Assembly (NCBI RefSeq): GCF_013407835.1 | Contig: NZ_JACCBI010000001.1 | Coordinates: forward strand, 1,798,001-1,862,000 | DNA: 64,000 bases | From: Agromyces atrinae | Lineage (GTDB): Bacteria > Actinomycetota > Actinomycetes > Actinomycetales > Microbacteriaceae | Direction: 5' to 3' | Shown here: one piece after another, positions 1-64,000 of the stretch | Position numbering within the stretch: the first letter of the stretch is position 1 | How the letters are laid out: every line of letters starts with the position of its first letter | Position numbers and translations under genes: made by a program | Notes under the pieces: model-generated | Database searches by the model: none | The model's input: only the letters and a program-made list of their open reading frames with translations | What the model was told of the DNA's origin: nothing

Positions 1-874
1 AGACGATCGCGGCGACCGTGCCGACGAGGACGGGGCCGACGCCGGGCGCCGTGCGTTCGACGAGTTCGAGGAGCGGCACGACTCCGTCGCCGGCGCCCTC
101 GCCGAGAACGCCTACGGTCGCGACCTGGAGCGCGAGATAACCGGCGCTCGTGACGAGGAGGGCGATGCCCGTCGCGAGGGGGATCGTGCGGCGCGGGTTC
201 CGGAACTCGCCGGCGATGTGCGTGCCGACCTCCCAGCCGGCGAACGCCCACACGAAGAGGCTGATGGCGGCGCCGACGCCGAGCCAGCCGTGCGGCAGGA
301 AGGGTTCGAAGTTCCGGGCGTCGGCCGCGGGGAGCGCGACCGAGACGACGCCGATGACGACCGCGAGGAGGAGGCCCGTGAGCACGAACTGCATCCACCC
401 GGCGACGCGCACGCCGAAGAAGTTGGCAAGGAAGGGCGGGAGGAAGATGACGGCCGAGATGATCGGCACGGCGGCACGGTCGACCCCGAGGATCGCCGTG
501 ACGTACTCGCCGCCGAGCACCGCGACGACGGGCGCCCCGGCACAGACGCCGATGGAGAACCAGTAGCCCGTCATCCGGGCCGCGGTGTCGCCGATCGCGC
601 GCCGCACGTAGCTCGTGACCCCGCCCGCATCGGGGAAGCGCGACGCGAGCGCGGCAAACGTTCCCGCGAGCGGGATCGAGAGCACCGCGACCGCGAGCAC
701 GGCGACGATCGAGGCCGGCCCCGCGACGGCCGCGGCGAGACCGGGCAGCACGAGGAGGCCCGTGCCGAGCACGCTCGCGATGTAGAGCGCCGTGCCCTGT
801 CCGAGCCCGAGCCGACCGCGCGGCGGCGCGCTCGCGTCATCCGCGATCGGGAGGCGGGGGTCTGTCGAGGTCAC
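1..874 (-). CDS. APC-family amino-acid permease, C-terminal part beyond window
   Basis: Leftward reading frame that stays open to base 1, so only about the first 291 residues are present. After a short charged N-terminus come successive hydrophobic helices; the first carries a 'GTGLLVLPG' motif typical of helix 1 of amino-acid/polyamine/organocation (APC) transporters, which move amino acids or amines across the inner membrane with ion coupling. The start is a GTG at 872-874; no ATG fits the N-terminus, and the frame has no stop just upstream, so the start is a best guess. A purine-rich AGGGGA lies immediately before the GTG, too close to be an ideal ribosome site. The substrate cannot be told from sequence. 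It may share transcription direction with metB upstream, but a small inverted repeat separates them. Confidence 0.8.
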   Translation of the reverse strand, partial: MTSTDPRLPIADDASAPPRGRLGLGQGTALYIASVLGTGLLVLPGLAAAVAGPASIVAVLAVAVLSIPLAGTFAALASRFPDAGGVTSYVRRAIGDTAARMTGYWFSIGVCAGAPVVAVLGGEYVTAILGVDRAAVPIISAVIFLPPFLANFFGVRVAGWMQFVLTGLLLAVVIGVVSVALPAADARNFEPFLPHGWLGVGAAISLFVWAFAGWEVGTHIAGEFRNPRRTIPLATGIALLVTSAGYLALQVATVGVLGEGAGDGVVPLLELVERTAPGVGPVLVGTVAAIV

Positions 875-911
875 TCCCCTACTCTGGCGTTCGGCGACGG
901 CCGACCGTAGC

Positions 912-945
912 TGGCAGAAAGCCAACCCTCAGTGATTTTCTGCCA
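912..945. repeat. Short inverted repeat between metB and the permease
   Basis: TGGCAGAAA at 912-920 is repeated inverted as TTTCTGCCA at 937-945, with a 16-bp spacer. It lies just after the metB stop in the leftward direction, so it could end metB transcription, although no T-run follows. Its outer sequence resembles the outer arm of the palindrome at 5209-5258. Confidence 0.5.
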
Positions 946-953
946 ACGCGAGC

Positions 954-2111
954 TCAGAGGCGGTCGAGCGCCTCGAGCACGTCGCCCGTGAGGTCCGCCA
1001 CGTCTTCGATGCCGACCGAGAGGCGCACGATCGACACGGGCACCTCGGCCTCGGTGCCGCGCACCGACGCGTGCGTCATCTCGGACGGGTAGTTCACGAG
1101 CGACTCGACGCCGCCGAGCGACTCGGCGAGCTGGAAGAACGTCATCGACTCCGCGAAGCGACGCGCCGCGGCCTCCCCGCCGACGAGATCGAGCGAGATC
1201 ATGCCGCCGAAGCCCGACATCTGCCGAGCCGCGAGGTCGTGGCCGGGGTGCGTCGGCAGGCCCGGGTAGAGCACGCGCGAGACGGCCGCGTGGCCGACGA
1301 CGGCCTCCGCGATCGCCTGCGCGTTCGACGAGTGCCGCTGCATGCGGAGCGCGAGGGTCTTGATGCCGCGCGTCGTGAGGAACGCGTCGAACGGCCCCGA
1401 CACGGCGCCCGCGGCGAACTGGATGAACTGCACCTTCTCGGCGAGCTCGGCACGACCGGGCGCGAAGACCGCGGCTCCGCCGACGACGTCGGAGTGGCCG
1501 CCGAGGTACTTCGTCGTCGAGTGGATGACGACGTCGGCACCGAGCTTGATGGGCTGCTGCAGCGCGGGCGACGCGAACGTGTTGTCGACCACGACGACGA
1601 GACCGGCCGCGTGACCGAGCTCGACGAGAGCGGCGACGTCGCTGATCTTCATGAGCGGGTTCGACGGCGTCTCGACCCACAGCACCTTCGTCTCGGGTCG
1701 AACGGCCGCCCGCACGGCGTCGAGGTCGCTCGTGTCGACCGTCGAGTGCTCGATGCCCCACGCACCGTGGATGCGGCGGATGAGTCGGTGCGTGCCGCCG
1801 TAGACGTCGTTGCCGATGATGACGTGGTCACCCGGAGTCAGCACCGCACGCAGCAGTGCGTCTTCCGCCGCGAGACCCGACGCGAACGACAGGGCCGATT
1901 CGCCGTGCTCGATCGCGGCGAGCTGCGTCTCGAGCGCCGTGCGCGTCGGGTTGCCGCCGCGCGAGTACTCGTAGCCGCCGCGGAGGCCGCCGATGCCGTC
2001 CTGCACATAGGTCGTCGTGAGGTGCACGGGCGGGATGACGGCGCCCGTCGTGGGGTCGAACGCCTGACCGGCGTGGATGGCGAGCGTGTCGAAGTTCTCA
2101 GAGTGAGTCAT
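954..2111 (-). CDS. metB: Cystathionine gamma-synthase (Cys/Met metabolism PLP enzyme)
   Basis: A 385-residue cytoplasmic PLP enzyme of the Cys/Met metabolism family, full length. The PLP-binding lysine is K201 in 'HSTTKYLGGHSDVVGG', and the 'VDNTFASP' motif near residue 175 supplies the aspartate that contacts the cofactor pyridine. The 'EYSRGGNPTR' segment near residue 48 is also typical of the family. Synthases join an activated homoserine ester to cysteine to give cystathionine; close relatives run the reverse gamma-lyase reaction. The neighbouring cbs gene makes cystathionine from serine and homocysteine, so the pair may act as a reverse transsulfuration route to cysteine, as in mycobacteria where cbs and metB are also near neighbours. 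The gene follows cbs after 62 bases and is probably co-transcribed. Synthase versus lyase specificity is not decided by sequence alone. Confidence 0.93.
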   Translation of the reverse strand: MTHSENFDTLAIHAGQAFDPTTGAVIPPVHLTTTYVQDGIGGLRGGYEYSRGGNPTRTALETQLAAIEHGESALSFASGLAAEDALLRAVLTPGDHVIIGNDVYGGTHRLIRRIHGAWGIEHSTVDTSDLDAVRAAVRPETKVLWVETPSNPLMKISDVAALVELGHAAGLVVVVDNTFASPALQQPIKLGADVVIHSTTKYLGGHSDVVGGAAVFAPGRAELAEKVQFIQFAAGAVSGPFDAFLTTRGIKTLALRMQRHSSNAQAIAEAVVGHAAVSRVLYPGLPTHPGHDLAARQMSGFGGMISLDLVGGEAAARRFAESMTFFQLAESLGGVESLVNYPSEMTHASVRGTEAEVPVSIVRLSVGIEDVADLTGDVLEALDRL

Positions 2112-2173
2112 GGGGGTGTCCTATTCACGAGCGGTACGAGAGGTGCGGATGACGCGCGCGGCGTCTCTCGCTC

Positions 2174-3538
2174 TCAACCGCTCAGGTAGCTCAGCAGGTC
2201 GGCTCGCGTGATGACGCCGAGCGCGCTTCCGCCATCGGTGACGAGGAGCGCCGACGCGTCGCCGAGCGCCGAGCGCGCCGAGGCGACGGGCTCGCCGACG
2301 CCGATGAGCGGGAAGGCCGGTCCGACGACCGACGAGATCTTGTCGGTGAGTTCGGCCTGACCCGAGAAGACGAGCTCCATGAGCTGCTCCTCCTGCACCG
2401 AACCGAGCACCTCGCCGAGCACGACGGGCGGTTCGGCCGTGAGCACGAGCACCTGCGAGACGTTCGTGCGCGTCATCGTGTCGATGGCCTCGCGCACGGT
2501 GTCGTTCGGGTGCGCGTAGACGAGGGGCGCCGTGCGGTCGGCCTTCGCCGCGAGGATGTTCGCGACCGTGTGACCCGACGGCGAGTTGGTGAAGCCGTAG
2601 GCGCGCAGCCATTTGTCGTTGAAGATCTTGCCGAGGTAGCCTCGGCCGCCGTCGGGAAGGAGCACGACGAAGACGTCGTCGGGGCCGGCCGAAGCCGCGG
2701 CCTTGAGCGCGGCGACGACGGCCATGCCGCTCGATCCGCCGACGAGGATTCCCTCTTCGCGGGCGAGGCGTCGCGTCATGTCGAACGACTCGGCGTCGGT
2801 GACGGCGATGATCTCGTGCGGGATCGCCGGGTTGTAGGCCTCGGGCCAGAAGTCTTCTCCGACGCCCTCGACGAGGTACGGGCGACCCGTGCCGCCCGAG
2901 TAGACCGAACCGACGGGGTCGGCGCCGATGATGCGCACCGAGTCGTTCGACACCTCGCGGAGGTAGCGGCCCGTGCCCGAGATCGTTCCGCCCGTGCCGA
3001 CGCCCGCGACGAAGTGCGTGATGCGCCCGTCGGTGTCGCGCCAGATCTCGGGGCCGGTCGACTCGTAGTGGCTGAGCGGGCCGTTGGGGTTCGAGTACTG
3101 GTTGGGCTTGAAGGCGCCCGGGATCTCGGCGGCGAGCCGGTCGGAGACCGAGTAGTACGACTCGGGGCTCTCGGGGGCGACGGCCGTCGGGGTCACGACG
3201 ACCTCGGCACCGTAGGCCGTGAGCACGTTGCGCTTGTCTTCGCCGACCTTGTCGGGGCAGACGAAGACGCAGCGGTAGCCGCGCTGCTGCGCGACGAGCG
3301 CGAGACCGACACCCGTGTTGCCCGAGGTGGGTTCGACGATCGTGCCGCCCGGCTTCAGCTTGCCCTCGCGTTCGGCGGCATCGATGATGCGCGTCGCGAT
3401 GCGGTCCTTCGACGAACCACCGGGGTTGAAGTACTCGAGCTTCACGAGCACCGTGGCTTCGATGCCCTCGGTGACGCGGCTGAGCTTGACGAGCGGGGTG
3501 TTGCCGACGAGGTCGACGATGGTTTCTGCGTAGTGCAT
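2174..3538 (-). CDS. cbs: Cystathionine beta-synthase with C-terminal CBS pair
   Basis: A 454-residue enzyme: fold-type II PLP domain (about residues 1-310) followed by two CBS modules (about 335-454). The PLP lysine is K44 in 'PGGSSKDRIA'; 'PTSGNTG' and 'GVGTGGTISGTG' are the substrate and phosphate loops. It condenses serine with homocysteine to cystathionine. The frame is open far upstream, but the family N-terminus 'MHYAETIVDLVGNTPLVKL' starts at 3538 and is preceded by AAGGAA six bases before the ATG, so I chose that start. The CBS pair is the usual place for adenosyl-ligand regulation; whether it binds a ligand here is unknown. metB follows on the same strand. No heme-binding N-terminal domain of the animal enzyme is present. 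Confidence 0.93.
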   Translation of the reverse strand: MHYAETIVDLVGNTPLVKLSRVTEGIEATVLVKLEYFNPGGSSKDRIATRIIDAAEREGKLKPGGTIVEPTSGNTGVGLALVAQQRGYRCVFVCPDKVGEDKRNVLTAYGAEVVVTPTAVAPESPESYYSVSDRLAAEIPGAFKPNQYSNPNGPLSHYESTGPEIWRDTDGRITHFVAGVGTGGTISGTGRYLREVSNDSVRIIGADPVGSVYSGGTGRPYLVEGVGEDFWPEAYNPAIPHEIIAVTDAESFDMTRRLAREEGILVGGSSGMAVVAALKAAASAGPDDVFVVLLPDGGRGYLGKIFNDKWLRAYGFTNSPSGHTVANILAAKADRTAPLVYAHPNDTVREAIDTMTRTNVSQVLVLTAEPPVVLGEVLGSVQEEQLMELVFSGQAELTDKISSVVGPAFPLIGVGEPVASARSALGDASALLVTDGGSALGVITRADLLSYLSG

Positions 3539-3767
3539 GCCTGTTCCTTGTGGGTCTGTGCAGCGCTGCGGTGCGCCGGAGCCGATGGGGTGGGTCGTCA
3601 GTGACGACAACAGGCGGCGCGCAGGAGCATGCGCCCAGCCTAGCCGCCCGCGCCGCCATAATCTGTCTGACAGCTGACTGTGAATGGGAGACTGGAGGAA
3701 TCCCGATCTCGTCTCATGCGCTTGCATAGAGGAGACCCTCCCCCAATCCCTGCACGAGAGGCCCCTG

Positions 3768-4436
3768 ATGGCGCGACCGGACCCTTCCGCGAACTTGACC
3801 GTGAAGCAGCAGCGCGCAGCACAGCGCGCCGCGAAGCTCGAGGAGTACAAGAAGCGCGAGGCCAAGGCGAAGCGCAACAAGCGTATCGGCCTGTGGGCCG
3901 GCATCGTCGGTGGTGTGGCCGTCCTCGGTCTCGTCGCCGGCTCGGTCTTCCTCATGCCGCGCCCGGCGACCTACTCGGCCGGTAGCGCCGGCGCCGAGAT
4001 CGACGGCGTCGAGCTCTTCGACAACGGTTCGAACCACGTGACGACTCCCGTGACCTACCCGCAGACGCCCCCGGCGGGCGGCGAGCACAACCCGACGTGG
4101 CTGAACTGCGGCGTCTACACCGAGCCCGTCCCGAACGAGAACGCCGTCCACTCGCTCGAGCACGGAGCGCTCTGGGTCACCTACGACCCCTCGATCAGCG
4201 ACGACGAGCTCGCGATCATCAAGGAGAAGCTCCCCTCCACCTACGTCATCCTCTCGCCCTTCGAGGGCCTGCCCTCGCCCATCGTGATCAGCGGCTGGAA
4301 CTCGCAGCTGCAGCTCGAGTCGGCCTCCGACGAGCGCTTCGAGCAGTTCTTCGAGGAGTACTGGAAGAGCGACAAGGTGCCCGAGCCCGGCGCCCTCTGC
4401 TCGGGAGCGCTCGACGCCCCCGGCAAGGTGTCCTAG
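3768..4436 (+). CDS. DUF3105 single-pass membrane protein
   Basis: A 222-residue protein: Lys/Arg-rich cytoplasmic coiled stretch (residues 1-40), one transmembrane helix (about 40-62), and an extracytoplasmic domain. That domain has the DUF3105 hallmarks 'WLNCGVY' and 'VHSLEHGALWVTY'. The family is widespread in Actinobacteria and has no established function; the His and Cys residues make metal binding conceivable but unproved. I chose the ATG at 3768, with GAGAGG about six bases upstream, over the ATG at 3684, which would add a non-conserved leader. A DUF305 protein follows after nine bases, and the DUF3105-DUF305 pairing suggests a joint envelope role. It is divergent from cbs; the 229-base gap holds a small palindrome CTGTCTGACAG at 3663-3673. 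Confidence 0.85.
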   Translation: MARPDPSANLTVKQQRAAQRAAKLEEYKKREAKAKRNKRIGLWAGIVGGVAVLGLVAGSVFLMPRPATYSAGSAGAEIDGVELFDNGSNHVTTPVTYPQTPPAGGEHNPTWLNCGVYTEPVPNENAVHSLEHGALWVTYDPSISDDELAIIKEKLPSTYVILSPFEGLPSPIVISGWNSQLQLESASDERFEQFFEEYWKSDKVPEPGALCSGALDAPGKVS

Positions 4437-4445
4437 GTTCCCGCA

Positions 4446-5120
4446 ATGACCGACGTCGATGAAGGGCCCGCTTCTCCTGCGCGCCCGCCGCGTTCGCGTG
4501 CCGTCATCGCGATCGTCGCGATCATCGCGGTCGTGGTCGCGGCCCTCGTCGCCTTCTCGATCGGACGCCTGACCGTCGCCTCGCTCGGCACCCCGAGCGA
4601 CACGAGCGCCGACGCGGGCTTCTCGCGCGACATGCAGGTGCACCACCTGCAGGGCGTCGAGATGGCGATGATCATCCGCGACCTGAGCGACAGCGACGAC
4701 GTGCGGCTGCTCGCCTACGACATCGCGACGACGCAGGCGCAGCAGGCGGGCCAGCTGTACGGCTGGCTCAGCCAGTGGGGCCTCTCGCAAGCGGGCAGCG
4801 AGCCCGCGATGACGTGGATGACGGTTCCCGTCGACGGCGCGACGCACGCGCACTCCGACGAGGGCCACCAGCCCGGAGACCCCATGCCCGGCCTCGCGAC
4901 GCCCGAGCAGATGAACGAGCTGCGCGCCTCGACGGGTGTCGATGCCGAGATCCTGTTCCTCGAGCTCATGATCGCCCACCACAAGGGCGCCGTCGAGATG
5001 GCCGAGGCCGCTCTCGACCGGGCGCACAACGTACCGCTCCTCACCCTCGCGAACGGCATCGTCACGAGTCAGACCGCCGAGATCTCGCTCATGGAGTCGA
5101 TGCTCGCCGATCGCACCTGA
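4446..5120 (+). CDS. DUF305 membrane-anchored protein with paired His motifs
   Basis: A 224-residue protein with one N-terminal transmembrane helix (about residues 18-42) and an outside helical domain of the DUF305 (ferritin-like) class. Two similar motifs stand out, 'DMQVHHLQGVEMA' near residue 63 and 'IAHHKGAVEMAEA' near residue 178; this duplicated HH...E/M pattern defines the family. DUF305 proteins are often found with copper or other metal-handling genes, and the His/Met-rich motifs would suit metal binding, but no metal gene is in view here. The start follows the DUF3105 stop by nine bases with only a weak ribosome site, which suggests translational coupling. Confidence 0.88.
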   Translation: MTDVDEGPASPARPPRSRAVIAIVAIIAVVVAALVAFSIGRLTVASLGTPSDTSADAGFSRDMQVHHLQGVEMAMIIRDLSDSDDVRLLAYDIATTQAQQAGQLYGWLSQWGLSQAGSEPAMTWMTVPVDGATHAHSDEGHQPGDPMPGLATPEQMNELRASTGVDAEILFLELMIAHHKGAVEMAEAALDRAHNVPLLTLANGIVTSQTAEISLMESMLADRT

Positions 5121-5208
5121 GCCGCGACGCCGCTCGCGCTCTGCGCCACCCCAGGCTTTCCCTCGCCTGCACGCACGTCCCCACTACGCGCCCTCTGCGA
5201 CTCGCGAG

Positions 5209-5258
5209 TTGCCACACATGGCCCGTGCGGAGGGTCTCACACGGGCCATTTCTGGCAA
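5209..5258. repeat. Imperfect palindrome (family C) between convergent genes
   Basis: Two 19-base arms (5209-5227 and 5240-5258) around a 12-base loop. The outer TTGCCA/TGGCAA and inner TGGCCCGTG/CACGGGCCA blocks pair perfectly, while the four bases between them (CACA versus TTTC) do not. It sits in the 223-bp gap between the convergent DUF305 and ABC-exporter genes and could serve as a two-way terminator. Nothing else is visible in the gap. Confidence 0.65.
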
Positions 5259-5343
5259 GTCACCGAGGCGAGCGGGGGTCAGGTGGGGCGCAGGCGGATG
5301 ACGCGGGCCGGGCGAGCGCGAGCGCGGGGGCGGGCGCGCGGGG

Positions 5344-7230
5344 CTAGCGCTCGGACTGCTGGCGGAAGAGGGAGGCGTAGACGCCGTCGGCCTCGAGAAG
5401 GCTCGCGTGCGTGCCGCGCTCGACGATACGTCCGTGATCGACGACGAAGATGACGTCCGCATCGACGACGGTCGAGAGTCGGTGAGCGATGGCGATCGTC
5501 GTACGCCCGCGCGCGGCGTCGTCGAGCGCCTCCTGCACGATGCGCTCCGAGATCGTGTCGAGCGCACTCGTCGCCTCGTCGAGCACGAGCAGCGGCGGGT
5601 CCTTCAGCAGCACGCGCGCGATCGCGATGCGCTGCTTCTCGCCGCCCGAGAGCCGGTATCCGCGTTCGCCGACGACCGTTGCGTACCCGTCGGGGAACGA
5701 CGCGATCGTGTCGTGGATGTTCGCCTGGCGGGCAGCCGTCTCGAGCTCGGCATCCGTCGCCTCGGGCCGCGCGTACCGCAGGTTCTCGGCGATCGTCGCG
5801 TGGAAGAGGTACGTCTCCTGACTCACGATGCCGATGTGCGCCATGAGCGACTCCTGCGTCACGTCGCGGACGTCGCGCCCGGCGACGAGCACCCGCCCGT
5901 CCGACGCCTCGTACAGACGCGGCACGAGGTACGAGACGGTCGTCTTGCCCGCCCCGCTCGGCCCGACGAACGCGGCGAACTGCCCCGCCTCGATCTCGAA
6001 CGACACCGAGTCGAGAGTCGGGCGCGAGTCATCCGCCTGGTCGGGATAGCGGAACGTGACCCCGTCGAACGCGACGAGCGGCCCCGTCGACGGAAGCTCG
6101 GCGAGCGGCGTCGCACCCGGGCGATCCGTGATCGCGGGCTTCAGGTCGAGGTACTCGAAGATGCGGGCGAAGAGGGCCGTCGACGTCTGCAGGTCGAGCG
6201 CGACGCGCATGAGCCCGAGGAGAGGGAAGAGCAGTCGCGCCTGAACGGTCGTGAAGGCGACGATCGTGCCGGCCGTGACATCCGTCGCCCCGCCCACGAT
6301 GAGCCATCCCGCGACGAGGTAGACGATCGCGGGGATCGACGACAGGAAGATCTGCACCATCGCGAAGAACCACTGGCCGCTCATCTGCTGGCGCACCTGC
6401 AGGTCGATCTGCGTGCGGTTCTCGTCGGCGTAGCGCGCGATCTCGCTCTGCTGGCGGGTGAAGCTCTTCGACAGCAGGATGCCCGAGACCGAGAGCGTCT
6501 CCTGCGTGATCGCCGTCATCTCCGAGAGCGACTCCTGCGTCTTCGCGGCGATGCGCGCACGCACCTGACCGACGCGTCGCTGCGCGATGACCATGAACGG
6601 CATGAGCACGAGGGCGACGATCGTGAGCTGCCAGTTGAGCAGCACCATGGCCACGAACGCCGCGATGACCGTGACCGTATTGCCGAGCACGCTCGAGACC
6701 GTATTGGTGAGCACGCCCGCGACGCCGCCGACGTCGTTCTGCAGCCGTGACTGGATGACGCCCGTCTTCGTGCGTGTGAAGAACGAGAGCTCCATCGACT
6801 GCAGGTGCGAGAAGAGCCGCACGCGGAGCGCCCCCATGACCCGGTTACCGGTGCGAGCCGTGAGCCAGGTCTGCCACACACCGAGTGCCGCGCTCACGAG
6901 GAAGATCGCGACCATGAGGCCGACGATCACCGCGAGCGCGGAGAGGTTCGGACCCCCGCCGTCGACCGGGAAGAGCCCGTCGTCGAAAGCCCGTTGGGTA
7001 AGCAGCGGGGGGATGACGGCGAGCGCGGCACCGATCAGCACGAGGATGACGGTGACGATGAGCGCCGCCCGGTGCGGCGCGAACAGGCCGCCGATGCGAC
7101 GGAGCAGATGCGGGATGTAGGGCGCGTCGGCGTTCTGCGCTCGCTGCGTGCCCTCGTCGGCCGAGCCGATGCGCCGAACGCCCGGCGGGTGACCGGCCCC
7201 CGTCCCGCCGCGCGGCCTCGTCATGCTCAT
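5344..7230 (-). CDS. ABC exporter, fused permease and ATPase
   Basis: A 628-residue half-transporter: about 45 soluble N-terminal residues, a six-helix ABC exporter membrane domain (about 55-365), then an ATPase domain. In the ATPase domain Walker A is 'GPSGAGKTT', the signature is 'LSGGEKQRIAIAR' and Walker B is 'LLVLDEATSALD', followed by the switch His in 'AIAHRLST'. Such proteins work as homodimers and export lipids, drugs or peptides from the cytoplasm; the substrate here cannot be inferred. Two in-frame ATGs (7230 and 7224) are possible starts and neither has a strong ribosome site. It is transcribed alone: the upstream gene is divergent and the downstream gene convergent. Confidence 0.92.
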   Translation of the reverse strand: MSMTRPRGGTGAGHPPGVRRIGSADEGTQRAQNADAPYIPHLLRRIGGLFAPHRAALIVTVILVLIGAALAVIPPLLTQRAFDDGLFPVDGGGPNLSALAVIVGLMVAIFLVSAALGVWQTWLTARTGNRVMGALRVRLFSHLQSMELSFFTRTKTGVIQSRLQNDVGGVAGVLTNTVSSVLGNTVTVIAAFVAMVLLNWQLTIVALVLMPFMVIAQRRVGQVRARIAAKTQESLSEMTAITQETLSVSGILLSKSFTRQQSEIARYADENRTQIDLQVRQQMSGQWFFAMVQIFLSSIPAIVYLVAGWLIVGGATDVTAGTIVAFTTVQARLLFPLLGLMRVALDLQTSTALFARIFEYLDLKPAITDRPGATPLAELPSTGPLVAFDGVTFRYPDQADDSRPTLDSVSFEIEAGQFAAFVGPSGAGKTTVSYLVPRLYEASDGRVLVAGRDVRDVTQESLMAHIGIVSQETYLFHATIAENLRYARPEATDAELETAARQANIHDTIASFPDGYATVVGERGYRLSGGEKQRIAIARVLLKDPPLLVLDEATSALDTISERIVQEALDDAARGRTTIAIAHRLSTVVDADVIFVVDHGRIVERGTHASLLEADGVYASLFRQQSER

Positions 7231-7303
7231 GCGCTCACCCTACGCCGCCCCCACCCTCACTCCCTTCCTCCTTGCCCTGCCCCCTGCTCCTCCACCTGTC
7301 CCC

Positions 7304-7390
7304 GTTCGCAATTCAGGTGCGCAGGCGTGTCGAGGGCCCTACTCCCCAGCCACGACTGCGACACGCCGTGTGCCGACCTGAATTGCGAAC
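7304..7390. repeat. 87-bp palindrome, family A copy 1 (inverted orientation)
   Basis: Perfect 15-bp terminal arms GTTCGCAATTCAGGT (7304-7318) and its complement (7376-7390), plus inner arms GGCGTGTCG (7324-7332) and CGACACGCC (7359-7367). Its reverse complement aligns with the copies at 8357-8442 and 28745-28831. It lies between the divergent ABC exporter and DUF559 genes, so it is not simply a terminator. Confidence 0.85.
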
Positions 7391-7510
7391 GAGGAGACGG
7401 GCCGTTGACGCTCCGACACTCCCCCTCCCGAGCGCGACGTCGAAGCCGGTAGTCCACAGCGATCCTTGCGCCACGAGCGACGCGGGCCGGAAGCCCGCGA
7501 GCGTCTGGTC

Positions 7511-8344
7511 ATGCCTCTTCTCCTACCGACGCTCGCACGCCTCGACGGGGTCGCCGAAACCCGTGAACTCGTGCGCGCGGGGATCGAACCACGACAGCTC
7601 ACGATCGCTGCGGCCTGCGGCGACGTGCTCCGTGTTCGACGCGGGTGGTATGCGCTCCCGTCGACGCCGGACGACCTCATCACCGCGATACACATCGGCG
7701 GCCGTCTCGCGTGTGTCTCTGCGGCCGCGCACTACGGCTGGGCGACGCCCGAACATTACGCGGTGCACGTCTGCGTTCCCGAGAACGCGTCTCGCCTCCG
7801 CCATCCACGCCGGCCCGCCGTCATCCACTGGGGCTCGGCGCTCACGTCGGGCCGCCCTCGGTTGATCACCAGCAGGTTCGAGACGGTGACTCATCTCGTC
7901 GGTTGCCTCGGCCCCGAGGATGCTGTCGCAGCCCTCGACTCGTTTCTCGAGCGCGAGCCCGCACACTCCGCCGACCTGAACGCCTGGCTCGCATCACTGC
8001 CCGACCATGTTCTCCGCGAGCTCTGCACCCTCTCGAGCGGCTGTGAGAGCTACCTCGAGTCGATCGGTCGCCAACGACTGGAGCGAGTCGGGATCGTGGG
8101 GAAGCACCAGGTGCAGATCAACGGTGTCGGGAGGGTCGATCTCGTCATCGACGACTGGCTCGTCATCGAGTGGGATGGCCGCCAGCACGTCGACTCCTAC
8201 GAAGCCGATCGGCGACGTGATGCGCTCCTTACCGCGATGGGATACCGCGTCCTTCGATTCAGCTATCGCCTCGTGCTCGACGAGTGGCACATCGTGATCG
8301 CCGCCGTGCGCGCCAGCCTCGACGGGTCGATCCGCACGCACTAG
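7511..8344 (+). CDS. DUF559 nuclease-like protein with AbiEi-type N-terminus
   Basis: A 277-residue protein. The N-terminal part (about residues 1-70) has the winged-helix look of AbiEi-type antitoxin domains ('GDVLRVRRGWYALP'). The C-terminal part (about 185-270) matches DUF559, a Vsr/PD-(D/E)XK-like endonuclease fold: 'GRVDLVIDDWLVIEWDGRQH' carries the D...ExD-type acidic residues and 'DRRRDALLTAMGYRVLRF' is the standard end of the domain. Family members are frequent orphans in Microbacteriaceae and their function is unsettled. No cognate AbiEii nucleotidyltransferase toxin lies beside it. I chose the ATG at 7511 because an upstream in-frame start at 7466 adds only a non-conserved Arg-rich leader. 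The gene sits between two inverted copies of the family A palindrome, ending 12 bases before the second. Confidence 0.82.
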   Translation: MPLLLPTLARLDGVAETRELVRAGIEPRQLTIAAACGDVLRVRRGWYALPSTPDDLITAIHIGGRLACVSAAAHYGWATPEHYAVHVCVPENASRLRHPRRPAVIHWGSALTSGRPRLITSRFETVTHLVGCLGPEDAVAALDSFLEREPAHSADLNAWLASLPDHVLRELCTLSSGCESYLESIGRQRLERVGIVGKHQVQINGVGRVDLVIDDWLVIEWDGRQHVDSYEADRRRDALLTAMGYRVLRFSYRLVLDEWHIVIAAVRASLDGSIRTH

Positions 8345-8356
8345 CGCGCTGTCATG

Positions 8357-8442
8357 GTCGCTATTCAGGTCAGCACACGGCGTGTTGCGTGCGCAAGTGG
8401 TGAGGGACGGCCACGACACACCTCCGCACCTGAATTGCGAAC
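8357..8442. repeat. 86-bp palindrome, family A copy 2
   Basis: Left arm GTCGCTATTCAGGT is a decayed version of the family arm; the right arm ACCTGAATTGCGAAC is intact. The interior begins CAGCACACGGCGTGT, as in the other copies. With copy 1 in opposite orientation it brackets the DUF559 gene. Confidence 0.82.
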
Positions 8443-8462
8443 AGGGCAGGAAGTATGAGAGA

Positions 8463-8505
8463 GACGCCGGCATCCACTCGCGGAGGGCGAACGGATGCCG
8501 GCGTC
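8463..8505 (-). terminator. Stem-loop after the sugar ABC permease operon
   Basis: Perfect 13-bp stem, GACGCCGGCATCC (8463-8475) with its complement (8493-8505), loop 17 bases. It starts eight bases after the permease stop in the leftward direction, the expected place for an operon terminator; there is no T-run. Confidence 0.65.
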
Positions 8506-8512
8506 GATGCTT

Positions 8513-9487
8513 CTAGCCCTTGGTCGAACCGGCGAGGAGGCCGCGGACGAAGAAGCGCTGGAGGCTGAAGAACACGATGAGCGGGATGATGATCGACACG
8601 AACGCACCGGCCGTGAGGAGGTGCCACTCGTTGCCGCGTGTTCCCGTGATCTCGGCCAGCAGTTTCGTGATCGGCGCGACGGGCCCGTCGGCGAAGATGA
8701 GCGCCACGAGCAGGTCGTTCCAGACCCAGAGGAACTGGAAGATCGCGAACGACGCGATCGCCGGCATCGACAGCGGCAGCACGATGCGGAAGAAGATCCC
8801 GCCGTGCCCGGCGCCGTCGACGCGCGCCGCCTCGATGACCTCGCCCGGGATCTCCGCGATGAAGTTGTGCAGCAGGAAGATCGCGAGCGGGAGGGCGAAC
8901 ATCGAGTGCGCGATCCACACCTGCGCGTAGCCGCCGCTTGCGTCGAGGCCGAACCCGACGGGCACCCCGAAGATCGTGAGGCCCCGCGAGAACGTCGACA
9001 GCAGCGGCACGAGGGCCATCTGGATCGGCACGATCTGCAGCGCGAACACGAGGATGAACAGGAAGTTCTTGCCCTTGAAGTCGATCCACGCGAAGGCGTA
9101 CGCCGCGAGGCACGCGATGATCAGCGGAATGATCGTCGCGGGGATCGTGATGGCGATCGAGTTGATGAACGACCCGGCGAGGTCGAGCGTCGAGTTGCCC
9201 GACTGCAGCACCTCGACGTAGTTGTCGAGCGTGACCTCGGGGTCGGCGAAGAACGTCCACCAGCCGGTCGTCTTGACCTGCTGCTCGGGGCGGAACGACG
9301 AGACGAAGAGACCGAACGTCGGCACGGTCCAGAGCGCGGCGATGATGATCGCGACGACCGTGGCCCACTTACTCGTGGCTCCGCGCTTCATCTTGCGAGC
9401 CGTCGCCTCGATGCGGCGCTCTCCGCGCTGCAGCTGGCGCTTCGTCTGTTCGTCGACGGGGACCTCGACGGGCATTACCTCGCTCAT
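8513..9487 (-). CDS. Sugar ABC transporter permease, MalG-like
   Basis: A 324-residue inner-membrane permease with a cytoplasmic N-terminus and six predicted helices. The ATPase-docking EAA loop reads 'EAARVDGAGHGGIFFRIVLP' around residue 225, typical of carbohydrate uptake (CUT1) systems. With the MalF-like permease and the lipoprotein upstream it forms an importer. No ATPase gene is nearby, so a shared MsiK-type ATPase encoded elsewhere is probable, as is common in actinobacteria. The start overlaps the stop of the upstream permease by one base (TGATG), indicating translational coupling. The sugar is unknown. Confidence 0.93.
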   Translation of the reverse strand: MSEVMPVEVPVDEQTKRQLQRGERRIEATARKMKRGATSKWATVVAIIIAALWTVPTFGLFVSSFRPEQQVKTTGWWTFFADPEVTLDNYVEVLQSGNSTLDLAGSFINSIAITIPATIIPLIIACLAAYAFAWIDFKGKNFLFILVFALQIVPIQMALVPLLSTFSRGLTIFGVPVGFGLDASGGYAQVWIAHSMFALPLAIFLLHNFIAEIPGEVIEAARVDGAGHGGIFFRIVLPLSMPAIASFAIFQFLWVWNDLLVALIFADGPVAPITKLLAEITGTRGNEWHLLTAGAFVSIIIPLIVFFSLQRFFVRGLLAGSTKG

Positions 9488-10776
9488 CAGCGGATCTCCC
9501 TTTGCTTCTTGATCTGTCTCGCGTTGTAGATGACGATCGGCAGCACGAGCAGGAACAGGATGACGGCGAAGGCCGCACTCCGGCCGCCCTCGAAGTTCTT
9601 GAACTGCGTGTACATCTCGTTCGCGATGACCGAGGTGTCGTTGTTGCCGGCGGTCATCGTGCGCACGATGTCGAAGACCTTGAGGGATGCGATCGAGATC
9701 GTCGTGAGCACGACGATGAGCGACGAACGGATGCCGGGGACGACGACGTTGATGAATCGTTGCCAGGCGTTCGTGCCGTCGAGCTCAGCCGCCTCGAGCT
9801 GCTCGGTCGGAACACCCTTGATCGCGGCCGACAGGATCACCATGGCGAAACCGGTCTGCACCCAGATGAGCACGACGATGAGGAAGAACGTGTTCATGGG
9901 CGAGTCGAGCAGCCACTGCTGCGGTTCGCCGCCGAACCACACGACGATCTGGTTGAGCAGACCGATCTGCGTCTCGCCGGGGCCGCGGTAGGCGTAGATG
10001 AAGCGCCAGATGATCGACGCGCCGACGAAGCTGATCGCCATCGGCATGAAGACGAGCACCTTGTAGTACTTCTCACCGCGCGACTTGTCGATGAAGACGG
10101 CGTACGCGAGGCCGACGGCCGTCGAGACCGCGGGGGCGATGAGCACCCAGACGATCGTGTTCAGCACGGTGCGGATCGCGGCGGGCTGGGTGAAGACCCA
10201 GATGAAGTTGTCGAAGCCGACGAAGCGTTCGCCCGACGAGTTCATGAACGACGCTCCGACCGTCTGGATCGACGGGAGGATGAGTCCGATCACGAGGAGC
10301 AGGAAGGCCGGCAGCAGGAAGCCGACGAGCTGGATCAGATAGCCCTTGCCCTTCCGCGACCGGTAGTCGAGGAGGAAGAGCCCGGCGCCGAGCACGGCAC
10401 CGACCGCTGCAGCCCACTCGAACGAGTTGAGGAAGAGCAGCACGGCGAACGGCACGAGCACGCAGATGCCGAGTCGCACGAGCGTGTAGATCTTGCCCGA
10501 GCGCGGCGCGATGTCGATGAGGTACAGCATTCCCGCGACGAAGGCGACGAAGCCGACGACGACGAGGACGACCTGCACGAACGGGTGGAATTCGCCGACG
10601 AGGTTGAGGACACGCGTCAGGTTGAAGAAGTAGGCCAGGTACAGCACGAGCGCGATGCCCGCGACGGCGATGATGCCGCCGATAACGAGCTTCGGTGTGG
10701 GCGGCCAACCGGAGTCGGGTTGGGGTGGTCGGGTTGACCCCGGAGACTCCTGAGCGCGGAGGGTGGTCGATGACAT
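9487..10776 (-). CDS. Sugar ABC transporter permease, MalF-like
   Basis: A 429-residue permease with an unusually long N-terminal half holding several extra hydrophobic helices (about residues 25-140) before the core six-helix domain. The EAA loop is 'EAAELDGTNAWQRFINVVVP' near residue 330. I start it at the ATG at 10776, preceded by AAAGGA about six bases upstream, rather than the GTG seven codons earlier. It pairs with the MalG-like gene by a one-base overlap. The gene lies 121 bases after the binding-protein gene, with a strong stem-loop between them. Confidence 0.92.
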   Translation of the reverse strand: MSSTTLRAQESPGSTRPPQPDSGWPPTPKLVIGGIIAVAGIALVLYLAYFFNLTRVLNLVGEFHPFVQVVLVVVGFVAFVAGMLYLIDIAPRSGKIYTLVRLGICVLVPFAVLLFLNSFEWAAAVGAVLGAGLFLLDYRSRKGKGYLIQLVGFLLPAFLLLVIGLILPSIQTVGASFMNSSGERFVGFDNFIWVFTQPAAIRTVLNTIVWVLIAPAVSTAVGLAYAVFIDKSRGEKYYKVLVFMPMAISFVGASIIWRFIYAYRGPGETQIGLLNQIVVWFGGEPQQWLLDSPMNTFFLIVVLIWVQTGFAMVILSAAIKGVPTEQLEAAELDGTNAWQRFINVVVPGIRSSLIVVLTTISIASLKVFDIVRTMTAGNNDTSVIANEMYTQFKNFEGGRSAAFAVILFLLVLPIVIYNARQIKKQREIR

Positions 10777-10856
10777 CGGCTTCCTTTCGAGTGCCACGTC
10801 GAACTCGTCGGGTGATCGGAGCGGGCCGCGGGGCCCGACTCGTCACGGGGAGAGAG

Positions 10857-10892
10857 GAGCGGGTGGTGCCTCGCTCGAGGCACCACCCGCTC
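10857..10892 (-). terminator. Strong stem-loop between binding-protein and permease genes
   Basis: Perfect 17-bp arms (10857-10873 and 10876-10892) with a two-base loop, directly after the solute-binding-protein stop. With no T-run it may act as a partial terminator or mRNA 3'-end stabiliser, giving more binding protein than permease. Confidence 0.75.
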
Positions 10893-10897
10893 TCGGA

Positions 10898-12211
10898 TCA
10901 CTCAGACGGCCAGGCCGCTTCGATCTCTGTGGTGACATCGGCGACCGGTGCGCCGTTGACCCAGTTCACGATTCCCTTGAAGAACGCGTTACCACCGACG
11001 GCGCCCGGCATGAGGTCGGATGCGTCGAAGCGGAACGTGGTGTCGGGGTTCTGGAGGATCGAGATCGCCTGCTCGAGGATCGGCGTCGAAGCGAGCGACG
11101 GGTCGAGACCCTTGTTCGCCGACGTCACGCCACCGAGTTCGACGCGCTTGTTCGCCCACTCGGCACTCGAGAGGTAGGTGATGAACTTCTGCGTGGCCTC
11201 GTCGTCGGAGAAGGCTCCGACGATCTCGCCGCCGCCCGTCACCGCGTTGCTGCCCGCTTCGATACCCGGCGTCACGAAGGCCCAGACGTCGCCGTCTTCG
11301 GCGACCGTTCCGCCCGCGTCCTCGATGAAGCCCGAGAAGAACGAGGCCTGGTGGTGCAGGGCGCAGGTTCCGTCGACGAGCGCCGGAGCGACGTCGCCGA
11401 ACTCGGTCGAGTTGATCGACTTGACGTCACCGAATCCCGCGTTGACGTACGCGGGGTCGAGCAGGATCGTGCCGACGGCGTCGAACGCCTCGGCGATCCG
11501 CGGGTCGGTGAAGGGCACCTCGTTGGTGACCCACTGGTCGTAGACATCCGGTCCCTGCTGGCGGAGGACGAGGTCCTCGACCCAGTCCGTGCCCGGCCAG
11601 CCGGTCGCGTCGCCCGAGCCGAAGCCGGCGCACCAGGGCGCCGCACCCGTCTTCTCCTGGATGGTCTGCGTGAGCGTGACGAGCTCATCCCACGTCGTGG
11701 GAACCTCGACACCCCACTCGGCGAACTTCGCCGGCTGGTACCAGACGAAGCCCTTGACGCTCGCCATGAGCGGCGCGCCGTAGAGGGTGCCGTCGACGGT
11801 GCCGTAGGCGGCCCAGTCCTCCGACCAGCCCTCGGCGACGTTGTCCTGCACGCTCTGGGGTGCGGGCTTCAGGAAGCCGCGCTTGGCGAGGTCGGCCATG
11901 ATGCCGGGCTGCGGGATGATCGCGACATCGGGCGGGTTGCCGCCCTGGGCACGGATGCCGATCTGCGACTCGAATTCCTTCGATGCCTCGTAGCGCACCT
12001 CGATGTCGTTCTCGGCGGCCCAATCGGCCCACGATTCTTCGAGCAGCTCGGCCTCGGTGTCGGCGATCGTGCCGTAGACGGTGACGACATTGTCGCCGGC
12101 GGATTCGCCGCCTCCGCCTCGCGTGTCGCCTGCGCAGGCCGTCAGAACCAGTCCCGCGGCGGCGAGTACGGCCAGCGGCAAGGTGATCCGACGATGAACG
12201 TCTGAGCGCAT
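10898..12211 (-). CDS. Sugar ABC transporter substrate-binding lipoprotein
   Basis: A 437-residue extracytoplasmic solute-binding protein of the family that serves CUT1 importers. The N-terminus is a lipoprotein signal ending in the lipobox 'LTAC' (about residues 23-26), so Cys26 should be lipidated and tether it to the outer face of the membrane. Aromatic-rich patches such as 'KGFVWYQPAKFAEWGVEVP' and 'WCAGFGSGDATGWPGTDWVE' are normal sugar-contact regions of the family. The ATG follows a GAGGAGGAG ribosome site. It is the first gene of the permease operon and faces a divergent LacI regulator, which makes sugar-dependent repression likely. Confidence 0.93.
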   Translation of the reverse strand: MRSDVHRRITLPLAVLAAAGLVLTACAGDTRGGGGESAGDNVVTVYGTIADTEAELLEESWADWAAENDIEVRYEASKEFESQIGIRAQGGNPPDVAIIPQPGIMADLAKRGFLKPAPQSVQDNVAEGWSEDWAAYGTVDGTLYGAPLMASVKGFVWYQPAKFAEWGVEVPTTWDELVTLTQTIQEKTGAAPWCAGFGSGDATGWPGTDWVEDLVLRQQGPDVYDQWVTNEVPFTDPRIAEAFDAVGTILLDPAYVNAGFGDVKSINSTEFGDVAPALVDGTCALHHQASFFSGFIEDAGGTVAEDGDVWAFVTPGIEAGSNAVTGGGEIVGAFSDDEATQKFITYLSSAEWANKRVELGGVTSANKGLDPSLASTPILEQAISILQNPDTTFRFDASDLMPGAVGGNAFFKGIVNWVNGAPVADVTTEIEAAWPSE

Positions 12212-12250
12212 TGCTCCTCCTCATTGAGTGTGATGCTGTGTGGGAACTGG

Positions 12251-12299
12251 GGAACCGGTTCCAGCCGCCACGTTACGGCACGCGCTCAGAGGTGCACAA
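12251..12299 (-). promoter_or_regulatory. Probable promoter and LacI operator of the sugar importer
   Basis: On the minus strand TTGTGC (12294-12299) and TAACGT (12270-12275) are 18 bases apart and fit a weak -35/-10 pair. Just downstream, near the expected transcription start, is the perfect palindrome GGAACCGGTTCC (12251-12262), a LacI-family operator shape. The operator is better supported than the promoter. Confidence 0.55.
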
Positions 12300-12362
12300 C
12301 CGCCGAACATCACGAATCGATCACTACCACTCCCCGCTCATATGAGCAGCCTGTTCATTGCG

Positions 12363-12422
12363 TGAGAGCGCTCCACCCCACGCGCGGCCCGCGGCAGACC
12401 GACGAGCATGAGAACGGTTCCA
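12363..12422. promoter_or_regulatory. Two further LacI-type operator-like sites upstream of the lacI-family gene
   Basis: TGAGAGCGCTCCA (12363-12375) has the central GCGC palindrome typical of LacI-family sites. TGAGAACGGTTCCA (12409-12422) resembles the GGAACCGGTTCC site nearer the importer promoter. Both lie before the regulator gene, so autoregulation is likely. Confidence 0.45.
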
Positions 12423-12499
12423 TAAGAGCGGCATCTCGCAGTACACTCGGCACTGCGCAGCCGCTGACGGCGGCTGCCTACCCAACGAAGGGAGGCTGT

Positions 12500-13507
12500 A
12501 TGCCGGCAATCGCCGACGTCGCGCGACTCGCGGGCGTCTCGAAGGCCACAGCCTCTCGGGCCCTCAGTGGCCGGGGCTACGTCTCCGACGAGACACGCCT
12601 GCGGGTCACGGCCGCGGCCACGAAGATCGGGTACATCGCGTCCCCCAATGCCGCGAGTCTCGTGACCGGGCGCACGCAGTCGATCGGCGTCATCATCCCG
12701 TTCGTGAACCGCTGGTTCTTCGGCGAGGTGCTCGAGGGCGTGGAGAGGGCGCTGCTCGATGCGAAGTACGACCTCACGCTCTACAACCTCACCTTCGGCG
12801 GCGCCGAGCGCGACCGCATCTTCGAGTTCTTCCTCGCCCGGAAGCGCGTCGACGCGATCATCGCCGTCTCGGTCGAGCTCACGAAGCCCGAATCCGATCG
12901 GCTCATCGAGCAGGGCAAGCCCGTCGTCGCGATCGGCGGGTGGATTCCCGGGTCGACGACCCTCACGATCGACGAGGTCGCAGCCGGGCGGCTCGCGACC
13001 GAGCACCTCATCCACCTCGGGCACCGCACGATCGCGCACATCGGCGGCGAGGACGCCGCGACCGAACCGCTCAGCGTGCACGGCCAGCGCTGGCGCGGAT
13101 ATCGGTCCGCTCTCGAGCACGCCGGCATCGACGGGTCCACGACGCTCGCGGCGATGTCGATGCCGGGCGGATACACCGCGGCCCTTCAGGTGCTCGGCGA
13201 CCCGCGCCAGCGACCGACGGCAATCTTCGCAGCGTGCGACGAGATCGCGTTCGGGGTGTTCCTCGCCGCCGAGCGGCTCGGCCTCGAGATCCCCCGCGAC
13301 CTCTCGGTCATCGGGATCGACGGGCACGAGTACTCCGAGATGTACGGGCTCACGACCGTCGAGCAGTTCCCCGGCGACCAGGGCCGCGCCGCGGTCGCGA
13401 CGACGATGACGCTCCTCGATCCGCACGACGACACCGTGCCGCCGCCGCACACCACGATGCCCGTACGCCTCGTCGTGCGCTCGAGCACCGCTGCCCCCGC
13501 CCGCTGA
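12500..13507 (+). CDS. LacI-family transcriptional regulator
   Basis: A 335-residue repressor: N-terminal helix-turn-helix and hinge ('AIADVARLAGVSKATASRAL' from residue 3, 'GYIASPNAASLVTGR' near 50) followed by a periplasmic-binding-protein-like sensor domain (about 60-330). It normally binds a sugar and releases DNA. The start at 12500 puts the DNA-binding helix in the usual place and has an AAGGGAGG ribosome site; an in-frame start at 12224 would add about 92 unrelated residues. It is divergent from the sugar importer and very probably controls it through the palindromes in the 288-bp gap between them. Confidence 0.93.
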   Translation: MPAIADVARLAGVSKATASRALSGRGYVSDETRLRVTAAATKIGYIASPNAASLVTGRTQSIGVIIPFVNRWFFGEVLEGVERALLDAKYDLTLYNLTFGGAERDRIFEFFLARKRVDAIIAVSVELTKPESDRLIEQGKPVVAIGGWIPGSTTLTIDEVAAGRLATEHLIHLGHRTIAHIGGEDAATEPLSVHGQRWRGYRSALEHAGIDGSTTLAAMSMPGGYTAALQVLGDPRQRPTAIFAACDEIAFGVFLAAERLGLEIPRDLSVIGIDGHEYSEMYGLTTVEQFPGDQGRAAVATTMTLLDPHDDTVPPPHTTMPVRLVVRSSTAAPAR

Positions 13508-13534
13508 GCCCCACCCGCGTCATCCCCCGCCCTC

Positions 13535-13595
13535 CGTCTCGGCGTCACGACACGCCGGATTACGGGACTGTAACCGGCGTGTCGTGACGCCGAGA
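13535..13595. repeat. 61-bp palindrome, family B copy 1
   Basis: Perfect 23-bp arms (13535-13557, 13573-13595) with a 15-base loop. Outer arm GTCTCGGCGTCACG is shared with three other copies; the inner nine bases are ACACGCCGG. It lies between convergent genes, so here it could also work as a two-way terminator. Confidence 0.9.
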
Positions 13596-13622
13596 CTTCA
13601 GAAGACGGCGGGGGGATGACGG

Positions 13623-14855
13623 TCAGGTGGCGTCGGCGACCGAGAGGGCCTCGGCCTCGGCCTGGGCGCCCAGGTCGGGGCCGTTGACGCGAGCGAGGGC
13701 GCGGCGCCCGATCACGATGATGACGAGCGCGACGAGCACGGCTCCCGCAGCGGCGTAGTAGGGCGCGGACGGCGCGATGAGGTGGGCCAGTTCGGCCGCG
13801 GCGGGCGGTGCGATCGCGCCGCCGAGGAAACGCACCGACGAGTACGCACTCGAGGCGACTGAGCGTTGCAGGTCGGTCGCCTCCATGACGCACTCCGTGA
13901 GCACGGTGTTGAGCACGCCGAGGACGAGTCCGCCGACGACGATGCAGACGACGAGCGCTGCCGCGTCATCGATGAACAGGCCGGCCGCGAGCAGATCGAC
14001 CGCGAGGAGCGGCAGGGCGATCTGGAGTACGCGCGTGCGCGGCATCCACCGGGTGAGCAGGGGCGCGACGAACACCGAGGTGATGGCGAGCCCGATGCCC
14101 CACCCGAAGAACGTGAAACCGAGGCCGAGCACGTCGAACCCGAGCGGGAACGGCGAGTAGGCGAGCAGCACGAAGAAGCCGATGTTGTAGAAGAGGGCCG
14201 CCGCCGCGAGCACGCCGAGTGCGGGCTGGCGGAGGGCACGGATCGGAGCGGAGAGTTTCGTCGGCTCGGGCCGGGGACCGTCGTCTCGCAGCAGCACGAC
14301 GATCGCGATGAATCCGATCGCCATGAGCGCGGCGGTGCCGAAGAACGGCCCGCGCCACGAGAGGTGTCCGAGCAGCCCGCCGAGGAGCGGCCCGATCGCG
14401 ATGCCGAGGCCGAGTGCCGCTTCGTAGAGCACGATCGCGGCTCCGCGCCCTCCGCTCGCCGCCCCCACGATCGTCGCGAGAGCGGTGGAGATGAAGAGCG
14501 CGTTGCCGAGGCCCCAACCGGCGCGGAAGCCGATGATCGACTCGACGTTGCCCGAGAGGCCGGCCGCCGTCGCGAAGACGACGATGATCGCGAGACCGAT
14601 GAGCAGCGTGCGCCGCGCACCGATGCGGCTCGAGACCCAACTCGTGACGAGCATCGCGAGACCCGTGACGAGGAGGTAGCTCGTGAAGAGCATCTCGGTC
14701 TCGGTCGGCGTCGCCTCGAGGCTCTCGGCGATCGCGGGCAGGATCGGGTCGACGAGTCCGATTCCCATGAACGCGATGACCGACGCGAACGCGACGGCCC
14801 ACACGGACTTCGGCTGGCGGAAGGCGGCGCGGATCGTTCCGGACGCGCCGCTCAT
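13623..14855 (-). CDS. MFS transporter, drug-efflux type
   Basis: A 410-residue major facilitator with about 12 predicted helices. Helix 1 contains 'GIGLVDPILPAIAESL' and the helix 2-3 loop 'SRIGARRTLLIG', both typical of proton-driven drug exporters. Substrate unknown. Its start overlaps the stop of the upstream MarR gene (ATGA), so the two are made together and the MarR protein is the likely regulator of this exporter. Confidence 0.9.
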   Translation of the reverse strand: MSGASGTIRAAFRQPKSVWAVAFASVIAFMGIGLVDPILPAIAESLEATPTETEMLFTSYLLVTGLAMLVTSWVSSRIGARRTLLIGLAIIVVFATAAGLSGNVESIIGFRAGWGLGNALFISTALATIVGAASGGRGAAIVLYEAALGLGIAIGPLLGGLLGHLSWRGPFFGTAALMAIGFIAIVVLLRDDGPRPEPTKLSAPIRALRQPALGVLAAAALFYNIGFFVLLAYSPFPLGFDVLGLGFTFFGWGIGLAITSVFVAPLLTRWMPRTRVLQIALPLLAVDLLAAGLFIDDAAALVVCIVVGGLVLGVLNTVLTECVMEATDLQRSVASSAYSSVRFLGGAIAPPAAAELAHLIAPSAPYYAAAGAVLVALVIIVIGRRALARVNGPDLGAQAEAEALSVADAT

Positions 14856-15337
14856 GCGGTCACCTCGGCAGAGCGGACGCGGCTCGCTTCGAGGCGGGCC
14901 GAGAGGATGTCGGTCGCGCGGCGCAGCACGGCGGCATCCGTTTCATCGACGTCGGCGAAGGTGGGAAGCAGAGCCCGACCGAGTTGGTCGCGCCACCCGT
15001 CGAGGGCGGTCGAGCCTCTCTCGGCGAGGTCGATCTGCCAGGCGCGCGCGTCGGTGACATCGGCGATGCGGCGCACCCACTCGCGCTCGACGAGCGAGCG
15101 GACGATCTTCGTCATCGTGGGCTGGCTCACGCGACTGAACTCGGCGAGTTCACCGAGGCGCAGTGGCCCCGCCTCACGCAGCACGCTGAGGGTTCGCCAG
15201 ACGGCGGGCGACTCGGTGCCGCCGGCCGCGCGTGCGGCGAGTCGCGTGAGGCGGTGGGTTACGGATACGAGGGCACCCAGGGTGTCGGCGAGTTCGCTCG
15301 GAGGCACGACGGTGCCCGTTTCATGAAGAAGGGGCAT
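14852..15337 (-). CDS. MarR-family regulator of the adjacent MFS exporter
   Basis: A 161-residue winged-helix repressor; the recognition region reads 'LAEFSRVSQPTMTKIVRSLV' (about residues 78-97), followed by the wing. Such proteins act as dimers and leave DNA when they bind phenolic or drug-like ligands. The ATG at 15337 has no ribosome site; a TATAGT element ends six bases before it, consistent with a leaderless message. A palindrome just upstream is the probable autoregulatory operator. It is co-transcribed with the MFS gene through a four-base overlap. Confidence 0.9.
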   Translation of the reverse strand: MPLLHETGTVVPPSELADTLGALVSVTHRLTRLAARAAGGTESPAVWRTLSVLREAGPLRLGELAEFSRVSQPTMTKIVRSLVEREWVRRIADVTDARAWQIDLAERGSTALDGWRDQLGRALLPTFADVDETDAAVLRRATDILSARLEASRVRSAEVTA

Positions 15338-15343
15338 GTGTCA

Positions 15344-15363
15344 ACTATACATAGCTTGGCTAT
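15344..15363 (-). promoter_or_regulatory. Leaderless -10 element and MarR operator
   Basis: On the minus strand TATAGT (15344-15349) ends six bases before the MarR ATG, the spacing of leaderless actinobacterial promoters. The palindrome ATAGCTTGGCTAT (15351-15363) lies just upstream in the promoter spacer. No convincing -35 is visible. Confidence 0.6.
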
Positions 15364-15490
15364 ATAAGTGACACGCCGCGACACTATCGACTCACATCTA
15401 ACACTCAGGGTCGAGTTGACGGCATGATGTGGAACACGACATCGGCATCACCGGGGGTGTCGCCCTACCGACGACAGATGGAGATTCACC

Positions 15491-15925
15491 ATGACCAGCA
15501 CCACCGCACCTCTCTCGGCCCCGCTCTACGGAGCCTCCTTCGGACAGGCCTTCACGAGGTTCTTCAAGAAGTACGCCACCTTCTCGGGCCGCGCGAGCCG
15601 CAGCGAGTTCTGGTGGTGGTTCCTCGCCAACTTCATCATCAGCGGCGTGCTGTACGGCGTCGCCGGCGCCACGGGCGGCGTCACCGTGCTCACGAATGCA
15701 TCCGGCATCCCCGAGATCGTCTACGGAGCCGGGTTCCTCCCCTACAGCCTGTGGGTGCTCGCGACGATCGTGCCGTGGCTCGCGCTCGCCTGGCGCCGCC
15801 TGCACGACACGAACAAGTCGGGCGCGTTCTACTTCCTCGGACTGATCCCCTTCGTCGGCGGCATCATCGTGCTCATCTTCTTCCTTCTGCCCTCCGACCC
15901 GGCTGGGGCGCGCTTCGACAAGTAA
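15491..15925 (+). CDS. DUF805 small membrane protein
   Basis: A 144-residue integral membrane protein with four predicted helices and the DUF805 N-terminal pattern 'FFKKYATFSGRASRSEFWWW' (about residues 17-36), then 'WRRLHDTNKSG' near residue 97, both diagnostic. The family is common in bacteria and has no firm function. The ATG has a GGAG site about seven bases upstream. Its last 53 bases overlap, on the opposite strand, the end of the kinase-like gene that converges on it. Confidence 0.9.
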   Translation: MTSTTAPLSAPLYGASFGQAFTRFFKKYATFSGRASRSEFWWWFLANFIISGVLYGVAGATGGVTVLTNASGIPEIVYGAGFLPYSLWVLATIVPWLALAWRRLHDTNKSGAFYFLGLIPFVGGIIVLIFFLLPSDPAGARFDK

Positions 15926-16913
15926 CACGCAGCGCCTCGATGGCGGCCGGTGCCTCGGAGACGATCCGCGCCGCATGCCAGTCGAAGTGAGCATCGAGGT
16001 CGCCGCGGAGATCCCGCAGCCACGACGCTGAGCCGTCGTCGCCGCGGGCATCGAGCGCATCAGGCAACCGACAGACGAACCGAGCCGAGGCCACGAGCGA
16101 GAAGAATCGCTCGTGGCCTCGCTCTGTCTGCGTGCGCGGGCGCACGGCGTCGTAGCCCGCGAAGAACGCCGCCACGAGCGACGGCGACGTCTCTGCGCCG
16201 AGGGCCCCACCGTCGATGTCGCGGAGGGCGTGCGCGATGTCGACCGCGAGAAGATCCGACCCCGAGTCGTCGGCGTCGAAGAACGTCACGCCCGACGCGT
16301 CGAAGCGAACGTTGTCGAGTTCGAAGTCGCCGTGCACGGCACCCCGAGGCGCATCGGCGAGAGTGAGCTCGTCGACCGCGGACTGCAGTGCGACGACGGC
16401 ATCGTGGACGGGATCGTCGAGGATGCCGGCCGATCGGGATACCGGCCGATCGGCGCCCGTCGAGGGCGACAGGTGGACCCGGGCGAGCGCCGCGCCCCAC
16501 TCGCGCGCACGGGCTTCGTCGAGATCGTCGGCGTCGACCTCCTCGCCGGGCACCTCGTCGACGAGCATGGCGATCATCTCGCCGAGCGACGTCGTCACCG
16601 TCGGGGTGAGCGTGCCGTCGATCGACACGAGAGGACGCACGGCGCCGAGGCCGTCATCCGCCCACTCGACGAGCTGGCTCGCGCCCTGCGCGAGGGCGAG
16701 CGCCTGCGGAGTGCCCGTCGGCACGAAGCGCAGGTAGCGCCGCGGCTCGGTCTCGGAGCCGGGAACCACGAAGACGTGACTCGCGCTCGATCGCCACCAG
16801 CGGGAGCGACCCGGAGCGATGCTCCATGTCACGCCGACCGCATCGGCGACGGGACTCCGCCACTCGGTGTCGACGGTGGCACGCAGTCGGGCTATTTCTG
16901 AGAGGGGAAGCAT
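15873..16913 (-). CDS. APH-family phosphotransferase-like protein
   Basis: A 346-residue protein of the aminoglycoside-phosphotransferase/kinase-like fold. The catalytic loop is 'GAVHGDFELDNVRF' (HGD...N) near residue 210, and 'FFDADDSG' supplies the metal-binding aspartate. Family members phosphorylate small molecules such as homoserine, choline or antibiotics; the substrate is unknown and resistance should not be assumed. The ATG at 16913 has GAAGGA upstream; a longer in-frame start inside the rplL terminator region is unlikely. The final 18 or so codons lie antisense to the DUF805 gene end, an unusual but plausible convergent overlap. Confidence 0.8.
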   Translation of the reverse strand: MLPLSEIARLRATVDTEWRSPVADAVGVTWSIAPGRSRWWRSSASHVFVVPGSETEPRRYLRFVPTGTPQALALAQGASQLVEWADDGLGAVRPLVSIDGTLTPTVTTSLGEMIAMLVDEVPGEEVDADDLDEARAREWGAALARVHLSPSTGADRPVSRSAGILDDPVHDAVVALQSAVDELTLADAPRGAVHGDFELDNVRFDASGVTFFDADDSGSDLLAVDIAHALRDIDGGALGAETSPSLVAAFFAGYDAVRPRTQTERGHERFFSLVASARFVCRLPDALDARGDDGSASWLRDLRGDLDAHFDWHAARIVSEAPAAIEALRVTCRSAPQPGRRAEGRR

Positions 16914-16942
16914 GGGATTCCTTCGTATCGGTTTAAACGCGC

Positions 16943-16976
16943 GAGAGCGCCGCACCCCGTAGGGTGCGACGCTCTC
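16943..16976 (-). terminator. Terminator of rplJ-rplL
   Basis: A 15-bp stem with one mismatch (16943-16957 and 16962-16976) and a four-base loop, followed on the minus strand by a GTTTAAAC stretch. It lies downstream of the rplL stop. Confidence 0.75.
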
Positions 16977-17056
16977 GGATGATGCGTTCGGGCTCGTCAC
17001 GGCCGAAGCCGCGACGGGTGCCACGCCGCCTCAGAAGGTCCCCGTGAGGGGCCCGA

Positions 17057-17443
17057 CTACTTGAGGGTGACGGTGGCGCCGGCCTCTTCGAGGGCAGCCT
17101 TGGCCTTGTCGGCGGTCTCCTTGTTGGCGCCTTCGATGACAGCCTTGGGGGCGCCATCGACGACAGCCTTGGCCTCGCCGAGGCCGAGCGAGGTGAGCTC
17201 GCGGACGACCTTGATGACCTGGATCTTCTTGTCACCAGCAGCCTCGAGGACGACGTCGAAGGAGTCCTTCTCCTCGACCTCTTCAGCAGCGGCGCCACCA
17301 GCGGCAGCGGGGCCGGCAACGGCGACCGGAGCAGCGGCGGTGACCTCGAAGGTCTCCTCGAACGCCTTGACGAACTCCGAGAGCTCGATGAGGGTGAGGC
17401 CCTTGAACTGCTCGAGCAGTTCTTCAGTGGAAAGCTTTGCCAT
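17057..17443 (-). CDS. rplL: Ribosomal protein L7/L12
   Basis: A 128-residue protein of the normal length: N-terminal dimer/L10-binding helices (about 1-35), an Ala-rich hinge (about 36-55), and the C-terminal factor-binding domain beginning '[20 protein letters not shown]' with the conserved '[15 protein letters not shown]'. It forms the stalk that recruits elongation and other GTPase factors. AAGGAG lies about six bases before the ATG. It follows rplJ by 49 bases on the same strand, the standard order. Confidence 0.98.
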
Positions 17444-17492
17444 GATTTTCTCCTTAGTTTTTCTGTCTACTCACCGCTAGAGAGGCTCTCGC

Positions 17493-18008
17493 CTACGCAG
17501 CGGACTCCTGCTTCTCACGCAGCGCGTCGACCGTGCGAACGGCCTTCGACAGCGGTGCGTTGAACAGATATGCGGCTCCGAACAGCGAGGCCTTGAATGC
17601 ACCGGCGAGCTTCGCCAGGAGCACTTCACGGGACTCGAGGTCGGCGAGCTTGCCTACCTCTTCAGCGGTCAGGGGCTTGCCATCGAAATAGCCGCCCTTG
17701 ACCACGAGGAGGGGGTTCGCCTTGGCGAAGGTGCGCAGCTCCTTCGCGACGGCGACAGGGTCACCGTGCACGAATGCGATCGCCGAGGGGCCCGCGAGGG
17801 CGTCGTCGAAAGCGGTGATCCCGGCCTTGTTGGCCGCGATCTTGGTCAGCGTGTTCTTCACCACGGCGTAGCTCGCGTCTGCACTGATGGACTTGCGGAG
17901 CTCCTTGAGCTTCGCAACAGTGAGGCCGCGGTATTCGGTCAGCAGAACGGCAGTCGACGTCTCGAACTTCTCCGAGAGCTCGGCAACCGTGGCTTCCTTG
18001 TTCGCCAT
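17493..18008 (-). CDS. rplJ: Ribosomal protein L10
   Basis: A 171-residue stalk base protein: N-terminal rRNA-binding domain ('[20 protein letters not shown]' near residue 20, '[13 protein letters not shown]' near 50) and a C-terminal helix that carries L7/L12 dimers. The ATG at 18008 is preceded by AAGGAG at five bases' spacing; a GTG two codons upstream is less likely. The 200-base leader contains a hairpin followed by a T-run, so expression is probably attenuated, consistent with L10-L7/L12 autoregulation known elsewhere. Confidence 0.97.
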
Positions 18009-18072
18009 AGCCACTCCTTATGTCTTCTTGTGCACCACGGTGGCGGTACACAGCCGCCGACATCCGGACATG

Positions 18073-18102
18073 AAAAAAGCTCCGGCGCAAGCGCTCGGAG
18101 CT
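18073..18102 (-). terminator. Attenuator-like hairpin with T-run in the rplJ leader
   Basis: On the minus strand AGCTCCG (18096-18102 complement) pairs with CGGAGCT (18078-18084 complement), followed at once by six T's. There is no upstream gene on this strand, since the next gene is divergent, so this is a terminator inside the leader of rplJ rather than the end of another transcript. Confidence 0.8.
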
Positions 18103-18217
18103 CGATCTGATTTCTCAGGAAGACTTCTTCACACCTGCGCGGGCCCGTGCTTTCGCACTGCTTCGATCGGTGTTCGCTTTCGCGCACACGGATGACCGGC
18201 GGTCTTTGGCTTCGATC

Positions 18218-18246
18218 AGAGTAGCCGAACCTGTGGATGACGCCAA
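18218..18246 (-). promoter_or_regulatory. rplJ-rplL promoter
   Basis: On the minus strand TTGGCG (18241-18246) and TACTCT (18218-18223) are separated by exactly 17 bases, a good housekeeping sigma match. Transcription would begin near 18210, giving a leader of about 200 bases that carries the attenuator hairpin. Confidence 0.7.
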
Positions 18247-18277
18247 ATCGCGTCGCCTCGCGTGGAAGACTCACGCC

Positions 18278-19117
18278 ATGAGCGACCATGTCTTCATCAG
18301 CGGCCCGGCCTCCTGGAACCAGATCGTCTACCTCGACCACCTCCCCGAACCCCGCCCGCACATGCAGTTCGCGACATCGCACGTCGAGACCATCGGCGGC
18401 ACGTCAGCGGGCAAGGCCCTGAATCTCGCCGCCGCAGCGGTTCCCGTCGTGCTGCACACGATCCTCGGCACGGATGACGCGGGCGAGCGTGTCGGCAGCC
18501 GGCTCGAGGCCGTCGGCGTCGAGCTCATCGCCGAGCGCCGCGGCACGACCGAACGCCACCTGAACCTCATGACCCCGGCCGGAGAGCGGGTGTCGCTCTA
18601 CCTCGACACGGCTGACGCCTCGGGCGAGATCGACCCCCGCGTCGAGGCATCCCTCGCCTCGGCGAGCGCCGCCGTGCTCGACCTCTCCGAACGCTCGCGG
18701 GCCCTGCTACCGACGGCGGTCCGCTCGGGGGTCGAGATCTGGACCGACCTCCACGACTACGACGGCGCGAGCGAGTTCCACGCGCCGTTCGCCCAAGCCG
18801 CCGCCCGCATCTTCCTGAACGCCGACGGCACCGATGATCACCGCGCGCTCATGCGACGCCTCGTCGCGAACGGCGCCACGACGGTCGTCTGCACGCTCGG
18901 CGCCGAGGGCGCCGTCGCACTCGACGCCGACGGATGGCACGAGGTGCGGGCGACTCCCGTCGAGGTCGTCGACACCAATGGCGCGGGTGACGCCTTCTTC
19001 GCAGGTTTCCTCGTCGCGACCCTCCGCGGCGCCGCGATCGACGAAGCGCTGTCCGCGGCATCCGTCTCGGCCGCCGGCGCCCTCACAACCCACCACCTGC
19101 ACCCCTCCCTCGCCTGA
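18278..19117 (+). CDS. PfkB-family carbohydrate kinase
   Basis: A 279-residue ribokinase-like enzyme. The N-terminal substrate motif is 'GGTSAGKALNLAAA' (about residues 40-53), and the C-terminal PfkB signature 'DTNGAGDAFFAGF' (about 231-243) contains the catalytic aspartate and the anion hole. It uses ATP to phosphorylate a sugar or nucleoside; which one is not clear. I placed the start at 18278 because the conserved first strand follows directly; the frame extends upstream into the rplJ promoter region. It is divergent from rplJ and appears to be transcribed alone. Confidence 0.88.
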   Translation: MSDHVFISGPASWNQIVYLDHLPEPRPHMQFATSHVETIGGTSAGKALNLAAAAVPVVLHTILGTDDAGERVGSRLEAVGVELIAERRGTTERHLNLMTPAGERVSLYLDTADASGEIDPRVEASLASASAAVLDLSERSRALLPTAVRSGVEIWTDLHDYDGASEFHAPFAQAAARIFLNADGTDDHRALMRRLVANGATTVVCTLGAEGAVALDADGWHEVRATPVEVVDTNGAGDAFFAGFLVATLRGAAIDEALSAASVSAAGALTTHHLHPSLA

Positions 19118-19141
19118 TGCGCCCTCCCCCACCGACAAGCA

Positions 19142-19202
19142 GTCTCGGCGTCACGTTTGTGCTCCTCACCGGCATCGAAGAGCACAAACGTGACGCCGAG
19201 AC
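19142..19202. repeat. 61-bp palindrome, family B copy 2
   Basis: Perfect 23-bp arms (19142-19164, 19180-19202) and a 15-base loop. Outer arm GTCTCGGCGTCACG as in the other copies; inner nine bases TTTGTGCTC, entirely different from copy 1 yet still matched by the opposite arm. It lies between two genes on the same strand. Confidence 0.9.
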
Positions 19203-19228
19203 GAGGGGAGGAGAGCGCAGGGCGGGAA

Positions 19229-19276
19229 TAGTTGACGAAGAGCAACTAGTTACATATAGTTGATCGTCGTCAACTA
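19229..19276 (+). promoter_or_regulatory. Promoter with two tandem MarR-type operators
   Basis: Two 20-bp palindromes TAGTTG-N8-CAACTA (19229-19248 and 19257-19276), eight bases apart. Between and within them is a near-ideal promoter: TTGACG (19232-19237), 17 bases, TATAGT (19255-19260). The -35 lies inside the first palindrome and the -10 abuts the second, so a bound repressor would block polymerase. Confidence 0.85.
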
Positions 19277-19295
19277 ATCAGGAGTATCCCCGCCG

Positions 19296-20996
19296 ATGTC
19301 ACGCTCTACCGCTTCCGCTCCCGGGCTCACCGAGTCCGGCATGACCCACCGCCAGGTGATGCAGGCCCTCTCCGGCCTCCTCCTCGGCATGTTCGTCTCC
19401 ATGCTCGCGACGACCGTCGTGGGCACCTCACTGCCCCTCATCATCAGCGACCTCAAGGGCGACCAGAGCGCCTTCACGTGGGTCGTCACGGCGACCCTCC
19501 TCGCGACGACCGTCTCGACTCCCATCTGGGGCAAGCTCGCCGACCTCATGAACCGCAAGCTCCTGCTGCAGCTCGCGCTCGTGATCTTCGTCGTGAGCTC
19601 GGCGATCGCCGGATTCGCGCAGGACCCCGCCTCCCTCATCACGATGCGCGTGTTCCAGGGCATCGGTGCGGGTGGCCTCGGCGCCCTCAGCCAGATCGTC
19701 ATGGCCGATATCCTCAGCCCGCGCGAGCGCGGCAAGTACGCGGGCCTCTTCGGCGCCGTCATGGCCGTCGCGACCGTCGGCGGCCCGCTGCTCGGCGGCG
19801 TCATCACCGACTCGCTCGGATGGCGGTGGAACTTCTTCGTGGGCCTGCCGATCGCCGTCGTCGCACTCGTGCTCCTGCAGCGCACGCTGCACCTTCCCGC
19901 GAAGCCCAAGCGCAAGGTCTCGATCGACTACTTCGGCATCGTGCTCATCTCGAGCGGCGTCTCGCTGCTGCTCATCTGGGTGAGCCTCGCGGGCAGCCAG
20001 TTTGACTGGAACTCGCTCACGACCTACCTCATGGTCGGCGGCGCCGTCGTGCTGCTCGCCCTCGCGATCGTCGCCGAGATGAAGGCCAAGGAGCCCCTCA
20101 TTCCCCTCGGTCTGTTCCGCGACCGCACCTTCACCCTCGCGGTCGTCGCGAGCGTCTCGGTCGGTGTCGCGATGTTCGGTACCGCGGTCTTCCTCAGCCA
20201 GTACATGCAGCTCGCCCGTGGCGCGACCCCCACCGAGTCGGGCCTCCTCACGATCCCCATGATGGCCGGTCTGCTCATCGCGTCGACCGTCATCGGCAAC
20301 CTCGTGAGCCGCCGCGGGAAGTGGAAGATGTACGTCGTCATCGGCAGCGTGCTGATGATCGCCGGCTCGTTCCTCCTCAGCCGCCTGCACTACGACACGC
20401 CGTTCCTCTACGTCGGGATCTCGATGTTCGTGCTCGGAGCCGGCGTCGGCATGCTCATGCAGAACCTCGTCATCGTCGTGCAGAACAAGGTCGAGCTGAA
20501 GAACCTCGGCGTCGCCACGAGCGCCGTGACCTTCTTCCGCAGCCTCGGCGGAACGGTCGGCGTCTCGGTCATGGGCTCGATCCTCGGAACGGTCGTCGCC
20601 GAGAACATCACGTCGGGCATCGGCGGGCTTCCCCCCGAGCAGCAGGCCGAGGCCGCCAAGGCGCTCGCCGGCGGTGCGATCCCACAGATCTCCCAGCTTC
20701 CCGACTTCCTCCGCGTCGTCGTCGAGTCGGCGTACGGCACGGGTGTCGGCGCGGTCTTCCTCGCCGCCGTCCCCCTCGCGATCGTCACGCTGCTGGCCGT
20801 CGTCTTCCTGCCGAACGCCCAACTCGGCACGCTCAACGCCGTCGAGCGCGCGAAGGCCGAGGGCGACACCCCGCGCGAGGAGATCGTCGAAGACGGTGCC
20901 GAGAACCTCGTCGAGGTCGCCGAAGGGAGCGTCGGCATCCCCCTGACGGGTTCCGTCCCCACCTTCGGGCGCAACCCGGGCGACGGGCGTTCGTAG
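19296..20996 (+). CDS. DHA2-type MFS multidrug exporter
   Basis: A 566-residue transporter with about 14 predicted helices. It carries 'GTSLPLIISDLKG' at the end of helix 1, 'WGKLADLMNRK' in the loop to helix 3 and 'GAGGLGALSQIVMADI' further on, all typical of the DHA2 drug:proton antiporters. The C-terminal 50 residues are soluble. The ATG at 19296 has AGGAG about 11 bases upstream, longer than ideal. The MarR gene starts one base after its stop, and the promoter carries two MarR-type palindromes, so a self-contained inducible efflux unit is the natural reading. Substrates unknown. Confidence 0.92.
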   Translation: MSRSTASAPGLTESGMTHRQVMQALSGLLLGMFVSMLATTVVGTSLPLIISDLKGDQSAFTWVVTATLLATTVSTPIWGKLADLMNRKLLLQLALVIFVVSSAIAGFAQDPASLITMRVFQGIGAGGLGALSQIVMADILSPRERGKYAGLFGAVMAVATVGGPLLGGVITDSLGWRWNFFVGLPIAVVALVLLQRTLHLPAKPKRKVSIDYFGIVLISSGVSLLLIWVSLAGSQFDWNSLTTYLMVGGAVVLLALAIVAEMKAKEPLIPLGLFRDRTFTLAVVASVSVGVAMFGTAVFLSQYMQLARGATPTESGLLTIPMMAGLLIASTVIGNLVSRRGKWKMYVVIGSVLMIAGSFLLSRLHYDTPFLYVGISMFVLGAGVGMLMQNLVIVVQNKVELKNLGVATSAVTFFRSLGGTVGVSVMGSILGTVVAENITSGIGGLPPEQQAEAAKALAGGAIPQISQLPDFLRVVVESAYGTGVGAVFLAAVPLAIVTLLAVVFLPNAQLGTLNAVERAKAEGDTPREEIVEDGAENLVEVAEGSVGIPLTGSVPTFGRNPGDGRS

Positions 20997-20997
20997 A

Positions 20998-21483
20998 ATG
21001 TCGACTGTGACGAGCGAGACCCCGACCGAGGCCGAGTACGCGCGAGCGATCGCCTCGGTCGAGGAAGAGCTCGGAACACTCTTCCGTCGGGCCCGCTCGA
21101 TGTGGAAGGAGTCGGCGGCGGCGATCCACCCCGATCTGCAGCCGATCGGGTACAAGATCCTCGCGTCGCTCGTGAACTCGGGCCCCGCCCACGCCGGCGC
21201 CCTCGCCGAGCTCCTCGCGATCGACAAGAGCGTCATGAGCCGCCAGGTGCGCACCCTCGAAGAGCTCGACCTCGCGGAGTCGACACCCGATCCGTCCGAC
21301 GGCCGAGCCCGCATCCTCAGCCCGACCCCGCTCGCCCGCGAACGCATCGGCGTGGTGCGCGCCACGAACCAGGCGCTCCTGAACCAACGGTTGCACGAGT
21401 GGACTCCCGAGGAGCTGCAGCACTTCGCCGAGATGCTCGGCCGGCTCGCCGAGACGCCCATTCCCCGCATCGCTCGCGACTGA
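20998..21483 (+). CDS. MarR-family regulator of the DHA2 exporter
   Basis: A 161-residue winged-helix regulator with recognition helix 'LAELLAIDKSVMSRQVRTLE' (about residues 69-88) and a wing ending 'DPSDGRARILSPT'. It starts one base after the exporter stop, so translation is coupled. The most likely operators are the two TAGTTG-N8-CAACTA palindromes before the exporter. No link to the other MarR (14852-15337) is implied; the two proposed operator sequences differ. Confidence 0.9.
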   Translation: MSTVTSETPTEAEYARAIASVEEELGTLFRRARSMWKESAAAIHPDLQPIGYKILASLVNSGPAHAGALAELLAIDKSVMSRQVRTLEELDLAESTPDPSDGRARILSPTPLARERIGVVRATNQALLNQRLHEWTPEELQHFAEMLGRLAETPIPRIARD

Positions 21484-21493
21484 GCGCGGCGGC

Positions 21494-21526
21494 ATCGGGC
21501 CCGCTCCCCGTCGGAGCGGGCCCGAT
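21494..21526 (+). terminator. Stem-loop ending the exporter-marR unit
   Basis: Perfect 14-bp stem (21494-21507 with 21513-21526) and a five-base loop, ten bases after the MarR stop. Very GC-rich with no T-run, the form many actinobacterial terminators take. Confidence 0.7.
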
Positions 21527-21557
21527 CCCTGTCGGATGCCTCGTGCAGACTGACGGC

Positions 21558-22718
21558 ATGCTCGAAACGATCGCCGTCGCGAACTACCGATCCCTCCGCT
21601 CCCTCGTCATGCCCCTCGACGGGCTCACCGTCATCACGGGCGCGAACGGCGCGGGCAAGTCGAGCCTCTATCGATCGCTCCGCCTGCTCGCGAGCACGGC
21701 GGCGGGCGGAATCGTCGCGGGGCTCGCGCGTGAGGGCGGCCTCGGGTCGACGCTCTGGGCCGGCCCCGAGAACGTGAGCCGGGCGATGCGCGCGGGCGAC
21801 GTTCCCGTGCAGGGCACGCGGCGCTCACGCCCCATCGAGCTGAAGCTCGGCTTCGCGAGCGACGACCTCGGCTATCTCATCGATCTCGGCCTCCCGACGC
21901 AGAACGGGCCGCGGAGCCTCTTCGCCCGAGACCCCGAGATCAAGCGCGAGCTCATCTTCGCGGGAGCGGTCGCCCGCCCGGCCACACTCCTCGTCGATCG
22001 TGCGAACGCCGCCGTTCGGGTACGCGATGATGCCTGGTCGACCCTGCCCCGACGCATCGCGCCGTTCGAGAGCGTGCTCACCGAGATCGCCGACGACGAC
22101 GCGGCCCCCGAAGTGCTCTCGGTGCGGCGCCGCGTGCGCGGCTGGCGCTTCTACGACAACTTCCGCACCGACCGCGATGCTCCGGTCCGCTCGCCCCGAC
22201 TCGGCACCCGCACGGAAGTGCTCGACCACTCGGGCGACGATCTCGCGGCGGCGGTGCAGACGATCATCGAATCGGGTCGCCGCGATCGGCTCGACGCCGA
22301 GATCGATCGGGCGTTCCCCGGGTCGACGGTGTCGGTCCGCGAAGACAACGGCTACTTCAGCGTGCACCTCGCTCAGCCCGGCATGCTCCGTGATCTGGCG
22401 ACGGACGAACTCTCCGACGGCACGCTCCGTTACCTGCTGCTCGTCGCCGCGCTGCTCTCACCGCGGCCGCCGGAACTGCTCGTGCTCAACGAGCCCGAGA
22501 CGAGCCTGCACCTCGACCTGCTCCCCCGGCTCGGCGAACTGATCGCCGCCGCGGCGGCAGACACCCAGGTGCTCGTCGTGTCGCACGCGGCGACGCTCAT
22601 CGATGCCCTCACGGCGGCTGGCGGGGTCGAACGTCGACTCGTCAAAGAGCTCGGCGAGACGACGATCGACGGGTTCGGCGTGCTCGACGGGCCGCCGTGG
22701 GGTTGGGGTGAGCGATGA
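21558..22718 (+). CDS. AAA-family ATPase of the RecF/AAA_21 type
   Basis: A 386-residue protein. 'ITGANGAGKSSLYRSLRLL' near residue 30 is Walker A; 'LSDGTLRYLLLVAALL' resembles an ABC/SMC signature; 'LLVLNEPETSLHLDLLPRL' is Walker B with the usual NEPE; 'LVVSHAATLI' follows with the switch His. This is the compact SMC/RecF-like head without a long coiled coil. Such ATPases occur in repair and in some defence systems, but no partner gene (TOPRIM, nuclease, reverse transcriptase) is adjacent, so no role is assigned. The start at 21558 places the family N-terminus 'MLETIAVANYRSL'; no good ribosome site is seen. Confidence 0.82.
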   Translation: MLETIAVANYRSLRSLVMPLDGLTVITGANGAGKSSLYRSLRLLASTAAGGIVAGLAREGGLGSTLWAGPENVSRAMRAGDVPVQGTRRSRPIELKLGFASDDLGYLIDLGLPTQNGPRSLFARDPEIKRELIFAGAVARPATLLVDRANAAVRVRDDAWSTLPRRIAPFESVLTEIADDDAAPEVLSVRRRVRGWRFYDNFRTDRDAPVRSPRLGTRTEVLDHSGDDLAAAVQTIIESGRRDRLDAEIDRAFPGSTVSVREDNGYFSVHLAQPGMLRDLATDELSDGTLRYLLLVAALLSPRPPELLVLNEPETSLHLDLLPRLGELIAAAAADTQVLVVSHAATLIDALTAAGGVERRLVKELGETTIDGFGVLDGPPWGWGER

Positions 22719-22727
22719 CCCCGCGGG

Positions 22728-23606
22728 TCACGCCGCCTCAAGCCTCCGCCACGACCACCAGTAGACGAGTGCCGTGCCGATCGATCCGGCTGAAGCCAGT
22801 GCGGCTGCCGCGAGGTAGGCATTCCACTCGATCGTCGGATCGGTGATGTCGAAGGCGAAGGCGCTCCAGCCGAGGACGAGCCCGAGCCCGAGCGTGAGCA
22901 GACCGAGTCCGCCGATGAGAACGACATAGACGACGCGCAGTCTCCGCTTCTCGTCGACGATGACGACCCGGCCCGTTCGGACGAGGACGAGCGCAGCGAC
23001 GCACCCGAGACCGAGCGCGACCATATCGGCACCGAGAGTGTCGGAGAGACGGTGCCACTTCGCCGCTATCGTGTACGCACCGATGCTCGTCGCCCACGTC
23101 ATCACGACGAGCAATGCGAGTCCGCGGAAGCGGAATGGAACCACGAGTATCACGGCGACGAGCACAGTCATCGCGATCGTCGTGTGTCCGCTCGGGAACG
23201 AGTTTCCCGTGTAGTCACCGACGACCTCGACGAGCTCGGGGCGCGGCAGGACGAAGCGCTTGAGGGTCTGCGTGACGATCTGGCCGACGACGATCACACC
23301 CACGGCGACGGCAGCGAGGAGCGGCTTCCTGCGCAGCAGACCGATCGCGCCGACGGCCAGTGTCGCCGCAGCGAGGCTCCACACCGTGATCAGGCCGAGT
23401 CGCTCCGACGCTTCTCGGAAGGTCTCCGCGGCCTGTTGATCCGCACCGCGCAGCGCGGCATTCTCGAGCTGTTGACCGAGCGGGGTCAGAACTGCTGCGA
23501 CGTAGATCGCAGCAAGCGCCAGAAGTGCGGCCACCGCGAGCACGATCCATCGCCGACGAGCTCTGCCCAGCAATGCGGTCACGGGCTGGGCGAGGACGTT
23601 CGTCAT
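22728..23606 (-). CDS. PAP2-family membrane phosphatase
   Basis: A 292-residue protein with about six to seven helices and the three lipid-phosphatase motifs: 'KRFVLPRP' near residue 120, 'SFPSGHT' near 138 and 'KWHRLSDTLGAD' near 187 (the catalytic His and helper Asp). It should remove phosphate from a prenyl or lipid phosphate on the outer face of the membrane; an extra pair of helices follows the catalytic part. The start 'MTNVLAQPV' at 23606 is preferred to an Arg/Ser-rich upstream extension inside the next gene. It converges with the AAA ATPase with a nine-base gap. Confidence 0.87.
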   Translation of the reverse strand: MTNVLAQPVTALLGRARRRWIVLAVAALLALAAIYVAAVLTPLGQQLENAALRGADQQAAETFREASERLGLITVWSLAAATLAVGAIGLLRRKPLLAAVAVGVIVVGQIVTQTLKRFVLPRPELVEVVGDYTGNSFPSGHTTIAMTVLVAVILVVPFRFRGLALLVVMTWATSIGAYTIAAKWHRLSDTLGADMVALGLGCVAALVLVRTGRVVIVDEKRRLRVVYVVLIGGLGLLTLGLGLVLGWSAFAFDITDPTIEWNAYLAAAALASAGSIGTALVYWWSWRRLEAA

Positions 23607-23637
23607 GCCCGAAATGCTACCGGTGCGGCTCGTCCGA

Positions 23638-24078
23638 TCAGGCGGTGGCACCCGGAGCGCTGTATGCCCGCAGCTCGTGGGCGAGCGAGACGCAGAACTC
23701 GTTGACAGCCTCGCTCGCGTGCGAACCGATCCACAGCACGTACTCGCTCGACGGGTCGTCTGACGCACGCATCCACTCGTCGAGCCACGCATCGACGGCA
23801 CGCACGAGCGTCTCGCCGCGTTCGGCTGCCGCACGAACCTTCGACACGCTCGAGCGCTCGTCGCGGCGGAGCCACGTGACGGCCACGCGCGGAGGGGCAT
23901 CGAGCGGCACGACCTGCAACGGAGCGGCGATCTCGATGATCACGCGACCGTAGGCATCGCGCGGGAGGTCGGACAGCACCTGCCGGATCTCGTCGATGTC
24001 ACCGATGTCACCGGCGACGAGCACGTAGCGCGAACGCTGGTCGCAGACGGCAGGATCGGAGTTCTGAGAGAAGGGCAC
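23638..24078 (-). CDS. SIP-domain protein (siderophore-interacting protein-like), iron regulated
   Basis: A 146-residue protein resembling the C-terminal NAD(P)H-binding domain of siderophore-interacting flavoproteins ('YVLVAGDIGDIDEIRQVLSD' near residue 18, 'VTWLRRD' near 68) without the N-terminal FAD domain. Full-length SIP proteins reduce ferric siderophores; this short form may act with a separate partner. The start is GTG at 24078. A DtxR/IdeR-type iron box lies ten bases upstream and fills the promoter spacer, so transcription should rise when iron is scarce. The -10 TAGAGT ends six bases before the GTG, indicating a leaderless message. Confidence 0.75.
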   Translation of the reverse strand: MPFSQNSDPAVCDQRSRYVLVAGDIGDIDEIRQVLSDLPRDAYGRVIIEIAAPLQVVPLDAPPRVAVTWLRRDERSSVSKVRAAAERGETLVRAVDAWLDEWMRASDDPSSEYVLWIGSHASEAVNEFCVSLAHELRAYSAPGATA

Positions 24079-24087
24079 GTCTCTACT

Positions 24088-24106
24088 CTAGGTAAGGCTT
24101 ACCTAA
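24088..24106 (-). promoter_or_regulatory. Iron box (DtxR/IdeR type) inside the SIP promoter
   Basis: The 19-bp near-palindrome TTAGGTAAGCCTTACCTAG (minus strand) closely matches the DtxR/IdeR consensus. Read with its flanks it lies in a 17-base spacer between TGGACG (-35-like) and TAGAGT (-10). It also contains the stop codon (24103-24105) of the upstream histidine kinase. Confidence 0.85.
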
Positions 24107-25644
24107 GCGTCCAGTCCTGAACCTGACAATTTCACGATGAATCTCGTATCGCCCGGTTCGCTCTCGACGCTGACCGTGCCGTGATGGGCGTGAACGACGG
24201 CTTCGACGATCGCGAGGCCGAGTCCCGTCGAGCCCGCCGCACGCGAACGCGACGAGTCGCCGCGCGCGAACCGTTCGAAGAGGCTCTCGCGCACGGCGGC
24301 GTCGATACCGGGGCCGTCATCGGCGACGACGAGGTGCACGACACCGTCATCCACCGCGAGCGTCGTCGTCACGCGCGTGCCGGCGGGCGTGTGCACGCGG
24401 GCGTTCGCGAGCAGGTTGCCGAGCACCTGGCGGAGCCTCGGCGAATCGCCCACGACCTCGACGGGCTCCGGCGGCAGATCGAGGTCCCAGTGGTGATCCT
24501 GACCGGCGGCGGCCGCATCGCTCACGGCGTCCACGACGATCGCGGACAGGTCGACGGCCGAGCGATCGAGTTCACGCCCCTCGTCGAGTCGGGCGAGCAG
24601 CAACAGGTCGTCGACGAGCTCCGTCATCCGCACCGATTCCGACTCGATGCGGCCGAGGGCGTGTGCGGCGTCGGTCGGAAGGGTCTCGCCGCTGCGACGC
24701 GTGAGTTCCGAATAGCCGCGGATCGATGCGAGCGGCGTCCGCAGTTCGTGGCTCGCGTCAGCGACGAACTGGCGCACCTTCCGCTCGCTCGCCTCGCGCG
24801 AGGTGAGGGCGGATGACACGTGCCCCAGCATGCGGTTGAAGGCGGCTCCGAGCTGGCCGACCTCGGTCGTCGACTCGGGGACGCGCTGCGAGAGCGCGAC
24901 CTCACCGCGGTCGAGCGGGAGCTCCGAGACCTCGCGCGCCGTCTGCGTGAGTCGGCGGAGCGGCGCGAGCGACCCGTTGATGAGCCAGGAGCCGACGACG
25001 ATGGCCGTGACGATACCGAGGAAGCCGACGACGGCGATCGTGATCGCGAGCTGCATGGACGTCGACTCGACGTCGGCGAGCGGGAGCGCGATGACAAGCG
25101 CGGCGCCGTTGCTTCCGACATCCGTGCCGTTCGTGAGGATGGGCCGGTACGACGCGCGGTACGAGCCGAGCTCGCCGAGGTCGACCGTCGTCGGCTCGAG
25201 GGTGCCGACGACTTCGGCGAGCGCGTTCTGCTGGGCGTCGTCGAGGCGAGTGACCTGTCCCGCTTCGTCGAGGTAGCCCGACGAGACGGTGACTCCGCCG
25301 TACACGAGTGCGCCGATCGTTCCCGGCGCTTGGCCGGGCACCCGCAGCAGCGGGCCGGCGTCGCTCCCCGGGTCGCCCGGGGCGGTGAAGATGTCGGCTC
25401 CACGACCGCGATCGACGGCCGAGCGCAACTGCTCGTCGACGCGATCGACGAGCGAGGCATGCAGGATCGCGACGCTCAGTACGCCGACGGCGAGGCTCAC
25501 CGCGGCGAGCAAGAGGAGCAGGATCGCGAGGAGGCGCTTGCGGAGCGTCCACGGCTGACGCGCCACCCGCGGCTTCATCGTCTCCCCCGCGCCGGCCGCC
25601 GCACGGGCACGCGCCGCGTAGCCGGGGTCGCCGGGCGCCGTCAT
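24103..25644 (-). CDS. Sensor histidine kinase
   Basis: A 513-residue membrane kinase. Helix 1 (about residues 36-60), an extracytoplasmic sensor region (about 60-180), helix 2 (about 185-208), HAMP, then HisKA with the phosphorylated His in 'DASHELRTPLASIRGYSEL' near residue 300, and an ATPase domain with 'GNLLANARVHTPAG' and 'VADDGPGIDA'. It should sense an envelope signal and phosphorylate the OmpR-type regulator just upstream, whose stop it overlaps (ATGA). Its own stop codon sits inside the iron box of the next gene. The divergent ABC exporter is a likely target of the pair. Confidence 0.94.
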   Translation of the reverse strand: MTAPGDPGYAARARAAAGAGETMKPRVARQPWTLRKRLLAILLLLLAAVSLAVGVLSVAILHASLVDRVDEQLRSAVDRGRGADIFTAPGDPGSDAGPLLRVPGQAPGTIGALVYGGVTVSSGYLDEAGQVTRLDDAQQNALAEVVGTLEPTTVDLGELGSYRASYRPILTNGTDVGSNGAALVIALPLADVESTSMQLAITIAVVGFLGIVTAIVVGSWLINGSLAPLRRLTQTAREVSELPLDRGEVALSQRVPESTTEVGQLGAAFNRMLGHVSSALTSREASERKVRQFVADASHELRTPLASIRGYSELTRRSGETLPTDAAHALGRIESESVRMTELVDDLLLLARLDEGRELDRSAVDLSAIVVDAVSDAAAAGQDHHWDLDLPPEPVEVVGDSPRLRQVLGNLLANARVHTPAGTRVTTTLAVDDGVVHLVVADDGPGIDAAVRESLFERFARGDSSRSRAAGSTGLGLAIVEAVVHAHHGTVSVESEPGDTRFIVKLSGSGLDA

Positions 25645-26366
25645 CCTTCCGCCGTCTTGAGCAGGTAGCCCGCCCCGCGCACCGTGTGGATCATCGGTTC
25701 GCGGCCGGCGTCGACCTTCTTCCGCAGGTACGAGATGTAGAGCTCGACGACGCTGTCACGGCCGCCGAAGTCGTAGCTCCACACGCGGTCGAGGATCTGG
25801 GCCTTCGAGAGCACGCGGCGGGGGTTCCGCATGAGGTAGCGGAGCAGTTCGAACTCGGTCGCCGTGAGCGGGATGAGCTCTCCGTCGCGGTGCACCTCGT
25901 GACTGTCCTCGTTGAGCGTGAGGTCGCCGACGGCGATGACGGGCTCGCGGGCGGCCGTGAGGGTCGAGCGCCGGATGAGACCGCGGAGTCTCGCGACGAC
26001 CTCCTCGAGGCTGAAGGGCTTCGTGACGTAGTCGTCTCCGCCCGCGGTGAGCCCCGCGATGCGGTCGTCGAGCGAGTCCTTCGCGGTGAGGAAGAGCACG
26101 GGCGTCTCGGCACCGTCGGCGCGTACACGCTGCAGCACTTCGAGTCCGCCGAGGTCGGGCAGCATGATGTCGAGCACGATGGCGTCGGGGCGGAACTCCC
26201 GCGCGATGCGGATGGCGCTCTGGCCGTCGTCGGCCGTACGCACCTCCCAGCCCTCGTAGCGGAGGGCCATCTTGAGGAGGTCGGTCAGCGAGGCCTCGTC
26301 ATCGACGACGAGAACGCGGACGGCAGTGCCGTCGGCCTTGGCGATGGTACGGATATCGGTGCTCAC
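25641..26366 (-). CDS. OmpR-family response regulator
   Basis: A 241-residue regulator: receiver domain with the acidic pair in 'VLVVDDEASL', phospho-acceptor Asp near residue 65 in 'IVLDIMLPDLGG', and conserved 'LTAKD' and 'TKPFSLEEV'; then a winged-helix DNA-binding domain (about 140-238). Pairs with the overlapping histidine kinase. Upstream, in the divergent region, CCTATGC heptamers are repeated 11 bases apart, the spacing expected for OmpR-type dimers, so both autoregulation and control of the adjacent ABC exporter are likely. Confidence 0.95.
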   Translation of the reverse strand: MSTDIRTIAKADGTAVRVLVVDDEASLTDLLKMALRYEGWEVRTADDGQSAIRIAREFRPDAIVLDIMLPDLGGLEVLQRVRADGAETPVLFLTAKDSLDDRIAGLTAGGDDYVTKPFSLEEVVARLRGLIRRSTLTAAREPVIAVGDLTLNEDSHEVHRDGELIPLTATEFELLRYLMRNPRRVLSKAQILDRVWSYDFGGRDSVVELYISYLRKKVDAGREPMIHTVRGAGYLLKTAEG

Positions 26367-26387
26367 GCGATCAGTATCACCCCGAGG

Positions 26388-26484
26388 CCTATGCGCTTCC
26401 TATGCATTCCCTCAACTCTTTCTGTGGTTCATCGCAGCAGCGGGGCATAGGCGATCGATAGCGGCTCGCGAGTGCGGGCATAGC
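26388..26484. promoter_or_regulatory. Probable response-regulator binding repeats
   Basis: CCTATGC occurs at 26388-26394 and 26399-26405, exactly 11 bases apart. The inverse GCATAG(G/C) occurs at 26445-26451 and 26478-26484, 33 bases (three turns) apart. The pattern fills the 162-bp divergent region between the regulator gene and the ABC permease. Confidence 0.6.
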
Positions 26485-26528
26485 GACGATGCCTAGCGTC
26501 TGGCGTACATCGACCCCCAGGAGCATCC

Positions 26529-28022
26529 ATGTTCTTCACCTACCTCCGTCGCGAGCTGTCGGGCCGGCGACGGCAGACCACGATCATCGCGATCGGACTC
26601 GCCCTCGCCATCGCGCTCGTCATGATCGTCAATTCCATCGCCGCGGGTGTGCGCGACGCGCAGGCCTCGGTGCTCGAGTCGCTCTACGGCGTCGGCACCG
26701 ACATCACCGTCGCGGCCACGCCGACCCCGCCGACCGAGGGCGAGGCACCCGGCGGCGGGCGCTTCGAGTTCGAGGCGGGCGAGGGTGAGACGACCGACGG
26801 AACGACGGCGATCAGTCAGTCGCGGCTCACGGCCGGCTTCGGCCAGTCGACGTTCGACGCGAGCGCCCTCGACAGCATCCTCGCGCTCGACGGCGTCTCC
26901 GACGCCTCCGCGACCCTCGAGCTGACCAACATGACCTTCAGCGGCGAGCTTCCCCAACGCAGTGCCGATACGGGCACGGATGCCGGTGCCACCGATGAGA
27001 GGGGTGCTCCCCCGGTGGGCGGCGGCCCCGACGGAGCCGGGGGCAGCGCCTTCGACGTCGACTCGTTCTCGGTGCTCGGGCTCGACCCCGCGTCATCCGC
27101 TCTCGGCCCGCTCTCGTCGGCGACCATCAGCGACGGCCGCGCCCTCGACGCCTCGGATGCGGGTGAGCGCGTCGCTCTCGTCGACTCCACGTATGCGACG
27201 GCCTCGGAGCTCGCGGTCGGCGACACGATCGACGTCGGCGGCGAGACCATCACGATCGTCGGTGTCGTCACCTCGAACGCGGCGGATGCGGCGAGCGCGG
27301 CCGACGTCTACCTCCCCCTCGACGTCGCTCAGGACATCTCGGGCGAGGCCGGCATGATCAGCTCGATCTCGGTGCAGGCGACGTCGTCGACCGAGATCGA
27401 CACTGTGCGCGCCGAGATCGAGGCGGCTCTGCCCGACACGACCGTGAGCACACAGGACGAGCTCGCCTCGAGCGTCTCGGGCTCGCTCGGCACGGCCTCG
27501 TCGCTCGTCTCGACGCTCGGGCTGTGGCTCTCGATCGCGGTACTCGCCGCCGCGTTCCTCATCGCGATCCTCTTCACGGTGCAGGGCGTCACGAGGCGCA
27601 CGCGCGAATTCGGCACGCTCGAGGCGATCGGCTGGTCCGACCGCCGCATCGTCGGCCAGGTGACGGGCGAGTCGCTCGTGCAGGGCCTCATCGGCGGAGC
27701 CGCGGGTCTCGTCGTCGGCCTCGTCGGCATCGGTGTCATCAACCTCGTGCAGCCCGTGCTCGGCGGCACGTCGGCCGCGACCACCGCCCTCGGAGCCGGG
27801 CCTGGTGGCGCGGGCGGCCCGGGTGGCGGCATGACGATGGGCGGCCCGGGTGCTGCGGCGACGCAAGCGAGTGTCGACGTCGTACTGAGCGCCCCCGTCA
27901 CGGTCGGCGTCATCGCCGTCGCGATCGGTCTCGCCGTCCTCGGCGGTCTCGTCGCGGGCGCCGTCGGCGGGTGGCGCGCCGCGCGCCTGCAACCCGCGGA
28001 AGCGCTGCGCTCGAACGCCTGA
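26529..28022 (+). CDS. MacB/FtsX-type ABC transporter permease
   Basis: A 497-residue protein: first helix (about residues 15-38), a large extracytoplasmic domain (about 40-325) with acidic low-complexity patches, then three C-terminal helices of the FtsX type ('AFLIAILFTVQGVTRRTREFGTLEAIGW' region, quoted here in part as 'GVTRRTREFGTLEAIGW'). A Gly-rich loop (about 418-440) lies between the last helices. With the ATPase that follows it forms a type VII ABC mechanotransmission system acting on envelope substrates, not a classical channel. Divergent from the two-component genes and probably controlled by them. Confidence 0.9.
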   Translation: MFFTYLRRELSGRRRQTTIIAIGLALAIALVMIVNSIAAGVRDAQASVLESLYGVGTDITVAATPTPPTEGEAPGGGRFEFEAGEGETTDGTTAISQSRLTAGFGQSTFDASALDSILALDGVSDASATLELTNMTFSGELPQRSADTGTDAGATDERGAPPVGGGPDGAGGSAFDVDSFSVLGLDPASSALGPLSSATISDGRALDASDAGERVALVDSTYATASELAVGDTIDVGGETITIVGVVTSNAADAASAADVYLPLDVAQDISGEAGMISSISVQATSSTEIDTVRAEIEAALPDTTVSTQDELASSVSGSLGTASSLVSTLGLWLSIAVLAAAFLIAILFTVQGVTRRTREFGTLEAIGWSDRRIVGQVTGESLVQGLIGGAAGLVVGLVGIGVINLVQPVLGGTSAATTALGAGPGGAGGPGGGMTMGGPGAAATQASVDVVLSAPVTVGVIAVAIGLAVLGGLVAGAVGGWRAARLQPAEALRSNA

Positions 28023-28051
28023 CCCCCACCCCCACTGCGATCGGAGAGATC

Positions 28052-28723
28052 ATGTACACCCTCGAGAAGACCACCAAGACGTACCGCAAGCAGAACCGCA
28101 CCGTGACGGCGCTGAAGAGTGTCGACCTCCACATCGGCTCGGGAGAGTTCGTCGCGATCCAAGGGCCGACGGGAGGCGGCAAATCGACCTTCCTGCAGAT
28201 GCTCGGAGCCCTCGACCGGCCGACGTCGGGCCGCATCACTCTCGGAGACTCCGAGATCTCGCATGCGAAGTCGGGTCGACTGACCGAGATCCGTGCCCGG
28301 GAGATCGGCTTCGTGTTCCAGAGCTTCAACCTCATACCGACCCTCTCCGCGCAGGAGAACGTCGAGGCGGCGCTCGAACCCCTCGGCGTCTCGGCCGACG
28401 CCCGTCGGCAGCGAGCGGCCGGGGCCCTCGCGTCGGTCGGACTCGCCGATCGCGGCGGTCACATGCCGAGCGAGCTCTCGGGCGGGCAGCAGCAGCGCGT
28501 CGCGATCGCGCGCGCGCTCGTGAAGGACCCCGACGTGCTCCTCGCCGACGAGCCCACGGGCAACCTCGACGAGGAGACGCGCGACGACATCATGGAACTG
28601 CTCGAGGGCATGTGGCGCGACCGGGGTCTGACGCTCGTCATCGTGACGCACGACTCCGCGGTCGCGCGTCGCGCGGGTCGGCGCCTGCACCTCAAGAACG
28701 GCACGGTCACCGAGCGCAGCTGA
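28052..28723 (+). CDS. ABC transporter ATPase, LolD/MacB type
   Basis: A 223-residue ATPase with Walker A 'GPTGGGKSTFLQ' near residue 38, Q-loop 'FVFQSFNLIPTL', signature 'LSGGQQQRVAIARAL' and Walker B 'VLLADEPTGNLD', followed by the switch His in 'IVTHD'. The 'SFNLIPTL' and 'PTGNLDEET' wording is typical of the LolD/MacB/FtsE group. It starts 30 bases after the permease with a GGAGAG site. It energises the adjacent FtsX-type permease. Confidence 0.94.
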   Translation: MYTLEKTTKTYRKQNRTVTALKSVDLHIGSGEFVAIQGPTGGGKSTFLQMLGALDRPTSGRITLGDSEISHAKSGRLTEIRAREIGFVFQSFNLIPTLSAQENVEAALEPLGVSADARRQRAAGALASVGLADRGGHMPSELSGGQQQRVAIARALVKDPDVLLADEPTGNLDEETRDDIMELLEGMWRDRGLTLVIVTHDSAVARRAGRRLHLKNGTVTERS

Positions 28724-28744
28724 CGCCCCCTTCCCGTTCCTCCC

Positions 28745-28831
28745 GTTCGCAATTCAGGTCAGCACACGGTGTGTCGCATCTGCCCGTGGGCAGATGCGGG
28801 CGCGACACGTGCGTGAGCCTGAATTGCGAAC
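28745..28831. repeat. 87-bp palindrome, family A copy 3
   Basis: Arms GTTCGCAATTCAGG and CCTGAATTGCGAAC at the ends, interior starting CAGCACACGG, and a central perfect hairpin GCATCTGCCC/GGGCAGATGC with a two-base loop. It lies between convergent genes, 22 bases after the ABC ATPase stop. Confidence 0.87.
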
Positions 28832-28867
28832 AGGGAGGGACCAGGGTGGGAGGTGGCGGGGTGGGGC

Positions 28868-29887
28868 CTAGTCCTGCGACGAGAACGCGGCGTCGAAGGA
28901 TGCCTCGGGCAGCTTCCACAGGAGCGAACGGATGTAGTCGACGGCCTCGGCCGCTCCGTGCAGGCGGTCCATGCCGGCATCCTCCCACTCGACCGAGATG
29001 GGGCCCGCGTAACCGATCGACTCGAGAGCGCGGAACGAGTCCTCCCACGGCACGTCACCGTGACCGGTCGAGACGAAGTCCCAGCCGCGTCGCGGGTCGC
29101 CCCATGGCAGGTGCGAACCGAGCACGCCGGCGCGGCCGTTCTGCGGGCGGAGGCGCGTGTCCTTGCAGTCGACGTGGTAGATGCGGTCGGCGAAGTCGAC
29201 GATGAAGCCCACCGGGTCGATGTTCTGCCACATCATGTGCGACGGGTCCCAGTTGAAGCCGAACGCCTCGCGACGACCGATCGCCTCGAGGGCACGCACG
29301 CTCGACCAGTAGTCGTAGGCGATCTCGCCGGGGTGCACCTCGTGGGCGAAGCGCACACCCTCGTCGTCGAAGACGTCGAGGATCGGGTTCCAGCGGGCGG
29401 CGAAGTCCTCGAACCCCGCCTCGATGACCGATGCGGGAACGGGCGGGAACATCGCGACGTACGGCCAGATGCTCGACCCCGTGAAGCCCACGACGGTGTC
29501 GACACCGAGCTTCCGGGCGACGCGAGCCGACCGCTTCATGTCCTCCGCGGCGCGCTGGCGCACACCCTCGGCGTCGCCGTCGCCCCACACATATGAGCGC
29601 AGGATGGCCTCGTGGCGGAAGTCGATCGGGCTGTCGCAGACCGCCTGGCCCGCGAGGTGGTTCGAGATCGCGTAGACCTTCAGGCCATGACGGTCGAGGA
29701 TCTCCAGACGGGATGCCGCGTACGCGTCATCCTCGTCGGCCCGACGCAGGTCGAGGTGATCGCCCGACGCCGCGATCTCGAGGCCGTCGTAGCCCCACTC
29801 GGCGGCGAGACGGGCGACCTCCTCGAAGGGCAGGTCGGCCCACTGGCCGGTGAAGAGGGTGACGGGCCGACGGGAGTCGGTGCTCAT
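28868..29887 (-). CDS. TIM-barrel sugar isomerase/epimerase-like protein (AP2Ec family)
   Basis: A 339-residue xylose-isomerase-like TIM-barrel protein. '[18 protein letters not shown]' near residue 30 is the first active-site strand; '[11 protein letters not shown]' (about 188), 'NWDPSHMMW' (about 221), '[10 protein letters not shown]' (about 244) and 'SVEWEDAG' (about 300) supply the Glu/His/Asp residues that bind a divalent metal in this family. Called sugar phosphate isomerase/epimerase in general; many members instead act on 3-keto sugars. It is the last of four overlapping genes, its ATG overlapping the previous stop (ATGA). Confidence 0.88.
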
Positions 29888-30978
29888 GCGGGGACCTCGA
29901 TCCATTGTGCGGTGGCGGCCGATTCGAGCACGACCTCGGTGATGACAGCGGCGCGGGCGCCGTCGGCGAACGTCGGCATGCCCTCGCGTTCCTCGCCACG
30001 GATGACGGCGTACACATCGTCCACGAAAGCGGTGAAGGCATCCTGATAGCCCATCGGATGACCCGACGGGACGATTGAGAACCGCTCGGCCTCGGGAGCC
30101 GCCGTCGCGGCGTCGCGCAGCAGGATGCTCGATCCGTCGCGTCGGCCGACCCAGAGCTCTTCGGGGCGCTCCTGCTCGAAGCGGAGCGACTCGGCCGCTC
30201 CGTGGAGTTCGAGAACGAGACCGTTCTTCCGGCCCGGCGACATCTGCGAGATGAGCAGCGTGCCGAGGGCACCGCCGCTCAGTTCGACGACGAGGGCGGC
30301 GATGTCTTCGTTCGAGACGCTCACGCCACCGCGCTCGGAGTAGACGGTGCGGGTGCGCGCCGAGAGGCGCACGATCCGCTCCCCCGTGACGAACTCGATG
30401 AGGTCGGCGAGGTGCGAACCGATGTCGGCGAAGGCCCGCGAGGGGCCTCCGGCGACGGCATCCGCTCGCCAGTTGCCGTCGCTCTCACCGAGCAGCCAGT
30501 CCTGCAGGTAGGCGGCGTCGAGCGTGAGGAGCGCGCCGAGTTCGCCGCGAGCGACCCGGGCGCGGGCCTCCCGCACCTGCGGGTGGTAGCGGTAGACGAA
30601 GGGCACTCCGCCGACGAGTCCGCTCGCAGCGAGTTCGTCCGCAAGGCGGCGGGCGTCGGCGGCTGACGTCGCGAGCGGCTTCTCGCACACGACATGGCGA
30701 CCGGCCGCGATCGCCGCGCTCGCGAGCGAGGCGTGACTCGCGTTCGGCGTGCACACGTGCACGACATCGATGTCGTCGCGCGCGAGGAGCGCCTCGGCCG
30801 ACGCGTCGGCGCTCTCGATGCCGAGCTGTGCGGCAGCGGCCTCCGACCGGTCGAGGGCTGACGATGCGACGGCGACGAGACGGGCGCGGGCCGCCCGAGC
30901 GGCGCGGCTGTGCACGGCGGCCATGAAGCCGCCGCCCAGGAAGCCGGCGCCGATCGGGGTGGTCGCTCCCGCGGTCAT
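29884..30978 (-). CDS. Gfo/Idh/MocA-family oxidoreductase
   Basis: A 364-residue NAD(P)-dependent sugar dehydrogenase-like protein. The Rossmann motif is a variant, '[14 protein letters not shown]', near residue 10; '[13 protein letters not shown]' and 'EKPLATS' near residues 76 and 97 are family landmarks, the Lys of 'EKP' being catalytic. '[18 protein letters not shown]' near residue 186 contains the second conserved His. The start at 30978 overlaps the upstream gene by four bases; the frame extends further but without conservation. It probably oxidises a sugar carbon in a shared pathway with the other dehydrogenase and the two isomerases. Confidence 0.9.
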
Positions 30979-32114
30979 CGCGCGTCGATGGTTGCGGCGA
31001 ACGGGTCCCAGTCCTCGGGAACGAGGGGGATGTCGGCGACCGTGCTCTCGACGTCGACCATGGCACCCGTCTGCACGGACTCGTCGATCGAGACGAGGGT
31101 GTCGAGCACGTGGTAGCCGAGCTCGCCCGTCGCGATGTGCGTGCCGCCCGAGCGGATCGCGCGAGCCATGTCGAGCACACCGAGGCCGCGGCCGGCCTCG
31201 ACGCCCGTCGTCGGCACGATCTCCCACTCGGTCTCGCCGCGGAAGGCGTCGACCGAGCTGACGGCGCGCGTGATCTTGACCTCGCCCGTGAACATGTTCG
31301 GGTCGGGCACGACGAGCGTGCCCTCGGTGCCGGTGATCTCGACGAAGCCCGTGCGCGCGAGGGGCGAGTCGAAGCTGAAGACGCTCTGGCTCACCCCGCC
31401 GCCGTCGAACTGCGCGATCGCGTTGACGTGCGTGGGCACCTCGACGGCGAACTCGGTGCCGGCCCGGTCGCCCGCGAGTACCGTGCGGATGGCGCGGGCC
31501 TGCGAGCCCACGGCGCCGACGCGCGTCACGGCGCCGAAGATCGAGATGAGGGTCGTGACGTAGTACGGCCCCATGTCGAAGAGCGGGCCCGCGCCGCGCG
31601 CGAAGAGGAACTCGGGGTTCGGGTGGAAGATGTCCGGGCCGGCGTACTGCATGACGGTCTGGGCCGAGAGGGGCACACCGATGTCACCGCGCGCGATGGC
31701 ACGGCGGGCCGTCTGCACGCCCGGGCCGAGCACGGTGTCGGGGGCGACGCCGACGCGGAGTCCGGCGGCGGCGGCCTGCGCGAGCAGGTCGATGCCGCTC
31801 TGGCGGTCGACGCTGATGGGCTTCTCGGTCCAGACGTTCTTGCCGGCCGCGATGGCCGCCGAGGCGACCTCGGCGTGCACGGCGGGGATCGTCAGGTTCA
31901 CGACGATCTCGACGTCGGGGTGGGCGAGCACGTCGGCCGCCGAACCCGACTCGGGCACGCCGTGCTTGGCGGCCTGGGCCGCGGCACGCGACTCGTCGAG
32001 GTCGCCGAGGATGAGCACGCGCACGTCGGGGAAGCGCGTGAGGTGCTCGAGGTAGGTGTCGCTGATCATGCCGGTTCCGATGAAACCGACGCCGACGGGT
32101 CCGGTCTTCGTCAT
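30975..32114 (-). CDS. Gfo/Idh/MocA-family oxidoreductase
   Basis: A 379-residue relative of the next gene, with a classical Rossmann motif 'GVGFIGTGMISDTYLEHL' at residue 8, 'VVNLTIPAVHAEVA' near 72, 'TEKPISVDR' near 95 with the catalytic Lys, and 'PLFDMGPYYVTTLISIFG' near 180. The two dehydrogenases are clearly diverged and not tandem duplicates. The ATG at 32114 shares one base with the stop of the upstream isomerase; a GTG one codon earlier would give a four-base overlap. Substrate unknown; it acts in the cytoplasm. Confidence 0.9.
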   Translation of the reverse strand: MTKTGPVGVGFIGTGMISDTYLEHLTRFPDVRVLILGDLDESRAAAQAAKHGVPESGSAADVLAHPDVEIVVNLTIPAVHAEVASAAIAAGKNVWTEKPISVDRQSGIDLLAQAAAAGLRVGVAPDTVLGPGVQTARRAIARGDIGVPLSAQTVMQYAGPDIFHPNPEFLFARGAGPLFDMGPYYVTTLISIFGAVTRVGAVGSQARAIRTVLAGDRAGTEFAVEVPTHVNAIAQFDGGGVSQSVFSFDSPLARTGFVEITGTEGTLVVPDPNMFTGEVKITRAVSSVDAFRGETEWEIVPTTGVEAGRGLGVLDMARAIRSGGTHIATGELGYHVLDTLVSIDESVQTGAMVDVESTVADIPLVPEDWDPFAATIDAR

Positions 32115-32932
32115 CACTTGACTCCGAGCGTCTCGAGGTGGCGGGCACTCGCGGCGATGCCCTCGAAGATGTCGCCGTCGTAGTGGTCGAACTCGACGAT
32201 GGCGTACTCGGCGCTCGGTGCGGCGGCGAGGATCTCGGCGAGGGGCACGTCGCCCTCGCCGGCGGGGCGCTGGTTGAGCTTCTCGGGGTCGATGCGGGCG
32301 TCGGCGGCGCGCGTTCCGGGCTCGGGCAGGATGCCGTCCTTCGCGTGGATCGCGACGACACGGTCGCCGAGACGGCGGAGGAGCGCGGGGACGTCTTCAC
32401 CGGCGACGGCCGCCCAGAAGACGTCGACCTCGAGCAGCACGGCGGGGTCGAGAAGGCCGGCGAAGACCTCGTAGCCGCTCACGCCGTCGAAGCTGTGCGC
32501 GAACTCGTGCGCGTGGTTGTGGTAGCCGATGCGGAGGCCGTGCTCGGCGGCCTGACGGGCGACGCCGTTGATGCGCTCGGCGGTCGCGGTGATCTCCTCG
32601 ACGCTCGCCCAGCGCTCGGGTGCGACGAAGGGGTCGATGAGCACGTCGACGCCGAGCGTCTTCGCGGCGGCGAAGACCGTCTCGAGCGACGGCAGCTCGA
32701 TGACCTGGTCGCCGACCGTGAGCGAGTCGGAGAGGAACGACGCGTGTCCGGTCGGGGCGCGGAGGCCCGCAGCGTCGAAGGCGGCGCGCAGCTCGGCGGC
32801 GCGCTCGACGAAGAAGAAGGCCTCGACGTTCGTGAAGCCCGCAGCGGCGACCTGGGCGAGCGTGCCCTCGAGGTCGGCCGTGAGCGGCGCATTGACGGAG
32901 TAGAGCTGGACGGAGAGGGCGGGTGGGGTCAC
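32114..32932 (-). CDS. TIM-barrel sugar isomerase/epimerase-like protein
   Basis: A 272-residue xylose-isomerase-like barrel, shorter than the other isomerase in the cluster. Active-site segments include 'GYHNHAHEF' near residue 137, 'LLEVDVFWAAVAG' near 167, 'AIHAKDG' near 193 and 'AIVEFDHYDGD' near 245, giving the Glu/Asp/His metal ligands. It starts with GTG at 32932 preceded by AGGAA. It is the first gene of the four-gene operon and is divergent from the ROK regulator, with an inverted repeat between them. Confidence 0.88.
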   Translation of the reverse strand: MTPPALSVQLYSVNAPLTADLEGTLAQVAAAGFTNVEAFFFVERAAELRAAFDAAGLRAPTGHASFLSDSLTVGDQVIELPSLETVFAAAKTLGVDVLIDPFVAPERWASVEEITATAERINGVARQAAEHGLRIGYHNHAHEFAHSFDGVSGYEVFAGLLDPAVLLEVDVFWAAVAGEDVPALLRRLGDRVVAIHAKDGILPEPGTRAADARIDPEKLNQRPAGEGDVPLAEILAAAPSAEYAIVEFDHYDGDIFEGIAASARHLETLGVK

Positions 32933-33063
32933 GGTGTTCCTGTTCTGCTTCTCGGCGGCGGTGGCGAGGGGCTCTGCCGCGGCGAGCGCACATCGAGCGA
33001 GGTCGAAATTGCGAATGCCGGTCGGTATTGCCCACCGACTTCGATTCTCACACAGGCTGAGCG

Positions 33064-33089
33064 ACTTTTGCTACTCATTCGGCAAAAGT
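33064..33089. promoter_or_regulatory. Inverted repeat, probable ROK operator
   Basis: ACTTTTGC (33064-33071) and GCAAAAGT (33082-33089) form an AT-rich inverted repeat, conspicuous in this GC-rich sequence. It sits in the 204-bp divergent region between the isomerase operon and the ROK regulator gene, as expected for control of both. Confidence 0.6.
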
Positions 33090-33136
33090 TGCCAGGTGTT
33101 CGTCAGAGAACCGTCATCCTGTGTTTTACTGGCGCG

Positions 33137-34318
33137 ATGAGCGATCGAACCCGGCCGACGACGGCGAGCACCTCGGGCGCGGGCGAGCTCTTCCAGATCT
33201 TCCGTGACGGCCGCGCCCGCACGCGCTCGGAGCTCGGCGAATCGACGGGCCTCGCCCGGTCGACGGTCGCGGCTCGCGTCGAGTCGCTCCTCGCGGTCGG
33301 GCTCCTCCGCCCCGCGGGCGAAGCCGCATCGACGGGAGGCCGACCCCCGGCCCGCGTCGAGTTCAACCCCGCGGCGGGCGTCGTGCTCGCCGTCGACATC
33401 GGAGCGAGCCACGCGACCGTCGCCGTCGCCGACCTCGCGGGCACCATCCTCAGCTCGGCCACCGAGTCGATCGACGTCGCCGACGGCCCCGAGGTCGTGC
33501 TCGGCGCGGTCGAGGCCGAAGGCGCGCGACTGCTCGACGCCCACCGCTCCGTGCCGCTGCTCGGAGTCGGCATCGGACTGCCCGGCCCTGTCGAACACGC
33601 GTCGGGTCGGCCGACGAACCCGCCGATCATGCCCGGCTGGGATCGCTTCGACGTGCCCGGACACCTGCACGAGAGCTTCCCCGTGCCGATCCTCGTCGAC
33701 AACGACGTCAACCTCCTCGCCCTCGGCGAGCGCGCCTCGAGCTGGCCCGCCGTCGACGACCTCGTCTTCGTGAAGGTGTCGACGGGTATCGGCGCGGGCG
33801 TCATCTCGGGCGGCAGTCTGCAACGCGGCGCGCAGGGGTCGGCGGGCGACATGGGCCACGTGCAGGTGCCGTACAGCCACGACTCGCCGCGACAGCCAGG
33901 TGACGAGCGCGACCTCGAGGCGGTCGCGAGCGGCTCGGCACTTGCACTCCAGCTCTCCGAGGCCGGTCTGGCCGCGTCATCCAGTCGAGACGTCGTCGAG
34001 CTCGTGCGGGCGGGCGATGCGACCGCCGTCGCCGCCGTGCGCCAGGCCGGCCGCGAGGTCGGCGAGGTGCTCGCGACGGTCGTGAACCTGCTGAACCCCT
34101 CGGTCATCATCATCGGCGGAAGCATCTCGCGCGCCGGAGAGCATCTGCTCGCAGGGGTGCGCGAGGTCGTCTACCGGCGCTCGATCCCGCTCGCGACGCA
34201 GCACCTGTCGATCGTCTCGTCGAACACGGGCGAGACGGCGGGCGTGCTCGGAGCCGCGATCCTCGTGCTGCACCGCGTGCTCGACGCCCCGAGCGTCGAC
34301 GCCCTCGCCGCCCGCTGA
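33137..34318 (+). CDS. ROK-family transcriptional regulator
   Basis: A 393-residue regulator: N-terminal winged helix ('RTRSELGESTGLARSTVAAR' near residue 28), then a ROK sugar-kinase-like domain with 'LAVDIGASHATVAVADL' near 90, 'GIGLPGPVEH' near 149 and 'VDNDVNLLALGE' near 189. The zinc-binding Cys cluster (CxCGxxGCxE) that most ROK proteins carry after 'GHV' is absent here; the corresponding stretch is 'VPYSHDSPRQPGDERDLEAV'. The ATG at 33137 is chosen because the DNA-binding helix follows at the normal distance. It probably represses the divergent dehydrogenase/isomerase operon until a sugar binds. Confidence 0.9.
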   Translation: MSDRTRPTTASTSGAGELFQIFRDGRARTRSELGESTGLARSTVAARVESLLAVGLLRPAGEAASTGGRPPARVEFNPAAGVVLAVDIGASHATVAVADLAGTILSSATESIDVADGPEVVLGAVEAEGARLLDAHRSVPLLGVGIGLPGPVEHASGRPTNPPIMPGWDRFDVPGHLHESFPVPILVDNDVNLLALGERASSWPAVDDLVFVKVSTGIGAGVISGGSLQRGAQGSAGDMGHVQVPYSHDSPRQPGDERDLEAVASGSALALQLSEAGLAASSSRDVVELVRAGDATAVAAVRQAGREVGEVLATVVNLLNPSVIIIGGSISRAGEHLLAGVREVVYRRSIPLATQHLSIVSSNTGETAGVLGAAILVLHRVLDAPSVDALAAR

Positions 34319-34334
34319 CCCCCACCCCCCGTCC

Positions 34335-34395
34335 GTTTGGGCGTCACGACACGCTGGCTATCGCGCGGATAACCAGCGTGTCGTGACGCCGAGAC
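34335..34395. repeat. 61-bp palindrome, family B copy 3
   Basis: 23-bp arms (34335-34357, 34373-34395) around a 15-base loop. The inner bases are ACACGCTGG, matched in the opposite arm. The left outer arm has drifted (GTTTGGG instead of GTCTCGG). It lies between convergent genes. Confidence 0.88.
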
Positions 34396-34423
34396 GGGGT
34401 GCTCGGGCAGGTGGGGCGGGCGG

Positions 34424-37400
34424 CTAGCGGGTGACCACCACGGTGAGAGGTGCGCTCTCGGTCTCGCCCGCGGCGTTGGCGAAGACCGCCGTCACCGTGT
34501 GGGTTCCGACCGGGATGCCCGACAGCTCGACACTCGCGCGCTGCGCACCGGGGCTCCGCGCGACGAGGTCGCCCGAACCCACCTCGGCTCCGTTCAGCAG
34601 GAACCGGTACGACGTCGCGTTCGTGCCCCACCACAGGTTCGCGGTGACGGTGAAGGCGCCGTCGCCGTCCCAGTTATCGTGGCTCAGCACGGGCGCGCCG
34701 GGGTTCGCCGCGTTCACGACGACGACCGTCGAGGATGTCGCGGTCGAACCCTTCGAGTTGACGAGCTCAGCCGTGTATTCGTACCGCCCGTTGGGCTTGC
34801 CGTCGAACGTGACGCCCGTCGTCTGCGACATGCCGGCCGTCGCCGGCAGCACGCGCGTCTCGATGAGTTCGCCGTTCTCGTAGAGCCGGAAGAGCGTGCC
34901 GGGGGTACCCCACCACAGGTTCATCACGACGTCGAAGTTGCCGTCGTGCAGCCCGTTCGCCCAGCCGCTCGTGTTCGAGAGCGTTCCCTGTCCGGGCTTC
35001 GACGTCGCCTGATCGGCCGGCACCACGAGCACGCTCGAACGCGCTTCGGCGACGAGGCCGGCGTTGTTCACCGCGGTCGCCGTCACCTCGAACTCGCCCG
35101 ACAGGCCCGCGAGGTCGATGACCGCGTCGGGCGAGACGGGCTCGCCGTCGAAGGTCACGTCGAGCGAACGGATGCCGGACTCCGGGTCATCCGCCGTGAT
35201 CGACAGCGTCAGACCGTCGGCGGCGTTCACGAGACCCTCGGGCAGTCCCGCGATGACGGGCGCCGTGGCATCCTCGTCGGGAGCGCCCACGTAGGCGATC
35301 GACGGAACCGGCGGCTCCTCCATGCCGACCCCGAGGTGGAAGCCGGGGTGCGGGGGCTGGTTGTAGGACGTGTTCTGCCATGCGACGCCGAGCCGGTAGG
35401 TCGGGTCGTGCATGAGCGTCGGAATGCGGTGCTCCGTTCCAGTCGTCGTCGTGAGGATGCGGAGGGCGTCGCCCGACGCGTGCCGCACGACGACCTCTTC
35501 ACGCCAATCGCCGAACAGGTCGGCCTGCAGCACCGGGGTGCCCTTCGTGCCGTTGTTCGAGAGCATGCCGTCGGCACGGAACAGCTCGACCTCGCGCTCG
35601 TTCTCCCAATCCCACTTCGAGATCGTCGGAACGCCCGTGAGCGCCGTCGCATCCCACGCGTGGTCGGTGATCTCGCGGAGGAGGTCGCCGTCCCACCACG
35701 TGACGAAGTTCGCCGCGGGGATGGTCGAGCCGAGCTCCTCGCCGGCCGCCGTCTTGAGCGTGCCGGAACGGGCGTTCCACGCGCCGCCGTCGGAGAGCGA
35801 CCACGCCTCCGATCCGGGATGACGCGGGTCGATCTCAGCCACCGCGCCGCGACCGGTGTCGCGCGAGCCCGAGTTCGCCCAGAGCACCTCGCCCGTCTCG
35901 GCGTCGCGCATCGTCGCGATGCGATTGCCGTTCGTGCCGGGCGACTCGTGCACGCCGAAGACCTCGAGGCCCAGACGCGCAGGGTCGAAGTCGCCGACGT
36001 GCAGCGCGTCGCCGTGCTTGAGGTCGGTGTTGTAGAGCACCGAGCCGTCGTGGTCGATCGTGAGGGCACCGAAGACGATCTCGTCGAGTCCGTCGCGGTC
36101 GACGTCGGCGATCGAGAGCTGGTGGTTGCCCTGACCCTCGTACTGACGGCCGGCCTGGTTCGAGTCGAATGTCCAGCGCTCAACGAGAGCGCCGTCGACG
36201 ATGTCGTACGCGACGATGACGGTGCGCGTGTAGTAGCCGCGACTCACGATGAGGCTCGGGCTCTCGCCGTCGAGGTAGGCGGTTCCGGCAAGGAACCGGT
36301 CGACCCGGTTACCGTACGTGTCGCCCCACGATCCGACGTTGCCGCGGGCGGGCTTGTACTCGATCGTGTCGAGCGCCGCACCCGTCGCGCCCTCGAAGAG
36401 GGTCAGGTACTCAGGGCCCGAGAGGATGTACCCGGCGGAGTTCCGGAAGTCGGCGGAAGGGTCGCCGATGACGGCGCCCGTTCCGTCGACCGTGCCGTCG
36501 GCGGTCTTGAACGCCACCTCGGCGCGGCCGTCGCCGTCGTAGTCGAACACCTGCAACTGCGTGTAGTGCGCGCCGGCGCGGATGTTCTTGCCGAGGTCGA
36601 TGCGCCACAGCTTCGTGCCGTCGAGCTTGTACGCGTCGACGTAGACGATGCCCGTGTAGCCCGACTGAGAGTTGTCCTTCGTGTTCGACGGGTTCCAGAT
36701 GATGACGATCTCGTACTCGCCGTCACCGTCGAGGTCTCCGACGCTCGCGTCGCCGGGGCTGTACGTGTAGCTCTCACCCGACGGAGTGACGCCGTCGGCG
36801 GGCTTGTCGAGCGCGACGTCGAGGAACTGGTCCTCCCACACGCCGAACTCGTCGGTCACGGTGACCTCGCGGTCGCCGATGTGCGCGGTCACGAGGTAGC
36901 TCGACTCGGTCGTGCCGTCGGGGTCGACGAGGTTCGTCGCACCGGTGATCGGCGCATCGGTGATCTTCGCGCCGTCGCGGTAGACGTCGAAGCCCAGGCC
37001 GCGGTCGTCGAGACCGAGCAGACGCCACCCGAGGTAGACGCCCTCGTCGACGGCCACGGCGACGGGCGAGCGGTCGAGGTACTCGGCCTCGCGCACGAGG
37101 GTCGTGACGGCCTCGGTCGCGAGCGTCGCCGACTCGTCCGACGTCCCGCCGCCGTTGAGCGCGACGACCCGGTAGAGGTACGGGCGCGTCGTGAGGACGG
37201 ATGCATCGGTGAAGGCCGGCTCCTCGAGCAGGGCGATCTCCTCGAACGGGATGTCCTCACGCGTCGAGCGGAACACCTTCCAGAGCGCGACGTCCTCGTC
37301 GTCATCCCACGCGAGCGACACGCTGTTGCGCTCGGTCGCGGTCGCGACGAGGCCGGTCGGCGCCGCGGGGCGCTCGAGGCTCGGGTCGACGATCTGCACG

Positions 37401-38194
37401 TCGATCGGTGCCGACGGGCGCGAGGTGCGCTCGGCGCTCACGGTCGCGACGGCGTACTGGTAGCTCTCGCCGAGCCCGACGGTGTCGTCGGTGTAGTCGG
37501 TCGACGCGGTGCGGCCGATCTCGGTGAGCGCGCCGCCCGGAGCCGAGCGCAGCACGCTGTATTCGACGGCGTCGGGCGCGGCATCCCACGTGAGGGTCGC
37601 CGACAGGTCGCCCGAGGCGTCGACGGTCGCGGCGAGTCCGGCGGGTGCGGGCAGCGGCGTCTGCACGCGGATGCCGTTGATGCGCCCGTCGGCGGCGCCG
37701 ACGATGTTCAGCTGCCCGTCGCTCACCTCGACGGCGGGGAAGAACTCCTCGTGGATGTCGGGGGCGTTCGTCCGCGGACCGGTGAACGCCACACCCTCGA
37801 TCGTGAGGTTCGTGCGGTTGGCGGCGATGAGGTCGCCCGCCCACGTCGTGACCTCGTACGTGCCGTTCGGCAGGTCGACGGCGAACTCCCACGCGCCGTT
37901 CACGAAGTCGCGGAGCATCGCCGAGCCGTTGCCGCCGCGGTCGCGGAAGCTCGTGCCGCCCGAGAGGAAGCCGTAGCCGAGGTCGGCCGAGTAGGTGGAG
38001 CCGGCGGCGATGCCGATCCAGCCGGGTTCGACGGGGGATGACGGTCCGCCGAAGTCGAACGCGAGGTCGACCTTCTCGTCGGCGTGTGCAGCCGTCGGAA
38101 CGAGGACGAGGGCCGCGGCGACGACCGAGGCGGTGAGTGTCGCGAAGAGCGACCGTGATCGTGACCGGGTTCGGCCGGGCGGCGTGGGTCTCAT
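34424..38194 (-). CDS. Secreted multidomain rhamnogalacturonan lyase (PL11-like)
   Basis: A 1256-residue exported enzyme. A signal peptide (residues 1-38, ending 'PTAAHA') is followed by a binding-type domain (about 40-170), two fibronectin type III domains (about 180-270 and 275-365), the catalytic PL11 region (about 370-960, with Ca-binding-like 'DLDGDGEYEIVIIWNP' and 'DYDGDGRAEVAFKTADG' and 'HALHVG'-type propeller repeats), an Ig-like domain, and two tandem C-terminal modules each with 'NLWWGT' (about 1095 and 1186) that resemble carbohydrate-binding Ig modules. It should cleave the rhamnogalacturonan I backbone of pectin by elimination outside the cell. The ATG has a perfect AGGAG site; a much longer upstream frame lacks any signal peptide. 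LacI-type palindromes lie upstream. Confidence 0.9.
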   Translation of the reverse strand: MRPTPPGRTRSRSRSLFATLTASVVAAALVLVPTAAHADEKVDLAFDFGGPSSPVEPGWIGIAAGSTYSADLGYGFLSGGTSFRDRGGNGSAMLRDFVNGAWEFAVDLPNGTYEVTTWAGDLIAANRTNLTIEGVAFTGPRTNAPDIHEEFFPAVEVSDGQLNIVGAADGRINGIRVQTPLPAPAGLAATVDASGDLSATLTWDAAPDAVEYSVLRSAPGGALTEIGRTASTDYTDDTVGLGESYQYAVATVSAERTSRPSAPIDVQIVDPSLERPAAPTGLVATATERNSVSLAWDDDEDVALWKVFRSTREDIPFEEIALLEEPAFTDASVLTTRPYLYRVVALNGGGTSDESATLATEAVTTLVREAEYLDRSPVAVAVDEGVYLGWRLLGLDDRGLGFDVYRDGAKITDAPITGATNLVDPDGTTESSYLVTAHIGDREVTVTDEFGVWEDQFLDVALDKPADGVTPSGESYTYSPGDASVGDLDGDGEYEIVIIWNPSNTKDNSQSGYTGIVYVDAYKLDGTKLWRIDLGKNIRAGAHYTQLQVFDYDGDGRAEVAFKTADGTVDGTGAVIGDPSADFRNSAGYILSGPEYLTLFEGATGAALDTIEYKPARGNVGSWGDTYGNRVDRFLAGTAYLDGESPSLIVSRGYYTRTVIVAYDIVDGALVERWTFDSNQAGRQYEGQGNHQLSIADVDRDGLDEIVFGALTIDHDGSVLYNTDLKHGDALHVGDFDPARLGLEVFGVHESPGTNGNRIATMRDAETGEVLWANSGSRDTGRGAVAEIDPRHPGSEAWSLSDGGAWNARSGTLKTAAGEELGSTIPAANFVTWWDGDLLREITDHAWDATALTGVPTISKWDWENEREVELFRADGMLSNNGTKGTPVLQADLFGDWREEVVVRHASGDALRILTTTTGTEHRIPTLMHDPTYRLGVAWQNTSYNQPPHPGFHLGVGMEEPPVPSIAYVGAPDEDATAPVIAGLPEGLVNAADGLTLSITADDPESGIRSLDVTFDGEPVSPDAVIDLAGLSGEFEVTATAVNNAGLVAEARSSVLVVPADQATSKPGQGTLSNTSGWANGLHDGNFDVVMNLWWGTPGTLFRLYENGELIETRVLPATAGMSQTTGVTFDGKPNGRYEYTAELVNSKGSTATSSTVVVVNAANPGAPVLSHDNWDGDGAFTVTANLWWGTNATSYRFLLNGAEVGSGDLVARSPGAQRASVELSGIPVGTHTVTAVFANAAGETESAPLTVVVTR

Positions 38195-38632
38195 GTGATC
38201 TCCTGTGATCGTTTCCGCTCGCGCAGGCATGTTCACGGCGCGCCGGAGGGACGCTTCGCGAGGCGCGACGAACGGGGCCGTCGGTGAGGCGGTGACGGCA
38301 CGTGTTTCGGAAGGGATGAGTGGTGTGCTCTCGTCGGTGAGGAGCGCTCCTTCGACTGTCGACACTGACGAGCCGGATCGGGAAATCGCTTTCCCGGCCC
38401 GGGTTCCATCCTCCCCGACATCCACCCCCGAGGTCAACCCTCGCCGCTCCTTCCCTCCGCCCCTCCCTCGCGCTCCTCCCCCTTCGGCCTTCAGTCTCGG
38501 CGTCACGAATGTGCTGTTCGCGGGGTCGGAACAGCACATTCGTGACGCCGAGACTGGGCTCGCGGGGGCGGGGGTGCGCGTGCGCGGTGAGGCGCCGGAG
38601 GAGCGACGGCGGGCGCGAGTAGTCTCGAAGGC
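38195..38632. promoter_or_regulatory. 438-bp divergent region with two operator-like palindromes
   Basis: No gene is visible here. AGGAGCGCTCCT (38340-38351) is a perfect 12-bp palindrome and CGGGAAATCGCTTTCCCG (38379-38396) is another with a short centre. Both have the form of LacI-family operators and may regulate the pectin-lyase gene. Nearer the right end lies family B palindrome copy 4. The rest is GC-rich sequence with no other structure that I can see. Confidence 0.5.
38495..38555. repeat. 61-bp palindrome, family B copy 4
   Basis: Perfect 23-bp arms (38495-38517, 38533-38555) with a 15-base loop. Outer arm GTCTCGGCGTCACG; inner nine bases AATGTGCTG. It sits between divergent genes, where a terminator would serve no gene. 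Confidence 0.9.
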
Positions 38633-39286
38633 ATGGAACAGGTGCCGCTCTCGCTCTTCGTGAGCGACCCGGCGCCCCGCCTCTCGCACCGCGAGCGGAT
38701 CGTCGCCGACTCGGGCGATCGCGTCGCGTGGCTCCGTGCCCGCGCGCAGGGCATCACGGCGACGGATGTCGCGAAGCTCTCGTCGGCCGCCTCGATCCAG
38801 ACGGCCGCGTGGGAGAAGTTCCACGGCTCGTTCTCGGGCAACTCGTACACGCAGCACGGCCGCGAGCGCGAACCCGTCATCGCCGAGTGGGTGCTGCGCG
38901 AGCACGGCATCGACGCGAGCTCGCTCCTCTTCCACGCCGAGGCCGATCGGCGACACCTCGCGACGCCCGACGGCCTCGTCGAACGCGCCGACGGCCGCCT
39001 CGAGCTCGCCGAGATCAAGACGACGTCGAAGCCGTGGCGCTCGATCCCCCGCGCCTACCTCCGACAGGTGTGGTGGCAGCAGTACGTGCTCGGCGCCGAA
39101 CGCACCCTCGTCGTGTGGGAGCAGCACGAAGGATTCCGACCCGTCGGCGACCCCGAATGCCGGTGGGTCGATCGTGACGACTCGCAGATCGAGCTGCTCG
39201 TGCACCTCGCCGACTCGCTCCTCGCCGCCCTCGGCCGCCCGCCGCGGCCGGCCCGGGGGCCGATGGTCCTCCGGACCGACGTGTGA
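38633..39286 (+). CDS. YqaJ-like exonuclease-fold protein
   Basis: A 217-residue protein of the YqaJ/lambda-exonuclease nuclease fold. 'ARAQGITATDVAKLSS' near residue 37, 'YTQHGREREPVIAEWVLREH' near 72, 'LATPDGLVE' near 109 and 'LAEIKTTSKPW' near 126 give the Arg, Asp and ExK residues of the active site. In phages such enzymes act in strand-exchange recombination with a single-strand annealing protein, but no phage gene is nearby, so a chromosomal repair or processing role is more likely. It overlaps the following hydrolase gene by four bases. Confidence 0.83.
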   Translation: MEQVPLSLFVSDPAPRLSHRERIVADSGDRVAWLRARAQGITATDVAKLSSAASIQTAAWEKFHGSFSGNSYTQHGREREPVIAEWVLREHGIDASSLLFHAEADRRHLATPDGLVERADGRLELAEIKTTSKPWRSIPRAYLRQVWWQQYVLGAERTLVVWEQHEGFRPVGDPECRWVDRDDSQIELLVHLADSLLAALGRPPRPARGPMVLRTDV

Positions 39287-40032
39287 CGACACTCCTCCTG
39301 CACGGGCTCGGAGCCGACAGCACTCAGCCGCTCGGCCTCTTCTCCCCCGTGCTCGATGCGCTCGGCCACGACGACGTCTCTGCCCCCGACGTGCGCGCTC
39401 ACGGCACCGCGGCCCATTCGCTCGGAACCGCCGCCGACTACGCCCTCGACCGACTCGCCGACGACGCGCTCTCCCGCGTCGGCACGCTCGACGGGCCGGT
39501 CACCCTCATCGGCATCTCGATGGGTGCCGCGATCGCCCTCCGCATCGCGCTCCGTCGCCTCGTACCGATCGAGCGCGCGATCTTCGTGCGGCCCGCCTTC
39601 GGCAGCGTGCCCCTCGCCGACAATCTCGCGCCCTTCCCCGTCATCGGCGAGCTCCTCCGCTCGCGCGGCCCCGTCGAGGGCGCCCGCGTGTTCCGCCAGA
39701 GCGAGGCATACCACCGCATCGAGCTCGCCTCCCCCGCGGGCGGGCGCGGCCTCCTGTCGCAGTTCCGGGCGACGGATGCCACGGGCCGGTCGATCCGACT
39801 CATCGAGGTTCCGCGGAACCGCGCCTACGCGTCATCCGCCGAACTCACCGGCCTCGGCGATGTCGCGACGGCCGTGATCGGCGCACCCCGCGACCCCGTG
39901 CACCCCTTCGCCCTTGCGGAGGAATGGGCCGGCGGCCTCGGGGCGCCGCTCGAGCGTCTGCCAGCGCGCGACGACGGGCTCGCCGCGCAGACCGAGGCGT
40001 TGCGCACGTTCGTCGCGCGGCACCTCGCCTGA
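39283..40032 (+). CDS. Alpha/beta hydrolase
   Basis: A 249-residue hydrolase-fold protein. The N-terminus 'TTLLLHGLGADS' is the oxyanion strand; the nucleophile elbow is 'LIGISMGAAIAL' (about residues 75-86); 'IGAPRDPVHPF' near 200 offers the acid. The catalytic His is not clear; the sequence after 'PARDDG' lacks the usual GH, so activity is less certain. GTGA overlap with the YqaJ-like gene suggests one transcript, though no functional link is obvious. Confidence 0.78.
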   Translation: MTTLLLHGLGADSTQPLGLFSPVLDALGHDDVSAPDVRAHGTAAHSLGTAADYALDRLADDALSRVGTLDGPVTLIGISMGAAIALRIALRRLVPIERAIFVRPAFGSVPLADNLAPFPVIGELLRSRGPVEGARVFRQSEAYHRIELASPAGGRGLLSQFRATDATGRSIRLIEVPRNRAYASSAELTGLGDVATAVIGAPRDPVHPFALAEEWAGGLGAPLERLPARDDGLAAQTEALRTFVARHLA

Positions 40033-40075
40033 CGCGCGCCCGGCGAGCGGATGACGCGCGCTCGGGCGATCGCGC

Positions 40076-40143
40076 GCTCAGCCCCGGCGCCCGCTTAGCC
40101 CCGTCGCGAGCTCAGCCTCGTCGTGAACTCAGCCCCGTCGCGC
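40076..40143. repeat. Four 17-bp tandem units at the end of the Pr6Pr gene
   Basis: Units GCTCAGCCCCGGCGCCC, GCTTAGCCCCGTCGCGA, GCTCAGCCTCGTCGTGA and ACTCAGCCCCGTCGCGC run head to tail from 40076 to 40143. The last unit contains the stop codon of the leftward membrane-protein gene. Confidence 0.75.
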
Positions 40144-40764
40144 GGCGGGCAGCCGCGTGCGCGAGAGCGCGACGACACCCGCGCCGACGAGCAGGATGAA
40201 CGCCGCGATCGCGATGACGTAGACCGCGACCGCCCCGTAGCCGCCGTTCGCGGGGTTGAGGAAGGGGTACGGGTACCAGCCGACGATCGGCCCGCGGATC
40301 ATCGAGTACACGGCCCACACGAGAGGGAACACGGCGATGAGCCAGAACCGCTGCCACGCGATGGGCGTGCGACCCGGTGCGATGAGCCAGTCGACGACGA
40401 GGTAGAGCGGCGCCCACACGTGGAGGATCTCGTTCGACCACGCCACCGTCGTCGCCTGGTCGAGCGAGATGTCGCGCAGCAGGAGGTTGTAGACGACGAA
40501 CGTCGTCGCCATGTACGTCACGATGCACGCGCGCACGAGGTTGTAGGTCGGAGGGTCGACGCGACCGGCGACCGCGTAGACGACTCCGACGACGAGCACG
40601 ATCGCCGAGAGCGCGTTCGAGAGGATCGTGAAGAAGCTGAAGAAGTTGACGACGAAAGCGAGCCGGTCGGGCACCATGCTCCAGCTCTGCACGAACTGAC
40701 CGACGATCGCGATGACGATGGCGGCCGCGGCGGCGATGCGCAGCACGATGACGAGCGGTTTCAC
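40129..40764 (-). CDS. Pr6Pr-family membrane protein
   Basis: A 211-residue integral membrane protein with six predicted helices. 'FFSFFTILSNALSAIVLVVG' near residue 42, the polar 'WSNEILHVWAPLYLVVDWLI' near 108, and 'YPYPFLNPANGGYG' near 165 are typical of the bacterial Pr6Pr (FAR-17a/AIG1-like) family. Eukaryotic relatives include fatty-acid ester hydrolases with Thr and His active residues; activity here is unknown. It begins with GTG at 40764, preceded by GGAGGG. Confidence 0.82.
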   Translation of the reverse strand: MKPLVIVLRIAAAAAIVIAIVGQFVQSWSMVPDRLAFVVNFFSFFTILSNALSAIVLVVGVVYAVAGRVDPPTYNLVRACIVTYMATTFVVYNLLLRDISLDQATTVAWSNEILHVWAPLYLVVDWLIAPGRTPIAWQRFWLIAVFPLVWAVYSMIRGPIVGWYPYPFLNPANGGYGAVAVYVIAIAAFILLVGAGVVALSRTRLPAARRG

Positions 40765-40837
40765 GGGCCCTCCCTCGGGTGTCGTCGAAGCCTAGCGGCG
40801 GCTGCGAGAGCGCGCCACGCTCGCAATAATGGAAGGG

Positions 40838-41134
40838 ATGTCTGAGCACGATCCCGCACCACGCCCGCGCCGAAACCCCACGATCCGGCAGTCCGTCATC
40901 GGCGGCGGGATCGTCGTCGTCGTCGGTCTCCTCCTCGCCGCGGGCGCCGTCTACATCTCCGCACGCACGGGTGGAGACCTCACCGAACACGTCGGGAGTC
41001 GGAGGTCCGGCGTACCCGCGTGGTTCGCGATCTCGGTGATCACGTTCCTCTCGCTCGTCGTCACGGTCTTCGGCGTGCTGATGACTGCCCTCGGCATCCG
41101 CGCCGCGCGCTCCGGCGATTCACCGACGTCGTAG
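40838..41134 (+). CDS. Small two-helix membrane protein, function unknown
   Basis: About 98 residues with two predicted helices (about 20-44 and 62-88) separated by a short polar loop, and a charged N-terminus. I do not recognise the family. Two ATGs are close: 40829 and 40838. GGAAGGG directly precedes the second, too near to be ideal, while the first could be leaderless; I list the second. It is divergent from the Pr6Pr gene and converges on eccC, separated from it by a long palindrome. Confidence 0.65.
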   Translation: MSEHDPAPRPRRNPTIRQSVIGGGIVVVVGLLLAAGAVYISARTGGDLTEHVGSRRSGVPAWFAISVITFLSLVVTVFGVLMTALGIRAARSGDSPTS

Positions 41135-41141
41135 ACGCGTG

Positions 41142-41229
41142 TGACCGTTACGGCGGAACACGGGTGCGACACGCGAAGCGCGACGGCGTGTGCGCGGCGC
41201 GTCGCATCCGACATCCGCCGGAACGGTCA
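41142..41229. repeat. 88-bp palindrome, family D copy 1
   Basis: Arms TGACCGTTACGGCGGA (41142-41157) and TCCGCCGGAACGGTCA (41214-41229) pair with one mismatch. The interior contains GTGCGACACGC and GCGTCGCAT. It lies between convergent genes and resembles 56333-56419 in the opposite orientation. Confidence 0.75.
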
Positions 41230-41250
41230 GAGCGCCCCGCGCGCCGCCGC

Positions 41251-44200
41251 TCAGGAGAAGTGCGGCGGCACCCAGGCGAGCTGAGCGGCGACGACACCGC
41301 GGCTGCGGCTGACGATCTGCGCGCGGCCGGGCACGGCGGGTGCAGCCTTGACCTTGCCGATGAGCTGGCCCTCTTCCGGGTTTCCGCTCAGCAGGATGCC
41401 GGTCGTGCCGAGGTCGGTCAGGCGCTGGATGATCGGGTCGTAGGCCGCACGGCTCGCACCGCCCGCACGTCGGGTGAGGATGACGTGGAGGCCGAGGTCG
41501 CTCGCCTGGGCGAGGAGCGGGGCGATCGCGGCGAGCGGGTTGCCGAGCGACGTCGACACGAGGTCATAGTCGTCGACGAGGATGAAGCCTTCGGCGCCCG
41601 TCCACCACGACCGTGACCGCAGCTGCTCGGGGGTGACGTCGGGTCCGGGGATGCGGCTCTGGAAGAACGCGGCGAGCTCGGCCACACCGCTCATCGCCAT
41701 GTCGTGAGCCGTGAGGTACGCCCCGAGGTACTCCTGCGGGATCTCGCCGAGCAGTGCGCGACGGTAGTCGAGCACGAAGATCTTCGCTTCCTTCGGCGTG
41801 TAGAGGCGCATGATCTCGTGGGCGTACGCGCGCAGCATCGACGACTTGCCCGAGTCGGAGTCACCGTACAGGTACAGGTGCGGCTCCTCGAGCGGATCGA
41901 TCGTGAAGGGCGCGAGGTCTGCCTCGTCGATGCCGAGCACGATCTCGCGCGAGTCGGGCGCGAGGAGCGGGCGGATCTCGTCGAGCGAGATGCTCTCGGG
42001 CAGCAGACGGAGCTTCGGGCCGGCCGGCCCCGTCCACGCGGCGGTCACCTGTTCGATGACGTGGTCGACGCCGTCGGCGAGGCTCGACGCGTCGTCGACA
42101 CCGTCGATGCGCGGCAGCGCCGTGAGCATCTGCAACCCGGCGGCGTTCAGACCGCGTCCGGGGATGGCGGTCACGTTCGCCGCAGCCTTGCGGTTGATCT
42201 CGGAGTCGGTCGAGTCACCGAGACGCAGCTCGACGCGCGTGCCGATGAGGTCCTTGAGGTTCGCGCGGACCTCCATCCAGCGCGCGGCCGTGATGACGAT
42301 GTGGATGCCGTAGGTAAGGCCTCGCGCGGCGATCGTCTGGATCTGAGCCTCGAGCGCCTCGAACTCGCCGCGGAGCGTCGACCAGCCGTCGATGACGAGG
42401 AAGACGTCGCCGTAGCCGTCGTCGACCTGACCCGTGGCCCGGCGCTGACGGTACGTGTCGATCGAGTCGATGCCGTTCTGGCGGAAGTACACCTCGCGGG
42501 CGTTGAGCAGACCCATGACCTCGGCGATGGTGCGTCGCACGACGTCGGGCTCGGAGCGCGTCGCGAGCCCGGAGAGGTGCGGGAAGCTCTGCAGGCCCGA
42601 GAAGCTACCGCCACCGAAGTCGAGCACGAAGAACTGCACCTCGAGCGGCGTGTGCGTGAGCGCGAGCGCGACCATGGTCGTTCGGGCGAGCGTCGACTTG
42701 CCGCTGAGCGGCGCACCCACGATCGCCATGTGTCCGGCGGCACCACCGAGGGAGATCACGAGGTTCTCGCGGCGCTGCTCGAGCGGGACGTCGACGATGC
42801 CGAGCGGCACCGTGAGTCCGCCGACGGCGCGCCACTGACGCGAGACGAGGCCGAGTGCGGGGTCGACGGTGAGGTCGCCGAAGAGCTGGTCGAGCGTCGC
42901 GGGAGTCTCGAGGGGCGGCAGCCACACGCGGTGGGCGACGGGGCCCCGACCCGACATCCGCTCGACGGCGATCTCGAACGTCGATCGCTTCTCTTCGGGC
43001 TCGCTCACGGTCGGCTCGATGGCCGGCGCGTCGTCGGTCGGCTCGGGCTTGGCCGAGGGGGCGGCCGTGAAGAGCTCGACCGACGCCTCGCTCGAACCGG
43101 ACGAACTCGTGCCGGAGCTGATGGCCCGGCGTCGACGGGGCGGAGGTCCGGAGACGTACGCCGCACGGAACTGCGTCATCGTCTCGGTGTCGCTCTTCAG
43201 GAATCCGACACCGGGCTGCTGCGGAAGCGTGTAGGCGTCGGGCACACCGAGGATCGAGCGCGACTCGGCCGCCGAGAACGTGCGGAGACCGACGCGGTAC
43301 GAGAGGTAGGTGTCGAGGCCGCGGAGCTTGCCCTCTTCGAGGCGCTGCGACGCGAGCAACAGGTGCACCTGCAGCGAACGGCCGACGCGACCGATGTTGA
43401 CGAAGCTCTCGACGAACTCGGGCTTCGCGGCGAGCAGCTCGGAGAACTCGTCGGCGACGATGAGGAGGGCCGGCAGCGGTGCGAGGTCGGTGCGGCCACC
43501 GCGACGCGCCTTCTCGTAGTCGGAGACGTTGGCGAAGTTGCCGGACGCGCGCAGCAGCTCCTGGCGGCGCACGACCTCGCCCTGCAGGGCGTCCTGGAAT
43601 CGGTCGACGAGCGAGATCTCGTCGCCGAGGTTCGTGATGATGGCCGAGACGTGCGGCATGCCGGCCATGCCGGCGAAGGTCGCGCCACCCTTGAAGTCGA
43701 CGAGCACGAAGTTCAGCTGCTCGGGCGAGTGGGTGAGCGCGAGGGCGAGCACGAGCGTTCGGAGCACCTCCGACTTACCCGAACCGGTCGCACCGATCAT
43801 GACACCGTGCGGACCCATGCCCTGCTGGGCGGACTCCTTGATGTCGAGCACGATCGGCAGGCCGGTCGTGTCCTGACCGATCGGCACGCGCAGGCGGTCG
43901 CGCTCAAGGCGCGGCTGCCACGCGACGTCGAAGTCGATGTCGCGCACGTCGGGCAGGCCGAGCAGGTCGATGAGCTCTTCCTGCTTCGTCGATCCGCGCG
44001 TCGTCTTCTCGGTGCTCGTCATCGAGTAGAGCGGCATGAGACGACGAGCCGTCGCCTCGGCCTCGACGATGCTCACGGTGTCGGGCGTGAACCGGCGCGC
44101 GGGAAGCTGGAGGGTGATGAGCTCGGCCGCGTCGCCCGAGTCGTCGAAGGCGATGCGCAGCGCGTCGGGATCGTCGAGCTCTCCCCATCGAGCGGGAAGG

Positions 44201-45207
44201 TCGATGACGGTGACGCCGCTCGTGCCGTCGCCGGCGAGGAGGATGTCGCTCATCGGGATGTGCGCCCCGTCGGTCACGAAGACGACGTGCGGGGTCTTCG
44301 CGGGCGAACCGTCGCGCGCGAAGCGCGGGCGCTCGCGCACGTCGGACGGCAGCAGTTCGCCGAGCTCGGTGACGGACGACCCGATCATGCGCGCCGGCCC
44401 GAGAGCGTCGCTCACACGGCGCGAGTGCGCGTGCGGCAGCCACTTGGCCCACTCCCACTGCGGGAGCGCGGCGTCCTCGGCCGCGATCACGATCTGCAGG
44501 CTGTCGGGGTCGTGCATCGTCGCGGCGTGCAGCAGCATCGCCCGGGCGAGACCGCGCGCTTCGGCTTCGCCGCCCGTGACCTCGATGCGCGCGTAGTCGC
44601 GCAGGGTGATGCCGACGGGAAGGTTCTTCTGCGTCTCGTGCGTGAGCATGAAGCGGTGCGCGGCCGATGCCGCGACCGGGTCGAGCTGCGCGAGCGGCGG
44701 CAGTTCGGGCGCTTCGAGCGCGAGGCACAGCGGCTGGTCGCTGGTTCCCACGCGCACCGAGAGGAAGTCGGTGTCGCCCGGCGAACGCTCCCACACACGC
44801 GTGCGCTCTTCGGCGATGAAGGGCAGCGTCGACGGCGCGGGCAGCGCCCAGTTGGCCGATCGGCGCTGCTGCCGGGCAGCGACGCGCACGGTCTTGCGGA
44901 GCTCGGTGAGGTAGGCGAGGTACTCGCGGCGCGCAGCGAGCGTCGCCGTCGTGCGCTGCGAGCGCTGCCGCCATCCGTTGACGGCGACGAAGCCGAGGGA
45001 TGACAGCAGGAACATGCCACCGGTGAGGAAGCCTGTCGGGCCGGTGTTCGAGACGCTCACCATGACGATCGCACCGATCGAGCCGAGCATGGGCAGCATC
45101 GACGTGAGCATGCCGCCGGCGCCGTCACCCGGGGTGAGCTCGGGAGGGGCCTGCACGGTGATGGTGCCCGAGGGCACCCGGGGTGGTGCGAGTCGTGGTC
45201 CGCTCAT
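41251..45207 (-). CDS. eccC: Type VII secretion FtsK/SpoIIIE-type ATPase, EccC
   Basis: A 1318-residue membrane ATPase: two N-terminal helices (about residues 35-80), then three FtsK-like ATPase domains with Walker A motifs 'GATGSGKSE' (about 472), 'GAPLSGKST' (about 834) and 'GDSDSGKSS' (about 1118). Domain 1 has a clear Walker B, 'LLIVADEFSELL'; domains 2 and 3 end in 'VFLVIDGW' and 'FILVDDYD'. EccC is the motor that binds WXG100 substrates and drives their export; here EccCa and EccCb are fused. The start at 45207 overlaps the RDD-FHA gene (ATGA). Last gene of its operon. Confidence 0.95.
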   Translation of the reverse strand: MSGPRLAPPRVPSGTITVQAPPELTPGDGAGGMLTSMLPMLGSIGAIVMVSVSNTGPTGFLTGGMFLLSSLGFVAVNGWRQRSQRTTATLAARREYLAYLTELRKTVRVAARQQRRSANWALPAPSTLPFIAEERTRVWERSPGDTDFLSVRVGTSDQPLCLALEAPELPPLAQLDPVAASAAHRFMLTHETQKNLPVGITLRDYARIEVTGGEAEARGLARAMLLHAATMHDPDSLQIVIAAEDAALPQWEWAKWLPHAHSRRVSDALGPARMIGSSVTELGELLPSDVRERPRFARDGSPAKTPHVVFVTDGAHIPMSDILLAGDGTSGVTVIDLPARWGELDDPDALRIAFDDSGDAAELITLQLPARRFTPDTVSIVEAEATARRLMPLYSMTSTEKTTRGSTKQEELIDLLGLPDVRDIDFDVAWQPRLERDRLRVPIGQDTTGLPIVLDIKESAQQGMGPHGVMIGATGSGKSEVLRTLVLALALTHSPEQLNFVLVDFKGGATFAGMAGMPHVSAIITNLGDEISLVDRFQDALQGEVVRRQELLRASGNFANVSDYEKARRGGRTDLAPLPALLIVADEFSELLAAKPEFVESFVNIGRVGRSLQVHLLLASQRLEEGKLRGLDTYLSYRVGLRTFSAAESRSILGVPDAYTLPQQPGVGFLKSDTETMTQFRAAYVSGPPPRRRRAISSGTSSSGSSEASVELFTAAPSAKPEPTDDAPAIEPTVSEPEEKRSTFEIAVERMSGRGPVAHRVWLPPLETPATLDQLFGDLTVDPALGLVSRQWRAVGGLTVPLGIVDVPLEQRRENLVISLGGAAGHMAIVGAPLSGKSTLARTTMVALALTHTPLEVQFFVLDFGGGSFSGLQSFPHLSGLATRSEPDVVRRTIAEVMGLLNAREVYFRQNGIDSIDTYRQRRATGQVDDGYGDVFLVIDGWSTLRGEFEALEAQIQTIAARGLTYGIHIVITAARWMEVRANLKDLIGTRVELRLGDSTDSEINRKAAANVTAIPGRGLNAAGLQMLTALPRIDGVDDASSLADGVDHVIEQVTAAWTGPAGPKLRLLPESISLDEIRPLLAPDSREIVLGIDEADLAPFTIDPLEEPHLYLYGDSDSGKSSMLRAYAHEIMRLYTPKEAKIFVLDYRRALLGEIPQEYLGAYLTAHDMAMSGVAELAAFFQSRIPGPDVTPEQLRSRSWWTGAEGFILVDDYDLVSTSLGNPLAAIAPLLAQASDLGLHVILTRRAGGASRAAYDPIIQRLTDLGTTGILLSGNPEEGQLIGKVKAAPAVPGRAQIVSRSRGVVAAQLAWVPPHFS

Positions 45208-46586
45208 GATGCTTTCTCTCCTCCGGCGTCGTCGTGCGCCATGAGGAGGCTGACGGTGAATGTGCGATTTCCGATGCGTACGCGATCGCCCTCGTCGAGG
45301 AGCGCGCGATTGCCGGGCAGCAGGGGGGCCGAGTCGCCGTCGTCGCTGCGGATCTCGGTACCGTTCGTCGAGCCGTTGTCGGTGACCCACGTGCGCCCTC
45401 GTGAGTGCTCGAGTCGCAGGTGGGTCTTCGAGACCGTCGACTCGGGGTCGCGCACGGTGATGAGACGGTCGGACTGCTCGGTCGCCGAGGGGTTGCGGCC
45501 GAGGTTCACGGCGACCGGCGTCGGAAGCTGCTCGCGCTGACCGGTGTCGAAGATGAGGAGGAGCGCTCCGCGCTCGGCCGCGACAGCCATCTCCGCGGGC
45601 GGTGCGGCCTGGTCGGCCGCGACGGGCACGCCTGCCGCACGGCGTCCCTGCTGAGGAGCGGGCGCGGCCGGAGCCACGGGTGCCTGCTCCGGCGCAGGGG
45701 CTTCTGCGGCGCGTCTGCCCGGAGCCTCGGTGATGGCGCCGCGCACGGCTGCCGCCTCGGTCGCGATGGGCGTCGAGCCCGGAGCGCCGGTGAACGAGAC
45801 GCTCGCCGAGTCGTCGTCGACCGCGGCCCCGCGCGTGCTCGTCGAGACGAGGTGCGGAGCCTGCAGCACGACGGCGTCGGAGCGCACGGGGGTCTCTGCG
45901 GCGACCCGCACGCGACGCGGCACGGCCACGACCACGGTGCGAGCGGCGCGATCGGCCCATGTGCGGCGGAGGCCCGAGGCATCCCAGGCGCTCGAGGCGA
46001 CGACGGCCCACGCACCGACCATCGCGACGAGGAATCCGGCGCCGGTGAGGAACCAGCGGACGAATCCGCGACCGACGCCGGGCGAGAAAGGACCCTCTTC
46101 ACGAGCGGTGCGGATGCGCAGGATCGCATTGCCCACGGTCACTCCCGTGCGCGACTCGACGACCCACAGCGCGACGGCGAGTTCGACGGCGGCGAGGGCT
46201 GCGAAGACGGGGCTCGCCGTGGCGAGGAAGACGATCACGGATATGAGAGAGACGACGGCGACGTCGATGCTGAACGCCCCGAGGCGGACTCCGGGGGTCG
46301 CCGGTCGACCGCTGAACGTCGGGGGCAGCGACGGCGCGGCACGACGAGGGCGCGCCTCGGTGATCGGCGGTCGCGGCGCTGCCGGCTCGGCGGACTCTGC
46401 GACAGGGGCATCGACGGTCGCCACCGGAGCAGCGGCAGCGGGAGCTGCCGCGGGAGCTGCCGCGGGAGGTGCCGTGCCCTCGAGACCGGGCTGCGGCGCG
46501 AGGAGGCCGGGAGGGAGGGAGGGCACGCCCGAAGGCGGCAAAGCCGGAACCCCCGGGCGGCCGGGGAATCCACCGCGGTCGCTCAT
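45204..46586 (-). CDS. RDD-domain membrane protein with C-terminal FHA domain
   Basis: A 460-residue protein. The N-terminal 95 residues are Pro/Ala-rich, followed by an RDD membrane domain (about 97-205, 'GVRLGAFSIDVAVVSLISVI' and 'WADRAARTVVVAVPRR'), an Ala-rich linker, and an FHA domain at the end (about 365-450: 'VNLGRNPSA', 'VSKTHLRLE', 'WVTDNGSTNGT'). FHA domains bind phosphothreonine, so this protein links the secretion genes to Ser/Thr kinase signalling. It overlaps both eccC and the upstream EccD-like gene by four bases, indicating tight coupling with the secretion apparatus. Confidence 0.88.
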   Translation of the reverse strand: MSDRGGFPGRPGVPALPPSGVPSLPPGLLAPQPGLEGTAPPAAAPAAAPAAAAPVATVDAPVAESAEPAAPRPPITEARPRRAAPSLPPTFSGRPATPGVRLGAFSIDVAVVSLISVIVFLATASPVFAALAAVELAVALWVVESRTGVTVGNAILRIRTAREEGPFSPGVGRGFVRWFLTGAGFLVAMVGAWAVVASSAWDASGLRRTWADRAARTVVVAVPRRVRVAAETPVRSDAVVLQAPHLVSTSTRGAAVDDDSASVSFTGAPGSTPIATEAAAVRGAITEAPGRRAAEAPAPEQAPVAPAAPAPQQGRRAAGVPVAADQAAPPAEMAVAAERGALLLIFDTGQREQLPTPVAVNLGRNPSATEQSDRLITVRDPESTVSKTHLRLEHSRGRTWVTDNGSTNGTEIRSDDGDSAPLLPGNRALLDEGDRVRIGNRTFTVSLLMAHDDAGGEKAS

Positions 46587-47950
46587 GCTGCCATCATTCC
46601 ACGAAGCAGTGTCAACACATCGGCGTAGAGGAGCGCGGCCGGCAGAGCGAGGGCAACCGCGATCCATTCGATCACGTCGCCCGTCCGCGACCAGGCGAGC
46701 GACGCCGATCCGCGCGACACCGGCACGATGACGAAGGCCGCGACGACCGCGACGACGAAGAGGCCGGCGGCGATGAGCGCGAGCCCGAGCGCATCAAGAC
46801 TCGTGAGCGTCAGTTGCACGGCGACGACGAGCACGACCGCGGCCGCAGCTCGCGGCATCCACCGCAGAAGGACGCCGGTGGTGTGCCGCGGAGTGAGCAC
46901 GAGCGTGATGCCGAGGCACACGAGGAGCGCGATGCCGCCCGAGACGACGAACGGATCGTCGCCCCACGGGCGGAGGAAGGCGATCGGGGCGAAGACCGCG
47001 GCGGAGAGGCTCAGCACGATGGTGCCGGCGACGAGGCGGGCGGAGGATCCGTCGACGATCGAGCGCACGGTGTCGACATCGATGGATGCCGGCGACTCGG
47101 GTATCGCGCCGCGGACCGTCCAGCGGTTGCCGATGAAGTGCTTGTAGTCGATGAAGTAGCCCTCGGGGAGGTTCACGAGGGTGCTCGGCACGGCGCGGAG
47201 AGCGAGCGGGACGATGCCGAGCGTCAGTGCCGCCGGGGCGGCGCCCTCCCAGCGCAGCAGGAGCGCGAGGCCCCAGACCGCGGCGAGCGAAGCGAGCAGG
47301 ATCGTCACGGTACCCGCCGCAGCGGCGAGATCGGACGAGCGGGACGTCGCCGTGAGCACCGCGGTCACGATCGCCGCGGTGACGAAACCGGCGACGACGG
47401 CGAGCCGCATCCCGTCTTCCAGGCCCGCGGGCGTCGCGAGGGCGCCCGCGGCGAAGGCGAGTGCGACGGGAGCGAGGAGCGCGACCGAGCCGGTGAGGCC
47501 CGTCCGGGCTCGGAGCACCCACATGACGGCGGCGACGATCGCACCGGCGCCGAGCACGACGCTCGAGGTCAGGCGTAGCACCGCGTCGACCGAGCCGAGC
47601 AGGACGGCGGCCCACGCGAGCGGCCCGATGATGGCGAGCAGCCACCAGGCGCTGCCGTAGTCGACGCGCGACTCTCGCCGTTCGCGGGCCCGCCGAGCGA
47701 CCGGATCGTCGGTCGGCGCGAGGAGGTCGACGACCGTCAGAAGCCCTCCATCGACCAGGTCGCCGACGCGCGTCTCGGGAGCGATCTCGCGGCCATCGCG
47801 ATCGAGCACGACATGACGGCCGTCGGCGACGGGCATGCCGCCCGCGCGGAGAGCATAGCCGAGGGTCTCGCCCACGGCGACGGCGATGTCGTAGCGTCCG
47901 AGGTCGGTGACGAGCGCGAGTCGACGTCGTTCGACCGTCGGGTTACTCAT
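46583..47950 (-). CDS. EccD-like type VII secretion membrane protein (second copy)
   Basis: A 455-residue protein with a ubiquitin-like N-terminal domain (about residues 8-80: 'RLALVTDLGRYDIAVAVGET', 'GGLLTVVDLL') and about 11 transmembrane helices after residue 95. That is the EccD/YukD architecture, and it is distinct from the EccD encoded on the opposite strand at 52188. EccD forms most of the ESX membrane pore as a dimer, so two different genes in one locus could allow a heterodimer. The gene follows a strong stem-loop and overlaps the RDD-FHA gene. The call is by architecture; it is the more divergent of the two EccD-like proteins. Confidence 0.8.
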   Translation of the reverse strand: MSNPTVERRRLALVTDLGRYDIAVAVGETLGYALRAGGMPVADGRHVVLDRDGREIAPETRVGDLVDGGLLTVVDLLAPTDDPVARRARERRESRVDYGSAWWLLAIIGPLAWAAVLLGSVDAVLRLTSSVVLGAGAIVAAVMWVLRARTGLTGSVALLAPVALAFAAGALATPAGLEDGMRLAVVAGFVTAAIVTAVLTATSRSSDLAAAAGTVTILLASLAAVWGLALLLRWEGAAPAALTLGIVPLALRAVPSTLVNLPEGYFIDYKHFIGNRWTVRGAIPESPASIDVDTVRSIVDGSSARLVAGTIVLSLSAAVFAPIAFLRPWGDDPFVVSGGIALLVCLGITLVLTPRHTTGVLLRWMPRAAAAVVLVVAVQLTLTSLDALGLALIAAGLFVVAVVAAFVIVPVSRGSASLAWSRTGDVIEWIAVALALPAALLYADVLTLLRGMMAA

Positions 47951-48024
47951 CGATCACCTGCTCGCCCCGCATCGTTCCCGAAAGTTCCGAAAAGGGGCTG
48001 CGCCCCCGTAGTCGATCCTGCCAC

Positions 48025-48064
48025 CTCATCCGGCCCCGGTACGACAGAACCGGGGCCGGATGAG
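48025..48064 (-). terminator. Stem-loop after the Gly-rich protein gene
   Basis: Perfect 16-bp stem (48025-48040 with 48049-48064) and an eight-base loop, beginning 20 bases past the stop of the Gly-rich gene and before the EccD-like gene. It probably ends or attenuates transcription of the esx-mycosin operon. Confidence 0.78.
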
Positions 48065-48083
48065 TGGAGAAGAGGATGTCGCT

Positions 48084-49505
48084 CTAGCCGCGACCTCCGG
48101 CACCGGCGCCCTTCGAGCGCGGTCCCCGTTCTTCGTCGTCTTCGAGCTTCGGGGCGACGGGGCCGCCGAGGCCCTGTCCCTTGTTCTTCTCGGACTCGCC
48201 GGGGGCGCCCTGGCCACCCATCATCATTCCGCCGGGACGGCCGCCGGCCGCGCCCGAACCGGAGGACGAGCCCGCGCCCGAACCGGCGCCTGCACCGCTC
48301 GCCGAGCCTGCGCCGTTGGCGCCACCGATGGCACCGGCCTGACCGAGGAGACCGCCGGAACGCATTCCACCGGCACCCGCGCCGGCACCCGACGCGCCAC
48401 CGATGCTGCCGCCACCGAAAGCGCCGCCGCCAAAGCCGCCGGCGCCACCGCCGGCGATCTTCGAACCGACGCCGAGAGCCGCAGCTCCTGCGCCGCCACC
48501 GATGAGACCCGCAGCGCCGCCGCCGAGGCCACCGGAGCCGACTCCGCCGCCACCGATTCCGCCCGGGCCACCGATTCCACCGGGGCCGCCGATTCCGCCG
48601 GCACCGCCGCCTCCGCCGCCACCGGGGAGAACGCCGAGACCACCGTCATCGACCGACGGGCCTCCGCCGCCGCCGCCCGGAGGGTTCACTCCGGGAACGG
48701 GGGGTACGTAGTCACCGCCACCTCCGCCGCCGCCGCCGGGGTACACCGGGTAGCCCGGCGGGAGGACAGGTCCGGGCCCGCCAGGGATGTTCGGAACGGT
48801 GCCGACGCCGCCGCCGGAACCTCCGCCGGGGCCGCCGCTGCCGCCCGCGCCACCGGGGCCGGTCACGCTGGGAACTCGGGGGCCCGAGGGGCCGCCAGGC
48901 CCGCCCGTGCCGCCGGGCGTGGGATCGGGGATGGGGTCAGGGATGGGATACGGGCCGTCGTTGCGGTAGCTGCTCACACGACGCGTCTCGTCGTCGAGAG
49001 CGGCGCGGCGCGCGGCGAGCGAGTCACGGTGACCCTCAAGCCCCTTGTCGAGCTTCTCGACGGCTTCCTTCGCCTTCGCCTCCCGCTGGTTGCCGAGGAG
49101 GTTCTCGATCGCACCGAGGGCGTTCTCCGACGCGAGAGGGCCGAGGATCGGGTGCACCACGACGGATGCCCCCTTGACGGCATTGCGCCAGAACGGGTCG
49201 ATGTTCGTCGACGGAAGGTCTCCGGCCTGACTCGCCACCTCGTTGCGGAATTGGTTGGCGTTGTCGATGGTCTTCTCGACCTCGCTCACAAGATCTTCCA
49301 TGCGCGTGAAGTGCTTGCCGATGAGCTGGAATCGCTCGCGCGCCGCGTCGGCCGACGTTCCCTCCCACCCCGGAGAGTCGGCGAGCGTCCTCATCGTTCG
49401 GCTGAGGTTCGCGAGCGCGATCTGAACGACACGAAGCTTCTCGATGTCCCAGTTCTGCCCGGCAGCGATGTTGTTGAGTTGGTTCTCGTACTCACCCATG
49501 GTCAT
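48084..49505 (-). CDS. Gly/Pro-rich protein with WXG-like helical N-terminus, putative T7SS substrate
   Basis: A 473-residue protein. The first 170 or so residues are helical with a WxG turn ('SPGWEGTSADAARERFQ' near residue 44), resembling WXG100/LXG secretion modules. From about residue 175 to 430 it is dominated by Gly, Pro, Ser and Ala runs, then ends in an acidic-basic tail ('EDDEERGPRSKG'). It recalls mycobacterial PPE/Esp proteins in plan, not in sequence. No toxin domain is visible, so it may be a surface or structural substrate. ATGs at 49505 and 49499 are both possible; the first overlaps the mycosin stop by four bases and the second has the better-spaced GGGAGGGGA site. Confidence 0.75.
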   Translation of the reverse strand: MTMGEYENQLNNIAAGQNWDIEKLRVVQIALANLSRTMRTLADSPGWEGTSADAARERFQLIGKHFTRMEDLVSEVEKTIDNANQFRNEVASQAGDLPSTNIDPFWRNAVKGASVVVHPILGPLASENALGAIENLLGNQREAKAKEAVEKLDKGLEGHRDSLAARRAALDDETRRVSSYRNDGPYPIPDPIPDPTPGGTGGPGGPSGPRVPSVTGPGGAGGSGGPGGGSGGGVGTVPNIPGGPGPVLPPGYPVYPGGGGGGGGDYVPPVPGVNPPGGGGGGPSVDDGGLGVLPGGGGGGGAGGIGGPGGIGGPGGIGGGGVGSGGLGGGAAGLIGGGAGAAALGVGSKIAGGGAGGFGGGAFGGGSIGGASGAGAGAGGMRSGGLLGQAGAIGGANGAGSASGAGAGSGAGSSSGSGAAGGRPGGMMMGGQGAPGESEKNKGQGLGGPVAPKLEDDEERGPRSKGAGAGGRG

Positions 49506-50821
49506 TCCCCTCCCGAATTGCGTGATGCCGAAGTCGGCGAAGTCGTTTTGCGCCGCGCGAGCACGACGATCGTGATGATGAGCGCGGCGAGCACGACGAG
49601 CCCGATGACCACTCCACCGATCACGAGTGGAGTGATGTCCGCTGCGGGCGTGTCCTCCCCCGCGGTCGGTGCGTCGGAGGCGCTCGGCTGCGGCTGTTCC
49701 GCGTCGTCTGCGAAGTCGACGGCGAGCGGCATCCGGTCACCCGAAGCATCGATCAGTGGGTTCTCGTCAGGATAGGACGACGGGTCGGTCGCCAGCATCG
49801 TCGTGAGCGAGACGATCCCGTAGCCGTAGGCGTCGTCGTAGTTGAGGTCGGGGTTGCCCGTGCCCGTGTTGTGAATGAGCGACTGCAGGATCTGATTGGA
49901 CGTCGCGTCGGGGTACTTCTGCTTCACCAGCCCGATGAACCCCGCGGTGACGGGTGTGGCGAGTGACGTGCCGTCGGCGAGTACCGGCACGTCCCAGTCG
50001 TCGGTCGCGTCCCCGCCGTACCAGAGCATTCCCAGTCCGGGGCCGGCCACGGTCACGCGTGAGAAGCTGTTCGTCACGCCGTCGGTCGTCTGCACGGTCG
50101 CGTCCGCCCCGATGGCGTTGACGGCGACGACGCTATTGGCACGGCCCGGCCAGATCTCTTCGAAGTCCTCGACGAGGGTGTTCGGTACGCCGGAGACGAT
50201 GATCACGCCTTCGCGCTGCGCGCGGAGGATCACGTCGTCGGCACCGGTACCGCCGCTGCCGCCGAGTGAGATCGAGATGATGTCTGCCCCGTCGTCGATC
50301 GCTTCCTCCATGGCGCGGACGATACTGGCCTGCTTGTCACCGTTCTCATCCAGGCATTCGATGCCGGAGTTGTCGAAACCCGAACCATCCTCGGGGACGT
50401 CGATAGCAGCCGTGTAGAAGAGATACTTCGCATCGGGCGCGATACCGGTCACGCCCGGGTTGCCGCCGGCACCGACACCGTTTCCCGCGAGGAGCGCGAG
50501 CACATTCGTGCCGTGCGACGCGGTCAACGCATCCGACGACGTCGCCGGCACGGCCTCTCCGTCGACGTAGCAGAAGGACGGCTCGCGCACGGTGATGTCG
50601 GCGTCAGCGAGAGCGGGGAGCCCGGTGTAGAGAGGCGTGTCGATGACGGCGATCGTGAGACCTTCGCCCGTGAGTCCGGCGTCCCATGCCGCGGGCACCT
50701 TGAACGCGTCGATGTACCACAAGCCGTCGTCCACCGAGGCGGCCGCAGCGGCCGAGGCGGGAAGAGCAACGAGGGCAGCAGCGGCGAGCACCGCTGCCCA
50801 GCGACGGCCGGGACGACTCAC
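49502..50821 (-). CDS. mycP: Mycosin-type subtilisin-like serine protease of the T7SS
   Basis: A 439-residue protein with a signal peptide (about 1-28), an S8 protease domain and a C-terminal helix (about 400-425). Catalytic residues: Asp in 'IAVIDTPL' (about 60), His in 'ASHGTNVLAL' (about 102) and Ser in 'LADGTSLATPV' (about 286). Membrane-anchored mycosins are essential ESX components. The GTG start at 50821 overlaps the upstream small gene by four bases. It lies in the same operon as the WXG100 pair, while a second mycosin-like gene follows eccB on the other strand. Confidence 0.92.
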   Translation of the reverse strand: MSRPGRRWAAVLAAAALVALPASAAAAASVDDGLWYIDAFKVPAAWDAGLTGEGLTIAVIDTPLYTGLPALADADITVREPSFCYVDGEAVPATSSDALTASHGTNVLALLAGNGVGAGGNPGVTGIAPDAKYLFYTAAIDVPEDGSGFDNSGIECLDENGDKQASIVRAMEEAIDDGADIISISLGGSGGTGADDVILRAQREGVIIVSGVPNTLVEDFEEIWPGRANSVVAVNAIGADATVQTTDGVTNSFSRVTVAGPGLGMLWYGGDATDDWDVPVLADGTSLATPVTAGFIGLVKQKYPDATSNQILQSLIHNTGTGNPDLNYDDAYGYGIVSLTTMLATDPSSYPDENPLIDASGDRMPLAVDFADDAEQPQPSASDAPTAGEDTPAADITPLVIGGVVIGLVVLAALIITIVVLARRKTTSPTSASRNSGGE

Positions 50822-51195
50822 GCGATGACCTGACCGGTCTTCGGGTTGTTCGCGCCCAGAGCGCGATCGGCCGGCGTGACGACGACGTCGGGGATCGAAT
50901 CGAGGAAGGTGAGGAGCTGGTTCGCCTCGTCGGCGAGAGTCTCGTCCTTCTCGAGCAACGCGGCGACGGTCGCGCGAATGTCCTCGTCGGAGGCACGCAG
51001 CTGAGCAGCGACGGCGCGAAGAGCGGCCTTGACCGACGTCGCGGTCGCGCTCACTTCGGCGCGGAACGGTGACGTGACCCCCACGCCCGTGCCCTGGCTC
51101 GATACCTCGCCGGGCGTCGGAAGGCTGCTGGAGCCTTCGATCAGATCGTTGAGTCCACTGACGACATCATCCATCATCACGTTGATGAGAGCCAT
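50818..51195 (-). CDS. Small helical T7SS-locus protein, function unknown
   Basis: A 125-residue protein with no helix long enough to span a membrane. Its middle (about residues 40-95, 'ATATSVKAALRAVAAQLRAS') is an amphipathic helical hairpin like ESX-secreted or ESX-associated proteins (EspC/WXG class), but a WxG turn is missing. Its position after the WXG100 pair, with a four-base overlap to mycP, makes a substrate, chaperone or pilot role likely. I do not recognise a named family with certainty. Confidence 0.65.
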   Translation of the reverse strand: MALINVMMDDVVSGLNDLIEGSSSLPTPGEVSSQGTGVGVTSPFRAEVSATATSVKAALRAVAAQLRASDEDIRATVAALLEKDETLADEANQLLTFLDSIPDVVVTPADRALGANNPKTGQVIA

Positions 51196-51246
51196 GCTGC
51201 CTACTCCTGAGTTCTCGGTTTCCGGCGGCGGTCTTCCGCCGACGAC

Positions 51247-51282
51247 GCCTTATGCCCGGTCGTCACCGACCGGGCATAAGGC
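51247..51282 (-). terminator. Perfect stem-loop after the WXG100 genes
   Basis: A 16-bp perfect stem (51247-51262 with 51267-51282) and a four-base loop, 12 bases past the second WXG100 stop. A smaller hairpin CGGCGG/CCGCCG follows at 51226-51241. They probably protect or partially terminate the esx message, making these two proteins the most abundant products of the operon. Confidence 0.78.
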
Positions 51283-51294
51283 GCAGGGGGATTG

Positions 51295-51585
51295 CTAGAG
51301 CGCGAAGCGTCCTGCGGACGACTTGTCGCTCTGAACGTACTGCGAGGCGATCTCTTCGGTCTTGCCCGAGATCTGCTGCAGCAGCTGCTGCAGCTCGGCG
51401 AGCGACTTGTTCCACTGCGCCTGAGCGACGTCGTAGGACTGCTGAGCGTCACCACCCCATGCGGAGCGGAGCTTGCCGACCTCCGACTCGAGGCGGTCGA
51501 GCTCGGCACGAATGCCCTGGGCTCCACCGCGAATCTGACCGGCGAGCGCCTGGACCTGCTCCGGACGAACTGACATCGACTGCAT
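51295..51585 (-). CDS. WXG100-family secreted protein
   Basis: A 96-residue ESAT-6-like protein: two helices joined by the WxG turn in 'LRSAWGGDAQQSYDVAQ' (about residues 39-55). WXG100 proteins form four-helix dimers and are exported by EccC. The ATG has AAGGAG seven bases upstream. It ends 'SSAGRFAL' without an evident YxxxD/E motif after the second helix ('ASQYVQSDKS' is the closest), so the export signal may be supplied by this 'YVQSD' or by its partner. Confidence 0.92.
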   Translation of the reverse strand: MQSMSVRPEQVQALAGQIRGGAQGIRAELDRLESEVGKLRSAWGGDAQQSYDVAQAQWNKSLAELQQLLQQISGKTEEIASQYVQSDKSSAGRFAL

Positions 51586-51616
51586 GCTGAACTCCTTCTC
51601 TCGTCTTCTCGAAAAC

Positions 51617-51934
51617 CTACGCGCCGGACATCATCGAGCCGAGGCCCGAGATGGTCGACTGGTGCTGCTCTTCGGTCGCAGCCTGGTCGCGCTCCGTGCC
51701 CGAGAGCGCGTCTTCGAGAGTGACGAGCACCTCGTTGAGCTTGCGGGTCTGCTCGTCCCACCGGGTCATCAGCGTCGTGAACGACACGGCGGCCGCACCC
51801 GACCAGTAGCCGCGCAGCTGCTCGATCTCGCCGCGAACCTTCTTGACCTGGCCATCGATGCCGGTCTTCGTCTCACGAACCGCCTGTGCGCCCTTGCGCA
51901 GGGCGCCTTCTTCAGCGGAAATGACTTCTGCCAT
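51617..51934 (-). CDS. WXG100-family secreted protein
   Basis: A 105-residue protein, partner of the following WXG100 gene. The turn is WSG, in 'LRGYWSGAAAVSFTTLMTRW' (about residues 41-60). GAGGAG lies about seven bases before the ATG. First gene of the leftward operon, expressed from the promoter at 52027-52055. The pair probably forms an antiparallel dimer like EsxA/EsxB. Confidence 0.92.
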   Translation of the reverse strand: MAEVISAEEGALRKGAQAVRETKTGIDGQVKKVRGEIEQLRGYWSGAAAVSFTTLMTRWDEQTRKLNEVLVTLEDALSGTERDQAATEEQHQSTISGLGSMMSGA

Positions 51935-52026
51935 GACTCACTCCTCTCAATCGTCTGGAAAAGACGTCTTGAGGGGAACGGACCGACATCCGGCCGCGAT
52001 TTGCCCCCCAAATGCGTCACCTCCTA

Positions 52027-52055
52027 CAAAGTAGAGGACGAATCCGATCTCGGCA
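52027..52055 (-). promoter_or_regulatory. Promoter of the esx operon
   Basis: On the minus strand TTGCCG (52050-52055) and TACTTT (52027-52032) are 17 bases apart. Transcription would start near 52020, about 85 bases before the first WXG100 gene. An imperfect inverted repeat surrounds the -10. Confidence 0.6.
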
Positions 52056-52107
52056 ATTCCCGGTGGACAAACCTGTATGAATCCTGCACGCGCGCGGGCC
52101 CGCTCGA

Positions 52108-52136
52108 TTCAGATCGTCGGAGGAATCCTCTAGAGT
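52108..52136 (+). promoter_or_regulatory. Possible promoter of eccD-eccB
   Basis: TTCAGA (52108-52113) and TAGAGT (52131-52136) are 17 bases apart on the plus strand, before eccD. The -35 is weak. With the opposite promoter it makes a divergent control region of 253 bp for the two halves of the T7SS locus. Confidence 0.45.
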
Positions 52137-52187
52137 GAAACGCGATCGTCGGCCGTGCCGAGCGATCGATTCGAGTGGGGAAGAATC

Positions 52188-53525
52188 ATGAGCCAGACCG
52201 CGATCGCGGCGGGGGCGGTCCTTCGGCTGTCCGTCGTCAGCGAAGACCGACGTCTCGATGTCGCCGTGCCCGCGCAGATTCCGCTCGTCGAGCTGCTGCC
52301 CGGCTTCGCACGGAGCCTCGGGCTGCTCGACCCGACGCTCGCCCATGGCGGATACGCGCTCCATCGCGCCGACGGCGGCGTCCTCGATCCCGCGCGCGGC
52401 GCCGGCGCTCAGGGCGTCCACGACGGCGAACTCCTGACCCTCGTCCGCGGCGGCCTCCTCGCAGAAGCGCGCGTCTACGACGACGTCGTCGAGGCCGTCA
52501 TCGACGCGACCAAGGAGCAGCACGACTCCTGGACCCCGAACGACAGCTCGCGCACGGCTCTCGCCATCAGCGTGACCTTCCTCGCCCTCTGCGCCCTGCT
52601 CCTCCTCGGCACCGGTCGCGAGCTCGGCCTCTCGGCGATCCTCGCCGCCGCCGGCGCGGTCGTGCTCGTCGCGACATCCGCCGTGCTGGGCCGTCTGCGC
52701 CAGCCCGAGGCGAGTGCCGCTCTCGGGCTCGCTGCCGCGACCTACGGCGGCATCGCCGGCTTCCTCGCCGTTCCCGGCGACGTGATCTGGGGTTGGCCTC
52801 TCGCCGCGGCGGGCGCTGGTCTCATCGTCGTCGGCGGGATCAGCCTCGCGTTCACGCCGCAGAAGCCCGAGATCCACCTCGTACCGGTCGTGCTCGGCGC
52901 GAGCATCGGCCTGACGGCGACGATCACGGCGGGCCTCGGCCTCGACCCCGTCGGCCCGTACGCCATCATGCTCGCCGTGACGGCGACGCTCGCGAACGGT
53001 CTGCCCTGGCTCGCGCTCAGCACGACCCGCATCCGCGTGGTCTCGGCTCAGACCGACGCCGAGATCTTCGCCGCTCCCGACCCCATCGACGCCGACGAGG
53101 TCAAGCGCCGCGCGGCGGCCGGAGCCCGCGTGCTCGTCGCGCTGCGCATGGCCCTCGGGCTCGCGGCTCTCGCGGCGACCCCGCTCATCGCCGCGAACGG
53201 CGTCACGGGCGCGCTGCTCACGACCCTCGCGTTCGTCGGCATGATGTTCCAGTCGCGCCAGACCTACGCTCGCGCGGGCGTCCTCACGCTCATGGCCCTC
53301 GGCGCCCTCGGCCTCGCGGCGACGGGGCTCACCGTCATCCTGACCCAGCCCGATCTCCGCATCGGCCTGCTCATCGTGCTCCTCGTGGCGACGGCGCTCC
53401 TCGTCGGCCTCACCCTGCTGTCGCCTCGCGCTCGTCTCCGTATCGGCCGCGTCGCCGACACGGTCGAGGTCATCGCGCTCGCCCTCTTGCTGCCCCTCGG
53501 GGTCGCGACCGCCGGGCTCGCCTGA
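52188..53525 (+). CDS. eccD: Type VII secretion integral membrane protein EccD
   Basis: A 445-residue protein: ubiquitin-like N-terminal domain (about residues 10-95, 'DVAVPAQIPLVELLPGFARS' and 'LLTLVRGGLL'), then about 11 transmembrane helices. It forms the membrane vestibule of the ESX core complex with EccB and EccC. The ATG at 52188 has GGGGAAG upstream; an in-frame start 11 codons earlier is less likely. eccB follows after three bases. The other EccD-like gene (46583-47950) has the same plan on the opposite strand. Confidence 0.9.
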   Translation: MSQTAIAAGAVLRLSVVSEDRRLDVAVPAQIPLVELLPGFARSLGLLDPTLAHGGYALHRADGGVLDPARGAGAQGVHDGELLTLVRGGLLAEARVYDDVVEAVIDATKEQHDSWTPNDSSRTALAISVTFLALCALLLLGTGRELGLSAILAAAGAVVLVATSAVLGRLRQPEASAALGLAAATYGGIAGFLAVPGDVIWGWPLAAAGAGLIVVGGISLAFTPQKPEIHLVPVVLGASIGLTATITAGLGLDPVGPYAIMLAVTATLANGLPWLALSTTRIRVVSAQTDAEIFAAPDPIDADEVKRRAAAGARVLVALRMALGLAALAATPLIAANGVTGALLTTLAFVGMMFQSRQTYARAGVLTLMALGALGLAATGLTVILTQPDLRIGLLIVLLVATALLVGLTLLSPRARLRIGRVADTVEVIALALLLPLGVATAGLA

Positions 53526-53528
53526 GCG

Positions 53529-54854
53529 ATGGCGACCAAGAAAGATCTCATCGAGGCGCAGGGCTTCAGCCGGCGCCGTCTGCTGTCGGCGTTCACGGGC
53601 GGTGCACCGGGCGGCAAAGAACTCGACCCCGCAAAGCCCCTCCGGGCCGTCATCGCCGGCATCGCGCTGACCGCTGCTGTCATCCTCGGCGGCGTGTTCT
53701 ACGGACTCATCCGCCCGGGGCTGCCCCAGGGCTGGGAGAACAACCGGCTCGTGCTCGCGAGCGACACGGGCGCCCGCTACCTCTCGGTCGAAGGCGTGCT
53801 CCACCCCGTCATCAACACGGCGAGTGCGCGACTCCTCATTCCCGCGGGCGACTTCACGGTCGTGAGCACCGACCAGGGCACGCTCGCCGGCATCGAGATC
53901 GGCGACACGATCGGAATCGTGGGCGCGCCCGACGATCTGCCGGCTCCCGACGACCTCATCAACTCGGGCTGGACCGCGTGCGTCTCGGGCGACGCCCAGA
54001 CCGCCGTCTCGATCTCCGCGGCACCCGACGCGACGCCCGCCGCGGGCGACGGCGCCGTCGTCTCGCGTGACGGCGATCTCTTCGTGGTCTCCGGAGGCTT
54101 CCGCTATGCGGTCGCCGAAGACGAGGCGAACGCGGTGCTGCGAGCCGTGGGCCTCGGCGCCGCGAGCCCCGTCGCCGTCGAGGGGCGCTGGCTCAACCTC
54201 TTCGAGCCCGGCGACGAGCTCGAAGCCATCGAGCTCTCCGACGCCGGCGCGAGCCTCCGCGGCACCGACCTCACCGTCGGCACCGTCGTGCACGCCCAGG
54301 GCACCCCCGACGACGAGCGCTACGTCGTCCTGAAGTCGCGCGAGCTCGCACCGCTCTCGCCCCTGGCCTACCAGCTCTACCTCCTCGGAACCGGAGCGGA
54401 TGCCGAGGAGCGCGAGGTCAGCCCCGCCGAGATCGCGAACCTCCCGACGGCGTCGACGCCGGCCGGCGGCACCGGTTGGCCGAGCGCCGTGCTCACCGAG
54501 CTCGACGCCGAGACCGTGCCGTGCGCCGTGCTCGGCGACGAACTCGGTGTCGCGACGACCTCGCTCGGATCGGCTCCGAGCGCCACCATCGACTCCCCCG
54601 GTGTCACCGTCGACATCGGAGCGGGCGCACTCGTCCAGGCCGGCGCCGCCGCGCCGCGCGTGCTCCTCGACGAGTCGGGCACCGCGTTCCCCATCCCCGG
54701 CACGAACACCGACCTCATCGAACGCCTCGGTTATGCGGCGGATGACGTCGGCCCCGTCATCCCCTCGTGGATCGACTTCTTCGCCGCCGGCCCGAGCCTC
54801 ACCCCCGAGGCCGCCGGCCAGAGCCCGAGCACCGACGCGTCGAGCTCACGATGA
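53529..54854 (+). CDS. eccB: Type VII secretion protein EccB
   Basis: A 441-residue protein with a short cytoplasmic N-terminus ('TKKDLIEAQGFSRRRLLSAF', family hallmark), one helix (about residues 40-62) and a large extracytoplasmic domain of repeated propeller-like units. EccB caps the ESX core on the outer face. The N-terminal 'EAQGFSRRR' and 'PGLPQGWENNRLVLASDTGA' region are as in other EccB proteins. It overlaps the following mycosin-like gene by four bases (ATGA). Confidence 0.93.
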   Translation: MATKKDLIEAQGFSRRRLLSAFTGGAPGGKELDPAKPLRAVIAGIALTAAVILGGVFYGLIRPGLPQGWENNRLVLASDTGARYLSVEGVLHPVINTASARLLIPAGDFTVVSTDQGTLAGIEIGDTIGIVGAPDDLPAPDDLINSGWTACVSGDAQTAVSISAAPDATPAAGDGAVVSRDGDLFVVSGGFRYAVAEDEANAVLRAVGLGAASPVAVEGRWLNLFEPGDELEAIELSDAGASLRGTDLTVGTVVHAQGTPDDERYVVLKSRELAPLSPLAYQLYLLGTGADAEEREVSPAEIANLPTASTPAGGTGWPSAVLTELDAETVPCAVLGDELGVATTSLGSAPSATIDSPGVTVDIGAGALVQAGAAAPRVLLDESGTAFPIPGTNTDLIERLGYAADDVGPVIPSWIDFFAAGPSLTPEAAGQSPSTDASSSR

Positions 54855-56164
54855 GGTTCGCGCGACTCGCTGCGAGTGCGGCCTTCGGCGCGGTGGCTCT
54901 CGCCGGCTTCATCGCGGCGCCGGCACCGACGACCGTCGCGATCGCGGCCTCGAACGAATGCGCGCCCGGCAACATCGCGTTCTCCCCCGACGCGCCCCTC
55001 GCGTTCCCGCTCCTGCAGACGGATGCCGCGTGGGCGCGCAGCACGGGCGCGGGCATCGTCGTCGCCGTCGTCGACTCGGGTATCGACGGCTCCAACCCGC
55101 ACCTGAAGAACGCCGTGGTCGGCGGTATCGACCTCGTGGGCGACGGCGAACGCGCCGATGGTCTGAGCGACCCGCAGGGCCATGGCACGGCCATCGCCGG
55201 GCAGATCGCCGCGCGTGCCGTCGACGGTTCGGGGGTTATCGGCCTCGCGCCCGATGCGAAGGTCATGCCCGTGCGCGTCTTCCGCGGAACCGACGACGAA
55301 TCGGTGCGAAACGGCTTCGGACCGACGACCGAACGCCTCGCGACCGGCATCCGCTACGCCGCCGAGAACGGCGCGACGATCATCAACGTCTCGCTGAGCG
55401 ACTACGCCGACTCGGGCGCACTGCGTGACGCCGTCGACTTCGCCCACTCGCGCGGCAGCCTCGTCGTCGCGAGCGCCGGCAACCGCGCGACGAGCGAGGA
55501 CACCACCGACGGCCCGCGCTACCCCGCGGCGTACGATGCGGCGCTCGCGGTCACGGCGACCGACAACAGCGGTGTGGTGACGGATGACTCGATCCACGGC
55601 CCGCACGTCGATGTCGCCGCTCCCGGCGCCGAGGTCGCGACGTCGGCGACGGGTGCCGGGGACTGCATCTACGCGTCCGATGCGCCGTCGTCGAGCTTCG
55701 CGACGGGGTACACGAGCGCGGCTGCGGCACTCGTCGCCGCCGCCCACCCCGGCGAGGGCCCCGACGAGTGGGCCTACCGGCTCGAGGCGACCGCCGCGCG
55801 CACCGACCCCGACCGCCGCGACGACGTCAACGGCTGGGGGCTCATCCAGCCCGCGAGTGCGATCACGCTGCTGCCCGACGCGACGACGCGCGGCCCCGAG
55901 GGACCGTTCTTCGACACCTCGGCGAGTGCCGTGCGCCCGGGCGGCGCCGTCGTCACCCCGAACTCCGACCCGTCGCCCTTCGTGCTGACGGCCGAGGCGA
56001 CCGCGCTCCTGACCGTCGCGGGGGCTGCCGCCCTCGGCACGATCGGAACCGTCATCATCCTGCGTCGTCGCCGACAGACCGAGCGCGAGACCGTCGCTGC
56101 GGCGGTCGCCGCGCCCACGGGTCTCGGCCTCCTCGAGCGCGAGTCGGTCGACGAGTACGAGTAG
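54851..56164 (+). CDS. Second mycosin-like S8 serine protease
   Basis: A 437-residue protein with signal peptide (about 1-33), S8 domain and a C-terminal helix (about 383-405). Catalytic residues: Asp in 'VAVVDSGIDG' (about 74), His in 'GHGTAIAGQIA' (about 113) and Ser in 'PSSSFATGYTSAAAAL' (about 283). The serine motif departs from the usual GTSxAxP, with Ser-Ser-Phe-Ala-Thr-Gly instead. It lies directly after eccB, and with the GTG-start mycP on the other strand gives the locus two proteases. It may mature the substrates or control the core. Confidence 0.87.
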   Translation: MRFARLAASAAFGAVALAGFIAAPAPTTVAIAASNECAPGNIAFSPDAPLAFPLLQTDAAWARSTGAGIVVAVVDSGIDGSNPHLKNAVVGGIDLVGDGERADGLSDPQGHGTAIAGQIAARAVDGSGVIGLAPDAKVMPVRVFRGTDDESVRNGFGPTTERLATGIRYAAENGATIINVSLSDYADSGALRDAVDFAHSRGSLVVASAGNRATSEDTTDGPRYPAAYDAALAVTATDNSGVVTDDSIHGPHVDVAAPGAEVATSATGAGDCIYASDAPSSSFATGYTSAAAALVAAAHPGEGPDEWAYRLEATAARTDPDRRDDVNGWGLIQPASAITLLPDATTRGPEGPFFDTSASAVRPGGAVVTPNSDPSPFVLTAEATALLTVAGAAALGTIGTVIILRRRRQTERETVAAAVAAPTGLGLLERESVDEYE

Positions 56165-56534
56165 TCGCAGCTCTCTGCTGCCTTGTCCCTGCTCACTGCC
56201 TGCTCCTGACCCCTGCCTGCTCCCTGGCCTCTGCTCCCTGGCCCCTGCCTGCTCCTGACCTCTCCCTGGCTGCCTGGCTCCCTGGCTCCCTGGCCCCTAC
56301 CTTCCGCGCCCCGCTCCTCGCTCTCCCCTCTCTGTCCGTTACAGCGGAGATTCCGACGACGCGCCGACCAGGGATGCCTCGTCAGCGGTGTGTCGCGCTG
56401 AGTTCCGCCAGAACGGCACGCAGGCGCGGCGCGGCTGGCAGATGCGGCAAGCGGGTGCGGGGTGGATGCCGCGGGCGGATGCCGCGGGTGCGGTGTGGGG
56501 CCGCGGGCGCGGCATTGGAACTGAGGGCGGGGCG
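56165..56534. repeat. 370-bp convergent gap with degenerate CTGCCTGCTCC/CTCCCTGG repeats
   Basis: No gene is visible. From about 56170 to 56299 the plus strand is a run of short, related pyrimidine-rich units (CTGCCTGCTCCTGACC, CTCCCTGGCC and variants) repeated many times, with almost no A. It is unlike the surrounding sequence. Family D palindrome copy 2 follows at 56333-56419, then GC-rich sequence with small GATGCCGCGGG repeats (about 56465-56490). Confidence 0.6.
56333..56419. repeat. 87-bp palindrome, family D copy 2
   Basis: Ends TGTCCGTTACAGCGGA and TCCGCCAGAACGGCAC are imperfectly complementary, and its reverse complement aligns with 41142-41229 through GCGGAAC, GCGACAC and GGCGCGTCG blocks. 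It lies between convergent genes. Confidence 0.65.
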
Positions 56535-57416
56535 TCAGACGGCGAGAGCGGTGACGACGAGGGCCGCGAGACCCACGACCGAGACGACGCTCGCGAGAGC
56601 GACGGCGCCGAGCGCGATGAGACCGACGCGACGTGAGCGACGCTCGACCGAGGGCAGGCTGCCGTCGACGACGCGCGTCGCGGGCGGAGCGGGGGCGAGC
56701 CCGACGGGCGGGGCCGCGGGCTCGGGAACCTCACGCGGCGCGTACGGGTCGATCGCTCCCGGTCCTGGTGCGACGACCGACGATCGCAGCAGCGCCGGGT
56801 CGATGGGAGCGGGCGTGAGGGCGCGTCGACCGCGACGCGTGAGGAGCCGCAGAGCGGGTGCCGACGACTTCTTGACGGGGCGGTCGCCGTCGCTCGTCGG
56901 AGCCGGTGCCGACGTGTCGGGCGCATCCGCGGCATCCCGCTTCGCGCGTCGACCGACGACGATCGTGCCGTCCTCGGTGGTCGGAGCATCGGCCGGCGCT
57001 CGATCGCGATCCACGACGATGGTGCCGTCATCGGCCACGGGAGCATCCCGGTCGACGACGATGGTCCCGTCATCCACGGGAGCGGGCGCACCTCGGTCGA
57101 CCACGACCGTGCCCTCGTCCACCGGCCCAGCACGATCTACGACGACAGTGCCCTCATCCACGGGCGCACTTCGATCAACGACGACCGTGCCCTCATCCAC
57201 CGGCCCAGCACGATCGACGACGACCGTGCCCTCATCCACCGGCGCAGCACGGTCGACGACGACCGTGCCCTCATCCACCGGCGCAGGACGGTCGACGACG
57301 ACGGTCCCCTCGTCGACATCCGTCTCGCGGTCGACCACGACGGTGCCGTCGACGTCGTCGTCGGGGCTGTCGACGGTCTCCGGAGACTCGGGCTGGGAGG
57401 ATCGATCGGTCGCCAT
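56535..57416 (-). CDS. Tail-anchored protein with ten GTVVVDR threonine motifs
   Basis: A 293-residue acidic protein. Residues 1-155 are low-complexity and contain ten copies of a motif of the form acidic-acidic-Gly-Thr-(Val/Ile)-Val-Val-Asp-Arg, mostly at a period of 13 residues. A Pro/Ala-rich stretch follows, and one helix (about 267-290) lies at the C-terminus. I do not recognise the family. The motif also occurs once in the FHA protein of the same operon ('ESTVVVDRRPK'), just before its FHA domain. Threonines flanked by acidic residues on one side and Val on the other suit kinase and FHA binding, so I infer a multivalent phosphothreonine scaffold. It starts two bases after the phosphatase. 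Confidence 0.7.
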   Translation of the reverse strand: MATDRSSQPESPETVDSPDDDVDGTVVVDRETDVDEGTVVVDRPAPVDEGTVVVDRAAPVDEGTVVVDRAGPVDEGTVVVDRSAPVDEGTVVVDRAGPVDEGTVVVDRGAPAPVDDGTIVVDRDAPVADDGTIVVDRDRAPADAPTTEDGTIVVGRRAKRDAADAPDTSAPAPTSDGDRPVKKSSAPALRLLTRRGRRALTPAPIDPALLRSSVVAPGPGAIDPYAPREVPEPAAPPVGLAPAPPATRVVDGSLPSVERRSRRVGLIALGAVALASVVSVVGLAALVVTALAV

Positions 57417-57418
57417 CG

Positions 57419-58255
57419 TCAGACCACCACGCGCACGGGGATCGTCGTGTCGTCGATCATCGAGTCGCCGAGGCCGAGGCTCGCGAATCGCAGGCTTGTC
57501 GTGTCGTCGTTCGTGAGACGTCCGCCTCCCGAGACGACGTCGACGACGATGACCGTGATGTTGTCGCGTCCGCCGGCCTGGTTCGCCCGCTGCACGAGCG
57601 CCTCGGCCGCCGACTCGGGGCGACCGCTCATCGTGAGCGTCGCACGGATCGCCTCGTCGCTGACCTCCGACGTGAGTCCGTCGGAGCAGATGAGCAGACG
57701 CTCGCCGTCGGTGACGGGCATGAGCCAGCTGTCGGCGGTCGAATCGGGGGCGCCGATCGCCCGCGTGATGACGTTGCGTCGGGCGAAGGTCGCGAGGTCT
57801 TCGGGGCGGAGCGCGCCCTCGTCGACGAGCTCCTGGCCGAGCGAGTGGTCGACGGTGATCTGCTCGAGGTCGCTGCCCGTGTGACGGTAGACGCGCGAGT
57901 CGCCGACGTTGAAGACGAGCCAGTGCGGCAGGCCGTCGTGCTCGACGAGAGCGACTCCCGAGACCGTGCTGCCCGCACCGCGCTTCGTCGTGCCCGAGAC
58001 GACCTCGACGGCGTCATCCGCGGCGGACAGCGCATCGCGCACCTCGTCGAGGGTCGTGATCTCATCGCCGACGACGTGCTCGCGGAACGCGGCGACGACG
58101 GCCTGGCTCGCGAGGTCTCCGGCGTCGTATCCGCCCATGCCGTCGGCGACGAGATAGACGGGCGACTCGGCGAGGAGGGAGTCCTCGTTGGCCTGCCTCT
58201 TCTGGCCTCGATCGGTGACGGCGGCGACGGTCACCACGACGGGGGCGTTCGGCAT
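57419..58255 (-). CDS. PP2C-family Ser/Thr phosphatase
   Basis: A 278-residue cytoplasmic phosphatase with all metal-binding motifs: 'TDRGQKRQANEDS' (about 14-26), 'LVADGMGGYDAGDLAS' (about 35-50), 'FNVGDSRVYRH' (about 115), 'LICSDGLTSEV' (about 190) and 'GGRDNITVIVVD' (about 227-238). It removes phosphate from Ser/Thr, reversing PknB-type kinases. It lies between the FHA protein and the threonine-motif protein with only two-base gaps, so those are its likely substrates. No transmembrane helix is present, unlike mycobacterial PstP. Confidence 0.93.
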   Translation of the reverse strand: MPNAPVVVTVAAVTDRGQKRQANEDSLLAESPVYLVADGMGGYDAGDLASQAVVAAFREHVVGDEITTLDEVRDALSAADDAVEVVSGTTKRGAGSTVSGVALVEHDGLPHWLVFNVGDSRVYRHTGSDLEQITVDHSLGQELVDEGALRPEDLATFARRNVITRAIGAPDSTADSWLMPVTDGERLLICSDGLTSEVSDEAIRATLTMSGRPESAAEALVQRANQAGGRDNITVIVVDVVSGGGRLTNDDTTSLRFASLGLGDSMIDDTTIPVRVVV

Positions 58256-58257
58256 GC

Positions 58258-59781
58258 TCAGTCGTCCTCGCCGTACGTGACGCGCATGCCGACCTCGCCG
58301 AGCACGAAGCGCGACGTCACCTCGATAGGCACGTCGGCCTCGACGAGCGTCTCCTCGCCCGACGCGTCGACCACGAGAACGCCGTTCGTCGAACGGAGGT
58401 CGGTGATGCTCCAGCGACCGTCGTCGAGCTCGAGACGCGCGTGCGTCTTCGACAGGGTGCGGGTCTTGTCGGGAACGGGCAGTCGCTGCTCGCTGGAATC
58501 GGCGGCGGCGGGGTTGCGACCGAGCACGACGCGCGCACCGGTCAGATCGAACGACGTGCCGTCGTCGAGCACGAGCCGCCAGGGGATCTTCGGTCGACGG
58601 TCGACCACGACGGTCGACTCGAAGTCGTCATCCTCGTCGTCCTCGACGGGAGCGGCGGGCGGAGGCGAGGTGATGATCGTCTGGGCGACCGCGAAGTCGA
58701 GGTCCTCCGTGCCGGGTGCGACGGCGGCGGGGTCGGAGGCGAAGAGCGCCTGCATGTTCGACGCGGGCGCCTCGGCGGGCGCGGCCTCGATCGGGGCCTC
58801 GACGGGCGCGGAAGGCGCAGGAGGTGCCGGCGGCGCGGCGACGACCGGTGCGGCGACGGGCTCGGCCGGGGTCGGCGGCGCCGGAGGTGCCGGCGGCTGA
58901 GCGACGATCGGCACGGGAATCGGCTCGGGCAGCGGCGTGGGCGCGAGGAACTCGGGCTCGGGAGCGACGGGCACCGGGGCGGGGATGCGCGCGGGGATCG
59001 GCGGCGGAGGCAGCTCGTCGAATCCGGTGGGGGCCGGGGCCGCGGGGGGCACCGGCGAAGCGACGGGAGGCGCGGGCGGCGCGTCGGTCGGACGCGGCGC
59101 CCACGGGTTGCCCGCGACGGCGGGCGCGGGCGCCGATGCACCGAACGGCGCAGCATCGTCAGCGGGTCGCGCGGCGTATGCGGGCGACGGAATGTAGTTG
59201 CTCACCGAGTCGGAGTACTCCGAGACCGGCGCTCCGGCGTCGGAGTCGGGGCCCGTGTACGGAGGCGGGTAAGCTGCGGCTCCCGCTGCTGCGGGGATCG
59301 CATAGCCCGAGGCATCCCGTGCCGTCGGCGCGCTCTCGGCGAGCGGCCCGGTCGCCCGATCGGCCGCACCGGTCGTCGCCTGAAGACGACCGCGCTCCGG
59401 ATCGGGGTTGGTGCTGCCCCACGCGAGGAGCGTGGCCCACAGCGGCGCGATCAGCACCGCGAGCACCGTGCTGCCCGCGCCACGACCGAAGAGCACGTTG
59501 ATGCGATGCGTCGCGATGACGTACAGGTAGAGCCCGTACAGGTTCACGATCGGGATGAAGAGGAAGACGACCGACCACGCGGGCACACCGCCGCGCGCGA
59601 AGATCTCGGACGTGTTGAGGATCGGCACCCAGCCCTTCCACGACTCCGCCCCGAGGCGCGGGAACAGACGTGAGAGCGCGAGCGCGTACCACACGTAGAT
59701 TCCGACGCCGATGAGGCTCGAGATCGCCAGCATCGCGATCACGGCTCCGATCGCGGCGGAGGGGTCGTAGTAGGGATTCAC
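58258..59781 (-). CDS. DUF5684-like membrane protein with long Pro-rich linker and FHA domain
   Basis: A 507-residue protein. The N-terminus has three helices (about residues 10-32, 62-85 and 93-115) with 'RLFPRLGAESWKGWVPILNT', of the DUF5684 type. Residues 120-380 are Pro/Ala-rich. At about 390 comes 'FESTVVVDRRPK', then an FHA domain (about 400-500: 'VVLGRNPAAA', 'LSKTHARLELDD', 'TDLRSTNGVL'). FHA proteins such as GarA/OdhI carry a similar threonine just before the domain and fold onto it after phosphorylation, so self-binding is possible here. GTG start overlaps the upstream gene by four bases; the phosphatase follows. Confidence 0.85.
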   Translation of the reverse strand: MNPYYDPSAAIGAVIAMLAISSLIGVGIYVWYALALSRLFPRLGAESWKGWVPILNTSEIFARGGVPAWSVVFLFIPIVNLYGLYLYVIATHRINVLFGRGAGSTVLAVLIAPLWATLLAWGSTNPDPERGRLQATTGAADRATGPLAESAPTARDASGYAIPAAAGAAAYPPPYTGPDSDAGAPVSEYSDSVSNYIPSPAYAARPADDAAPFGASAPAPAVAGNPWAPRPTDAPPAPPVASPVPPAAPAPTGFDELPPPPIPARIPAPVPVAPEPEFLAPTPLPEPIPVPIVAQPPAPPAPPTPAEPVAAPVVAAPPAPPAPSAPVEAPIEAAPAEAPASNMQALFASDPAAVAPGTEDLDFAVAQTIITSPPPAAPVEDDEDDDFESTVVVDRRPKIPWRLVLDDGTSFDLTGARVVLGRNPAAADSSEQRLPVPDKTRTLSKTHARLELDDGRWSITDLRSTNGVLVVDASGEETLVEADVPIEVTSRFVLGEVGMRVTYGEDD

Positions 59782-62288
59782 GGGGCGATCTCCTTTCGGA
59801 AGACGTCAGGCAGGGAGAACACTCGGGGGCGGGAGCCGGCACGCCGGGTGAACGAGCGGAGCGACAGCGCCGCGCGGACACGACCGCGGAAGCCGGCCGA
59901 CGCGGCGAGCTGCTTGCGCTCGTCGTCGACGAGCTGCCACGCCCACTCGGCGAACTTCTTGGCCGGCGGGTGCTCGGAGAAGACCGCCCGGTCGACGCCC
60001 GCCGCGAGCGAGAGCGCCGCAGCGCGTCCCGACGACTCGGCAGCGAGGATGCGGCTCGGGGTCGACTCGAGGGGAATGCGGTAGTCGGTGTAGAGGTCGA
60101 CGAGTTCCTCCCACGCGGCCACGACCCGCACCTCGGTGTCGGGCGACCCGCGTCGCACGGAGCGGCGGATGCGCTTCGCGAAGAAGAGCGTCGCGAACGG
60201 CAGGAGGAGGAGCAGGAGCGCTCCCGTGCCGATGAGCACCCAGCGCATGATCGGCCAGAACGCGTCGAGCGCCTCGGACGGGCGATCGTCGGCGACGACC
60301 TCCTCATCGCTCGAATCGCTCTGCGCCTGGGGCGGATCGACGGCTTCGCTCGTGACCTCGTCGGGCACGGTCGGGTTCTCGGGCAGCTGCTCGCCCTCGG
60401 TGATCTCGGTCGGCAGCATGGCGAACTGCGGGGTCGCATCGATCGCCGTCCACTCGCCGCCCGCGGGCCGAGCCTCGATCCAGGCGGACATCGAGCCGCC
60501 CGTGCAGGCGTCGTCGCACGCGGGGATGCCGGGGACCTCCTCAGCACCCGCGAGTCGGACGCCGACGACGACGCGCGACTCGAAGCCCCAGTGCCGCGCG
60601 AGGAGGGCCGCTGCCGCCGCGAACTGCTCGTCGTCGCCGACGCCCGAGACGAGCATGTCCTCGTCCGCGCCGGGCCCCGCACGACGCTGCTGGTCGATCA
60701 TCGAGGTGAAGAGCGTCTCGAGACGGGCGCGCGAATGGCCCGCGTAGCTCGACAGGAATGCGTAGCGACCGGAGGCCGAGAGCGCGGCGACCCATGCCGA
60801 CGACGCGTCGTCCTCGAGCAGACCGTGGCTCAGGTAGCCGCGGGCGCGCAGCCGATCGATGAGTTCCTCGAACCCGGCTCCCGTGCGCGGCAGCTCTTGC
60901 AGGGCCGCCCACTCGGTGAGCGCGGGGTAGAGCTCGGGATCGATCGTCGACTCGCCGCCGGTGGCCGTCGCGAAGGACGTATCCGGCACGGGTTCGTCGG
61001 CCAGCACCGTGTACGAGTCACCCGGTACGAGCCCGTGACCGTCATCCGTCGGCGCGACGTCGACCGCTCCCCCGCCGTCGGGGGCGATGTGGAAGCCATC
61101 GGCGAGGGCCTCGGCGCGCGGGCCTCCGAACGACGGGGCGGCGGCGAGAAGCGTCGGGGCGGGCACCCAGATGCCGCCGAAGCCCTCACCGACCTGCACG
61201 TCGAGGTCGATGCGGTCGGACCCGGGGCCGGCGCTCCGCGGCAGGCGCGAGAATCGCGTGTCGGCTCCGACGTGGAAGACCTCGCCGTCGTACTCGTCGA
61301 GCACGGCGATCGGCAGTCGCCCGACACGATCGACGTCGCCTGTGATGCTGAAGGTCTCGGTGTCGAAGCTCGTCGACTGGAACCACGACCGGTAACCGCT
61401 CAGCGGGCTCGGCTGCTGCTGCACGACGACGTGCGGGTCGATGGTGTCACGGAGCGCGCCGCGTTCTCCGAGCGATGCGGCGGCGGGTGCGACGACGATG
61501 CCGCCGACGAGCGCGATCACGACGATGCCGACGGCGAGGGCGTTGCGGCGCACGGCGATCGCGATCGACTCGCCGCCCTGACGGACCGTGCCGGCACGCG
61601 CACGGGCGAGCGCTCGCGCACGCGTGAGACGGGCGCGGCCGAGCAGCCAGACGACCGCGGCGAGGAGGCTCAGCACACCGAGCCCGAGTTCGCGCGGGGC
61701 GGGCACCTCGACGCCGAGGACCGTGATCGGCGCGCTCGTCTCGCTCGATCCGAAGGCGATGCCGAAGACCGTCATGAGGAGCACGGCGAGGGCCGCGAGC
61801 GGCGTCCACCGGTTCTCGCGCGTGATGAGCGCGCTCGCGACGATCGAGCCGACGAAGACCACGATGAAGAACGGCACGAGCACCGCCTGGTACTCGCCGA
61901 CGGGAAGATCGAGGGTCAGCAGCTGCTTCCAGCCGACGACGATGCCGACGAGGCCGTCGAGGATGCCGCGGAAGAACGCACCGGGCGACGAGAACGCCGA
62001 AGGGATCGCGACGGGCACCACGGCGACGACGTAGAGCACGAAGGCAACGAGACCCGTCGTGAGGGCACCGGTCAGCCCGGTCCACTTGAGGTAGCGCGAC
62101 AGCACGATCGTGCCCGCACCGAGCAGCAGTCCGACGGCCGCGACGAGGATCATCCGCGGCGACTGGTAGACCGGCCAGGCCGCGAACGCCGCGAGCACCA
62201 CACCGACGACGAGGTACGCGAGACCCCAGATCACGATGATCTGGTCGTCGCTCGGGCGCACGGGCGCGGCTCGGCGGCGGCGGCTCAT
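59778..62288 (-). CDS. TgpA-like transglutaminase-fold membrane protein, probably inactive
   Basis: An 836-residue protein: about six N-terminal helices, an extracytoplasmic domain with a transglutaminase-like core (about 480-620), one more helix near 705, and a cytoplasmic DUF4129-like C-terminus. In the core the usual catalytic Cys is replaced: the stretch is 'VGDDEQFAAAAALLARHWGF' (about 549), and the His position is 'GSMSAWIEARPAGGEW' (about 600). Only the Asp in 'AIDATPQ' (about 616) is kept. So it looks like a structural or binding protein. It overlaps DUF58 and FHA genes by four bases on each side; MoxR-DUF58-TgpA is a common conserved trio. Confidence 0.85.
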   Translation of the reverse strand: MSRRRRAAPVRPSDDQIIVIWGLAYLVVGVVLAAFAAWPVYQSPRMILVAAVGLLLGAGTIVLSRYLKWTGLTGALTTGLVAFVLYVVAVVPVAIPSAFSSPGAFFRGILDGLVGIVVGWKQLLTLDLPVGEYQAVLVPFFIVVFVGSIVASALITRENRWTPLAALAVLLMTVFGIAFGSSETSAPITVLGVEVPAPRELGLGVLSLLAAVVWLLGRARLTRARALARARAGTVRQGGESIAIAVRRNALAVGIVVIALVGGIVVAPAAASLGERGALRDTIDPHVVVQQQPSPLSGYRSWFQSTSFDTETFSITGDVDRVGRLPIAVLDEYDGEVFHVGADTRFSRLPRSAGPGSDRIDLDVQVGEGFGGIWVPAPTLLAAAPSFGGPRAEALADGFHIAPDGGGAVDVAPTDDGHGLVPGDSYTVLADEPVPDTSFATATGGESTIDPELYPALTEWAALQELPRTGAGFEELIDRLRARGYLSHGLLEDDASSAWVAALSASGRYAFLSSYAGHSRARLETLFTSMIDQQRRAGPGADEDMLVSGVGDDEQFAAAAALLARHWGFESRVVVGVRLAGAEEVPGIPACDDACTGGSMSAWIEARPAGGEWTAIDATPQFAMLPTEITEGEQLPENPTVPDEVTSEAVDPPQAQSDSSDEEVVADDRPSEALDAFWPIMRWVLIGTGALLLLLLPFATLFFAKRIRRSVRRGSPDTEVRVVAAWEELVDLYTDYRIPLESTPSRILAAESSGRAAALSLAAGVDRAVFSEHPPAKKFAEWAWQLVDDERKQLAASAGFRGRVRAALSLRSFTRRAGSRPRVFSLPDVFRKEIAP

Positions 62289-63655
62289 CGGATCACTCCG
62301 CGGGCGAGGAGCTGGGTGAGGTCTCCGAGGGCACCGATCGTGACGACCGTGATCTCACGCGTCGCCTTGATCGTGGGCTCGGCTCCCGGTTCGCAGCGCA
62401 CGGCGATCGTCTCGATGCCCTGCGGCAGCGCGATGGCCGCCTGTCGAAGCCTCATGAGCGGCATCCGTTGGCCCGTGACGAGGAAGGCGATCGAGAGGTC
62501 GGAGAACGACTGGGCCGTGAGGTTGGTGACGGCCTCGAGTCGCATGACGTGCCCGCCCGACTCGATCGCGGCCATGCCGTCGAGGAGCGCCTTCGGCGTG
62601 CGCGTCGGCACCGTGCGGATCGACTGCACCGCGTTGCGGCTGAACTCAGGGATCGGCGCGCTCGCGGCGATGAGGACGTCGCGGCCCTCGCGGACCCCCT
62701 GGACACCGAGGGATGCCGCGGCGCTCACGGCCATCTCGAATTCGTCTTCCGTCTCGAACTCCTCGTCGTCGAGGTCGAGGAGGATCGCGATGCGCGCGTG
62801 GCGCGACTCTTCGTACTGGCGCACCATCAGGCGCCCCATCTTCGCGGTCGACTTCCAGTGCACGTGACGCTGCGAGTCGCCGACGACGTACTCGCGCACG
62901 GCGTGGAAGGAGAGGTCGGCGTCGACGAGGGCGTTCGTCGGGGTGCCCTCGAGGTCGCGGATGAGACCGGCGCTCGTCGGCGGGATCGGCACGGTGATGG
63001 GGTGCACGTAGATGCGCTGCACCTCGGGCCAGCTGAGCTCGCGCTTCAGCACGCCGAGCGGGTCGCCGCGCGAGATGGTCATCGGGCCGACATCGATGAC
63101 GCCGCGGCGCTGGGCGGCGATCGTCAGCTCTTCGCGGTGGTGGCCGCCGGCTCGGAGGAGCGGGACGTGCACCTCGACGAGGCCCGCACCGACGGGGATG
63201 TCGACGACGCCCGGGAGCGACACGCGCTCGCCCTTGTTGACGAGGTCGAGGCGACCGCCGACCTCGTTGCCGGCCACGACGCGGTCACGGTCGAGCTGGA
63301 GGTCGAGCCGGTAGTCGTGCGCTCCGATGAGGAACGGCACGCACAGGGCGAGCAGCACGAAGGCGATGCCCGCGACGACCCAGCCCTCGATCCAGCCGAA
63401 GCCGAGGCCCGTGGCGACACCCGCGATGAGCGCGACAGCGAGCAGCAGTCCCGCGGGCGAGACCGTCTCGCGCACCCACGCGACCGAGCGTCGGACGACG
63501 CTCGCCGTTCCCCGCGCGGCGCGCCGGAGGCCGAAGACGGCCCCCGAGACGGCGCCGCGACGGGTCTGCGAATAGCGCGTGACGGTCTCGGCCCGGGTGT
63601 GGGTACCCGTGCCGGCCGTCGTGCGGCTGATCCGCGATTCGGTCTGAAAGCTCAC
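62285..63655 (-). CDS. DUF58-family membrane protein
   Basis: A 456-residue protein with two helices (about residues 65-90 and 95-112) and a C-terminal DUF58 domain (about 200-330) whose core is 'YVVGDSQRHVHWKSTAKMGR' with 'LMVRQYEESRHARIAILLDL' after it, followed by a von-Willebrand-like region. DUF58 proteins occur with MoxR ATPases and are thought to act in envelope assembly or protein maturation, without proof. The GTG start at 63655 overlaps the MoxR stop by four bases; the longer upstream frame is read inside MoxR. Confidence 0.9.
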   Translation of the reverse strand: MSFQTESRISRTTAGTGTHTRAETVTRYSQTRRGAVSGAVFGLRRAARGTASVVRRSVAWVRETVSPAGLLLAVALIAGVATGLGFGWIEGWVVAGIAFVLLALCVPFLIGAHDYRLDLQLDRDRVVAGNEVGGRLDLVNKGERVSLPGVVDIPVGAGLVEVHVPLLRAGGHHREELTIAAQRRGVIDVGPMTISRGDPLGVLKRELSWPEVQRIYVHPITVPIPPTSAGLIRDLEGTPTNALVDADLSFHAVREYVVGDSQRHVHWKSTAKMGRLMVRQYEESRHARIAILLDLDDEEFETEDEFEMAVSAAASLGVQGVREGRDVLIAASAPIPEFSRNAVQSIRTVPTRTPKALLDGMAAIESGGHVMRLEAVTNLTAQSFSDLSIAFLVTGQRMPLMRLRQAAIALPQGIETIAVRCEPGAEPTIKATREITVVTIGALGDLTQLLARGVIR

Positions 63656-64000
63656 GCAGCGCCGTTCTCGCGGGGCGGAGCGACGTCGAGCAGGATCTGG
63701 TTGATGACGGCGATCGCGGTGACGCCGTCGAACTCGGCCTCGGGCTCGAGGACGAGTCGGTGGGCGAGCGCCGGCACGGCCAGCTCGCGGACGTCGTCGG
63801 GGGTGACGAACGTGCGCCCGTGGGCGGCGGCCCACGTCATGACGATGCGCGACAGTGCCAGAGCACCGCGGACGCTCACGCCGAGCCGCACCTCGGTCGC
63901 GCGACGTGTGGCGTCGACGATCCGCATGATGTAGTCGGAGACGAGCGGGTTGACGTAGACGCCGCGCGCCATGTCGGACATCGTGACGATCGTGTCAGTC
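63652..64000 (-). CDS. MoxR-family AAA+ ATPase, N-terminal part beyond window
   Basis: The frame is open to the right edge, so only the C-terminal ~115 residues are present. They are the helical lid domain: 'NPLVSDYIMRIVDATR' and 'LGVSVRGALALSRIVMTWAA', ending 'VTPDDVRELAVPALAHRLVL', all typical of MoxR proteins. MoxR ATPases act as chaperone-like remodelers with DUF58 partners, and here DUF58 follows by a four-base overlap. The Walker motifs lie outside the window. Confidence 0.88.
   Translation of the reverse strand, partial: TDTIVTMSDMARGVYVNPLVSDYIMRIVDATRRATEVRLGVSVRGALALSRIVMTWAAAHGRTFVTPDDVRELAVPALAHRLVLEPEAEFDGVTAIAVINQILLDVAPPRENGAA

Follow-up and report, generated by a model that had tools for sequence, protein, structure and literature searches.

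The array protein and its gene run

The window, that is, the whole stretch of 64,000 nucleotides of Agromyces atrinae DNA that was analysed, carries on its reverse strand an ORF (56535..57416) encoding a 293-amino-acid protein with an acidic N-terminal array, a basic/Pro block and a C-terminal membrane helix. By motif count, ten GT[VI]VV[DG]R repeats occupy residues 24–156 (56949..57347, reverse strand), a region predicted to be disordered. The motif Thr residues are 25, 38, 51, 64, 77, 90, 103, 118, 132 and 151; the spacing is 13 residues six times, then 15, 14 and 19, in agreement with the initial annotation, which put most motifs 13 residues apart. In all ten copies an acidic residue and a Gly directly precede the Thr. 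The same annotation described ten near-identical acidic-acidic motifs ending in (V/I)VVDR. Ten are indeed present, but the acidic pair is found in nine of them (copy 1 has Val at −3), and DR closes nine copies while the tenth ends in GR. The protein had no family match in Pfam or NCBIfam.

Downstream of the array, a juxtamembrane block (residues 200–256; 56649..56819, reverse strand) with the pattern GPGA..Y.PR ... LPSV.RRSRR is conserved in alignment A2 of 31 proteins. It is followed by a C-terminal membrane helix (residues 257–292; 56541..56648, reverse strand) predicted from hydropathy and the structure model. The AlphaFold2 model, built on a 31-sequence alignment, gave a mean pLDDT of 40–48 per block of ten residues in the array region, with no strands there. 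Residues 257–292 formed a confident helix, which backs the C-terminal membrane anchor proposed earlier. The juxtamembrane block had block-mean pLDDT values of 61–89 and may be a partner-binding surface. Since no signal peptide was seen and the basic RRSRR precedes the helix, the array was placed in the cytosol. The predicted topology of the array protein is that of a disordered chain in the cytosol, anchored by one C-terminal membrane helix. A beta-solenoid was ruled out by the motif spacing of 8–55 residues and the disordered model.

The array is real and lies far above chance expectation: T[VI]VVxR occurred ten times in the protein, whereas 20,000 residue shuffles gave 0.0123 on average and 2 at most. 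Three or more acidic-x-Thr-hydrophobic motifs within 150 residues were found in none of the other 514 frames of the window (stop to stop, at least 60 amino acids) and in none of 818 frames from 28 other loci of the same genome (about 90 kb). Across the whole genome, the T[VI]VVxR DNA pattern had 31 matches, made up of the ten array copies, one in the neighbouring FHA gene and 20 scattered singles, and this genome-wide pattern found no second cluster; the reversed pattern matched once. Nineteen of the 20 singles were read. Some lay inside real genes, and two (L014 and L034) had Glu at −2.

The array gene ends a gene run with the order FHA, kinase, giant Ig-like protein, MoxR, DUF58, transglutaminase, FHA, PP2C and array. 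The last four genes are separated by 2 bp gaps or overlap by 4 bp, and terminator and promoter scans found nothing. On the reverse strand of the window lie the PP2C-type phosphatase (57419..58255; PF13672 and PF00481 over cut-off), a 507-amino-acid DUF5684 membrane and FHA protein (58258..59781; PF18936 and PF00498 over cut-off), a transglutaminase-core membrane protein (59778..62288; PF01841) and a DUF58 protein (PF01882). The listed DUF58 frame (62285..63835) overlaps the MoxR gene, so its true start is probably nearer 63650. The C-terminal part of what we take, from its sequence, to be a MoxR-type AAA protein is encoded at 63652..63999 on the same strand, and the gene continues past the window at L010:1652-2617. 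Further upstream on this strand follow the giant Ig-like protein of 2023 residues (L010:2675-8746; Big_9 and cadherin-like domains by Pfam), a Ser/Thr kinase about 7 kb beyond the window (L010:8743-9876) and a third FHA protein (L010:9937-11025). The kinase was outside the view of the initial annotation, and its place in the same gene run as the array strengthens the phosphothreonine reading. Its membrane segment sits right at the C-terminal end and it lacks an outer domain, so any signal from outside would have to be relayed by another protein. The giant protein has an acidic-Thr-hydrophobic stretch of its own, DQGTIVVEDV, before its first Ig domain, where it is expected to be extracellular.

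This gene run resembles the PFNA operon of Bifidobacterium, which consists of pkb2, fn3, aaa-atp, duf58, tgm, prpC, BLGT_RS02790 and fha and forms one transcript in B. longum GT15 (PMC8430577). Both share the order kinase, giant Ig/FN3-type protein, AAA, DUF58 and transglutaminase in one direction, and phosphatase and FHA genes then follow. Unlike the PFNA operon, the window has an added array gene, its FHA gene comes before the PP2C gene, and its FHA protein carries DUF5684. Pfam found no FN3 domain in the giant protein of the window, which has the Big_9 and cadherin-like domains instead; we therefore call the gene run PFNA-like rather than PFNA. At L276, Bifidobacteriaceae-like by gene order and GC and the sole such locus read, the slot before fha holds a different protein and there is no array, so the seventh Bifidobacterium gene was dropped as a candidate array there. 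In this PFNA-like locus (L276:10062-12288, reverse strand) the protein between PP2C and FHA resembles a variant leucine-repeat protein, and the FHA protein has DSTVLSSSF before its domain.

Recurrence of the array and conservation of its motif

Arrays of 2–12 copies were found in a similar setting in many genera of Microbacteriaceae and in one other family. A protein search listed 91 homologues, one of which (P0087) was judged unrelated and removed. In the remaining 90 the copy number by regex was 0–12, differing between species, and the spacing was loose. The initial annotation had proposed a survey of repeat number in relatives; among arrays, it gave 2–12 copies, variable by species. Within the genus, 22 of 60 genomes had an array homologue, and the PP2C gene adjoined it in all 22. 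Profile searches found arrays in at least 25 of 299 genomes of the family and at least 10 of 297 of the order; these are lower bounds, as at most nine candidates were scored per genome, and regions chosen through PP2C contained arrays that these searches had missed.

Among 41 loci chosen through the array, 38 had a PP2C match. L198 and L203 had array and FHA without PP2C, and L209 was probably a false array match, with nothing there. Kinase, giant protein, DUF58 and transglutaminase lay on one strand in 34 of the 35 full-length 20-kb regions of this array-chosen set. The array was close to an FHA gene even where the gene order differed, as in L178 and L237.

To avoid choosing by the array, 40 loci were taken through PP2C matches. 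The layout of the window, assigned by reading as PP2C near transglutaminase and/or DUF5684-FHA with no kinase just downstream, was found in 25 of them (L215 and L219 without an FHA match, L228 and L234 without a transglutaminase match). In 17 of these 25 an array gene with a C-terminal membrane segment was adjacent, with two copies only in L220 and L234. The other eight had no array and retained the FHA and PP2C genes; the kinase lay outside those stretches. None of the 15 loci of other layouts had a separate array, and these too retained kinase, FHA and PP2C genes. A further 20 loci were chosen through the transglutaminase. Arrays were present in 9/9 of family f10 (two with two copies) and in 3/6 of genus g85 (one with two copies); L273–L276 had none, and L272 was borderline and was left uncounted. 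Calls of the two-motif regex at L218, L228, L246, L247, L248 and L250 proved false on reading and were dropped. An alignment scan of genome contigs for PP2C gave at least 80 loci with PP2Cs at most 56% identical. No array was seen beside PP2C among the 80 loci listed, except for array-like acidic-Thr stretches near PP2C in L085 (Cryobacterium, within an FHA-type protein) and L089 (an Aurantimicrobium MAG, in a 224-residue frame).

The motif was kept across array homologues while the spacers diverged. The residue before [VI]3[DE]R was Thr in 363 of 364 motifs of the 90 homologues and Ser in one (289 of 290 Thr after dereplication), counts that are biased towards Thr since the homologues came from a Thr-rich query; overall, these proteins contain about two Ser for every three Thr (T:S 1004:673). 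Twenty-nine arrays reached through PP2C or transglutaminase gave Thr in 108 of 113 and Ser in none, at an overall T:S of 311:262, and here the bias lies in their recognition by a Thr regex. In the same 29 arrays Arg was at +5 in 108 of 125 motifs, Arg not being required by the regex. D or E was at −2 in 89% of 504 motifs by a pattern that required T and R, and V or I was at +3 in all 322 motifs of the form [DE]xT[VI]2x[DE]R. Subtypes varied by clade (TRIVRR, TVLSSRR, TVVTGR, TVMVQR), and different subtypes occupied the same genomic slot across clades. In other clades +1 was often Arg and +3 often Ser, Ala or Thr. Across these diverged motifs Ser almost never took the place of Thr, and Arg at +5 persisted.

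A putative phosphothreonine docking strip

The FHA neighbour carries a TVVVDR motif of its own at 58597..58614 (reverse strand; located by DNA pattern and reading), 31 residues before the GRNP loop, and the earlier remark that the same motif precedes this FHA domain is confirmed. Among the 118 homologues whose loop could be read (of 120 listed), a Thr stood exactly at −31 from the loop in 108 and within −33 to −28 in 115, although the query region contained the motif and so favoured matches that carry it. The FHA core (58369..58530, reverse strand; PF00498) has the usual phosphothreonine-binding residues R, S and N, and R53, S75, H78, T96 and N97 were invariant in alignment A3 of 41 sequences. 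Fold matches ranked an Arabidopsis FHA domain and CEP170 first and included solved structures of OdhI, GarA, FhaA, MDC1 and DgcB, the last together with its own phospho-tail. By fold and by its conserved Arg, Ser and Asn, the domain is predicted to be phosphothreonine-competent. The fold was well predicted, and the motif lies in an acidic tail with a pLDDT of 54–66 by block. A Thr motif placed on a flexible stretch next to the fold is the arrangement of a self-ligand FHA protein.

In the PP2C, D38, G39, D192, G193 and D231, which we take to be catalytic, were invariant in alignment A1 of 13 sequences. Its C-terminal tail DDTTIPVR (57431..57454, reverse strand) is a second conserved acidic-Thr motif, in which T271, P273 and V274 were invariant in A1. 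The form TT[IL]P[VL] was found at 20 of 21 same-genus loci and a stricter form at 25 of 75 loci of all clades; other operon layouts often had [DE]DT[LIV]PR. With this tail the phosphatase may bear a further phospho-dock of its own. In genus g71 (L239, L240, L242) the PP2C has a long C-terminal tail with several acidic-Thr-hydrophobic motifs, which by its sequence looks as if an array had been fused to the phosphatase.

We consider it reasonably probable, from sequence and gene context, that the array is a multivalent phosphothreonine docking strip, whose sites the kinase of the gene run would phosphorylate and the neighbour's FHA domain would then bind. The tie to an FHA protein is supported by comparison: the motif has Thr and not Ser, with acidic residues before it, Arg at +5 and mostly V at +3, the pre-FHA motif is fixed in place, and array and FHA genes lie close together. 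Acidic residues nearby are favoured at mycobacterial phosphosites (PMC6554272). The +3 residue is often a specificity position for FHA domains, and in DgcB V17 at +3 lies in the pocket (PMC6733907). The nearly fixed Thr is what chiefly favours docking over a role as substrate alone. FHA domains prefer phosphothreonine; a kinase alone would accept Ser, and an FHA reader would not.

In this proposal, the tail-anchored kinase would write phosphate on the array motifs, and the FHA domains of the DUF5684-FHA protein would bind them in competition with their own phospho-motif. Phosphorylation of the array would open the FHA proteins and cluster them in the plane of the membrane. The PP2C, with its related tail motif, would erase the marks and may itself dock. 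The cluster might gate or place the MoxR-DUF58-transglutaminase machinery that would serve the giant surface protein; the gating is a guess from gene order. Of the multivalent phosphothreonine scaffold for FHA proteins in the initial annotation, the tie between motif array and FHA protein appears to stand, and the recruitment of an RDD-FHA protein does not (see below). As to its proposed reset by the adjacent phosphatase, PP2C usually adjoins the array but is not obligatory, as the stretches L198, L203, L266 and L271 have no PP2C match though FHA and array are present. Several points count against a docking strip: ten sites would demand a processive or abundant kinase, there are relatives without an array, and single T[VI]VVxR matches are scattered in other genes.

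Judged by sequence, the array does not just repeat the motif that precedes the FHA domain, which also counts against the docking reading. Clades g64 and g30 and genome G169 have A, S or T at +3 of the FHA motif and V in the array, and clade g15 (L237) has the reverse kind of mismatch. A search for strict covariation between the two motifs did not show it (p = 0.06; clade-level 2x2 count 13, 1, 3, 3, sorted by hand with g7, g19, g33, g48 and genome G462 left out as unreadable or mixed). Individual cases do fit it: in g49, Arg at +5 is missing from the FHA motif and from most copies of the array (3/4 copies in L201, 2/3 in L205, 3/4 in L206), and L230 has S or T at +3 in both.

Parts of this scheme are already known. 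The SDT repeats of eukaryotic MDC1 form an array of many phosphosites to which the NBS1 FHA domain binds (PMC8079451), and in Mycobacterium tuberculosis Ser/Thr kinase phosphorylation of the FHA modules of Rv1747, which forms membrane nanoclusters, favours condensates in vitro that PstP reverses (PMC9312465). A multi-phospho FHA dock and phospho-driven FHA condensates are thus not new. The statement of the initial annotation that no such array protein had been described holds for bacteria in the literature searched, on FHA repeats and scaffolds and on the operon set, with few subscription papers covered; it does not hold for eukaryotes, given MDC1. MDC1-NBS1 is like the window in its multi-copy acidic Thr motifs as a dock for an FHA protein, of which the copies alone were observed here. 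It differs in that CK2 makes pSer-Asp-pThr, BRCT also reads the sites, and the sequence is unrelated, nuclear and not operon-encoded. Rv1747 differs in having FHA domains and phosphosites in one transporter, without a repeat array. GarA, OdhI and DgcB resemble the FHA neighbour in the Thr motif of the tail before the FHA fold, with V at +3 in DgcB. Unlike the window, they have one tail motif only.

We know of no separate multi-copy partner in these three systems, and to our knowledge bacterial FHA cases use one or few phosphosites. As a broader and tentative proposal, with a chance we put slightly below even, bacteria may have evolved dedicated tail-anchored phosphothreonine docking arrays of 2–12 sites, each encoded alongside a kinase, an eraser and an FHA reader of its own, which switch two-dimensional FHA clusters in the membrane. 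Their motif code would have diverged by genus (TVVVDR, TRIVRR, TVLSSRR, TVVTGR) and, in one clade, have shifted to the tail of the phosphatase. If true, bacteria would have an equivalent of the multivalent phospho-docks known from DNA repair in eukaryotes, one whose writer, eraser, reader and target are all encoded in a single gene run, compact enough for rebuilding in vitro. Such arrays would also point to a way in which PFNA-like operons might be controlled, and would offer a natural series of copy numbers and motif types for testing multivalency and kinase-FHA specificity.

An alternative is that the array is a phosphate sink or timer, a multi-site decoy titrating kinase and PP2C and setting a threshold, to which FHA docking would be incidental. 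The copy number of 0–12 by regex in the 90 homologues and the loose spacing agree with this, as do the Thr-motif tails on the PP2C itself in L239, L240 and L242. We think it rather unlikely, because the motif recurs at a constant position in the FHA protein, arrays occur near FHA where PP2C was not found (L198, L203, L266, L271), and a mere substrate needs no Thr over Ser. Less probable still is a non-phospho linear motif, by analogy with SUMO-interacting motifs, which add a strand to their partner. The acidic-flanked VVV core could act in this way, and a hydrophobic triplet with acidic flanks is what such a motif would have; the nearly fixed Thr and nearly absent Ser argue against it, as does the lack of strands in the model. 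Moreover, Arg at +1 and Ser, Ala or Thr at +3 elsewhere break the core while Thr and Arg at +5 stay.

The type VII secretion locus and the origin of the repeats

The window also contains an ESX-type T7SS locus (41251-56164) with EccC, two EccD-like proteins, EccB, WXG100-like proteins and two subtilases, where the EccC and WXG100-like assignments are our presumption. The initial annotation had the array recruit the RDD-FHA protein of this locus, and in that way the array might tune the adjacent secretion system. The adjacency is real here. The array was present in all four same-genus genomes with EccB and in 18 of the 56 others, and in G035 and G027 about 28–32 kb separated EccB from the array (in G001 they are on different contigs). 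Elsewhere the adjacency does not hold as a rule: of 60 same-genus genomes, 4 had an EccB match and at least 22 an array, and 18 of the 22 array-bearing genomes had no EccB match. The array thus does not co-occur with the ESX core as a T7SS component should. In addition, no acidic-Thr motif precedes the FHA domain in the sequence of the RDD-FHA protein of the window, whose only TVVV stretch (TVVVAVPRR) ends the RDD part. Recruitment of the RDD-FHA protein, and with it a T7SS scaffold, is therefore highly improbable.

A DNA repeat scan found a 39-bp tandem array with 86% matches. In copies 2–7, the six motif codons showed 40 synonymous and no replacement differences among 90 comparisons, and the spacer codons 22 synonymous and 28 replacement differences among 105. 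Over all ten copies the motif codons had 124 synonymous and 30 replacement differences among 270 (V/I at +1, D/G at +4). This is a pattern of purifying selection on the motif codons, and since codons differ between copies, the array is not a fresh duplication. Neutral tandem-repeat slippage of a low-complexity tail would agree with the tandem DNA array and with a copy number that varies by species, but has next to no probability, being already contradicted by the synonymous-only motif divergence in copies 2–7, by a motif kept in homologues while spacers diverge and by different motif subtypes in the same genomic slot. Degenerate short repeats of the CTCCCTGG type lie at 56196-56302 of the window, between the convergent array and subtilase genes.
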